A stretch of DNA of 64,000 nucleotides from Pogonophryne albipinna (lineage: Eukaryota; Chordata; Actinopteri; Perciformes; Artedidraconidae): contig JAPTMU010000411.1 of NCBI GenBank assembly GCA_028583405.1, positions 2,501 to 66,500 on the forward strand. The letters are read 5' to 3'. The translations under genes and the position numbers were made by a program. This document shows positions 1 to 64,000 of this stretch, one piece after another. The notes below the pieces were generated by a model that had not been told where the DNA came from, ran no database searches, and saw only the letters and a program-made list of their open reading frames with translations. Each line of letters starts with the position of its first letter. Within the stretch, counting starts at the first letter, position 1.

Positions 1-420
1 CATTAGCATTATTAGCATTAGCATTAGCCCAGCGCACAAACGGAGAGAGACTAACTTATGGCAACACAAAAGAAAACATGAGAGCGGTGGAATGATGAGG
101 AGGTGTCGGCGCATCTGGCGATTTACTCAGAAGACGCGACCCAGCAGCTTCTACTGAACTGAACTCAACTCCGGGGGACTCCGGGACTTCGGGTGGCAGT
201 ATAAGCCATGAAGTTGTTTGCGGCCTGCCAGTAAACCCAAAACAGAAGAAGAAGAAGAAGTGACGTCAGCGCCTTCATTTGCGTAATCCTCCCTCAGGGA
301 CTTATTCCGGTGAGAACGCGATCTACTAGATAGTTCCGGGGACTAAAGAGTTCGGGGGGACTAAGTACCGGGGATTAGGTACCGCAAAGTACTTGGTGGG
401 AAAGCGGCTAATGGAGCTCT
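1..420. mobile_element. Possible fragment of a non-autonomous DNA transposon
   Basis: The segment opens with a short run of GCATTA repeats. It then has GC-richer sequence with repeated near-inverted motifs such as 'agtaccggggattaggtacc' and 'agttccggggactaaag', plus a GAA run (about 245-260). This style is familiar from fish MITEs. I see no coding frame, no clear second terminus and no target duplication, so the call rests on composition and motif style only. Confidence 0.3.
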
Positions 421-2099
<1,679 letters not shown>

Positions 2100-2257
2100 T
2101 GAAATGTTTAAACACAAGTTAACCTAGCGATCGAGATGAATTCAACTGTTAGGGTGCTTTTGAGCTAGCTAGTGAATTATCAGAAGTTTGACATCTATTT
2201 AACAAGATAGCTAGCAAACATAAGCTATTTATCAAGCAAAATAGCTAGCAAATTGTA

Positions 2258-2289
<32 letters not shown>

Positions 2290-2420
2290 TATATCTATCT
2301 GTCTAACAAGCTAGCTAGCGAACATTAGCTATCTACTGTATTTAATAAGCCATCTGGCAAAAGTTAGCTCTCCATATAACAAGCTAGCTAGCATACTAGC
2401 TAAAGAAGGTGGAACACAAA
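2100..2420. repeat. TAGCTAGC-rich block with a (TCTA/TCTG)n microsatellite
   Basis: The palindromic octamer 'gctagcta' and close variants recur about every 30-60 bases between phrases such as 'acaagctagctagc'. A TCTG/TCTA tetranucleotide run sits inside at about 2257-2303. It looks like a degenerate tandem repeat rather than a gene. Confidence 0.75.
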
Positions 2421-4952
2421 ATAAGAGGGCAGAGCACTAGTTCAGAATATTAATAACGTAATTATTCACAGCACAAACTTTACATAATAACTAAGAGCTT
2501 TTGAAACGTTGTGCCTACCTTGCAACCATTTTATTGGAGTTGTTTGCACCTAAAAGGAGCTCTGCAAACATGCTTGGTGATAAAGACTCAGCTTACACAT
2601 CCGCATGTGTTTCGGTGCATTCCTATTTAAATGAGCATATGATTTATCTTAATTTACATAGTTTCCTCAACAAGTAAAAGGACAAGGTTTCTACCAACCT
2701 AACTTAATAGAAGTCAAGTAGGATTATACCAGTAGGCTACAATTTGTAAGAGTTAAATCATCATTATTGTAGTGGCCAATTGTCCAAAAGAAAATTAATG
2801 TTCAAAGGCGACTTAGTCTAGGAGGCGAGTTCGAGTATTGACTCGCGTATATTCAAGAAATCAGATACTTGCTCGTTCCATTCAGGTGCTTTATTGAGAG
2901 GTTCAATAGATCAGCTGGCGGCCCACTGCCGACGTGCAATATTTGGACGGTATTTAAACAAATAAACAAACAAGATACCTCGGTCTTACGGATGTGTGCG
3001 GTCAAACACGTTTTCCAACTTCCTCTCATTCAGCTCATTTAAGTTAAATTAAAGAATATTCAATTGGCTAACAAAACCATAATTCATTACCATAAAATAA
3101 TGTGCCTAAATGGCTCTTACAATTATTATGGAAAATACAAAAACAGACAACATATAATTTCCAAGGTAATGTGAATTGCATGGATGCAGAAATACAGTGT
3201 TCAAATGATGACAAATCAAACATTATAAAGACACATTTAACTCTGTTTGCCAATTCTCTGATAAATAATAAAAAAAAATCATTAATCTTAATTTACTTCA
3301 TTTAAAGAAAAGCTGCCAAATCTTGAATCATTAGAATAATCCATAAGAAATGTGGATAATATTTAACTGAATAAGATAGTCTCATTACATGTCACACATA
3401 CTTCCAGATGTTTTATACAGAGGATAAAGACACGCGGGGGGGAAACATCCATCAATATGCATTCAGTCAGAAAAGCAATAAGCCAAAATCAAACGTGATT
3501 TATTTACAGGAAACATCATTACTCACACTACAGCTTCACAGACTATCACTCAGCCAATCAGACGCCCCGGTTCATAACATTACCCAGAATCCCACGGGGG
3601 AGGACGTCTTTGTGTGGCGTGTTTCTTGAGACGAACCCACAACGGGAAAACAACGCTAACAGAGGCAATTGTATTAAATCTAACGAGGCATTCATGCACG
3701 TTCACATCAGGAACACGCATGAGGAGCATCTGGAGACACACACGCACCAACATACATGATCATACAGTCAAAACGCACATATCTGTACCAACAACACTGA
3801 AGTTTGGACAATGACATGTATTTTATTCATGGTTAAAGCAATGACTTCAAAATACTGCTGTTGGTTTTTAAAGCACTTTATCTACGACACCATTCTGTCA
3901 AAACTAAACATGAAGAAGAATTGTTCAGATGTTATACTCCAAATATTTTCCGAATACACTAATTTTAAATCCGGGCAGAATACATTTATTTTTGCTGCTA
4001 CCTTTTCTTAAATCAATAACTTTAATATCTTACATTATGCTAAAACTCAGATACACTTTCTTTAGATTTAGGAAAAATAACAAATTGTGATTATTTTTAA
4101 CTGGTATTGTAATTGTGATATCATATGGGTTAATGTTGTCATGTTGATGTTTTTATTGAATGGAAATTAGCAGACCGCTATAATCTGGTACGAAGCATCT
4201 TATCTTTGAGATTTATGTTCTTTAAACTAAAATGAACCAAACATATTATGTACGATTGTTGAAGGATTTATATATTTCTTTCCTGTCATTCTCATTATGA
4301 TTGAAACATTAATTAACATGATCATGGTGTGATTGGCTTTGAGTAAATATTGTTGTGCGAGCTCCATTATATATATATTTTTAATCCGTACCAAACAATG
4401 TTTTTTTGAAATGATTTCTTCAGGACATGATCTGTCGCTCAACGACACTTCATTCAAAATGTACATTTATTTCCCTGTTTTGGCTTTGTACATATAGCTG
4501 AATGAAAACGGAAAACTGTCGACAAACATGTTAATATATCTGTTTAATTAACCTGAAATAAAAACTAAGTTAAAAAAAAAAAATGTAAATATTTAGCTTC
4601 CTGCTACTTGATCATTGCAATAGTCTATACGGCAAAAACATTAAGATAGCAGCCCTAGCGCTAATACCTCGTGGTGTGTTTATAAAGTAAAAACACAGCA
4701 GGTAAGACTTACAGTAAATATCTTGCAGAGAAATCACCTCACATAACCTGTGAGTTACACGTCTGCATCATACACTATATTAAGTGGAGATGATTAACAC
4801 CACAACACAGTGGATCAGTCTAATAACTCCAGTTGTGTTATGATGACTACATCCAGTGGCAGGGGGAGATATAAACCTGCTTTTTCATGCCATTTAATCA
4901 CAACAGACTTCCTATAAAAGGGACATTTGTCATCTGTGCACAATGCGTGTGG
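2421..4952. other. Noncoding AT-rich stretch, nothing recognised
   Basis: About 2.5 kb up to the 5' LTR of the gypsy element. The open frames here are short (under 80 codons), AT-driven and have no recognisable domain. No RNA gene or complete mobile element was identified. Confidence 0.55.
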
Positions 4953-5162
4953 TGTGGTGACACGTTATTGGACATAATTCACCTCTCGTATTGTGTTGCC
5001 ACACGGACCCTTTAGTGGGAACACCTGTAGCGTTAGCTTCCATTCCTGCTAGCTCGTCAAGCAGAGCAGTTCATGCGATAACCTCTCTGTTATTAATGGC
5101 TAATAAAGATTGGAACTCTGTTCTTAATACACCGCCTCCGACTCTCTTTTCCTGGCACTACA
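4953..5162 (+). repeat. 5' LTR of the gypsy element (210 bp)
   Basis: Matches 10303-10512 with two transitions (C/T at about 5076, and T/C in the CT-rich stretch near 5155). It starts TG and ends CA. An AATAAA-type polyadenylation signal lies at about 5101-5107 (taataaaga). The primer-binding region begins immediately after, with 'tggtgacc'. Confidence 0.95.
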
Positions 5163-5209
5163 CTGGTGACCTTGACTTTTCCGAGAAAGTTTCCGGGAAA
5201 TTAACGAGC

Positions 5210-5899
5210 ATGGCTGAACGCGATGTGTTCGTAAAGCTGCCGGAATTCTGGGAGCACGCCGCGGAGGCATGGTTCGCACATGTGGAGGCGCACTTCGCCT
5301 GCCGACAGGTCCGTGACGGGGACTTGATATACTACCATGTGGTAGCAGCGCTGGGCAGCTCTGCGTCGTCCAGGTTGGTGGGATTCATCGCAGCCCCCCC
5401 ACATCATGGCAAATATGAGGCGATTAAGGCCCTTCTCCTTAAGACATTTAGCTTATCTGCTAAGGAGAGGGCCCGCCAGTTACTTGACATTCAAGGCCTA
5501 GGAGACAGCAAGCCATCCCAGCTAATGGAGAAAATGCTAAATCTGCTAGGGGGGGAAGATCCCCGGATTTTATTCACGGAGATTTTCCTGCGTCACTTGC
5601 CTCCCCGGGTCCAGACGGCGCTGGCCAACACGCCTGTCACGGAGCCCCGTGCTTTGGCTGAGGAAGCGGATCGTTTTTTCCTGGCTACACAACAGCCCGG
5701 TGCAGAGACGTTAGCCGCGACGCTCAGCGGCCCACCTGCAGTCAAGAAAGCGTGGCGGAGGCCGGACACGGCTGTGGCGAGCCAGCGTGGAGACGCCGGA
5801 GAGTGCGTTTACCACGCACGTTTCGGGACAAGGGCGAAGAGATGCATCGCTCCGTGCAGCTACAAACCCCCGGGAAACGGAGGGGCCGGCGCTCAGTAG
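5210..5899 (+). CDS. gag: Gag polyprotein of the Ty3/gypsy element
   Basis: A 229-residue frame. I start it at the ATG encoding MAERDVFVKL, 48 bases after the 5' LTR; the open frame extends upstream into the LTR, but that part is LTR sequence. The first ~170 residues have the helical capsid character of gypsy Gag (WFAHVEAHF, ARQLLDIQGLGD, FLRHLPPRVQTALA). The C-terminus has a compact Cys/His cluster, CVYHARFGTRAKRCIAPC, which stands where many Gags have a CCHC knuckle. Family knowledge: Gag packages the element RNA in cytoplasmic particles. The frame is intact, and the protease lies downstream in another frame, so a programmed shift or a mutation separates them. Confidence 0.85.
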   Translation: MAERDVFVKLPEFWEHAAEAWFAHVEAHFACRQVRDGDLIYYHVVAALGSSASSRLVGFIAAPPHHGKYEAIKALLLKTFSLSAKERARQLLDIQGLGDSKPSQLMEKMLNLLGGEDPRILFTEIFLRHLPPRVQTALANTPVTEPRALAEEADRFFLATQQPGAETLAATLSGPPAVKKAWRRPDTAVASQRGDAGECVYHARFGTRAKRCIAPCSYKPPGNGGAGAQ

Positions 5900-7679
5900 T
5901 GGCTCTGAGCGTCGGTGGCACGTGCAGGCTCCTCTTCGTCAGCGACAGCGTTTCGTGGAGCCTGTTTCTGTGTGACACGGGCGCTCAGCGGAGCGGAGCG
6001 TCGAGTGAAGACGTCGCCCGTGGGGAGCAAGGACCGCGATTGACGACGGCTAACGGCGGTGCCATTCGCACGTACGGCGTGAGGCCTATGTGTCTGTGTA
6101 TCGGTGGACAGCGTTTCAGCTGGAATTTCGTGTGTTGTAGCTGAGAGGTTTTTACAACCCACCTCGGCCCAGCGTGTCGTTTGGCGAGCTGCTCGAAATC
6201 ATAACAGTATGGAAAATCAGAAAACACCAGGATACCAGTTAAACAATAATCTGTTTTAATTATAAAAGGTAATAATGCAATGCAATACAATTCAATATAA
6301 TTAGGAGCGCTCCTGCTCTAGTTTCTCGTGCTGGTGGGATTCTTCGGTCTTCGCAGCAGGAGGAAAAAGAGAACGAACTTAATACAAAACAAACTTATAT
6401 AGCATAAAACACGGAAGGGGCTGAGTCAAATGCTCCTTTTCTCAGGTCATCTCATTGGGAGATGTAAAACGCTGGCGTCTCTTAGCGAATCAGCGCGAGC
6501 CAGCCAGGATAATAAACAAGTGTCTCTGAGATGGTAGCAAAATACATCTGGTGTCCGTTATCTCACTTTCCTGCATAGACTTTCACACACACACTTTTCT
6601 GCACATTCCAGAGGCTTGAGCTGTATCCAAATAATATCCCCTTGTTCACAAAGATAATACATATTAATACTCTCATATTCCAGCTTCTGGTTACACAGAC
6701 TGCTTATTATGAATACAAAGTAATTAAACACACACATCTACTATTCAAAGTATGTAGACTTCACTGACATGTTGGAAATCTTTAAGAAGAATATTCCCTC
6801 GCCCCACCTAGTCTCCTGTCCTGCATAACTGCGCCTCCCCCACAGAGTAATACAAATCTGTTTACTCCAACCAACCCCGGAATGTTCATAGCAATTTTAG
6901 TCCCCACATTTATGAAAGAATAAAAACAGAGAAATCAATATAAAACACAAACACAGGTATTGTTTGAGCAGTCTTCACGTAGCTGCTCCAATAGTCTTAT
7001 ATCTGGGGGAAATCCCGCTGTTATTTGCGCAGACTTTCTGAAAAACACTTAACAGGTAATCTTTTCACTCAAAACAGAACTCACAAATAGCCAAAAAACC
7101 ACCCTTTTGATTATATGTAAAAGTGGAAGAAAAAGACTATTCCGCTAATCTACTTTTAAGAAAAAGGGAACATTGTTTGAATATATAAAAAACCTCTCTA
7201 TACTTTGTTCCTTCAACTATTAACACACAGGAATGTATAAAACCACACATATATTAGTGATAACATGATGCAACACACCTCTTATATATGCGTGACATTA
7301 AAATGAATATACCAAAAATACGCTGTATTAACTTTTCACTTCAAACCTTCAAGTTACTTCAATTTTCCGCACAGTGACAGCGGACATTTCTTTTCCCCTC
7401 CTCGGAGCGGATTTTTTGTGTGCTCATGGACTCTTAGTGGACGTTAAGAATAGGCGTTTGTTTGATGCCTTAACGTTTTCTTCCCTCGTGTGCAAACTTG
7501 GCAGCGCAGCGTACGACGGGCTGTCAGGCTCGCTGTCAGGGGCAGACACGTTTCTCAGACTGTTGGCCGAGTTTCCAGACCTGTCGCTACCCACCTTCTC
7601 TGCGCTTACCACTAAGCATGGCGTGGAGCACCACGTCACTACCGGGGGGCCTCATGTCTACGCCAGGGCCCGGCGGTGA
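5900..7679 (+). pseudogene. Gypsy protease, split by an insertion
   Basis: The N-terminal half is read just after gag in a different frame. It contains the retropepsin active site LCDTGAQRS (Asp codon near 5974) and a flap-like region ending GGQRFSWNFV at 6132. The reading resumes at 7377 with TADISFPLLGADFLCAHG, the classic C-terminal half (LLGADFL), in a frame that runs to a stop at 7677. The two halves read through cleanly if 6133-7373 and one GTG duplication are removed. The protease therefore cannot be made from this copy. The family's normal role is to cleave Gag-Pol in the particle. Confidence 0.85.
6133..7373. mobile_element. 1241-bp insertion in the protease, possibly a solo LTR
   Basis: The segment begins TGTTGTAGC and ends CCGCACA, giving TG..CA termini. 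It is flanked by GTG at 6130-6132 and 7374-7376. It is AT-rich, unlike the GC-rich gypsy coding sequence around it, and has no long ORF. TG..CA ends plus AT-rich, TATA-like sequence would fit a solo LTR, probably read on the minus strand (TATATAAG near 7283). However, a 3-bp duplication is shorter than usual for retroviral or gypsy integrases, so the class is uncertain. What is clear is that it is a later insertion. Confidence 0.6.
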
Positions 7680-9700
7680 ACCCTTCTAAGCTGGCTGTAG
7701 CGAGGGCGGAGTTCGCAACCATGGAGTGCCTAGGCATTGTCCGCCGCTCCGACAGTCCTTGGGCTTCCCCCCTGCACGTCGTTCCCAAACCGAACGGCGG
7801 GTTCCGCCCGTGCGGGGATTACCGCCGACTCAACGACGCCACTACGCCTGACCGTTATCCGGTGCCGCACATTCAGGACTTTTCGGCGCATCTGGCTGGT
7901 ACGGGGGTGTTTTCCAAGGTGGACCTGGTGCGTGGATATCACCAGGTGCCCATGCACCCCCTGGACATTCCCAAGACAGCAGTGATAATGCCTTTTGGAC
8001 TTTTTGAGTTCCTGCGGATGCCTTTTGTACTCAAGAATGCCGCTCAGACGTTCCAGCGCCTGATGGATTTGGTGCTGCGGGATCTGCCATTTTTGTTCGT
8101 CTACCTCGACGACATACTCGTCGCCAGCGCTTCAGTGCAGGAGCACCTGTCCCACCTCCGAGCCCTTTTCACACGGCTCAACGAACACGGATTAATCATC
8201 AATCCTGCAAAGTGCCAGTTCGGGGTGTCGGACATCGATTTCCTGGGGCACCGCGTCACCAAGGGCGGTGCGACACCTCTGCCAGCGAAGGTGGAGGCTG
8301 TTGCGGCTTTTCCTCGCCCGCTCACAGCCCGGTCGCTCCGTGAGTTTCTGGGGATGGTGACTTTCTACCACCGTTTCATCGCCCGGGCCGCACACATCAT
8401 GCGGCCGCTGTATGAAGCGTTGAAAGGCAAGACCCCCGTCCAGGAGATCGACTGGACAGCAGAGGCGGACGGCGCTTTTGCTGAGGTCAAGACCGCGTTG
8501 GCTCAGGCGGCTTTGCTGGCACACCCATCATCTACGGCTCCCATCTCCATCACCACGGACGCGTCGGACTACGCGGTCGGCGCAGTGCACGAGCAGTGGG
8601 TGGAGGGCGCTTGGCAGCCGCTCGCCTTTTTCAGCCGCCAGCTGACGCCTAGAGAACGCAAATACAGCGCCTATGACCGGGAGCTCCTCGGACTTTATTT
8701 GGCTGTGCGGCACTTCCGTTTCATGCTGGAAGGCCGTGAATTTACGGCGTTTGTCGACCACAAGCCGCTCACCTTCGCCATGTCAAAAGTGGCGGAGCCT
8801 TGGTCGGCACGTCAGCAGCGGCAGCTGTCCTACATATCGGAGTTCACTACGGACATTAAGCACGTGGCTGGCAAGTCGAACCTGGTTGCTGATTGCCTCT
8901 CCAGGGTCGTCATCGGTGCCATCCTGTTGGGCCTGGACTATACTCGCATGACGGCGGACCATGTCACAGATCCCGGCATCCAGGCTCTGAAGGTGGAGAG
9001 CGCGGGGCTGCGCTTGGAGGACGTGGTGTTCGTTGACGCGGGCATTACTCTCCTGTGTGACGTCTCTACGGGCCTGGCGCGGCCTGTCGTCCCTGCCAGC
9101 TGGAGGCATCCTGTGTTCGAGGCTGTGCACGGCCTGTCACACGGCCTGTCACACCCCGGCGTTAAACCTTCGGTGCGTTTGGTAGCAGCGAAGTTCGTTT
9201 GGCAAGGAATGAAAAGGGACGTGAGGACTTGGGCCAGGGAGTGCGTGGCTTGTCAACGCGCTAAGGTGCACCGCCACACGAAGGCCCCGTTGGAGCGTTT
9301 CCTGGTGCCTGAGAGGAGGTTTGATCACGTCAACATTGACCTGGTTGGTCCGTTGCCTTCCTCTCAGGGGTTTTCCTACCTCCTCACCATGGTGGACAGA
9401 ACGACCCGTTGGCCGGAGGCGGTTCCGCTAGTTTCGACATCAGCCGCAGATGTTGCCCGGGCCTTCATTGCAACGTGGGTGTGTCGTTTTGGCACCCCGT
9501 CAGACATTTCCTCAGACAGGGGCTCTCAGTTCACGTCCGAGCTCTGGAACGCTGTGGCAGGCGGTTTGGGGGTTAAGCTGCACAGGACTACCGCTTACCA
9601 CCCTCAGGCTAACGGCCTCTGCGAGCGCTTTTCATCATCAAGGCCGGCCTTACGGACGGTAACTGGGTCGACAAGCTGCCCTGGGTTATGCTGGGCCTGA
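7676..9700 (+). pseudogene. pol: Gypsy Pol: reverse transcriptase, RNase H, most of integrase
   Basis: A 674-codon open frame. RT occupies roughly residues 5-255, with GDYRRLND, the catalytic FVYLDDILVAS (YLDD at 8102-8113) and FLGHRVTKGG. RNase H follows (ITTDASDYAVGAV, YDRELLGLYLAVRHF, FVDHKPL). The integrase zinc-binding region (CVACQRAK) and core come next, with Asp in VNIDLVG, Asp in SSDRGSQF and Glu in NGLCERF. Frame breaks: the preceding protease frame stops at 7677 and pol continues one frame over. After NGLCERF (about 9630) the frame is lost again, and residues after it are out-of-frame noise. A conserved RT Gly is Val here (MPFVLKNAAQTF). A 12-bp tandem duplication near 9128-9151 doubles HGLS in the zinc finger. 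Confidence 0.9.
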
Positions 9701-10365
9701 GGACCGCACCTAAGGAAGATCTGCAGTGTTCTACAGCGGAGATGGTCTACGGTCAGCCGCTGAGAGTTCCGGGGGATTTCCTCCCAAATGCATCAGCTCC
9801 CTGGTCTGCCAAGGCCCAGCGAGTTTTTCTGCGTGACGCGGCGGAGGCTTTCGCTCCAGTCCCGACTACTCAGCACGGTGCGCCAGGGTCTCAAGTTCCC
9901 GCGGAGCTACGCTCGGCTGGGCACGTCTTCATTCGTCACGACGCACACAGAGGCCCCCTGCAGCCCCCTTACGATGGACCTTTCCGGGTTTTGGAACACG
10001 GTGAAAAACACCTTGTGGTTGACATGGGCGGTAAGGCTGAGCACGTCTCGGTTGACCGGGTGAAGGCTGCTCACTTGGACGTGGACCGGCCGGTGGTGCT
10101 GGCTCGGCCGCCGAGACGGGGCCGACCCCCGGCTTTGATTCCTGTCAGGGAGTGTGGACCTGTTGTTCCGGTCCCTCCTCTGTCAGGGGGCGCACGGGCG
10201 GAGGTCGCTGTACCGACTCCTGTGCGCAGGTCTCGTGGGGGCAGGCGGATTGTTCCTCCCGCCATACGGATTTTGTGTACACGTGAATTCTGGGGGGGCT
10301 TGTGTGGTGACACGTTATTGGACATAATTCACCTCTCGTATTGTGTTGCCACACGGACCCTTTAG
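9632..10365 (+). pseudogene. Gypsy integrase C-terminus (frame-shifted end of Pol)
   Basis: In a different frame from the main pol frame, the sequence picks up TDGNWVDKLPWVMLGLRTAPKED, a typical end of the gypsy integrase core. The GPY/F-type module follows (PPYDGPFRVLEHGEKHLVVD, then VSVDRVKAAHLD). A Pro/Arg-rich tail runs into the 3' LTR. The first Met in frame is at 9688, but homology starts upstream, so this is the continuation of pol past a frameshift at about 9630. I see no chromodomain. Confidence 0.85.
10291..10302 (+). other. Polypurine tract of the gypsy element
   Basis: A run of seven G (10292-10298) stands immediately upstream of the 3' LTR. This is where plus-strand DNA synthesis is primed in this family. 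Confidence 0.75.
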
Positions 10366-10512
10366 TGGGAACACCTGTAGCGTTAGCTTCCATTCCTGCT
10401 AGCTCGTCAAGCAGAGCAGTTCATGTGATAACCTCTCTGTTATTAATGGCTAATAAAGATTGGAACTCTGTTCTTAATACACCGCCTCCGACTCCCTTTT
10501 CCTGGCACTACA
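10303..10512 (+). repeat. 3' LTR of the gypsy element (210 bp)
   Basis: Same length as the 5' LTR, with two transition differences. Followed by GTGG (10513-10516), the target duplication. Confidence 0.95.
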
Positions 10513-10639
10513 GTGGTGTATTTAATGTGTTGTATTGACGGATATTTAGATATGTTGCCTTCCTGAGCTGAGTGTGCATGTTGGAGGTAGAATAGTATAT
10601 GTTGTTATTCTCTCATGTTTACCATAGTTTTCACAGGAG

Positions 10640-10856
10640 AGAGGGGTGCAGGAATGAGTCCTAAACCCTGAAATAAGTCAGCATTTTATCACTTCCTGTT
10701 CCCTCGTCTGGGCGTTTTTTTCAGCATGTTTTGGTTAGAAGCCTAAATTAAGTTCTTTGTTTATTATTAAAAATACATCAGTAAATACTCTGCCGGTGAA
10801 TTTAAAAACGACGGTTGTTTACAAGTGTCTAAATGAGACGACTCAACGTCATCACG
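10640..10856 (+). mobile_element. Left flank of the dispersed element that carries the 72-bp repeats
   Basis: This stretch (including 'gcaggaatgagtcct' and 'tgaatttaaaaac') matches, with divergence, the sequence that precedes the second 72-bp array at about 50425-50644. Its first part is found a third time at about 54372-54445 without the repeats. That pattern means the array is internal to a dispersed element. Termini were not identified. Confidence 0.65.
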
Positions 10857-11216
10857 CCCAACATTAGCCGCCTTTAGTTTAGCGGTGGTGACATGATGTC
10901 ATGTGACCGTGCTGTAGTTCCTTTATAGCCCAACATCAGCCACCTTTAGCTTAGCGGTGGTGACGTGAAGTCATGTGACCGTGCTGTAGTTCCTTTATAG
11001 CCCAACATTAGCCACCTTTAGCTTAGCGGTGGTGACATGATGTCATGTGACCGTGCTGTAGTTCCTTTATAGCCCAACATCAGCCACCTTTAGCTTAGCG
11101 GTGGTGACGTGAAGTCATGTGACCGTGCTGTAGTTCCTTTATAGCCCAACATTAGCCACCTTTAGCTTAGCGGTGGTGACGTGAAGTCATGTGACCGTAG
11201 TTCCTTTATAGCCTAA
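10857..11216 (+). repeat. 72-bp minisatellite, about 5 copies (locus 1)
   Basis: The start motif CCCAACAT recurs at 10857, 10929, 11001, 11073 and 11145, exactly 72 bases apart. Units contain 'cctttagcttagcggtggtg' and 'gtcatgtgacc'. The last unit is truncated. Variants alternate between 'gacatgatgtca' and 'gacgtgaagtca', suggesting dimeric amplification. Confidence 0.95.
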
Positions 11217-11490
11217 CGTAAGGTTTATTTAAAAAATCAAAATGTGGTGTTAGTATGTGGAGATTATCCAACTGAACAAAACTTGTCAGTATCATAAGGG
11301 TTTGTTTGAATTTATTTTCGGCAATAATCCGCAACCCAATAGAAAATCGAATTGGGTTTTTGTTGAGGGAACTATACTGCTACCTTCAGGGACCACTACA
11401 TAAACACGACATCACATCACCACTCATCTTTGCTCTTTATGAACTGTATTTTTCTGTATGTTTGGAGAAGGACATTTATTCTTGAATGTC

Positions 11491-11498
11491 CACACACA

Positions 11499-11558
<60 letters not shown>
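11491..11558. repeat. (CA)n microsatellite, 68 bp
   Basis: Near-perfect CA run with one CAGA interruption at its start. Confidence 0.97.
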
Positions 11559-11559
<1 letters not shown>

Positions 11560-11974
11560 CTGCTGTAAGTCCTGCATTACGGAGAGCAATACCCGGGGAG
11601 AATCAAAGGTGAGAGGACATCATCATTTGTCAAAAGCACAAACTCTGAGTGCTGAAAGCAGCTGCAAATAGTATTTTGCCGCTGACCTCGCACTCTCTAA
11701 AGCTCGATCCTCCGCGGCCTTGAGTTTCTCTCCGAGGATGGAGATGTTTTTCAGGAAGGTTGTGCATCTGAACGTCTCTGCCGGCCACCGAGGCTGAACT
11801 AGGTCAGCCGTCTTCAAACTGCCCCGGGGAGACGGCCATGGTGAAATATACTAATCAGTGTTCGGCCAAGGGTGCGCTTCATTTCTTCGCCCAATGGACC
11901 CTGGAGGAGCTCCGTATCAACGGCAGGATAAACACCGGAGGACAAAGTTTACAGACAAAGCTTCTGAAATCTAG

Positions 11975-15110
<3,136 letters not shown>

Positions 15111-15162
15111 TCTTGAGAAATCTGATTAAAAGTTACACTTTTTTTTTATTTCTGAGGAAAAA

Positions 15163-15838
15163 GTCAGAATTCTGTGGAAAAAACTATGAATTTGGGGGAA
15201 AAACTGAAGTCTGGGGGGGAAATACTTTTTTTGTTACAGCTTTCATTTCTGAGGAAAAAATAGCAATTTTGAGGGAAAAAATTGGAATTTTGGGGGAAAA
15301 ACTAAGAATTTTGGGAAAAACTAAGAATTTTGGGGGAAAAACTAAGAATATTTGGTAAAACAAAGAATTTTGGGGGGAAAACTAGAATTTTGGGAAAAAC
15401 TAAGAATTTTGGGAAAAACTAAGAATTTTGGGGGAAAAACTATGAATTTTGGGGGAAAAAACTATGAATTTGGGGGAAAAACTGAAGTCTGGGGGGGAAA
15501 TACTTTTTTTGTTACAGCTTTCATTTCTGAGGAAAAAATAGCAATTTTGGGGGAAAAACTAAGAATTTTGGGAAAAACTAAGAATTTTGGGGGAAAAACT
15601 AAGAATATTTGGTAAAACAAAGAATTTTGGGGGGAAAACTAGAATTTTGGGAAAAACTAAGAATTTTGGGGGAAAAACTAAGAATTTTGGGGGAAAAACT
15701 AAGAATTTTGGGAAAGACTAAGAATTTGGGGGGGAAAACTAAGAATTTTTGGTAAAACAAAGAATTTTGGGGGGAAAACTAGAATTTTGGGAAAAACTAA
15801 GAATTTTGGGGAAACAAATAAATCTGTGGGGGGGGGGA
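15163..15838 (+). repeat. G-run, purine-rich tandem array with nested duplication
   Basis: Repeats of about 20 bases of the form 'aactaagaattttgggggaa' fill the region. The top strand is almost entirely G, A and short T runs, with G4-G7 tracts in each unit. A longer block containing 'aaactgaagtctgggg' and 'cagctttcatttctgagg' occurs at 15183 and again at 15461, giving a 278-bp higher-order step. The lysine/glycine-rich frames through it are by-products of the repeat. Confidence 0.93.
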
Positions 15839-16579
15839 ATACTTTTTTCTCAGACCTCAAATAAATGTTTCTCTTTTGGTCAGAATGTCCCTAAACCTAA
15901 TCCATAAATATGAACAATGAAGGAAAAAGGTCCGTGACCTAAAGTTCAAACAAGTTTATGAAAGTGATGATCAGCTCACCAGAAGACAGTCGAACGCTCT
16001 CTTCAGACAGAGAGTGAAAAAGCCATTAAATATAGAAATAGGTAGAACATAAATGAACCTACAGGTTGAAGTGTATTTTGGGGGGTTTAGCTGCAGTGTG
16101 AGCCTGTGAGGATGAAAGTGTCTTTCAGTTCTTTTGGAGTATTTTTTGGTGACGGAGTTAAAGCCGCTCACAGATGGCTCCGTCTCTTCTCATTTATTTT
16201 GAGTAAAGGTTAAACAGCGTTATGAAAATAGAGCGACCCATCTGTTCTCATGCAGTAAAAACACTCAGAACTTCCCCAAAACACTCCCTTCAAACCACAT
16301 GACACATGACATCAGCACCACCACATATTCAACTGAAGAAAGAGTCCTGAACTCCCTGGGTTTTTGCTGACAGGGGAAAAATAGATACTTTCTTCTGATT
16401 TTGCAGTTTGACTTTCCTCTTGGACGGTTAATATCCTACAGCGATGAAGTCATGTCTTTCTGATTCTGGCGACCTGTGTGTTGGTGTGTGTTGCCAGAAA
16501 GGAAATGTCCATGACATTTAGCAAGAACTTAAAGAATGCTCCTTGAAATCCACAATGATTCAAGGAAGAGTATTACATG
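15839..16579. other. Noncoding stretch, nothing recognised
   Basis: Unique-looking intergenic sequence up to the target duplication of the hAT-type element. Confidence 0.5.
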
Positions 16580-16768
16580 ATGCTAACCAGTGTTGTAGTA
16601 CTCGAGATCGGTCTTGTTCTCGAGACCCACTTTTTAAAGGTGTTGGTTTGGTCTCGGGATCGACTGCATTTGTACTGGGTCTTGTCTAGGACTTGAGATT
16701 TGATGTTGAGACCGGTCAAGACCACGGCTGTGGCTGGGACCTCTTGAAGGTCACCTATCATGCAAAAT

Positions 16769-19700
16769 CCTCTTCTTCATGTCTCTTCTACATCAACATG
16801 TGTCCCCTCTTCTTCATGTCTCTTCTACATCAACATGTGTCCCCTCTTCTCCATGTCTCTTCTACATCAACATGTGACCCTCTTCTCCATGTCTCTTCTA
16901 CATCAACATGTGTCCCCTCTTCTTCATGTCTCTTCTACATCAACATGTGTCCCCTCTTCTTCATGTCTCTTCTACATCAGCATGTGTCCCCTCTTCTTCA
17001 TGTCTCTTCTACATCAACATGTGTCCCCTATTCTCCATGTCTCTTCTACATCAACATGTGTCCCCTCTTCTTCATGTCTCTTCTACATCAACATGTGTCC
17101 CCTCTTCTCCATGTCTCTTCTACATCAACATGTGTCCCCTCTTCTTCATGTCTCTTCTACATCAACATGTGTCCCCTCTTCATCATGTCTCTTCTACATC
17201 AACATGTGTCCCCTCTTCATCATGTCTCTTCTACATCAACATGTGTCCCCTCTTCTCCATGTCTCTTCTACATCAACATGTGTCCCCTCTTCTTCATGTC
17301 TCTTCTACATCAACATGTGTCCCCTCTTCTTCATGTCTCTTCTACATCAACATGTGTCCCCTCTTCTTCATGTCTCTTCTACATCAACATGTGTCCCCTC
17401 TTCTTCATTTCTCTTCTACATCAACATGTGTCCCCTCTTCTTCATGTCTCCTCTACATCAACATGTGTCCCCTCTTCTTCATGTCTCCTCTACATCAACA
17501 TGTGTCCCCTCTTCTTCATGTCTCCTCTACATCAACATGTGTCCCCTCTTCTTCATGTCTCTTCTACATCAACATGTGTCCCCTCTTCTCCATGTCTCTT
17601 CTACATCAACATGTGTCCCCTCTTCTTCATGTCTCTTCTACATCAACATGTGTCCCCTCTTCTCCATGTCTCTTCTACATCAACATGTGTCCCCTCTTCT
17701 TCATGTCTCTTCTACATCAACATGTGTCCCCTCTTCTTCATGTCTTTTCTACATCAACATGTGTCTCCTCTTCTTCATGTCTCTTCTACATCAACATGTG
17801 TCCCCTCTTCTCCATGTCTCCTCTACATCAACATGTGTCCCCTCTTCTTCATGTCTCTTCTACATCAACATGTGTCCCCTCTTCTTCATGTCTCCTCTAC
17901 ATCAACATGTGTCCCCTCTTCTTCATGTCTCTTCTACCTCAACATGTGTCCCCTCTTCTTCATGTCTTTCTACATCAACATGTGTCCCCTCTTCGTCATG
18001 TCTCTTCTACATCAACATGTGTCCCCTCTTCTTCATGTCTCCTCTACATCAACATGTGTCCCCTCTTCTTCATGTCTCCTCTACATCAACATGTGTCCCC
18101 TCTTCTTCATGTCTCTTCTACATCAACATGTGTCCCCTCTTCTTCATGTCTCTTCTACATCAACATGTGTCCCCTCTTCTTCATGTCTCTTCTACATCAA
18201 CATGTGTCCCCTCTTCTTCATGTCTCTTCTACATCAACATGTGTCCCCTCTTCTTCATGTCTCTTCTAAATCAACATGTGTCCCCTCTTCTTCATGTCTC
18301 TTCTACATCAACATGTGTCCCCTCTTGTCCATGTCTCTTCTACATCAAACATGTGTCCCCTCTTCTTCATGTCTCTTCTACATCAACATGTGTCCCCTCT
18401 TCTTCATGTCTCTTCTAAATCAACATGTGTCCCCTCTTCTTCATGTCTCTTCTACATCAACATGTGTCCCCTCTTCTTCATGTCTCTTCTACATCAACAT
18501 GTGTCCCCTCTTCTCTATGTCTCTTCTACATCAACATGTGTCCCCTCTTCTCCATGTCTCTTCTACATCAACATGTGTCCCCTCTTCTTCATGTCTCCTC
18601 TACATCAACATGTGTCCCCTCTTCTTCATGTCTCCTCTACATCAACATGTGTCCCCTCTTCTTCATGTCTCTTCTACATCAACATGTGTCCCCTCTTCTT
18701 CATGTCTTTTCTACATCAACATGTGTCCCCTCTTCGTCATGTCTCTTCTACATCAACATGTGTCCCCTCTTCTTCATGTCTCCTCTACATCAACATGTGT
18801 CCCCTCTTCTTCATGTCTCCTCTACATCAACATGTGTCCCCTCTTCTTCATGTCTCTTCTACATCAACATGTGTCCCCTCTTCTTCATGTCTCTTCTACA
18901 TCAACATGTGTCCCCTCTTCTTCATGTCTCTTCTACATCAACATGTGTCCCCTCTTCTTCATGTCTCTTCTACATCAACATGTGTCCCCTCTTCTTCATG
19001 TCTCTTCTACATCAACATGTGTCCCCTCTTCTTCATGTCTCTTCTACATCAACATGTGTCCCCTCTTGTCCATGTCTCTTCTACATCAACATGTGTCCCC
19101 TCTTCTTCATGTCTCTTCTACATCAACATGTGTCCCCTCTTCTTCATGTCTCTTCTAAATCAACATGTGTCCCCTCTTCTTCATGTCTCTTCTACATCAA
19201 CATGTGTCCCCTCTTCTTCATGTCTCTTCTACATCAACATGTGTCCCCTCTTCTCTATGTCTCTTCTACATCAACATGTGTCCCCTCTTCTCCATGTCTC
19301 TTCTACATCAACATGTGTCCCCTCTTATTCATGTCTCTTCTACATCAACATGTGTCCCCTCTTCTTCATGTCTTTTCTACATCAACATGTGTCCCCTCTT
19401 CGTCATGTCTCTTCTACATCAACATGTGTTCCCCTCTTCTTCATGTCTCCTCTACATCAACATGTGTCCCCTCTTCTTCATGTCTCCTCTACATCAACAT
19501 GTGTCCCCTCTTCTTCATGTCTCTTCTACATCAACATGTGTCCCCTCTTCTTCATGTCTCTTCTACATCAACATGTGTCCCCTCTTCTTCATGTCTCTTC
19601 TACATCAACATGTGTCCCCTCTTCTCCATGTCTCTTCTACATCAACATGTGTGCCCTCTTCTTCATGTCTCTTCTACATCAACATGTGTCCCCTCTTCTT

Positions 19701-21320
19701 CATGTCTCTTCTACATCAACATGTGTCCCCTCTTCTTCATGTCTCTTCTACATCAACATGTGTCCCCTCTTCTTCCATATCTCTTCTACATCAACATGTG
19801 TCCCCCTCTTCTTCATGTCTCCTCTACATCAACATGTGTCCCCTCTTCTTCATGTCTCTTCTACATCAACATGTGTCCCCTCTTCTCATATCTCTTCTAC
19901 ATCAACATGTGTCCCCTCTTCTTCATGTCTCTTCTACACCAACATGTGTCCCCTCTTCTTCATGTCTCTTCTACATCAACATGTGTCCCCTCTTCTCCAT
20001 GTCTCTTCTACATCAACATGTGTCCCCTCTTCTTCATGTCTCTTCTACATCAACATGTGTCCCCTCTTCTCCATGTCTCTTCTACATCAACATGTGTCCC
20101 CTCTTCTTCATGTCTCTTCTACATCAACATGTGTCCCCTCTTCTTCATGTCTTTTCTACATCAACATGTGTCTCCCTCTTCTTCATGTCTCTTCTACATC
20201 AACATGTGTCCCCTCTTCTCCATGTCTCCTCTACATCAACATGTGTCCCCTCTTCTTCATGTCTCTTCTACATCAACATGTGTCCCCTCTTCTTCATGTC
20301 TCCTCTACATCAACATGTGTCCCCTCTTCTTCATGTCTCTTCTACATCAACATGTGTCCCCTCTTCTTCATGTCTCTTCTACATCAACATGTGTCCCCTC
20401 TTCTTCATGTCTCTTCTACATCAACATGTGTCCCCTCTTCGTCATGTCTCTTCTACATCAACATGTGTCCCCTCTTCTTCATGTCTCCTCTACATCAACA
20501 TGTGTCCCCTCTTCTTCATGTCTCCTCTACATCAACATGTGTCCCCTCTTCTTCATGTCTCTTCTACATCAACATGTGTCCCCTCTTCTTCATGTCTCTT
20601 CTACATCAACATGTGTCCCCTCTTCTTCATGTCTCTTCTACATCAACATGTGTCCCCTCTTCTTCATGTCTCTTCTACATCAACATGTGTCCCCTCTTCT
20701 TCATGTCTCTTCTACATCAAACATGTGTTCCCCTCTTCTCTATGTCTCTTCTACATCAACATGTGTCCCCTCTTCTCCATGTCTCTTTCTACATCAACAT
20801 GTGTCCCCTCTTCTTCATGTCTCTTCTACATCAACATGTGTCCCCTCTTCTTCATGTCTTTTCTACATCAACATGTGTCCCCTCTTCGTCATGTCTCTTC
20901 TACATCAACATGTGTCCCCTCTTCTTCATGTCCTCCTCTACATCAACATGTGTCCCCTCTTCTTCATGTCTCTTCTACATCAACATGTGTCCCCTCTTCT
21001 TCATGTCTCTTCTACATCAACATGTGTCCCCTCTTCTCCATGTCTCTTCTACATCAACATGTGTCCCCTCTTCTTCATGTCTCTTCTACATCAACATGTG
21101 TCCCCTCTTCTTCATGTCTCTTCTACATCAACATGTGTCCCCTCTTCTCCATATCTCTTCTACATCAACATGTGTCCCCTCTTCTTCATGTCTCCTCTAC
21201 ATCAACATGTGTCCCCTCTTCTTCATGTCTCTTCTACATCAACATGTGTCCCCTCTTCTTCATGTCTCTTCTACATCAACATGTGTCCCCTCTTCTTCAT
21301 GTCTCCTCTACATCAACATG
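16769..21320 (+). repeat. 37-bp minisatellite, about 123 copies
   Basis: Units built on 'catgtctcttctacatcaac' and 'atgtgtcccctcttctt' repeat every 37 bases with few substitutions and occasional 1-bp indels. Rare variants give higher-order steps: CTTGTCC recurs after 741 bp (18324, 19065) and TTCTAAATC after 740 bp (18413, 19153), that is 20 units. The unit has no stop codon in any of the three forward frames, so three overlapping frames of up to about 1015 codons appear. I do not consider these genes. The left edge is joined to MITE-end sequence (16752-16769). Confidence 0.98.
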
Positions 21321-21467
21321 TAGCCAGAGCTGGTTTTTTAACTCTGCAGTTATTGCAGCCTCAGCACTCGGCGACCCCGCTCTGTAACTCTACGTGGTCT
21401 TCCACTTCGTGGCTGAGTTGCTGTGGTTCCTAAACACCTGAATTAAATGATTAAGAGGAGTGTCCCA

Positions 21468-21976
21468 TTATGTTTGTCTATATAGTGTACGTGGCATGAC
21501 AAGCTCTTTGCCCAGCTCCTTGCTGAAAAGCCGCCGTGCATTGGTCACACCACCCATGTAATCAGGGTGTTGTGCAGTAAAGGCTGAGTAGGCATTGAGG
21601 GTGGCAACATCGAGCACATTGTGCCAGAGCACCATGACTCCTCCATGTTCTCCGCTTGCATGTGTGCGAACCATCTGATCCATTGTGTCCACTCCTGATT
21701 TAGTTTTGTTATAGTACTGGATCACTTCTGGTTCCTTCCTGCTCTGTCATCATGCATGGCGCTCAGGAGGACAACAGCTTTCCCCTTTTTCGGCACATAG
21801 CTCACCATGGTCATGTTGCCACTGAATCCAGATTCTGAGCTATGCTTCTCCCTCAATTTGGATGGCTTCATGACAGGGGGTATGTCTGGCTTGTTCTGGC
21901 GAAGGGTCCCCATAATGGTCCGGTTCTTCTCAAGGAGCTTTTCAGCCAGAGGGATACTAGTGAAGAAGTTGTCCAT
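21468..21976 (-). pseudogene. piggyBac-family transposase, C-terminal fragment
   Basis: On the minus strand, from 21976 downwards, the frame reads MDNFFTSIPLAEKLLEKN and GTLRQNKPDIPP, the conserved piggyBac (PGBD/DDE_Tnp_1_7) segment. After a one-base frame change near 21740 it continues with IQYYNKTKSGVDTMDQMV and NVLDVATLNAYSAF. The GVDTMDQM motif is diagnostic of the family and carries the last catalytic Asp. The N-terminal half is missing. The family's normal function is cut-and-paste transposition at TTAA. This copy is dead: truncated at the front and frameshifted. Confidence 0.88.
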
Positions 21977-22375
21977 TGTGATATATAATAATATCGTACA
22001 CTAGCAGCCTTTGGCCTGCTCCTTCTGTGTAATTTGACATAGACATGAAGTCTCTTCCTCACTAGTAATGGAGGACAAGGTCAGGTAATGTTCAAATATT
22101 ATGTACTGTTATCTTTCACCAGATATCAAATATCTCCTTAGGTAGAAGAAGTGTGAAATAAGACTTACAAAAGCAGCCTGTTGAGTTGTGACAAGTTTGG
22201 CATGTGAAAAGTTGTCCACGGTGAACATGTTCCTAACGGCAATCGTTTACAAATACAAGCTTCCTATCAAATTCCATGGTGAATACATGTTTGGTCCAAT
22301 CACAGCTAACATTATTATTTATAAAGAAATGATTCTTATAGTATGTCTTTTTTTCATTTGTATCACACTTAAATA

Positions 22376-22801
22376 CATGGGTCATTTTTGACCTGATACA
22401 AAAACTGTTTTAGTTCCTAAATTAAGGGAGAGAGAATGAAAATAATGATGTGTGGTGATCAAAAACAAGATATTAAATGAATACTTGGAATACTAAACGA
22501 TTAAATACATTGATTTACAAAAATATAGCTAAGAAACACTCAGCCATACATGAAATAACACTGTAGGTCAATACGGGTCATTTTTGATCCATGTTGTCCC
22601 TTAGAAGGGTAGTGATGCAAAAAAAAAAGGTATTCAAAAATTGAGAAAGGAAAATTGAAAGTAAGAATGTGTGATGATCATAAACAAGTTAATTGAGGAA
22701 TACCTGGAATTTTGAATTGTTAAAGTCATTTGTTGCAAAGATATTTACAATTAAGACTCACTCGGGTCACTTTTGACCTATGTTGTGTATCAAAGGGTTA
22801 A
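22376..22801. mobile_element. piggyBac terminal region ending at TTAA
   Basis: The palindrome-like phrase 'gggtcatttttgacc' or a near variant appears at about 22379, 22577 and 22764. The last is followed by 'atcaaagggttaa', and TTAA is the piggyBac target. It sits beyond the 5' side of the minus-strand transposase fragment, so it is probably that element's transposase-proximal terminus. I cannot find the matching opposite terminus near 21320-21470, so the element is probably truncated there. Confidence 0.6.
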
Positions 22802-22858
22802 AGTCTTGGTCTTGGTCATGACTTGGTCTCGGTTAAGGTGTACAACACTAATGCTAAC

Positions 22859-23878
<1,020 letters not shown>

Positions 23879-26800
23879 GTATATCAGTATGTAGTGTCTC
23901 TACTTTAAAGAGTCCTCTCCTGCTGATGTCCAGGTGTATATCAGTATGGAGTGTCTCTACTTTAAAGAGTCCTCTCCTGCTGATGTTCAGGTGTATATCA
24001 GTATGGAGTGTCTCTACTTTAAAGAGTCCTCTCCTGCTGATGTTCAGGTGTATATCAGTATGTAATGTCTCTACTTTAAAGAGTCCTCTCCTGCTGATGT
24101 TCAGGTGTATATCAGTATGTAATGTCTCTACTTTAAAGAGTCCTCTCCTGCTGATGTTCAGGTGTATATCAGTATGTAGTGTCTCTACTTTAAAGAGTCC
24201 TCTCCTGCTGATGTTCAGGTGTATATCAGTATGTAGTGTCTCTACTTTAAAGAGTCCTCTCCTGCTGATGTTCAGGTGTATATCAGTATGTAGTGTCTCT
24301 ACTTTAAAGAGTCCTCTCCTGCTGATGTTCAGGTGTATATCAGTATGTAGTGTCTCTACTTTAAAGAGTCCTCTCCTGCTGATGTTCAGGTGTATATCAG
24401 TATGTAGTGTCTCTACTTTAAAGAGTCCTCTCCTGCTGATGTTCCGGTGTATATCAGTATGTAGTGTCTCTACTTTAAAGAGTCCTCTCCTGCTGATGTT
24501 CAGGTGTATATCAGTATGTAGTGTCTCTACTTTAAAGAGTCCTCTCCTGCTGATGTTCAGGTGCATATCAGTATGTAGTGTCTCTACTTTAAAGAGTCCT
24601 CTCCTGCTGATGTTCAGGTGTATATCAGTATGTAGTGTCTCTACTTTAAAGAGTCCTCTCCTGCTGATGTTCAGGTGTATATCAGTATGGAGTGTCTCTA
24701 CTTTAAAGAGTCCTCTCCTGCTGATGTTCAGGTGTATATCAGTATGTAGTGTCTCTACTTTAAAGAGTCCTCTCCTGCTGATGTTCAGGTGTATATCAGT
24801 ATGTAGTGTCTCTACTTTAAAGAGTCCTCTCCTGCTGATGTTCAGGTGTATATCAGTATGTAGTGTCTCTACTTTAAAGAGTCCTCTCCTGCTGATGTTC
24901 AGGTGTATATCAGTATGTAGTGTCTCTACTTTAAAGAGTCCTCTCCTGCTGATGTTCAGGTGTATATCAGTATGTAGTGTCTCTACTTTAAAGAGTCCTC
25001 TCCTGGTGATGTTCAGGAGTATATCAGTATGTAGTGTCTCTACTTTAAAGAGTGCTCTCCTGCTCATGTTCAGGTGTATATCAGTATGTCGTGTCCCTAC
25101 TTTAAAGAGTCCTCACCTGCTGGTGTTCAGGTGTATATCAGTATGTAGTGTCTCTACTTTAAAGAGTCCTCTCCTGCTGATGTTCAGGTGTATATCAGTA
25201 TGTAGTGTCTTTACTTTAAAGAGTCCTCTCCTGCTGATGTTCAGGTGTATATCAGTATGTATTGTCTCTACTTTAAAGAGTCCTCTCCTGCTGATGTTCA
25301 GGTGTATATCAGTATGTAGTGTTTCTACTTTAAAGAGTCCTCTCCTGCTGATGTTCAGGTGTATATCAGTATGTAGTGTCTCTACTTTAAAGAGTCCTCT
25401 CCTGCTGATGTTCAGGTGTATATCAGTATGTAGTGTCTCTACTTTAAAGAGTCCTCTCCTGCTGATGTTCAGGTGTGTATCAGTATGTAGTGTCTCTACT
25501 TTAAAGAGTCCTCTCCTGCTGATGTTCAGGTGTATATCAGTATGTAGTGTCTCTACTTTAAAGAGTCCTCTCCTGCTGATGTTCAGGTGTATATCAGTAT
25601 GTAGTGTCTCTACTTTAAAGAGTTCTCTCCTGCTGATGTTCAGGTGTATATCAGTAGTGTCTCTACTTTAAAGAGTCCTCTCCTGCTGATGTTCAGGTGT
25701 ATATCAGTGTGTAGTGTCTCTACTTTAAAGAGTCCTCTCCTGCTGATGTTCAGGTGTATATCAGTATGTAGTGTCTCTACTTTAAAGAGTCCTCTCCTGC
25801 TGATGTTCAGGTGTATATCAGTGTGTAGTGTCTCTACTTTAAAGAGTCCTCTCCTGCTGATGTTCAGATATATATCAGTATGTAGTGTCTCTACTTTAAA
25901 GAGTCCTCTCCTGCTGATGTTCAGGTGTATATCAGTGTGTAGTGTCTCTACTTTAAAGAGTCCTCTCCTGCTGATGTTCAGGTGTATATCAGTATGTAGT
26001 GTCTCTACTTTAAAGAGTCCTATCCTGCTGATGTTCAGGTGTATATCAGTATGGAGTGTCTCTACTTTAAAGAGTCCTCTCCTGCTGATGTTCAGGTGTA
26101 TATCAGTATGTAGTGTCTCTACTTTAAAGAGTCCTCTCCTGCTGATGTTCAGGTGTATATCAGTATGTAGTGTCTCTACATTAAAGAGTCCTCTCCTGCT
26201 GATGTTCAGGTGTATATCAGTATGTAGTGTCTCTACTTTAAAGAGTCCTCTCCTGCTGATGTTCAGGTGTATATCAGTATGTAGTGTCTCCACTTTAAAG
26301 AGTCCTCTCCTGCTGATGTTCAGGTGTATATCAGTATGTAGTGTCTCTACTTTAAAGAGTCCTCTCCTGCTGATGTTCAGGTGTATATCAGTATGTAGTG
26401 TCTTTACTTTAAAGAGTCCTCTCCTGCTGATGTTCAGGTGTATATCAGTATGTATTGTCTCTACTTTAAAGAGTCCTCTCCTGCTGATGTTCAGGTGTAT
26501 ATCAGTATGTAGTGTCTCTACTTTAAAGAGTCCTCTCCTGCTGATGTTCAGGTGTATATCAGTATGTAGTGTCTCTACTTTAAAGAGTCCTCTCCTGCTG
26601 ATGTTCAGGTGTATATCAGTATGTAGTGTCTCTACTTTAAAGAGTCCTCTCCTGCTGATGTTCAGGTGTGTATCAGTATGTAGTGTCTCTACTTTAAAGA
26701 GTCCTCTCCTGCTGATGTTCAGGTGTATATCAGTATGTAGTGTCTCTACTTTAAAGAGTCCTCTCCTGCTGATGTTCAGGTGTATATCAGTATGTAGTGT

Positions 26801-29800
26801 CTCTACTTTAAAGAGTTCTCTCCTGCTGATGTTCAGGTGTATATCAGTAGTGTCTCTACTTTAAAGAGTCCTCTCCTGCTGATGTTCAGGTGTATATCAG
26901 TGTGTAGTGTCTCTACTTTAAAGAGTCCTCTCCTGCTGATGTTCAGGTGTATATCAGTATGTAGTGTCTCTACTTTAAAGAGTCCTCTCCTGCTGATGTT
27001 CAGGTGTATATCAGTGTGTAGTGTCTCTACTTTAAAGAGTCCTCTCCTGCTGATGTTCAGGTATATATCAGTATGTAGTGTCTCTACTTTAAAGAGTCCT
27101 CTCCTGCTGATGTTCAGGTGTATATCAGTGTGTAGTGTCTCTACTTTAAAGAGTCCTCTCCTGCTGATGTTCAGGTGTATATCAGTATGTAGTGTCTCTA
27201 CTTTAAAGAGTCCTATCCTGCTGATGTTCAGGTGTATATCAGTATAGTGTCTCTACTTAAAAGAGTTCTCTCCTGCTGATGTTAAGGTGTATATCAGTGT
27301 GTAGTGTCTCTGCTTTAAAGAGTCCTCTCCTGCTGATGTTCAGGTGTATATCAGTATGGAGTGTCTCTACTTTAAAGAGTCCTCTCCTGCTGATGTTCAG
27401 GTGTATATCAGTATGTAGTGTCTCTACTTTAAAGAGTCCTCTCCTGCTGATGTTCAGGTGTATATCAGTATGGAGTGTCTCTACTTTAAAGAGTCCTCTC
27501 CTGCTGATGTCCAGGTGTATATCCGTATGGAGTGTATCTACTTTAAAGAGTCCTCTCCTGCTGATGTTCAGGTGTATATCAGTATGGAGTGTCTCTACTT
27601 TAAAGAGTCCTCTCCTGCTGATGTTCAGGTGTATATCAGTATGGAGTGTCTCTACTTTAAAGAGTCCTCTCCTGCTGATGTTCAGGTGTATATCAGTATG
27701 GAGTGTCTCTACTTTAAAGAGTCCTCTCCTGCTGATGTTCAGGTGTATATCAGTATGGAGTGTCTCTACTTTAAAGAGTCCTCTCCTGCTGATGTTCAGG
27801 TGTATATCAGTATGGAGTGTCTCTACTTTAAAGAGTCCTCTCCTGCTGATGTTCAGGTGTATATCAGTATGTAGTGTCTCTACTTTAAAGAGTCCTCTCC
27901 TGCTGATGTTCAGGTGTATATCAGTATGTAGTGTCTCTACTTTAAAGAGTCCTCTCCTGCTGATGTTCAGGTGTATATCAGTATGGAGTGTCTCTACTTT
28001 AAAGAGTCCTCTCCTGCTGATGTTCAGGTGTATATCAGTATGGAGTGTCTCTACTTTAAAGAGTCCTCTCCTGCTGATGTTCAGGTGTATATCAGTATGG
28101 AGTGTCTCTACTTTAAAGAGTCCTCTCCTGCTGATGTTCAGGTGTATATCAGTATGGAGTGTCTCTACTTTAAAGAGTCCTCTCCTGCTGATGTTCAGGT
28201 GTATATCAGTATGTAGTGTCTCTACTTTAAAGAGTCCTCTCCTGCTGATGTTCAGGTGTATATCAGTATGTAGTGTCTCTACTTTAAAGAGTCCTCTCCT
28301 GCTGATGTTCAGGTGTATATCAGTATGGAGTGTCTCTACTTTAAAGAGTCCTCTCCTGCTGATGTCCAGGTGTATATCCGTATGGAGTGTATCTACTTTA
28401 AAGAGTCCTCTCCTGCTGATGTTCAGGTGTATATCAGTATGGAGTGTCTCTACTTTAAAGAGTCCTCTCCTGCTGATGTTCAGGTGTATATCAGTATGGA
28501 GTGTCTCTACTTTAAAGAGTCCTCTCCTGCTGATGTTCAGGTGTATATCAGTATGGAGTGTCTCTACTTTAAAGAGTCCTCTCCTGCTGATGTTCAGGTG
28601 TATATCAGTATGGAGTGTCTCTACTTTAAAGAGTCCTCTCCTGCTGATGTTCAGGTGTATATCAGTATGTAGTGTCTCTACTTTAAAGAGTCCTCTCCTG
28701 CTGATGTTCAGGTGTATATCAGTATGTAGTGTCTCTACTTTAAAGAGTCCTCTCCTGCTGATGTTCAGGTGTATATCAGTATGGAGTGTCTCTACTTTAA
28801 AGAGTCCTCTCCTGCTGATGTTCAGGTGTATATCAGTATGGAGTGTCTCTACTTTAAAGAGTCCTCTCCTGCTGATGTTCAGGTGTATATCAGTATGGAG
28901 TGTCTCTACTTTAAAGAGTCCTCTCCTGCTGATGTTCAGGTGTATATCAGTATGTAGTGTCTCTACTTTAAAGAGTCCTCTCCTGCTGATGTTCAGGTGT
29001 ATATCAGTATGGAGTGTCTCTACTTTAAAGAGTCCTCTCCTGCTGATGTTCAGGTGTATATCAGTATGGAGTGTCTCTACTTTAAAGAGTCCTCTCCTGC
29101 TGATGTTCAGGTGTATATCAGTATGGAGTGTCTCTACTTTAAAGAGTCCTCTCCTGCTGATGTTCAGGTGTATATCAGTATGTAGTGTCTCTACTTTAAA
29201 GAGTCCTCTCCTGCTGATGTTCAGGTGTATATCAGTATGTAGTGTCTCTACTTTAAAGAGTCCTCTCCTGCTGATGTTCAGGTGTATATCAGTATGGAGT
29301 GTCTCTACTTTAAAGAGTCCTCTCCTGCTGATGTCCAGGTGTATATCCGTATGGAGTGTATCTACTTTAAAGAGTCCTCTCCTGCTGATGTTCAGGTGTA
29401 TATCAGTATGGAGTGTCTCTACTTTAAAGAGTCCTCTCCTGCTGATGTTCAGGTGTATATCAGTATGGAGTGTCTCTACTTTAAAGAGTCCTCTCCTGCT
29501 GATGTTCAGGTGTATATCAGTATGGAGTGTCTCTACTTTAAAGAGTCCTCTCCTGCTGATGTTCAGGTGTATATCAGTATGTAGTGTCTCTACTTTAAAG
29601 AGTCCTCTCCTGCTGATGTTCAGGTGTATATCAGTATGGAGTGTCTCTACTTTAAAGAGTCCTCTCCTGCTGATGTTCAGGTGTATATCAGTATGGAGTG
29701 TCTCTACTTTAAAGAGTCCTCTCCTGCTGATGTTCAGGTGTATATCAGTATGGAGTGTCTCTACTTTAAAGAGTCCTCTCCTGCTGATGTTCAGGTGTAT

Positions 29801-30735
29801 ATCAGTATGTAGTGTCTCTACTTTAAAGAGTCCTCTCCTGCTGATGTTCAGGTGTATATCAGTATGTAGTGTCTCTACTTTAAAGAGTCCTCTCCTGCTG
29901 ATGTTCAGGTGTATATCAGTATGGAGTGTCTCTACTTTAAAGAGTCCTCTCCTGCTGATGTCCAGGTGTATATCCGTATGGAGTGTATCTACTTTAAAGA
30001 GTCCTCTCCTGCTGATGTTCAGGTGTATATCAGTATGGAGTGTCTCTACTTTAAAGAGTCCTCTCCTGCTGATGTTCAGGTGTATATCAGTATGGAGTGT
30101 CTCTACTTTAAAGAGTCCTCTCCTGCTGATGTTCAGGTGTATATCAGTATGGAGTGTCTCTACTTTAAAGAGTCCTCTCCTGCTGATGTTCAGGTGTATA
30201 TCAGTATGGAGTGTCTCTACTTTAAAGAGTCCTCTCCTGCTGATGTTCAGGTGTATATCAGTATGGAGTGTCTCTACTTTAAAGAGTCCTCTCCTGCTGA
30301 TGTTCAGGTGTATATCAGTATGTAGTGTCTCTACTTTAAAGAGTCCTCTCCTGCTGATGTTCAGGTGTATATCAGTGTGTAGTGTCTCTACTTTAAAGAG
30401 TCCTCTCCTGCTGATGTTCAGGTGTATATCAGTATGTAGTGTCTCTACTTTAAAGAGTCCTCTCCTGCTGATGTTCAGGTGTATATCAGTATGTAGTGTC
30501 TCTACTTTAAAGAGTCCTCTCCTGCTGATGTTCAGGTGTATATCAGTATGGAGTGTCTCTACTTTAAGAGTCCTCTCCTGCTGATGTTCAGGTGTATATC
30601 AGTATGTAGTGTCTCTACTTTAAAGAGTCCTCTCCTGCTGATGTTCAGGTGTATATCAGTATGGAGTGTCTCTACTTTAAAGAGTCCTCTCCTGCTGATG
30701 TTCAGGTGTATATCAGTATGGAGTGTCTCTACTGT
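23879..30735 (+). repeat. 57-bp minisatellite, about 120 copies, with higher-order repeats
   Basis: Units of 57 bases, built on 'gtgtatatcagtatgtagtg', 'tctctactttaaagagtcct' and 'ctcctgctgatgttcag', run head to tail. Because 57 is 19 codons, each frame repeats every 19 residues. This produces long artefactual frames on both strands (up to 1101 codons on plus, 405 on minus). In one forward frame the common T/G variant (TATGTAG against TATGGAG) turns a stop on or off. Higher-order structure: a 1193-bp duplication (25205 to 26398) and a marker unit repeated at exact multiples of 57. I do not regard the frames as genes. Confidence 0.98.
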
Positions 30736-30790
30736 GACATGTCTCCATGCTCTAATGTTCAAAAAGCTATATATTTTGTGTTTGCACTAA
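30729..30790 (+). mobile_element. Right flank of the 57-bp-repeat element (copy 1)
   Basis: The sequence 'gacatgtctccatg' then 'taatgttcaaaaagct' follows the last unit here, and also the short array at 48513-48552. The repeat is therefore internal to a dispersed element rather than a purely local expansion. Confidence 0.75.
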
Positions 30791-31706
30791 AACCCATTTC
30801 ACACTACAGGAAAGGGAAAACCCCAAAAAGTGTTTTATTGCTTCTTTTATAGTTCACATTTGTCACCATTATTTTCCCCTGTCGTCTTTTTACATTTTCT
30901 CTGGATTTCCTCACCATCTCTCTTGCTCGTCTTCCTCTTTCCTCCCTTATCTCCTCCGTTCTCGTTTCCTTACCTCAGTTACCACTTCCTTCCCTGCTGC
31001 TCTTTTCCTTCATAACCTCACACCCCAGGATTCCTTCCTCTCCATCTGGAAACCCCGTCGATGATCGTCTCCTAAAAGGAAACACAAACAGCTGCTACAT
31101 CAGGGAAATGTATCCGAGTCAAAGATGTCTTTACTCAACTGTTTCTGTTCAAATTTGACTTTCAAAACAGAAAGATCTGTCCTTCTGTTTTTAATTTTCT
31201 CATTCTGATGCGAAGACAACCATAAAAAAAACATCCAATCCTGTACAGCAGGAAAAAAGAGCAGTGAAATCCTCCTTGGCAATGAATGGGTCTTTGCTCT
31301 TTTCTATGCAAAACACCCGACCCCAATATATAAACATTATACATATTGAATGTATGTAAATAGCGGTGGCGTGATTCAAAATGTCCCCCGAGCTGTATGC
31401 CAATACCAGGTTCACAGTCTATCAATTCACATCAAAAGAGACCAATATTACAACGGAGGCTTGTGTCCACATGTCCTTGAATAATAGCAGCATCAGTATT
31501 CATGTTTCCATCACAGTCTCAGATGCAATGACGACAAACAGCTTCTCAAACACCGCAGTACACATTTTTTCCAGGCTGATATCGACTGAAGATGCTGCAT
31601 GTTTGATTCATGAAAGCAAACAGAAAGAACGAGATCAAAGTGTGTTTCACTGCAGAAATATTAGAAGGAGTTGTATGACTTTCATATTTATTTCATGGAC
31701 ACGGAC
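30791..31706. other. Noncoding stretch, nothing recognised
   Basis: Includes a CT-rich patch (30840-31020). No gene was recognised. A 110-codon plus-strand frame (31381-31713) has no domain I know. Confidence 0.5.
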
Positions 31707-31787
31707 TGTGTGAACAATGTGTGAACAATGTGTGAACAATGTGTGAACAATGTGTGAACAATGTGTGAACAATGTGTGAACAATGTG
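31707..31787 (+). repeat. 11-bp tandem repeat, about 7 copies
   Basis: The unit TGTGTGAACAA repeats without mismatch. Confidence 0.95.
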
Positions 31788-32283
31788 TTTCACTGCGGGC
31801 TTCGGTTTGATCGTTCTCAAAATCAGGAAAGTGCACTTTGTACACCTGTTGATCAAAGTGTACTTGGTGGAGAGCACTCTTCTGATTTCTGTCGACCTTT
31901 AAGGTGTTGGACGGGAAAAATGTCTATGCATGCCTATTAACTTATTCAACAACATCTTTCTTTCTTTTTGCACATTTTTGTTCTGTTGCCCCCATATACC
32001 AACCACTACCATACATTTCCATACATTTTCCAGATAGAAAAAGGTAAATTAAGTTTGCACACCAGCTGCTTAAACAGTACACTATTATCATTATTAGTTT
32101 ATCTACCGACTAATTTCACAATCGATTAATCATTTGGTGTCTAAATGCCAGAAATATGGCAACATTTATTTTTTCTCTGACATTATTTTGACTTTTGTTC
32201 AACCAATGGATATTCAATTAGCATATAAACACAACAATGAAATATGAACAATCCAGTGTATTATTCACGCTGCTGGCATATAA
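31788..32283. other. Noncoding stretch, nothing recognised
   Basis: AT-rich intergenic sequence between the 11-bp repeat and the nested hAT-type element. Confidence 0.5.
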
Positions 32284-32323
32284 TACTTTTCCAGAGGTGG
32301 CTTCCCACCTCTGGAAAAGTATT
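32282..32323. repeat. Perfect 19-bp inverted repeat with 4-base loop
   Basis: 'aatacttttccagaggtgg' (32282-32300), loop CTTC, then its exact reverse complement (32305-32323). It straddles the left terminus of the hAT-type element, so it probably arose from an inverted duplication of the TIR with part of the flank. Confidence 0.9.
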
Positions 32324-32436
32324 ATTAGTATTGTCAATAGTAAACATAGTGGAGTACAAATACTTTGTTACTGTTAAGTACTTCTTTCTGGTACTTTACT
32401 CCACTACTTATTTTTCTGACGACTTTTTACTTTGAC

Positions 32437-33153
32437 TTCTTACATTTTGAACACAAATACCTGTACTTTCTACTTCTTACATGTTGAACACAAATACCTG
32501 TACTTTCTACTTCTTACATGTTGAACACAAATACCTGTACTTTCTACTTCTTACATTTTGAACACAAATACCTGTACTTTCTACTTCTCACATGTTGAAC
32601 ACAAATACCTGTACTTTCTACTTCTTACATGTTGAACACAAATACCTGTACTTTCTACTTCTTACATGTTGAACACAAATACCTGTACTTTCTACTTCTT
32701 ACATGTTGAACACAAATACCTGTACTTTCTACTTCTTACATGTTGAACCCAAATACCTGTACTTTCTACTTCTTACATTTTGAACACAAATACCTGTACT
32801 TTCTACTTCTCACATGTTGAACACAAATACCTGTACTTTCTACTTCTTACATTTTGAACACAAATACCTGTACTTTCTACTTCTTACATTTTGAACACAA
32901 ATACCTGTACTTTCTACTTCTTACATGTTGAACACAAATACCTGTACTTTCTACTTCTTACATTTTGAACACAAATACCTGTACTTTCTACTTCTTACAT
33001 GTTGAACACAAATACCTGTACTTTCTACTTCTTACATGTTGAACCCAAATACCTGTACTTTCTACTTCTTACATGTTGAACACAAATACCTGTACTTTCT
33101 ACTTCTTACATGTTGAACTCAAATACCTGTACTTTCTACTTCTTACATTTTCC
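32437..33153 (+). repeat. Second 37-bp minisatellite, about 19 copies (unrelated unit)
   Basis: Units with 'gaacacaaatacctgtactt' and 'tctacttcttacatg' repeat every 37 bases (for example 32449, 32486). They vary mainly at ACATGTTG or ACATTTTG. The unit does not resemble the 37-bp unit at 16769. It lies inside the hAT-type element. Confidence 0.95.
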
Positions 33154-33263
33154 AAACAGGCTGGTTCCTTTAGTTTGAATGTGTGTTTGGTGGCGTGATC
33201 ATTATTATTTAGTCATTGCGTGCCTATTGATTTGAACACGATCCGTGTATCCATCATTTCCTG

Positions 33264-35468
33264 AGGCCTGTACTATGAAGCAGGATTTACGCATAGCGGG
33301 TTAACTTCAGGGAAAACTCCGGCTTTCCGGTCCTACGAAGCTGGTTCTCGTTTTAGCGGGCTAGATCTCCATGGTAACTTATGCTGTGCGGCTAACCTGC
33401 CCCGGAGCAGGTTAGGTTGCAGGCTAAGAGCTCAACTCAGTGAAAGCACCGCCTGCTGACCAATCAAAGCTCAGTGTGCAGAGTTTAAAGCGATCAAGTC
33501 ATATTACAGGAGAAAGGAAATACAGAAAAGCTGCCGTTGCAGGAAAGACGGCCGGCAAAAATCACCGACTGTGTGAACGTGAACATTAATAGAATATCAC
33601 CTCCCATCTTCAGAGCAATCTGACTATTATAACATTAGCGTTAAGAAAGCTTACTTAAATATCTGCCACAACATAAGTAACCGGATCAGAGTAACATTAA
33701 GTACAGTCCGCGGCATATCACATCATAATGTATCATATATCTCCTTATCTGAGTCAGCTGAGCCGTATCTGGCCGTGCAACACTCACAGTGTCACATACT
33801 GTATGCAGAAGGATTATTTTAAGCAACACATTAAGTTGACGAAACACTCGTGACAAATGTAATTAAAGTCAGATCGTGTCTTAGACGGGGCAGTGATATC
33901 ATAAACCTGTTAATGTACGCATTCAAACACTTTTTCTGTTACCAGCTGTGTTCACCTTGCAGGTGCAGCTCTGTGGCTTTGATCCTGGATAAAGTGTTTA
34001 AAACCTGTTAGGCCCCAAGCCTGTTTTTCAGGTTTCAGGCTCCAAAATGACATTCCCAGAACAAATGACCATATCTTCCCTTCTAAAAGGGTTACATTAA
34101 TAATCTTTTTTCTCAAAGTAATGATAAACCTGTGAGTTGGATGTAGAAAAGTCAGAATTAATATAGATGTTTTTTATTTTAAAGAAAATTCAGATTGAAC
34201 ATAGTAAAAAACTGTAAATTATAGTGTCCGTCCAAAAGATATTTTGTACTTATAGTGAAAACTAACCTTGGATGATGGGTTAGTAGATTAAAAGCTTTAG
34301 AAATCCAAAGTACAACATATAATAAGTACCCTGTATCAAGATTGATGCAAAACAAGTGATATTTGACCTTTTTAGACAGATTTAGCAACACAAACCTCTT
34401 CTGGGGCCATTTGGGTGGATATTCCATATCTCTGGCCCACCTTGTTCGATTTTGACATGTGACATCTCTTCCTGACCATTAGAGCCAATAGAATCGAAGG
34501 GGAATCATCCTGCACACACTCATGTTAAAAAAAGGTAGCCTCTCTGCGCATGCTAGCTTGCCTTAGAGGGGAGAAATATCGCTGCTCTGATATCAAGCAA
34601 CGGAAAAGCTGTTTTATTGCTTATGGATTATCAGAACATTTCAAAGGGGACGCAGTCACATTAGATTAACCTATGGATTAACTACACCAACGTTTTTATC
34701 GTTTTAATGCCATTGAAGACCAGTTTAGACCAGACAAACACGAAGGTAAGCCATGTTAGCGTTGTGGGCTACCTAGCGCCACTTGTTCTGATGTACGTTT
34801 TTGTTGATAAGGTCGCGAGTTTGTATCTTTCAGTGTTGTGGTGGGCATCGTTAGATTCTGTGTCTCCTTGTGATCATAAACGATGTGTTGGATGTGCATC
34901 TAGGATAAGTAATAAGGGAGCTAGGAGTGATTATCGGTGCAGTAATAGGTTAGCATTTTTCACTCGGGTCATTTAGATGCTTCTTATGAGACTTGTGTTT
35001 TGTTTTGGTAAAAATGGTTTGTATCGTCAGTTAGTTGAGATTATTCCCGTTAATCTGGTATAACACATTAATAGGTTCTTAAATATTAAGATTCACTGAG
35101 ACACATTGTCGTGAAAAAAAAAACTAAAGTACCCGCCGGCGGGGACCTTCGGGCTTAACAGTTAAATCATGGATGTTTAAAGTTTAACTTCTTCATATGT
35201 CTAATATTAAAGTTCACTTTTCATTCAGGAAGTATGACGCTGCACTGTCAGTACGCTTGTCCATGTTTGTGATTGGTCGAATGCTCCAAATACCATCCCT
35301 TTCATGTGAACGCGCACCTAACTAGATAGGACACGGCTGGCTTGAGCGATCCACTTGATAACCCGCGTCGTAGTACCGTTTAGCGAGAGCGCGTATGTTT
35401 TGGATTAGGCCAACCGGCTAACTCAAACATATCCAGGTTACGTTGAACCAGCTTCGTAGTACAGGCCT
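33264..35468. mobile_element. PIF/Harbinger-like or similar TIR element nested in the hAT element
   Basis: The left end is AGGCCTGTACTATGAAGC; the right end is GCTTCGTAGTACAGGCCT, its inverse with one mismatch. CTG lies on both sides (33261-33263 and 35469-35471), consistent with a 3-bp target duplication. A second inverted motif lies further inside each end ('gctggttc' on the left, 'gaaccagc' on the right). No transposase frame is recognisable, so it is non-autonomous. The superfamily is inferred from the 3-bp duplication and TIR style only. Confidence 0.75.
34005..35161. mobile_element. Third-level TIR element inside the PIF/Harbinger-like element
   Basis: The left end is CTGTTAGGCCCCAAG; the right end reads, on the other strand, CTGTTAAGCCCGAAGG. 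Just inside the right end is the palindrome 'cccgccggcggg'. The ends are clearly related inverted repeats. I could not settle a target duplication, and the two frames inside (34179-34427 minus, 34707-34976 plus) have no recognisable domain. Confidence 0.5.
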
Positions 35469-35776
35469 CTGGTCTTCTCTAAAGAAGAGGGACCAATGGA
35501 AACGTTGTCCTGTTGCCGTTGTTCAGCATGGAAACATTCATTAGCTAACAATGACATTATTGTTCTATTAATATAAAGGGAGGTCAGGTACTCTTTAAAA
35601 CAGCTGCTAGTTATGGGTACTTTTTACTGAAGTACATTTCAAAGCCCTCTTTACTTTTACTTGAGTAAAGAAGTTTAGTCAGTACTTCTACTTTTACCGG
35701 AGTATTTTTAAACACGAGTATCCGTACTTCTACTTGAGTAAAGGATGTGTGTACTTTTGCCATCTCTGTACATTTC

Positions 35777-36419
35777 TAAGTATAAATTCTGCATCTTAAC
35801 GTCACCTCGGACCGAAGCGCTCCTCCTGCTGAAAGTTTTAATCATCTCTTCAAACTTGATTCCTCAGTCTGTTTCTATCTAACCGCTGCCTCCGGAGTTT
35901 CATTATACATTCATCACTCTTCAGAGGGGGTCAGTAGGGGGGTGTATTAGGACGGTTGGTAATCATAAACCATGTCAGGATAAATACACCAGTGCATATA
36001 CTTTGCAAATGAGGCGTCTCTCTCCCTCTCTCTCTCTCTCTCTCTCGCCTCTGAGCTAATGTTTGCTCGTTGATTGATGACACGCTGATCTGAGAGGAGC
36101 TTCACGTTCTGACCACAGAAAATAAAGCAAATAAAGCAGAGCCGCGCTGTCACTTCAGCTCCGATAGCATCGTTCAATATGCTGGGGGGAGCTTCCAAAA
36201 TGGAAATGTACCAACATGAGCGAACACTGGAGTAACGCCAAAAGAAGATGACTGTATTAAAGTAAAGAGTGTCTCTGTTCAATACCCATAACTCTACATA
36301 TGGTATCACTGTATGCTATGCTTCATTATTTTGATTTATGACACACTTTAACAAGCTGGAGTCTCTAATAATAGAAGGGTGTGTTCAGTTTAAATATATA
36401 AAGTTGGTTTATAACAACA
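35777..36419. other. Noncoding stretch with a short (CT)n tract
   Basis: A CT dinucleotide run lies at about 36017-36047. Nothing else was recognised. Confidence 0.55.
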
Positions 36420-37000
36420 TTCTTGCTGATTTCCATCTGTATACTTCCTAAAAGACACCTTACATAATATCAATGTTTATGCGATACCAATATTTCTCTA
36501 AGTTGTGACCCAGCAACCAGTACAAATATTGTGGACATCACAAAATGTATTTGAGATAAAGCTGATGGTAGGTCAAAACCGACATTTTAACAATGCTTGT
36601 TTTGCATATATGTTGATGTTATATTTAACTAAAACGTTTTTTATCTGCCAAAATACTTGGAAAAACTGTAATCCTTTGATATGTTCAAGATCTTCAAGTC
36701 ATAACAAAAAACCACAACACAGATGCTGGCAAGAAACATTGGGAAGTTCTTTTTTGTTTTAAGTTGATCTATAGACAAAAAGTCATTTATTGCTGACTTC
36801 CATCTGCATGCTTTTTCCAAGCCACTTGTGCAAACATAACATCAGTTTTATGCAGATGATACCAATAGTTATCTAGGTTTTAACCCAGCAAACTATTGCC
36901 AAAAATATTCTGGGTGTCACAACATTTAGTTGAGCTAAACATTAATAAAACAGAAATGCTTGTGGTCGGTCAAATCCCAAACTTCCGCTAGTTTTGTTTT
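36420..37000 (+). pseudogene. Two decayed fragments of a LINE reverse transcriptase
   Basis: Two successive, diverged copies of one stretch, about 36425-36600 and 36785-36990. In the second, the codons spell YADDTNSYLGFNPAN, the non-LTR RT catalytic box (YADD). A frame change then gives LVELNINKTEMLVVGQ, the LN..KTE..VVG motif typical of L2/CR1/Rex-type LINEs. The first copy retains 'tatgcgataccaatatttct' in the same place, with one Asp codon damaged. Both contain stops and frameshifts. They are dead relics, and I cannot assign the clade precisely. Confidence 0.7.
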
Positions 37001-37714
37001 GCAGAATTGTTGATCTCATTGTTAACTGCAGACTTAAATGAGGCAAAACACGCCAAGTCAATGGTTTGAAAACAGATGCTACAAAGAACAACAGATTGTA
37101 ACTCAAATGTTTATGCTAATTAATCACTTTTTTCTGAAGAATCTAGGTCCTCTAGAAAACATTTGGTATGCAAAACCCAAAATTCACTTTTGTCCGCCAC
37201 TTGTGTCAATTAACGTCAACTCTGCAATTCCAAAAATGTTCTCGAATGTTCTTAGTTATGACTGAAAGGGACGTAAATCCTCCCATTCCCTTTTCTCCCA
37301 CATGAATGCAACATATGGATGCCTAAAGAGGATTATATACTGCAATCCAATATGGCGCTCCATTAATTCCAATGGCAGTTGTTCACAGGAACAATCGCCA
37401 ATTCAAGTGCATCTGCTTATATTGGCCGTGGTGATTAACAGCGCGTACATTTCACTTGGTTTCGTTTTATTAGCGGCTGTTCAACATATTGATAAATTGT
37501 TTCACACCTGCTGCAGAGCCAATATTTCAAATAAACTACGTCATCGAGAGGCGCCTAATGCTGGGCATTTAACATGCATTTAAACTGTCCTTATAGTATA
37601 CTTGAAATAGTGGCTCTGCAGCAGGATTACTCGACATTGAGAGGGAGCTCTCTGATTGGCTGTCCAGTTGGAGTGCAGGAGTGGTGGATTACAGGTAACG
37701 TGATCAGGATACAA
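37001..37714. other. Noncoding stretch, probably repeat-derived
   Basis: A continuation of LINE-like sequence may extend to about 37250. The rest has short frames and no recognised domain. Confidence 0.4.
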
Positions 37715-37815
37715 GAAAATGTGACTTTGTTTGTCAAGGCAAGTTATTTATATAGCACCTTTCAACACAAGGTAATTCAGTGCTTTAAAAAGTGAAAGAC
37801 ATTAAGAGCATTAAG
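37715..37815 (+). repeat. LINE 3'-tail-like dispersed repeat
   Basis: 'caaggcaagttatttatata' followed by 'gcacctttcaacacaagg' and 'aattcagtgctttaaaaa' closely resembles the very common fish LINE 3'-end sequence (from memory of family consensus, not a search). It is not coding. Confidence 0.55.
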
Positions 37816-39036
<1,221 letters not shown>

Positions 39037-39312
39037 GAGGGACCAATGAAAATGTTGTCATGTTGCCGTTGTTCAGCATGGAAACATTCATTAGCTAACA
39101 ATGACATTATTGTGCTATTAATATAAAGGGAGGTCAGGTACTCTTTAAAACAGCTGGTAGTTATGGGTACTTTTTACTGAATTTCAAAGCATCTTTACTT
39201 TTACTTGAGTAAATAAGTTTAGTCACTACTTCTACTTCTACCAGAGCATTTTTAAACACGAGTATCCGTACTTCTACTTGAGTAAAGGATGTGTTTACTT
39301 TTGCCACCTCTG
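39037..39312 (+). mobile_element. Right-end fragment of the 32292-type hAT element
   Basis: Closely matches about 35475-35768, including 'cattagctaacaatgacatt', and ends GCCACCTCTG. The left part is missing; it is fused to the GT-linked element at about 39036. Confidence 0.8.
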
Positions 39313-39844
39313 ATATTATGCAAGCTGGGGTATTGTGTGTGTTATGCCAGCATGTGTGTGTGTTGTAATTCCCACTCCAAATCAAAGTCCCTGACAGCTG
39401 CCTTAATGCTGGCTGCCTTTCAGGTGATGAAGAGCCGCTGCTCGTCGCCACGGATACCTCCATCACTCCCACCTCCCCCCTCCCTCACTTTCCTCTCCCC
39501 CCCTCCCTGTTGACGGCAGATCAATCACTACGTCCACTCGCCGCTCTGTATCCCTGACACTGACATGTATAATTAAAGTTTATTCCCCCGGACCTCCCTG
39601 CTCAGCTCCTTCTCGCAGAAGATGATAAATATGAAATGGGCTTTTCATATTTCAGAAATCAGTGGGGAAGTGTGGATGAAACCCCTCCTATTGGTCAGGG
39701 AGGGGAGGAGATCCCTCAGGTACAATGCATTGGACTTTTGTTTTAGAAAGTGTGCAGGAGCCTAGAAGATTCATCTTAAACTTTTCAACATTTTACCTCT
39801 TGAAGAAAAAGGTAAGAGTGCCCGTAGGCCTATGTAATTTATTT
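39313..39844. other. Noncoding stretch, nothing recognised
   Basis: Contains C-rich runs (39465-39510). No gene or element was recognised. Confidence 0.5.
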
Positions 39845-40010
39845 CAGAAACACTTTTTGTTATATTCCATGGAATGCTCTTAACATCCCAATAGCAATGA
39901 ATATTTTAAATGCGTTGACAATAAATACATTACAAAATGTCATCTGTGGAAGCCGTAGTGCTGTAAAAAGCACGACCAATCATTTTAGCCAGCTTTCTTG
40001 CTGTGAGCCA
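39845..40010 (+). mobile_element. Fragment of the 57920-type TTAA MITE
   Basis: Matches the complete MITE at about 57957-58110 ('acactttttgttatattcca' and 'gctgtaaaaagcacgaccaa' are shared). Neither end of the element is present. Confidence 0.75.
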
Positions 40011-40315
40011 TGCTTGAATGTTAAAGCAACATATAATATGTGTTTCAGGCAGAAGCAGACACTGTGAGGGCCCTGTACAAACGGACCCTAGTACAAAGCA
40101 TCTAATTAAATGAGCTACTCATAGAGCACCGAAAGCTTTTGAGAAAAAAAAAACAAGCTAGAGGTGGAAAAATTGGATGAAGAAAGACAGGTACTTTTGT
40201 AACATTCAGTAATTTATTTTCAAGTCAAATGAAAGGTGCATAAGATGACCTTTACATCTTTTAGGATACCTAAAAGAGAAATCCCTTTTTTCTTTAGAGC
40301 AAAGGTAAACCAAAA
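40011..40315. other. Noncoding stretch, nothing recognised
   Basis: AT-rich intergenic sequence flanking the slc27a1 copy. Confidence 0.5.
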
Positions 40316-41739
40316 TCATGTTTTTTTTTCTTGTTCCTTCAGGAATGGCTGAATAATAACTGTGGTGGCAATGGCAGCCATGCCGGCCTTACCTTCCACA
40401 CCTGCCACTGTCACTCCATACACTGCCACATCAGTCTGACACAGAAGACTGCTGAGGACGCCCTCTACCTCTGTGGTGGAGACATTTTCTCCTCGCCAGC
40501 GGAACGTGTCACCACCACGGTCACGGAAGTACATGTAGCCAAATTCATCCATCACCAGCACGTCACCTGATAAATATGCAGAATCATTTTTCTTGAAGAC
40601 ATTGTGAGCTATCTTCTTTTTAGTAGCGTCCTGGTTAGCGTAGCCATCAAAACGCCGTAATGGATCCTGCTGGTTGATACGACCCACCAGAAGCCCTGGC
40701 TCCCCAGGGCGGCAAGTCACACAGAGCCCCCGGCTGTCTCGAACCAGCTCCATGCTGTCCTCGTCCACCCTCACCAGACGGATTGGGTAAATATTGGGGA
40801 GAATGCGACTGTTGAATCCGCAGGCTCCCACCTTGCCATCCATGTTGGCGATGCTGCAGTTGCACTCTTGCTCCATAGAACTCGCCAATCTGTGCCACCC
40901 CAAAACGCTCTGTGAAGGCCTCCCACACACTGGGGCGCAGCCCGTTCCCCACCGCCAGCCGAACTTTGTGTCCTTTTTCTGACGGCCGTACTGGCTGAGA
41001 CAGGAGGTAGCGGCAGATCTCCCCAATATACTGCACCACAGTGCAGTTGTACTTAATGCAATCTTCCCAGAAGCGGCAAGCAGAGAATTTCTTCTTCACT
41101 ACCACAGTGAGGCCATGGATCAGACATTGACCGACGCCCATGATATTACCTGCTGAGTGATAGAGAGGCAGGCAGTCATAGATGATGTCAACTGGGCTCA
41201 TGCGAAAGGCGAAATATCCAAAAGCAGCAATTCTGTAGTAACGACTGTGTACAACAATGGCAGCCTTTGGCAGTCCTGTGGTGCCGGAGGTGTAAATGTA
41301 AAATAGACGGTCATTCATGCCTTTGGGGGGAACACAAGGTGTGGGGTGATGTTTAGGTGACAAGGCTAAGATTGGGTCCAGAGGTTGAGCACCCGGAAGG
41401 GCCAGATGTTCTGCACCGAGGTCCCCTGTACTGAACCGTACCATGGCCTGGTTCATGGAGGAACTGACCTCTGACATGGCATCAGCAAGCTCAGTTCCAA
41501 ACACAATGGCCCGGGACCCGGACACCCCAACACAGTGCACGAGGGAATCATTCCGCAGGTTGAAGTTGATGAGTGCAGCTTCCACCCCAACCTTGGCCAA
41601 GCCCAGCCAAAGAGCCACCTGCAACGGTCTGCTTTCCATGAAGAGGGCCACCACATCACCCGAGACCCACCCCTGACCTCTGGCCCAGTGGGCCACGGCA
41701 TTAGACATCTCGTCCAGCTGAGTGAAGGTCCAAATGATT
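40316..41739 (-). pseudogene. slc27a1: Intronless, 5'-truncated, frameshifted copy of slc27a1 (FATP1)
   Basis: Read on the minus strand from 41739, the product is a long-chain fatty acid transport protein/acyl-CoA synthetase. It begins around [16 protein letters not shown], about a fifth of the way into the family. It carries the AMP-binding loop [14 protein letters not shown] (about 41261-41297), [30 protein letters not shown], and the FATP signature [19 protein letters not shown]. Wording such as RIAAFG and [13 protein letters not shown] fits FATP1 better than FATP4. A frame change near 40873, just before [10 protein letters not shown], breaks the ORF. Homology ends after GMAAIA, and the last 17 residues are unrelated. 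About 1.4 kb without an intron, where the normal gene is multi-exon, indicates a retrocopy. The normal protein is a membrane enzyme for fatty acid uptake. Confidence 0.82.
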
Positions 41740-42142
41740 TGTTGCGACCTGGCTCAAAAGGCCACAACAAAAAGGAGACACAACATGTCAACGGGTAGGT
41801 AAAGGTGTTTATTTAGGACAAACAAATCAAAACCAGTAAAGTATGAGGTGTGGAAGTCAGTGGTATCAGTAATGTAAATGCAGGGTGAGGATTGTATGGA
41901 CATGTATGTGTGTGAGAGTGTTGAAGTGCACAAAGTAAAGCAACTGAAGAAACTCCTATTATACTCAACAAAACCGGTGTGCCTGCAGGGAGAAGCAGAG
42001 AGAGCACAGAGAGGAGCAGAGAGGCGTTAAATAGCTGCAGGACACCAGACCCAGGTGCCCTGAGTTACTGCAATCACCAATCACCACAGCATAGACAGGA
42101 CAGCCACCTCCTCTCTACTGATGAACCCACAGGGGCATCACA
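41740..42142 (-). repeat. 3' LTR (about 403 bp) of the defective retroelement
   Basis: On the minus strand it starts TGTGATGCCCC right after the polypurine tract and ends GTCGCAACA. It contains a TATTTAA box (about 42029-42023) and an AATAAA signal (about 41815-41810) in the expected order for U3-R-U5. No target duplication can be scored because the other LTR is missing. Confidence 0.8.
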
Positions 42143-43669
42143 GCCCCCCCCCTTAAGACGGGGCCCCAAAGGGATCCACGACAACCCAATATCCTCCTTC
42201 TTAACTCCAGCTTTTTTAATTTCCTTCTTAGGACTGGAGGACGCTCCTCCTCCGCCGCTGTCCCACTCCTCCTTGGGTTGGCTGGCGTTGATCCACAGCA
42301 TGTAGGCGCTCATCGGCCTCTTGGGCACGCCGACCTCCTTCGGCCTCCTCTTGTTCGGCCTCCTCTTGTTCGGCCTCCTCTTGTTCGGCCTCCTCTTCTT
42401 CGCTTTGCAGGGTTTCCTCTCTTTCTTCTCCTTCTTCTTTGTCTCGATCTCAAAGTCAAAGGACCGTGCTGGACCACATTTTCCAGACTCCGAAACAGGT
42501 AGGTCAGTCGACATCCTACGGTTCTGCGCACGCGTAACAGTATAAACTGGAGACACACTTGGAAATTGCAAACCGCTCTCATCTGGCTCTACAGATGCCA
42601 ACGGCCTGGAAACCACCACAGGCGGTGGCACACCCGCCCACACAGCACTACCAGCTAGATCGTTGCCCAAAATCATCTGTACCCCATCAAGTGGCAACGC
42701 GGGACGCACGCCGATAGACACAACTCCCCGTACCAGCTCACAATCCAGCACTACTGTATGAAGTTGCACAGGAATCAAGCCCATCTCCATGCCCCTCATC
42801 AGCACAAAATCCCCTGTTTCTGTCTCTGACGAAAAAGGCAACACTGACTCAACAATAAATGAGTATCTAGCTGCTGTGTCACGCAACACCTTAATCGGAA
42901 CATACTTGTCACTACCGACCATTGATACAACGGCTTCCGTTATGAACGGCTCAAAAACAGAACCCACCTCCAAGTCGGCACAAACCAGCTTCTTAACAGG
43001 CACCATGCCCGATCTTACACCCTGCGGCTTTTTAACCAAAACGGCAGAACAACACATGGCTGGAGCATGTGATGAAGAACGAGGCTTCCCCTCAGGTTCC
43101 AGCAACGGACACCGCTCCTTCCAATGACCCTCTTCTCGGCAATAATGACATTGGCCCACTCTGGCGCCCTCGGATCGCCCTGGACCTACAAATCTACGGG
43201 AGGAGCCTGGTGAAAACTTTGCACCACCGCGGGCATAGCCATTGTCTTCTCCACGTTTCCAATCACCCCTAGAATACTTCTCAGTAAAACTGCCCTTATG
43301 TGTCAACACAAAATCGTCCGCTAATTCAGCAGCTCTAAACGCGGTGGAAGGCTTCTGTTCATTCACATAAGTGGCCACACGCTGAGGGAGAATGTCTTTA
43401 AATTGTTCCAAGACAATGAGCTCACAAAGACCGTCAAAACTTGCAACCTTTGCTGCCGCACACCAGCGCTGAAAATGAGAAGTTAAATCACGGATAAACT
43501 CCACATGTGTCTGTTTATCTTCCTTGACCAAACTTCTGAACCTTTGACGATACGCTTCAGGAACCAGTTCGTAAGACTTCAACACCGCTGATTTTACTCT
43601 ATCATAGTCCAAAGCATTTTCGCCACAAACAGCTGAATGGCTTCCTGTGCTCGCCCAGTGAGTACACAC
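42074..43669 (-). CDS. Gag C-terminus, retropepsin-like domain and SSRP1-like HMG fragment in one frame
   Basis: A 531-codon open frame. True homology starts near 43620, where the upstream gag frame is lost; the first Met is not a credible start. In order: a SCAN-like gag domain (YELVPEAYRQRFRSLVKED, LEQFKDILPQRVATYVNEQ), a zinc knuckle CHYCREEGHWKERC, and a protease-like region with LRDTAARYSFI, where the usual DTG reads DTA, followed by LGNDLAG. Then comes a lysine-rich tract with four near-identical 15-bp units (KRRPN, 42341-42400) and PKRPMSAYMLWINAS, the start of an HMG box as in SSRP1. This jumps to KEEWD and GGGGASSSPKKE, also SSRP1-like, so about 30-35 residues of the box are missing. 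The end, DIGLSWIPLGPRLKGG, is element-derived and runs into the LTR. Function unknown; it may not be translated because of the frameshift. Confidence 0.75.
   Translation of the reverse strand: MCTHWASTGSHSAVCGENALDYDRVKSAVLKSYELVPEAYRQRFRSLVKEDKQTHVEFIRDLTSHFQRWCAAAKVASFDGLCELIVLEQFKDILPQRVATYVNEQKPSTAFRAAELADDFVLTHKGSFTEKYSRGDWKRGEDNGYARGGAKFSPGSSRRFVGPGRSEGARVGQCHYCREEGHWKERCPLLEPEGKPRSSSHAPAMCCSAVLVKKPQGVRSGMVPVKKLVCADLEVGSVFEPFITEAVVSMVGSDKYVPIKVLRDTAARYSFIVESVLPFSSETETGDFVLMRGMEMGLIPVQLHTVVLDCELVRGVVSIGVRPALPLDGVQMILGNDLAGSAVWAGVPPPVVVSRPLASVEPDESGLQFPSVSPVYTVTRAQNRRMSTDLPVSESGKCGPARSFDFEIETKKKEKKERKPCKAKKRRPNKRRPNKRRPNKRRPKEVGVPKRPMSAYMLWINASQPKEEWDSGGGGASSSPKKEIKKAGVKKEDIGLSWIPLGPRLKGGGCDAPVGSSVERRWLSCLCCGDW
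42260..42331 (-). other. Partial HMG box resembling SSRP1
   Basis: Residues VPKRPMSAYMLWINASQ join directly to KEEWD. In SSRP1 and other HMG-box proteins these are the first helix and the start of the last helix, with about 30-35 residues between them. The central helix is therefore deleted and the box is unlikely to fold normally. Assignment to SSRP1 rests on the SAYMLW..NAS wording, the preceding KKERKP tract and the following GGGASSSPKKE tail. Confidence 0.75.
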
Positions 43670-44409
43670 TGAAGTAACAGCACTCTGTCCGAATCTGACC
43701 AGTTTCTTGCCTCTGCTATGCGTTCAAATAGAGTGAAAAAAATGTCCGGGTCACGCTCATTAAACTTTGGCACTAATCGCAAGTAAGAAATGATATCGCC
43801 ACTGCCTGATGCCGACCTATCACCACCATCCTCCCCTGGAGAAAACTTGCCCTCTCCCATCAGCCGTAATCTAGCATGTTCCACCTCACATTTCATCTTT
43901 TCCACCTCCAGCACCTTCTCCACCTCTAAACGCTTCTCTACCTCCTGCTGCTGACCCCTCATCTCCAACTGCAACTTCTCCTGCTCCAACCTCAACTCCA
44001 ACTGCAACTTCTCCTGCTCCAACCTCAACTTCTCCTGTTCCAACCTCATGTCCAACTGCAACTTCTCCTGCTCCAACCTCAACTTCTCCTGCTCCAACTT
44101 TAACTCCAACCGCAATCTCTCCTGCTCCAACTGCATGGCCAAAAGCTCCTTTTGCTGCTCAAACGTCAAACCAGCTGTCTGAACCACTACCGGCACGAAC
44201 CCTGCTGCACCAGACTCACTCTTCTGCAACACCCCCTGTTCAAACAAAGATGACACAATGACAGTTTTAATGTCATGTTTCCGCTTGCTCCCCACAACAG
44301 CAATGTCATAGTGCTCTGCTATTTCGACCAACTGCGCCTTCTGGCAATCATCTAAGAAAGACACTGAGGGCGCATCCACAAACGCTGACAAAGAAGTCAT
44401 AATAGCCAA
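43594..44409 (-). CDS. gag: Gag N-terminal half with a long coiled coil
   Basis: A 271-codon frame starting MAIMTSLSAFVDAPS; MTSLSAF four residues in is an equally good start. The first ~65 residues form a small domain typical of SCAN-type fish LTR gags (FLDDCQKAQLVEIAEHYDI). From about residue 95 to 180 there is a near-perfect Glu/Leu/Gln repeat, LEQEKLRLEQEKLQLE, certainly a coiled coil. After that come YLRLVPKFNERDPDIFFTLF and the start of the capsid-like domain (LLLQCVLTGRAQEA). The frame is lost just after that point, at about 43610, and the rest of gag continues in the overlapping frame. Family role: particle assembly. Confidence 0.82.
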   Translation of the reverse strand: MAIMTSLSAFVDAPSVSFLDDCQKAQLVEIAEHYDIAVVGSKRKHDIKTVIVSSLFEQGVLQKSESGAAGFVPVVVQTAGLTFEQQKELLAMQLEQERLRLELKLEQEKLRLEQEKLQLDMRLEQEKLRLEQEKLQLELRLEQEKLQLEMRGQQQEVEKRLEVEKVLEVEKMKCEVEHARLRLMGEGKFSPGEDGGDRSASGSGDIISYLRLVPKFNERDPDIFFTLFERIAEARNWSDSDRVLLLQCVLTGRAQEAIQLFVAKMLWTMIE

Positions 44410-44953
44410 TCAGAAAGCAAAGTATTAAACTGCCAACACGCATGGGCATAAGATTAACCCAACAGAGAATTTCCCCCTAACTGCCTAAACACAATCTTCC
44501 TAATCTCACCTAGTCTTCATGTGGCTTGCGGTGGGTAATTACGCACTGGAACCCGGCGGAGTTATGGAGCAACCTGCACGCAGGTAACACCAAGAACTCA
44601 CGCGGACGTGCCCCCGAGACAGCTGTCCGAAAACAGCTGACACTAACCACGTCGCCACAACACTATGAAAACAAAAAAAAACAGACGCAACCCAAGGGGA
44701 AACGCCACTTAAGCCTAGCGGGGAAAATCTCTTTTACAAAAGCGTAACAAACAGCAACATCTTACCCTCTGATTAGCACACAAAACCTGACGACATGTCA
44801 AACACTACAGCTTCCTGAAACCCAAAAGACATGATGTGTCCCCCAAATAGCAGCGACAAGCCAGCACACAGCTGGACCACAACAATGAATCAGCTGCTCA
44901 ATGACACCATGTGCTCTGAGCACTACACAAACTTTTTAAACAAATAACCCGTT
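44410..44953 (-). other. Untranslated leader of the defective retroelement
   Basis: About 540 bases between the primer site and the gag start, expected to hold the packaging signal in such elements. No frame or motif can be assigned. A purine tract lies near 44665-44705. Confidence 0.5.
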
Positions 44954-44966
44954 GGACGAGCCCCCA
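44954..44966 (-). other. Primer-binding site resembling tRNA-Pro type
   Basis: On the minus strand, TGGGGGCTCGTCC follows ..CAACAAA. This 13-mer is the start of the tRNA-Pro complement used by many gammaretrovirus-like elements; the next bases do not match the full 18-mer. Its position just beyond an LTR-like CA end supports the call. Confidence 0.75.
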
Positions 44967-44969
44967 TTT

Positions 44970-45945
44970 GTTGCCAATCACAGGCTGCATGGGGCCCCGC
45001 CCAGAGGGCCTCAGCTGCTGTGCGCAGTTCTCCGCTCAGTTCTCCACGCACCCCCCGCAAGAGTGAGAGTGAGAGGTGACAAGGGGAGCACGTCTGTAAC
45101 CCGACACCGTTGCGATGAATCGACATCTGACCAATCACGGCTTTGATACGGCCACTAGTGCAGGTGATGAGATGTCGGTGAAAAGACAGTTTCAGTCCGG
45201 CGCAAGAGGGAAAAAATAAAACATGAAGAAACTAGAGCATCACTCGAAGGTGGGTTATTGTATGAGTCAAATGTACAACTTGCGAATGTTGTAAGTCAAA
45301 TTGCCATATTCAAACATCAGCTGCAATTCACGACATGAAGAAGGCAGTCTCTGCAGAGCATATAGGCTAATGGAGATGCAGTTATTTCCAGCATTCTTTA
45401 TTTACCATTCATTCAAGTATGTGATGCCTTGTATCTGCTAATGTACAGGAGGAAGAGTGATACACCGTCTGTCTAGTTGGCTTACATAACAGTTCAAGTT
45501 TACAGCCTAAAACACATGGAGCATTTTTTCCCCTTTTATTCATTTTTATGTCAATTTGCACATTTCATGGTGATGCTCAGCCTCTCCCCTTAACTCCTAA
45601 CAGTCATCATCATGTCAACCACAACACAGAGAAATACTTTAATGCACAATGCTTTGCGCACGGACCAATTCCAAAAACCCTTGTGGAGAATGGCTGAACC
45701 GACGCAGCACACATTTAAATGTAAGTATGTAGTGGCGTAGAACATGTGTTGGTAAATATGTTACTTTGTTACATTTGTTTGTTATCACCAAAAATGTGTT
45801 CCGTGAAAGTAAAGCAAGTTCATAACTAGATAGACATCGTGAGGTACTTATTTTCGGTACAGTTTATGTTGAAACCGTTAGAGAGAGTGGCACACTTGTT
45901 AGCCTGTTCCATTCTTCTTCGTTTTCCGAAGCCGTGGCTTGGAAG
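44970..45945. other. Noncoding stretch, nothing recognised
   Basis: GC-rich for the first 150 bases, with two CCAAT motifs (44975 and about 45131), then AT-rich. It was searched by eye for the missing 5' LTR and for the N-terminal part of slc27a1; neither was seen. Confidence 0.5.
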
Positions 45946-46940
45946 CAGGGCCGGCCCTGACCAATTTGCCGCCCTAGGCAAGATTTTAGCTGGCGCCCCC
46001 CCCACCAAATGCAGACACTCACTATGATTCGCGCGTGCACGGTTGTGGCGTGACCACCAAAACAGAAAGATATTGACACAAGATGTGTGCAATTTAGTTT
46101 CCTATCCATTTGAACATGATTTAAGTGTGGGGGGGGGGGACCTCACCTCCTCTAGGGGGGTCCGGGGGCATGCTCCCCCGGGAAGAGTTTTTTTTAAAAT
46201 ATTGAAGTTAAAAGCAACAATCTGGTGCACTTTGAGAGCAACATTAAGAGCTCTATGGATACATCTCTCAACACCCATATGAAACAGAACTGTAAGCAGA
46301 TTTTCTTTTTCTTTATGGATATTTTACAAATCACTCCCCTTTCAAACTGTATTCTTGTTTATTAATAACAACTTTTTTGTACTGTCAGTATTTTATACCT
46401 GTTTTTCATCTATTCTCTTTTTTTTATAACTATAATGATCATATAAAGGTGTGCCTTTACCTCACTGAGCTGAGGTTATCAGAGCCTCTCAGTCTTTCAG
46501 GAGAGAGCTCTCTAAAGCTCTCACCCCCGCGGCCGCTTACAATGTAAATTCCAATGTTAATAAAAGCACACAGAAGCTGTGTACGTTTTTTGGGAGTTTG
46601 ATTTATTTTAAATGAATACAAATACAAAATTAAATCTATAATTGCACACTAAAACCATTATTTCAAAAATAGAACAATTTCACATAAACCTCTGGTTTTT
46701 ACTGAGACTGGGGCAGTTCAACTTGATTTGGGGGGGGGGGTGTGCCATAGTGTATGGGCGCTGTACGCAATATATGCGTAGTTCTGTTAGTATAAGATAA
46801 TAAGATGTACTTTGTTGATCCAAAATCGGGAAATTGTGTTGTTATTCTATCTTTTTTTTTCTTCTTTTTTTTCGGCGCCCCCTATGGGTTGATGCGCCCT
46901 TAGCATTCGCCTATACTGCCTATGCCGAGGGCCGGCCCTG
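45946..46940. mobile_element. Non-autonomous hAT element with perfect 8-bp target duplication
   Basis: CTTGGAAG occurs at 45938-45945 and 46941-46948. The element runs from CAGGGCCGGCCCTG to GAGGGCCGGCCCTG. Inner ends are also inverted: 'gccgccctaggcaagatttt' and 'agctggcgcccc' on the left, 'cggcgccccctatggg' and 'ctatactgcctatgccgagg' on the right. It has no transposase. A LINE-tail-like phrase, 'tactttgttgatccaaaatc', lies near 46808. Confidence 0.88.
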
Positions 46941-46948
46941 CTTGGAAG

Positions 46949-47414
46949 CATACTTGCTTCGTTTCTGAAGGAAGTGACTTGGAAGTACGCGACTACAAAG
47001 CCAGCATCCTCGAGATTGAGAAACGGCCAGAGGCTCTGCAGCATGTGTACTCGACATTGAGAAATGGCCAGTCTATTATAGAGCACTCACCCGGGAGAAG
47101 AGTCACAGCTGCAGCTGATCAGCAATCAGAGGGGGAGACAGGTGTGTTCATTAAGAAAAGGCTGCTGACAGTAATCTGCCTCGATCCGCCGGTTTAAAAG
47201 CTTATATTGATCTTGTTTTCTTACTTTACTTTAATTAAAATATTGTAAATATAAATGTCTGATATTGACAGTAATGTATCAAATTGGCTCCAAAAAACTA
47301 TAATTAAAAACGGTAATGTGCAATGTAGTGCACATTTGGGTGTAGGTGCATAAAAGAGAAATTGGCTCAGAAAAATAATTTACTGAACCACTCTCCCTCT
47401 CTCTCTGTCTGTCT

Positions 47415-47418
<4 letters not shown>
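46949..47418. other. Noncoding stretch, nothing recognised
   Basis: Continues the sequence that the hAT element interrupted at 45945. No conserved frame. Confidence 0.5.

Positions 47419-47495
<77 letters not shown>
47419..47495. repeat. (CA)n microsatellite, 77 bp
   Basis: Uninterrupted CA run preceded by a short CT-rich tract. Confidence 0.98.
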
Positions 47496-47496
<1 letters not shown>

Positions 47497-48044
47497 AGAA
47501 ATGAAAGAACAAAGAATGATTTCCTCATTAAGACCCTTTTTAATGCATGAAGAGATAATTTATTCATGAAAATTAACAAATGATTCATTCCGGCAGCCGT
47601 TGTGTTCAGATATATTGTATTATTGTTATTATAAGAGTAACTGCAGCATTATGCATGCACGGCAGATTAAAATAGTTTTGATCACCTCTGAAAATTACAG
47701 TTTTAGCAGGTAGCTCCGTTCATTAGCGCCGCAGACATTACCCGGCAGTCAGCAGATCCAATAACATGTCTTTTTTCTTGTGATTATTATTTTAAAATTC
47801 AGGCTTGAGGTGCACTTTCTCTGCTCTTAGTTTTGCTCATTTGACTGCTTTCCTTTGAATTGTTTTCCAGTTTGTTTAACTTGCCAGTATTTTGTTCAGC
47901 AAACTTTTTTAACTTTGTTAGAAAAAGGTTTCTAGAAAGTAAAAAGTATTATAAATATTAATGTTATGCCCAAATGGAGCCTGCGTCCACAAGTAGATGA
48001 GTTTATAAGAGTAAATAAAGCAGAAAAGTTAAAAAAATACTTGA
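47496..48044. other. Noncoding stretch, nothing recognised
   Basis: AT-rich sequence up to the second 57-bp array. Confidence 0.5.
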
Positions 48045-48512
48045 ATTTCTAGTCTCTACTTTAAAGAGTCCTTTCCTGCTGATGTTCAGGTGTATATCAG
48101 TATGTAGTGTCTCTACTTTAAAGAGTCCTCTCTTGCTGATGTTCAGGTGTATATCAGTATGTAGTGTCTCTACTTTAAAGAGTTCTCTACTGCTGATGTT
48201 CAGGTGTATATCAGTGTGTAGTGTCTCTACTTTAAAGAGTCCTCTCCTGCTGATGTTCAGGTGTATATCAGTATGTAGTGTCTCTACTTTAAAGAGTCCT
48301 CTCCTGCTGATGTTCAGGTGTATATCAGTATGTAGTGTCTCTACTTTAAAGAGTTCTCTCCTGCTGATGTTCAGGTGTATATCAGTATGTAGTGTCTCTA
48401 CTTTAAAGAGTCCTCTCCTGCTGATGTTCAGGTGTATATCAGTATGTAGTGTCTCTACTTTAAAGAGTTCTCTCCTGCTGATGTTCAGGTGTATATCAGT
48501 ATGTAGTGTCTC
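48045..48512 (+). repeat. 57-bp minisatellite, about 8 copies (locus 2)
   Basis: The same unit as the 23879-30735 array. Variants such as AGTTCTCTCC alternate with AGTCCTCTCC. It is short and close to the founder state. Its right flank is shared with the large array. The 19-residue periodic frames on both strands are artefacts. Confidence 0.96.
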
Positions 48513-48680
48513 TACTGGGACATGTCTCCATGTTTTAATGTTCAAAAAGCTCTTTATTCTTCTCATACTGCCTGTGCTGCAGCACCTCTGTTCACCCTCT
48601 GTCTGAAACCAGATCCCAGTCTGCTCTGATTGTTTAGCTGGCCAGTACCCAATCGGTCAGCTAACCAATGAAATGGTGCT
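48513..48680 (+). mobile_element. Right flank of the 57-bp-repeat element (copy 2)
   Basis: 'gacatgtctccatg' and 'taatgttcaaaaagct' repeat those after the large array at 30735. The sequence then continues with 'ctgcctgtgctgcagcacct' and 'gctctgattgtttagctggc', which looks like an old dispersed fish element and is absent from copy 1. Terminus not found. Confidence 0.65.
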
Positions 48681-48805
48681 CTCATAACGGTTAAAAAGTA
48701 AAATATGGATCGCTTGACACTTCTCATACTCAAGGACCAAAGACTTGGCTGCGTAACGGGAGTACAAATTCCAAAGAAAAATCATCATGTGGTCTCTTTC
48801 ACTAT

Positions 48806-49273
48806 TTAAAGTGGACCTATCATGCTATATTAGAAACATATATTGTATGGCCATACCTATATAAAACTTGTCTGTGAAGTTTTTTTTTGAAAATACCAAA
48901 CAGAACATGTATTTTAGCCATGCCTCTTTTCGCTCTGTTTGCTCTTTTCCAGCCCTGTTTTTGCAAGGCCTGATTCTGCTTTTGTGGCAGACTACAGCGC
49001 CACTTACAGGCCTGGCAGATGTACTACAGCGTCTCCAGCGCTTTCGAGCGTTGGAGAGTTGCCCATGTAGGCGGAGCACCCCTTTTCTGACGTCAGAAAA
49101 CAAATTCAAATAATAATCAGCTCCGTTGCAGCCCCGTTTTTAGAGATTTGGGTATGGAGGAAAAGAGAGGGTTGTGTTTTCTGACACTTGGTGAGTTCCC
49201 TGACACACCGGGGACACATATTCATGTATAAAAGACATACAAAAGTGCATTTTGCATGATAGGTCCCCTTTAA
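48806..49273. mobile_element. TTAA-flanked MITE, copy A
   Basis: Begins TTAAAGTGGACCTATCATGC and ends GCATGATAGGTCCCCTTTAA: inverted ends with one mismatch inside TTAA, the piggyBac target. It is homologous in opposite orientation to the copy at 51949-52646, for example in the 'cttgtctgtgaag' region. No ORF of transposase type. Confidence 0.85.
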
Positions 49274-50424
49274 GTAACGTACCACTATACGTCTAATAGA
49301 AGCCACTGTTTTTCATTTTAAAGGGTTAATTGAAAAGTCTGTCATGTTTTGCTACAACAAACGTTATGATGGTAACTACTACTAGCCAACAGCGGCGTTA
49401 GTCACTTTAGTTGAAGGCAGAGCAGGTGTGTGTGCGCGATTTGACTAAACTACACTGTGGAAATTCAAAATCAAGTGTTCACAGTGTACGACATTGCAAG
49501 GGAACTTTTTAAGCTGTATTTTGTTCTATATTGATGCTAACCTTCCAAAAAGCAACTATCCAACTGTGACTGATTAGCAGATCCGTTAAACTTTGAATTG
49601 TTTCTGTTTTTCTTCCAGCTTGTACTTTGTTTTCCTGTTTCTACATTCAGTGGACTAAAATGTCTCCAGGCAGCGACACTCTGAGAACTTTAAAAGTGTT
49701 TAATTCAAAGAGCAGACATTGTTTATTTTCCTCAACCTGTTTCTCTTTTGAACTTCCACACGCACGTCAGAAAGGCAAAAACACATCTTTGTTTTAATGA
49801 TGTTTTATGCATCTCTGCGCCTCACACTCTGATGATACTGAAGAGATGTGAGGCCGGGAGAATAAAAGTATTAGTCTGCAGAACGACGAGGCCTTTCAGA
49901 GTTCAGGTGGAGAGCCTTTGATGGATATTTAACACACAGAGGCTGATCCGGGTTAATCTGGCCTTTTGCTCGCTGGCAGAGTTCAGAGCCGATGAGTCGG
50001 ATGATAGCGACCGCCGAGAGGAAACTTCAAAGGTCGAGGACTCAGACGCCACCTGATCCACCCGCAGTGACGATAAGACCACAAAGAATATGAAACCACC
50101 GCTAGGACAATGACCTGCTGTGACCCCAACACCAACAAACAACACACAGAAAGATATATGACCTTTACAGAGGCTGAGAACCTGAGTCAGTGTTGTCTTT
50201 GTAACAAAACCAGAAAATAAACTGAAATGTAGAAAATAACAAACACAACATTATTATTTGAAGAGGCCCTATTGTGCCTACTATCCCTGTAGTGTGTTGA
50301 ATAGTTTTTTTGCGCGGGTAAATGGTCTGCAAAGGCTAAACTACCAAAGTAAGGCGTTTTTTAAGTGACTGAAATATTACATATTATCAGCTTTCATTAA
50401 CTAAAAAATACATACGCAAAAGGC
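49274..50424. other. Noncoding stretch, nothing recognised
   Basis: No gene recognised. At about 50258-50290, 'gaggccctattgtgcctact' may be the end of another element. Confidence 0.5.
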
Positions 50425-50644
50425 ATTTTAGCACTTCCGGTTCCCTCGTCTGTACGTCAATGGCCTCTTGAATGTGTTTTGTTTAGAATCCTGAAATAAG
50501 GTCTGTGGTAAACAGAAGCTGAAGAGTTTTTAACATTTTGTTCTACGGCATAAAATATATCAGTAAATAGGCCTACCCCACTGGTGAATTTAAAAACAGC
50601 GGTTCCTAACAAGTGTCTAAATGAGACGACTAAACGTCATCATG
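50425..50644 (+). mobile_element. Left flank of the 72-bp-repeat element (copy 2)
   Basis: Aligns with 10670-10856 ('gttccctcgtctg', 'tgaatttaaaaac', 'aagtgtctaaatgagacgac'). Confidence 0.7.
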
Positions 50645-51132
50645 CCAAATATTAGCTGCCTTTAGCTTAGCGGTGGTGACGTGAAGTCATGTGACTGTGC
50701 TGCAGTTCCTTTATAGCCCAACATTAGCCGCCTTTAGCTTAGCGGTGGTGACGTGAAGTCATGTGACCGTGCTGTAGTTCCTTTATAGCCCAACATTAGC
50801 CGCCTTTAGCTTAGCGGTGGTGACGTGAAGTCATGTGACTGTGCTGTAGTTCCTTTATAGCCCAACATTAGCCGCCTTTAGCTTAGCGGTGGTGACGTGA
50901 AGTCATGTGACTGTGCTGCAGTTCCTTTATAGCCCAACATTAGCCGCCTTTAGCTTAGCGGTGGTGACGTGAAGTCATGTGACTGTGCTGCAGTTCCTTT
51001 ATAGCCCAACATTAGCCTCCTTTAGCTTAGCGGTGGTGACGTGAAGTCATGTGACCGTGCTGTAGTTCCTTTATAGCCTAAAGTTAGCCACCTTTAGCTT
51101 AGCGGTGGTGACGTTAAGTCAAGAGACCGTGC
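50645..51132 (+). repeat. 72-bp minisatellite, about 6.8 copies (locus 2)
   Basis: CCCAACATT recurs at 50717, 50789, 50861, 50933 and 51005, exactly 72 bases apart, with a degenerate first and last unit. Same unit as at 10857. Here nearly all units carry GACGTGAAGTCATGTGAC, whereas locus 1 alternates two forms. Confidence 0.96.
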
Positions 51133-51550
51133 ATATTGCCACAGAGTTTATTTGTTATCCCCATTGGCATTTGGTCTTAAGATGTGCTGGTACATTTGGG
51201 GTTTGTCTACATAAATACTTAATCACTGCACAACATCTATAAGGTCACCATACTGTCATGGTGGTTTAATTTGCCTCTCATCACCTCATCCTTTCACCTG
51301 TCAGACTTGTATCAATACTTTAAATGAAGCTTAAGGCTCAGGCTATAGCTACCAATCTTTGAATGTTTTCCAAAGCGCAGTAATAAAGTTGTACTTTATT
51401 TAAACTTCAGTTGTGTCAGATTGGAGTCAGATTACAGACAGACTGCTTTGGTTGGCATTTCCATCGTTTGGCACTTTCTTGATTATATCTGAGTGTTTCT
51501 GTGTCACTGAGGCCGTAATTCTGCCTCGTTTTCCCTCCTCCTGTCCGTCA

Positions 51551-51554
<4 letters not shown>
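51133..51554. other. Noncoding stretch, nothing recognised
   Basis: Intergenic sequence up to a CA tract. Confidence 0.5.

Positions 51555-51620
<66 letters not shown>
51555..51620. repeat. (CA)n microsatellite, 66 bp
   Basis: Uninterrupted CA run. Confidence 0.97.
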
Positions 51621-51622
<2 letters not shown>

Positions 51623-51948
51623 CGCTAACAGGCTGTCGGGCGTATTGCCCCGGTCATGATTTTTGCAAATGAAGCTCGGCTGCAAATCACGGCTGGCCCT
51701 GAATCAGCATCTCTTTCATAAAGCCTGATTTCCAGACGCTGCATGTTCTGCAGATCTGACAGAGCGCTGTGCTGTTAGTCTGCAGAACATAAATACGCCA
51801 ACTCATACCCGGGCTATATGTGAAATATGTGTTCCTATGGAAACAGCGATTGGTTGTTGACCCAACAAACTTCACTTTCCTCCCACATCGTCCCCAAAAA
51901 GAGAAGCAACACATCATGGGATATTTTTAAATCATGTATGTTCTTAAT

Positions 51949-52646
51949 TTAAAGGGGACCTATCATGCAAAATGCACTTTGTGATGTCTTTTATACATAA
52001 AGATGTGTCCCCGGTGTGTCGGGGAAGTCACGCAGCGTCAGAAAATAAAACCCTCTCTCTTTTCCTCTGTACCCAAATCTTTTAAAAACGGGGGTACAAC
52101 GAGCAGATACAGATTTGCTGCCGATCTGACGTCAAATCGGCGGCGGACCCACAGAAAGTTGCTATCAGAAACAATGCCTGACGTGTTTTGGACGTAATCT
52201 CGTCTTTGTTTACATTAGCAAGCATCGCTAACACTGAGAGCTAACCTGTACTGGAGAGCACACGTGTTTAAAAAGCAGGAAATAAAAAAAGGAACTCACC
52301 TTGTGATAAACCCGCAAGAGAAAAAGCATTTGAGCTCCATACTGTTTCAGAAATAATCCTTGATGTGGTTTAGAACAGGATGGTGTTTTATCACAGCAGA
52401 ATTTAACTTTATCTCCGGTAGAATTCTGATCAGGCATTAGCTCCGCCTCCTCTTTTTTTTTTTCAAGCTAAGGACCCAAAATCCGCGTTTCTCTAACAGG
52501 GCTAACAGAGGGCTATGAGCAGTATGAGGCATGGCTACAACGGGGGATCTGTTTGGTATTTTAAGCAAAAAGCTTCACAGACATGTTTTGTATAGGTAGG
52601 GCCCTACAATATATGTTTCTAATATAGCATAATAGGTCCACTTTAA
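51949..52646. mobile_element. TTAA-flanked MITE, copy B
   Basis: Begins TTAAAGGGGACCTATCATGC and ends GGTCCACTTTAA. It is a longer relative of copy A in reverse orientation, with a central segment not in A. Its left 70 bases are the likely source of the 37-bp minisatellite at 16769: 'acctatcatgcaaaat' and 'gatgtgtcccc' occur in the same order and spacing. Confidence 0.85.
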
Positions 52647-54550
52647 GGTTTTCTTGTTTCAGGAATATGTCATATGTCCAGTTATAGAAAGTAATTAAGT
52701 ACTCAATTATTGTACTTTTTCAAGGTCATTGTACCTTACTTGATTATGAAGCCTGAGGCAAATATTGTACTCCACTACATTTATTTGAACACTTACAGTT
52801 TGTACACATATGAACCCATGATACGCAGAAAGGTATAATGCAGTACAAAATAAGAACTAAAAAACACAGTCAAGTATCTAAATGACTAAAGAAAATACTA
52901 AAATGCTCTTTTCTGTAGGATTTAGTTCATGTATAGGTATACTTCGTCAGATTAAGGTCCAAAATATTGCACTTTTTTGTGTGAATTTCAGTTAACCCAA
53001 TAACTATATATATAAAGGTACAAAAATAAACAGAACTAGAACAAAATAATCCCGTAAAAATGTATGTACATTTAAGGCTGACAGTCACACAAACATGTAT
53101 ACTTTACATTACATCAAGATTCAGTTACCTCCCACCTTCAGATGCATCCTGTAATTATATTAAACTTTATTGAAAACATTTGAGTTTGTTTCCTCAGGAG
53201 TCTCCACATCTTGACCCTTTTACAAACCTGCCTCTCCGTTCCTGCTGATTAAAGCCATGCTGGATATTAATTGGCCGTCTCACCTCGCCAACGTGAAGCG
53301 TCTGCTGAGGCCGGCGTGTTGTTTCCCCGCAGATCCACAGCTGAGGAAGAGGAGGAGGAGGAAGAAGAAGAAGAAGAAGAGCGGCACAAGTTTCTCTTCA
53401 GGGAAGCTCTTGTCTGTTAATTAGCGGTGAGCAGATGGAAGAAAGTCCACATCTCGCTGGGGATCAATTCTACCCGAGAAGCAGTAACAGCAGCATGAGT
53501 TTTATTTATTTCCAAGCTCAGCAGTGTCACCTCCCAAAAGTGCGAAGAGAAGGAGGAGGAGAACCCGTGAGACTTTGAAAAGAAGAGTCTTAGACACACA
53601 GAAGACGTGAGGAGCGCCTCGGTTTTCAGAGTTTTCCTCAGAGACGCTGAAGGAGCGGCGTTCAGCTGGCGGCTCTGAGTGTTGAGTTTAGTTACTTATC
53701 ATTTCTTTGTTTACAGCCATCTGTTTACACACACTTCCTCCTCCTCTTATCTGCTCGCGTCTCTCTGCACTCTTTACGCTCAGAGCTGTAACGCGCCGGC
53801 CCGCTGCCAGAACTGAAGCCTCGCCGACAGCTGGTTTTTCTTTCGTGCGAGATTTTCAAGAAAATAAAATGTGAGTTTGTGAAGGCATCTGCAGAATCAC
53901 TATCACATTCAGGCATTGCTGTTAGATAATTTACCCACACTGACTGTTGGGAAAATACTGAATGTCCTCTTCCAACATGAGAGTAGCATGCTAACAAAGG
54001 TATCCCAACTGCAGCTGTGAACATGACAGGATGTGTGATTACCTAGAAGAGCATCAGGACTGTTTGAGGCAGATGATAGCTATGTGATTAACATGATGAT
54101 TCAGCCTCTATGGAGATAGACATATGACAAGCATGCTCATTTCTGACGTGGAGCTAATCTGAAGTAAACATTGAATACTGCTTTCTATTCCTCCATCTTG
54201 TGACTGTGTAACTCCCTCTCTTGGATATCAGCATGTGAAGGACACTGTTCAGGAACTAGTTGATGCTCTGTATGTGATGACTACTTCCATTCTGGAGAGG
54301 ATCACAGATACAAGGATCCTGAGATTGAAGCTCAAGCCGGGGACGAGTGATACTTTTCTAACACTTGTATAGAGAGGTGCAGGAATGAGTCCTAGAAGCC
54401 GGGAATGAGTCTGCATTTGACAACTTCTCGTTCCCTCGGCTGGAACTCAACGTAACTTAAAATGACGGCAGCACTGATCGAGGTTATCTGTAACTGTCCA
54501 AGTCTACTGTTCCCATTAGGGTTTACTTCCTGTCTGTCTTCTTCTGCTGC
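52647..54550. other. Noncoding stretch with small repeat fragments
   Basis: At about 52690-52810, 'ttaagtactcaattattgta' and 'tgtactccactacatttatt' look like a decayed fish MITE. A GAA/GGA purine tract lies at about 53341-53382. At 54372-54445, 'gcaggaatgagtcct' repeats the left flank of the 72-bp-repeat element without any repeats. No supported gene. Confidence 0.5.
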
Positions 54551-54773
54551 AATACATGTTCAGTGTCTATTCTCTGTATATTTACTGCAGTGTTTCATGT
54601 ATACCAGTAGTCTGATACAATATTTACAGTTTGAAAGGGTGTTAAATGAAATTTGGTGATGATTAATGGTTTTTGTGTTCATGTAATAGCACCGGTCACA
54701 TTTGACCGCGACCACCAAAGTAAGGGGGGGGGAAACGAAGACAATAGGAGGGTTTAGTGTTTACTTCCTGTCT
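54551..54773 (+). repeat. Direct repeat, left copy (about 220 bp)
   Basis: Nearly identical to 55566-55790, 1015 bases downstream. Shared phrases include 'gtataccagtagtctgatac', 'gtaatagcaccggtca' and 'acgaagacaataggaggg'. Noncoding. Confidence 0.9.
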
Positions 54774-55093
54774 GTCTTCTTCTGCTGTTCCATTTAGTGT
54801 TTACTTCCTGTCTGTCTTCTTCTGCTGTTCCCTTTAGTGTTTACTTCCTGTCTGTCTTCTTCTGCTGTTCCCTTTAGTGTTTACTTCCTGTCTGTCTTCT
54901 TTTGCTGTTCTCTTTAGTGTTTCCTTTCTGTCTTTCTTCTTCTGCTGTTCCCTTTAGTGTTTTCTGTCTTTCTTCTTCTGCTGTTCCCTTTAGTGTTTAC
55001 TTTCTGTCTTTCTTCTTCTGCTTTTCCCTTTAGTGTTTAATTCCTGTATGTCTTCTTCTGCTGTTCCATTTAGTGTTTACTCCCTGTCTGTGT

Positions 55094-55095
<2 letters not shown>
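54751..55095 (+). repeat. 40-bp minisatellite, about 8 copies
   Basis: Units with 'tagtgtttacttcctgtctg' and 'tcttcttctgctgttccctt' repeat every 40 bases, decaying to the right. A single unit also closes the right-hand copy at 55764-55803, and one precedes the left-hand copy at about 54521-54549. Confidence 0.9.

Positions 55096-55096
<1 letters not shown>

Positions 55097-55139
<43 letters not shown>
55097..55139. repeat. (CA)n microsatellite, 43 bp
   Basis: Uninterrupted AC run following the minisatellite. Confidence 0.96.
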
Positions 55140-55142
<3 letters not shown>

Positions 55143-55229
55143 CATGTATACATCACTTCAGGGGACATTACATTGACTTACATGCATTTCCTGGAGACTT
55201 ATCCTAACCTTAACCATAACCAACACATG

Positions 55230-55386
55230 CTAACCCTAACCCTAACCCTAAAACTAACCAAGTCTTCACCCTAAAATTAATGATTCCCCTCATGGGGACC
55301 TCCAATTTGTCCCCATAAGGGAGGCGAGTCCCCACACGTGACTGATTAAACAGATTTAGGTCCCCACAAGTATAGTAATGCTAGGC
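55230..55386 (-). mobile_element. GT-microsatellite-linked dispersed element (copy 2) with telomere-like motif
   Basis: The reverse complement of 38896-39036, ending ATGCTAGGCC against a CA tract. At the opposite end it passes into 'ctaaccctaaccctaaccct' (about 55230-55250), the vertebrate telomere hexamer in three to four copies, with degenerate TTAACC relatives upstream. Confidence 0.8.
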
Positions 55387-55405
55387 CACACACACACGCA
55401 CGCAC

Positions 55406-55498
<93 letters not shown>
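55387..55498. repeat. (CA)n microsatellite, 112 bp, with CG interruptions
   Basis: CA run with several CACG steps near its start (55395-55412). It abuts the GT-linked element. Confidence 0.97.
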
Positions 55499-55500
<2 letters not shown>

Positions 55501-55565
55501 AACTCTAGATGTGTTCCCCCCCTTATGTGCAGAATCCCCCCACATGGATCACACCTGGCACACAC

Positions 55566-55790
55566 AATACATGTTCAGTGTCTATTCTTATTTACTGCAG
55601 TGTTTCATGTATACCAGTAGTCTGATACAATATGTACAGTTTGAAAGGGTGTTAAATGAAATTTGGTGATGATTAATGGTTTTTGTGTTCATGTAATAGC
55701 ACCGGTCAAATTTGACCGCGACCACCAAAGTAAGGGGGGGAAAACGAAGACAATAGGAGGGTTTAGTGTTTACTTCCTGTCTGTCCTCTT
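55566..55790 (+). repeat. Direct repeat, right copy
   Basis: Matches 54551-54773 with small indels (for example, shortened near 'ctattcttatttactgcag'). Confidence 0.9.
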
Positions 55791-55803
55791 CTTCTGCTGT
55801 TCT

Positions 55804-56360
55804 CCAAAATGTATGTTTGTTCTCCATAGCTGACGTTAAGTTAATCGGACTTCTTTCTGCGGAGTGATTTGACTGCATAGAGTCCTTGATCCTCCTTAGC
55901 AACGGTATGTTCTCCTTAGCAACGGGCTGTTACAGACCTCTGGAATGTCCAAATTGACCAATCAGAATCGAGTATTCAACTAAGCCGTGTTATAATGATG
56001 ATATATTGCCCATACCTACTCTTACTGTGGGTTTGAGAAGCAAGCAAGTGGTTCTGAAATCTCTTGTGCTTTTCCCTAAACAAATATTCTTACTGAAAGT
56101 TAAGGACTTAGGACCAGGAGCTTCTATTTCTAAGAAAAAAAGACACTGATGATCCATAAATAGTATCTTTCTTGTACACGGGTATATACTCCTGTCTATT
56201 ATGGTGTAATTAAAATAAAGTGGATAACAAGCATTGTGTAGTTCTGCCGGTATGCAAATGTCAGCTTTACAGCTGCTGCGTGAGATCAATCACGGTTACT
56301 TCAGGAAACATAAAGTTTACTGCACAATGAGTTTGTTCTTACAAGAAGCTAATTGCGGTT
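55804..56360. other. Noncoding stretch, nothing recognised
   Basis: Contains a short repeated phrase, 'tctccttagcaacgg' (about 55893 and 55911). No supported gene. Confidence 0.5.
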
Positions 56361-56363
56361 TGT

Positions 56364-56427
<64 letters not shown>
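56361..56427. repeat. (TG)n microsatellite, 67 bp
   Basis: TG run with one TC interruption near the start. Confidence 0.97.
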
Positions 56428-56430
<3 letters not shown>

Positions 56431-56672
56431 TCTTACATAAGGCAGGATTGCTCATGCGCTGATCCTGCTGCGTTGATTAGTTTTGATTAAAAAGCTTACA
56501 GTGATTATGAGGCAGGAGAGGAAGGAAAGAGAAACTGTGGCACAGAAAAGATAAATCAGCGAGTGGCAGATTGTTATCAGAGAGATACAGAGGACAAATG
56601 ACATGTGTTATACCGATTTTAAACAAACCACAACGTTTGTTGTCCGACTCGATATTCAAACAGGTGGAAATA

Positions 56673-56798
<126 letters not shown>

Positions 56799-56906
56799 AT
56801 TACGATTTGTAATATAACAGGATTTGTTCCAGGCATATTCCACTCCATTTACTTGATATTGGAATTTGTGATTTGACAACATGATTGTAATGTGATGCTG
56901 TCGTGA

Positions 56907-57700
56907 GTACATTTACTGAAGTACTTATCTTGAGCATTTCCATTTCCTGCTTTTGAATGCTTTGGCTCAAACCCCAGGCTTCACTGTAATGACACCACGG
57001 ACAATCCTTTGCATTGACTCTTTACACAAAAGGTTTTTACATGTTGAAATACGTTATGCGTGCAGCAACTCAGTTTAGGCAAGTTACTTGTTAGCAACAG
57101 CCATTTTAATGACACAGAGACGCTTCGGAGATTCACCAGTGGGATATATACTGATGTGATTTATCTCGTAGGACAAAAAAAATTAAATGTCAACAGCTTG
57201 TGTCAACCACCGAGTTTATTTCAGGCCTCGAACCACAAACATGATTATAAAACCCTTGACTCTCAGACAAAGAAACAGGAGGTGGTCAAATACTGACTAG
57301 TTGTGTGTTTTTAAGACTCATTGCTGCAACGCTTTATAAAGAGATTGTTATACGCTGATTTACAGACGTAAATCAAACAGACTCTTTCCCAATGTAAGTC
57401 AATGGGGTACATTTACTGTACTTATCTTGAGCCTTTCCATTTCCAGCTTTTGTATGCTTTGGCTCAAACCCCAGGATTCACTGTAATGACACCAGGGACA
57501 ATCCTTTGCATTGACTCCTTACACAAAAGCTTTGTTCACGTTGAAATAAGTTATACGTAAAAAAAACATTGACTTCGTAACAACGCTAAGTATTTTCCAG
57601 GTTTTAGGAATCATTAATACACCCCTTTATAAAGAGAAAGAGCGTTAGTGGTGTTGTACGCTGATTAAAAGACGACTCTTTCTGAATGTAAGTCAATGGG
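56907..57700 (+). repeat. Diverged tandem duplication, about 500-bp period
   Basis: 'gctttggctcaaaccccagg', 'tcactgtaatgacacca' and 'gacaatcctttgcattgact' occur at about 56960-57020 and again at about 57460-57515. 'tgtaagtcaatggg' occurs at about 57395 and 57688, so part of the unit is present again. Noncoding. Confidence 0.8.
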
Positions 57701-57919
57701 AAAAAGTGTTTTTGGGTCATGTGGTGGACACTGAAGTTGTGATTCCATAGATTGGTCACTACAAAAAGGTGCATTAATGCCCGCTGCTGTTCTTTAGGGT
57801 TTGTAAAGATTATATGCAAATGGCCGCTCCTACAGAGGCTAGCGTAGTAGATGCTTCTATATCATCAGTTTAATCAGAAATGGAAAGAATCACTTCATTG
57901 GCAAAACAAAGAACGTCAC

Positions 57920-58304
57920 TTAAAGGTGGGGTAGGTAAGTTTGAGAAACCGGCTCGAGATACACTTTTTGTTATATTCCATGGAATGCTCTCAACATCCC
58001 GATAGCAATGAATATCTTAAGTGCTTTGACAACAAATCCATAACAAAATATCATCTGTGGAAGCCGTGGCGCTGTAAAAAGCACGACCAATCATCTGAGC
58101 CGGCTAAAGTAACTGGATGGCCTACCTGCCTGTCAGCCTTCCATCTGTGCTCAAACTTATCTCGTGCCCTCATTGGTCATGTGCGCGTTCGTGTGTGTTG
58201 GAGGAGGGGCTCTGTGAGGAAGTGGCAGATTTTCTCCGGTTGTGTATTTTCAAATTCTAGCGCACTCGAGCTGGTTTCTCCAAAATTACTTACCCCACCT
58301 TTAA
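57920..58304. mobile_element. TTAA-flanked MITE, complete (385 bp)
   Basis: Begins TTAAAGGTGGGGTAGGTAAG and ends CTTACCCCACCTTTAA: inverted termini of at least 16 bp with TTAA at the outside, consistent with a piggyBac-type target. No ORF. A partial copy lies at 39845-40010. Confidence 0.88.
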
Positions 58305-59413
58305 TATCATATATGATGTTTTTTCTCAAGTCGTTTGGGTAAGAATTTGTTTGACAGATGGTTCATCCAATCACATGCTTTGCATTTTTAGAAACTAATG
58401 TCTTTTTTTCAAACTGTTTCCAATGACGGCTACTGCATCAGGTTTATTTGTATACAGTGATCCATAGTGCATGACTGACACACTGAGCTGTATAACATTA
58501 TGCAAAAGATTTCATGACCTTTCAACAGTTTGTAGACTTTATATATAGATTCATATGTTAGGGTCATCCCCAGGAAATAAAAAGCAGTTTTATGAATGTA
58601 AAGTCAGTTTATTGAATATAAACTCCACATACTGAAGAGCACTGACATTCACGACATGTGGCTTTAATATCCAATACATATTAAACATATTCAGATGGAA
58701 TTATGATTTCTATAAACAGTGAGGGGGGGATTGAAGCTGGATTTATGGGTTGTGGCGTTACAACGGGAGAGAAACTGAGCGGTTGAAAAGCAGAATTATT
58801 AAGTGAAAGTGAATGATTAAAGAACAGAGGAGGAAAGCGAGGTGTTCGCCCGCGATTTATGACCTCATTGTTGGCTGTTGACACACAACCCTCTTCAATT
58901 AGGAGCCAGTCAGCCGGAAAGAAAGGGGGATGAAAGGGGGAGATAGACAGAAGGTAAAAAGGACGAGGAAGGGGAGATCGGGGGAAGGTCTCCATATGTT
59001 TTCACTTAGTCAATCATGTCGACACTTGTGGAACAATCTGCCCTCGCCTCGACACTTTGCATCAGCGCTGTCCCATAAACAAGATTTAATTTCTCCTTTC
59101 ATCTTTTCAAATTGGCGACCAAGGAAAGGAACGTTATTAAACTGTTTCATTTTGATCCAACCCCACTGGGAGAGGAAGCTTCAACGCAAAAGAAAACACT
59201 GTCACTGAAACACACATGCAGTTTCTTGAAACACAGGAAGAGCTTGTTAATATATCATCGTATTGAAAGGACTGTGAAATAAGAAGCAAGTAAAACAAAC
59301 CTCCTCCTCTCTCACTATTTCAAAATAATTTGATATTTGAATGATTCACAAAACCCTTTGATTGACTTTCCTTTCTTTTGAAATTGGACAGAATGTTCAT
59401 TTTGCAGGCCTCC
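58305..59413. other. Noncoding stretch, nothing recognised
   Basis: No supported gene. Short frames have no recognisable domain. Confidence 0.5.
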
Positions 59414-59892
59414 TAAAGGCACGGACACACCAGGCCGACTATCGGCGTGGGTGGGCGTCAGGCCGACGATGAGTGAAACGGAAGTGAGGGACCCAAACAA
59501 ACTATTAAGAACCCTGTCACTCCAGCTCTCGACTCAGGTTCGGGAAAGCCCCGTGAGCTTCTCGGCTGTAGAGTGAAAATGGAACGCACACGCTCTTTGT
59601 TGTTTGTTTATATCACTCAGTCTGTTCTTCTTCTCTCGGTTATCACGCAGTCTGTCTTCCGGTTGTTGCCTCTTTTGAATGACGAATACACGCTACCGCC
59701 ACCTGCTGGTAAGGACAGTTATTGCCACTCACGCATGCACAGTTCGTACGTGCTTACTTGGCCGTCGGCTGAAGTCTTTGCGGTGTGTTCCAGTGCGACG
59801 CATGGCCAAGACGCAGAGACGCGAGGCGACACAACAGTCGGGGTCCGTCTGTGTCAGTTCTTTGGTGTCAGCTTGGTGCGTCCGGGCCTTAA
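59414..59892. mobile_element. Probable short TIR element
   Basis: The left end, AAGGCACGGACACACCAGGC, and the right end (other strand), AAGGCCCGGACGCACCAAGC, are inverted with three mismatches in 20. The interior is GC-richer than the flanks and includes 'cactcagtctgttcttcttc' followed by a second 'cacgcagtctgtcttc'. I could not settle a target duplication. A 126-codon frame inside has no recognisable domain. Confidence 0.65.

Positions 59893-64000
<4,108 letters not shown>

What the first reader, a model, noticed from the sequence alone, without database searches (positions are those of the whole stretch)
42074..43669. LTR retroelement whose pol is replaced by a piece of the host chromatin gene SSRP1
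In a single minus-strand frame, gag and a retropepsin-like domain pass into a Lys/Arg-rich tract, then PKRPMSAYMLWINAS, KEEWD and GGGGASSSPKKE, which read as the HMG region and tail of SSRP1 (a FACT subunit). The frame then returns to element sequence, the polypurine tract and the LTR. RT, RNase H and integrase are gone. This is the plan of a transducing retrovirus (pol traded for a host gene), here with a nucleosome-binding domain attached to Gag. Homology to SSRP1 is from family knowledge; the junctions are visible in the sequence; any function is inference.
Basis: partly seen in the sequence, partly recalled or inferred. Interest (0 to 1): 0.87.

Follow-up and report, generated by a model that had tools for sequence, protein, structure and literature searches.

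The report
Fish retrotransposon carrying host chromatin gene
A fish jumping gene, with sister copies in two Antarctic fishes, carries in-frame pieces of the fish's own chromatin gene SSRP1 where its copying enzymes should be; it likely picked them up by accident from a messenger RNA, and would need intact relatives to spread.

Summary
On the minus strand (42077-43723) one frame runs from SCAN-type gag and a retropepsin-fold domain into SSRP1 sequence, then element tail, polypurine tract and a 3' LTR; integrase, RT and RNase H are absent. A close relative has integrase after the same linker, and relatives with RT show integrase-RT-RNase H, the published order of Gmr1-type Ty3/gypsy elements. 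It is not an assembly join: four more chimeras turned up (two Gymnodraco acuticeps, one Pogonophryne albipinna, one unnamed). All share the 5' fusion and one substitution; three share the internal join NASQPKEEW with this copy, so one capture is likely. The donor is likely an Antarctic ssrp1a: RRPKEV occurs in 2 of 134 SSRP1 proteins seen, both icefishes, not in Eleginops. The HMG box is gutted (18 of 69 profile positions; tail predicted unfolded), so a nucleosome-binding domain on Gag is not supported. What all five copies keep is the basic tract, with four RRP units here. This copy has a gag frameshift and no detectable 5' LTR. The plan resembles maize Bs1 and gag-onc viruses; no such vertebrate retrotransposon appeared in my paper listings.

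The parts
44954..44966 (-). Primer-binding-site-like TGGGGGCTCGTCC (proline-tRNA type, recalled)
   Evidence: sequence; the tRNA assignment is recalled, not tested
43594..44400 (-). N-terminal half of gag (starts MTSLSAFVDAPSV), in a different frame from the rest: frameshift near 43.6 kb
   Evidence: 73% identical to the start of P0003 over 255 columns, 71% to P0002 over 260
43295..43561 (-). SCAN domain (gag capsid C-terminal part)
   Evidence: Pfam PF02023 E 2.9e-19, residues 55-143
43106..43153 (-). CCHC zinc knuckle of gag
   Evidence: Pfam PF00098 E 0.0075, below cut-off; the same family, also below cut-off, in P0003 and P0112
42650..42961 (-). Retropepsin-fold domain; catalytic motif reads DTA, not DTG
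   Evidence: AlphaFold2 10-residue mean pLDDT 66-96 over residues 251-360; Foldseek hits HTLV-1, HIV-1, RSV proteases and DDI proteins, best E 1.5e-4; motif count
42194..42466 (-). SSRP1-derived segment, 91 codons: RSFDFEIET, basic tract, start of HMG box, KEEWD, GGGGASSSPKKE...GVKKE
   Evidence: third-position GC 0.79 against 0.45 in gag-protease; net charge +21
42339..42402 (-). 15-bp in-frame repeat (NKRRP units) expanding the basic tract
   Evidence: 4 RRP units here, 3 in P0001, 2 in P0003, 1 each in P0002, P0004 and icefish SSRP1a P0011
42272..42325 (-). First 18 of 69 positions of the HMG box (helix 1)
42260..42289 (-). Internal join NASQPKEEWD, which drops helix 2 of the HMG box; its KE/EWD part crosses a likely exon border of fish ssrp1 without an intron
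42145..42193 (-). Element tail, DIGLSWIPLGPRLKGG
   Evidence: same tail in P0001 and P0003; not found in a pol-bearing relative among the 198 proteins held
42144..42154 (-). Polypurine tract
   Evidence: sequence
41740..42142 (-). 3' LTR (TGTGATG...GCAACA) with TATA-like box at 42034 and AATAAA at 41813
   Evidence: sequence; bounds set by TG...CA and the polypurine tract, not by a second LTR

Best explanation
A Gmr1-type LTR retrotransposon, with sister copies in Antarctic fishes, carries an internally deleted piece of the host gene ssrp1a in frame behind gag and protease, where its relatives have integrase, reverse transcriptase and RNase H; it was likely captured once from spliced ssrp1a RNA by template switching during reverse transcription, and likely spread as a passenger copied in trans by intact relatives. 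Shown: the fusion, the absence of pol, the SSRP1 identity, the same fusion in four further proteins (two named species, two contigs of one of them), and the gutting of the HMG box. Inferred: template switching, spliced RNA, a single capture, trans-mobilisation, and that the SSRP1 part adds at most a basic, disordered tail to Gag-protease. The copy in the window, with a frameshifted gag and one LTR, is likely a dead relic.
For: Fusion and host origin: SSRP1 of PDB 6upk at E 1.1e-5; P0002 against icefish SSRP1a E 6.9e-16; third-position GC 0.45 in gag-protease, 0.79 in the SSRP1 part. Other copies: P0001 (Pogonophryne albipinna), P0002 and P0004 (Gymnodraco acuticeps, contigs of 2.3 and 2.0 Mb), P0003 (unnamed, ENA). 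Pol replaced: P0064 runs gag, protease motif, linker, Integrase_H2C2; P0083 and P0087 run integrase, RT, RNase H behind the protease motif. One capture: same 5' fusion and KAKKRRP (host P0011: KEKKRRP) in 5 of 5 chimeras; NASQPKEEW in 4 of 5 and in 0 of 134 SSRP1s. Donor: RRPKEV in 2 of 134 SSRP1s held, both icefishes (P0008, P0011), not in Eleginops P0116 or Cottoperca P0032. Spliced RNA: five gene models from three fishes break after the KE of KEEW; the window DNA runs across that point. Passenger: HMG match 18 of 69 positions; tail 10-residue pLDDT means 31-41.
Against: The gag-PR tree does not by itself make the five chimeras one clade: it needs two changes, 0% of 200 bootstrap trees had one, and the integrase-bearing P0064 and the truncated Trematomus P0112 sit in the same unresolved fork. 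The margin by which icefish SSRP1a is the closest host protein is small for the window (60/85 against 56/83) and P0001 (55/82 against 53/84); this comparison held 51 SSRP1s and not Eleginops. The element tail was not seen in any pol-bearing relative, so the 3' junction is defined among chimeras only. No 5' LTR here. Trans-mobilisation was not tested; the two Gymnodraco copies could be a segmental duplication. Retention and expansion of the basic tract could mean that it is useful. The exon border is inferred from faulty gene models, three of the five from Astyanax, not from an ssrp1a gene.
Confidence: 0.82

Rival explanations
1. The captured SSRP1 tail is functional for the element: its basic, NLS-like tract would bring Gag-protease (and RNA or cDNA bound to it) into the nucleus or onto chromatin, so the element kept and expanded that part while the HMG fold decayed.
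For: All 5 chimeras keep the basic tract, while the HMG box is reduced in four and lost in P0003. RRP units: 1 in the host and in P0002 and P0004, then 2, 3 and 4. Net charge +21 over 91 residues, with the frame kept.
Against: Proteins were found because they are open, which favours in-frame copies. A 15-bp GC-rich repeat can expand by slippage alone. The tail is predicted unfolded. No expression or localisation data; the NLS likeness is by eye.
Confidence: 0.15
2. The fusion was made at the DNA level: an element inserted in, or recombined with, an ssrp1a retropseudogene or gene, and the chimera was then copied.
For: A processed copy of another host gene does abut this LTR: an apparently intronless SLC27A stretch. 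Several internal joins could be later deletions.
Against: In this copy and in P0001 the SSRP1 part is joined in frame both to the gag-PR linker and to the element tail, which RNA-level switching gives in one round.
Confidence: 0.15
3. Assembly join, or chance resemblance of a Lys/Arg-rich linker to SSRP1.
For: The tract is of low complexity, and Pfam's HMG match is below its cut-off.
Against: Same fusion in the assemblies of two named species. Non-basic blocks (RSFDFEIET, PKRPMSAYMLW, KEEWD, SSSPKKE) match SSRP1 in order.
Confidence: 0.01

Closest known systems
Bs1 of maize
   Same: LTR retrotransposon with host gene pieces fused to gag (reviews, passages: PMC5408686, PMC8616336, PMC7264820); lack of RT in Bs1 is recalled.
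   Different: Plant element with pieces of three host genes; the one here is Gmr1-type, in a fish, with pieces of one chromatin gene.
Transducing retroviruses with gag-onc fusions (recalled)
   Same: Host mRNA piece joined in frame to gag, replacing pol; helper-dependent.
   Different: Retroviruses with an oncogene; here a SCAN-gag retrotransposon, with a captured domain that is gutted.
Gmr1 clade of Ty3/gypsy (Atlantic cod Gmr1, Sparus Saugg1)
   Same: SCAN-type gag; relatives with integrase before RT (order in print, passages: PMC8220671, PMC3587641; SCAN from Gmr1-like gag, passage: PMC3424704).
   Different: This element has no pol.
LTR-mediated retroposition in animals (Tan et al. 2016)
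   Same: Template switching onto a host mRNA by an LTR element, reported also for zebrafish (as summarised in passages of PMC5408686; the paper itself was not held).
   Different: Summarised there as retrocopies of host genes; here the host part is fused in frame to gag-protease and recurs in several proteins and species.

Membership tests
Gmr1-type Ty3/gypsy retrotransposon | SCAN-like gag capsid domain | tested here: met
   Pfam SCAN E 2.9e-19
Gmr1-type Ty3/gypsy retrotransposon | Integrase upstream of RT | tested here: inconclusive
   Not testable on this element (no pol); relatives P0083 and P0087 have integrase before RT, P0064 has integrase right after the linker
Gmr1-type Ty3/gypsy retrotransposon | RT in the Gmr1 clade of a tree | not testable with these tools
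   no RT present in the element
Host-gene-transducing LTR element (Bs1-like, gag-onc-like) | Host coding sequence in sense and in frame with gag | tested here: met
Host-gene-transducing LTR element (Bs1-like, gag-onc-like) | Captured from spliced RNA | tested here: inconclusive
   window DNA crosses the point at which five gene models of three fishes break; no ssrp1a gene sequence at hand to prove the border
Host-gene-transducing LTR element (Bs1-like, gag-onc-like) | More than one copy with the same junction | tested here: met
   window, P0001, P0002, P0004 share the 5' fusion and the internal join; P0003 shares the 5' fusion
Host-gene-transducing LTR element (Bs1-like, gag-onc-like) | Two LTRs flanking the unit | tested here: inconclusive
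   not met in this copy, only the 3' LTR; the other four copies were seen as proteins only
Host-gene-transducing LTR element (Bs1-like, gag-onc-like) | Mobilised by a helper | not testable with these tools
   no genome-wide copies or insertion data; the genome search did not complete
HMG-box (nucleosome-binding) protein | Complete three-helix HMG box | tested here: not met
   18 of 69 profile positions here, in P0001 and in P0002; no match reported in P0003 and P0004; full 1-69 in SSRP1a P0011

The most novel reading that the evidence does not exclude
A vertebrate retrotransposon took over the basic tract of a histone chaperone, threw away its HMG fold and amplified the basic repeat, turning Gag-protease into a nuclear, chromatin-seeking protein that helps a helper-dependent element spread during the Antarctic fish radiation.
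Probability: 0.12. Interest if true: 0.88.

Novelty: new variant of a known kind. Interest (0 to 1): 0.62.

Why it matters
Host-gene transduction that replaces pol is textbook for oncogenic retroviruses (recalled) and known from maize Bs1. A recurring gag-host fusion in a vertebrate LTR retrotransposon did not appear in the listings of my paper searches (open-licence papers only, most seen as listings). The donor allele carries a motif that, among the SSRP1s held, only icefish proteins show, so capture, decay and spread could be followed across a well-sequenced radiation: a natural experiment on what an element keeps of a stolen gene. It also bears on gene annotation: three of the four database chimeras stand there as hypothetical or uncharacterized fish proteins.

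Tried and rejected
Rejected: assembly join (same fusion in two named species); ordinary pol or linker (P0064 has integrase there); complete HMG box; retrovirus (SCAN-type gag, Gmr1-type relatives).

Led nowhere: viral-contig scan, 18 pattern matches, none confirmed. The genome search on the window's own genome did not complete. The gag-PR tree left the chimeras unresolved. No second LTR. The model of P0002 gave a low-confidence helix at 487-494 and a fair one at 499-522, no HMG fold. Papers not held: PMC5131818, PMC3209298, PMC160511, PMC2899935.

Full report
What is there. The minus strand between about 44966 and 41740 holds a damaged LTR retroelement: a proline-type primer-binding site (tRNA recalled), a leader, gag, a protease domain, an SSRP1-derived stretch, a short element tail, polypurine tract and one 403-bp LTR. 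Gag is split over two frames, with a frameshift near 43.6 kb; the N-terminal frame is 73% identical to the start of P0003 over 255 columns. No second LTR copy was found in the window, so this copy can hardly move by itself.

Gag and protease. The frame 42077-43723 scores for SCAN (E 2.9e-19) and weakly for a CCHC knuckle. AlphaFold2 folds residues 261-357 mostly with confidence (10-residue means 76-96). Foldseek matches retroviral proteases and DDI-type relatives (14 hits at E 0.001 or better, best 1.5e-4; TM-scores by target length mostly 0.4-0.6). The catalytic triplet reads DTA. Of 56 rows examined, 12 read DTA, 39 DTG, 2 DSG and 3 had no recognised motif. P0064, which goes on into integrase, also has DTA, so the change is likely not tied to the capture.

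What the ordinary relatives have there. P0064 (710 aa) goes from gag through the protease motif and a VTRAQ linker into Integrase_H2C2. P0083 and P0087 show integrase, then RT and RNase H, behind the protease motif. Integrase before RT is the published mark of the Gmr1 clade (passages of PMC8220671; PMC3587641; PMC2774666), and the SCAN domain is held to come from Gmr1-like gag (PMC3424704, passages).

The SSRP1 part. Codons 420-510 of the frame (42466-42194) read, in SSRP1 order: RSFDFEIET of the middle domain; the basic tract; PKRPMSAYMLW of HMG helix 1; KEEWD of helix 3; GGGGASSSPKKE and GVKKE of the tail. Two stretches are missing: about 125 residues between the middle domain and the basic tract in all 5 chimeras, and helix 2 of the HMG box in the 4 that hold its flanks. 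The window and P0001 also lost IKAVE...ELED, which P0002 and P0004 keep; P0003 lost the whole HMG part. Third-position GC is 0.79 in this stretch against 0.45 in gag-PR.

Other copies and single capture. Three protein searches listed 63, 55 and 120 (of 201) proteins, 198 distinct in all. Four are recognisable chimeras: P0001, P0002, P0003, P0004. The window is 99% identical to P0001 over 333 gag-PR columns but differs in repeat number; the window's species is not known and could be the same. KAKKRRP, where host P0011 has KEKKRRP, is in 5 of 5 chimeras; NASQPKEEW is in 4 of 5 and in none of 134 SSRP1s. Against this, the gag-PR tree does not resolve the chimeras as one clade (two changes; 0% of 200 bootstrap trees with one; P0064 and P0112 in the same fork). 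I rest the single capture on the shared joins.

Donor and date. Of the 134 SSRP1 proteins held that contain RSFDFEIET, only P0008 (Chaenocephalus) and P0011 (Pseudochaenichthys, a cluster of 18) have RRPKEV. Eleginops P0116 and Cottoperca P0032 do not. The window, P0002 and P0004 have RRPKEV; P0001 has RRPNEV and P0003 RRPKED. Against: EWDIKAVEAKK is also in Sebastes P0187, KPRKEKKR in three more proteins and GVKKE in P0172, so those are not private. Among 51 SSRP1s of the first search (Eleginops not included), P0011 shares most residues with each of the four HMG-bearing chimeras: 60/85, 55/82, 73/87, 68/81; the runners-up are 56/83, 53/84, 65/85 and 59/79, so the margin is small for the first two. 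In the third search the query P0002 scored icefish 77, Eleginops 75, Cottoperca 70 and the next fish 62 bits. Eleginops is the sister of the Antarctic clade (PMC10298351, abstract and passages), whose radiation is put at 10.7 (14.1-7.8) million years, earlier work at about 22 (PMC10256766, passages). The capture therefore likely postdates the Eleginops split. SSRP1s of other Antarctic families were not seen one by one.

Spliced RNA. Of 123 SSRP1s with KKAGEMW, the filter listed eight that do not run on into EW as usual: five (P0006, P0026 and P0039 of Astyanax, P0008, P0040) break after the KE of KEEW, as a retained intron or a skipped exon would; P0029 carries an insert before EW; P0188 and P0196 merely have DW. 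The window DNA reads AAGGAGGAGTGGGAC across that point. This points to spliced RNA, without proving it.

How it likely works. Gmr1 reverse transcriptase, copying packaged element RNA, likely switched to a packaged ssrp1a mRNA and back, dropping pol (inferred; the model given for LTR elements in PMC5408686, passages). The product kept primer site, gag, polypurine tract and LTR, and could be copied by enzymes of intact relatives (inferred). Two contigs of Gymnodraco hold copies, so it multiplied after capture, by retrotransposition or duplication.

What the tail does. The 10-residue pLDDT means over the SSRP1 part are 31-41, and the longer P0002 tail forms at best isolated helices. What remains is a basic tract (net +21 over 91 residues) kept in all five, with 4, 3, 2, 1 and 1 RRP units (window, P0001, P0003, P0002, P0004). 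Whether that is selected or slippage cannot be told without DNA of many copies.

Next to it. Within about ten bases of the LTR begins an apparently intronless copy of an SLC27A (fatty-acid transport protein) mRNA, read in two frames. Pfam gives AMP-binding E 9.3e-44; the PDB gives FATP2 E 7.4e-64, from its residue 79 on. Its end near 40361 and the intron content of the parent gene are recalled, not tested. Its relation to the element is open.

In print. The listings of searches showed no SSRP1 capture by a retroelement; most of those papers were seen as listings only. Word searches of PMC10256766 and PMC13131655 found no SSRP1. Only open-licence papers were searched.

Noticed in passing
40361-41739, minus: Apparently intronless, frameshifted copy of an SLC27A (fatty-acid transport protein) mRNA that starts within about ten bases of the 3' end of the LTR; lacks the first ~78 residues by comparison with FATP2.
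   Followed up: partly
42869-42880, minus: Protease catalytic triplet DTA instead of DTG, shared by 12 of 56 rows examined, including an integrase-bearing relative.
   Followed up: partly
4961-10365, plus: A second Ty3/gypsy-like element; its 7616-9697 frame has RT, RNase H, then integrase, the usual order, with the gag part by eye.
   Followed up: partly
10856-11198 and 50644-51132; 23878-30733 and 48052-48516: 72-bp and 57-bp satellite units each occur at two distant places.
   Followed up: no
16769-21321: 4.5-kb array of a 37-bp unit, 96% matches, about 123 copies.
   Followed up: no
P0097 (database protein): A Pseudochaenichthys 'cep104 isoform X1' gene model begins with a Gmr1-type gag-protease joined to what its name calls cep104; annotation artefact or insertion.
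   Followed up: no
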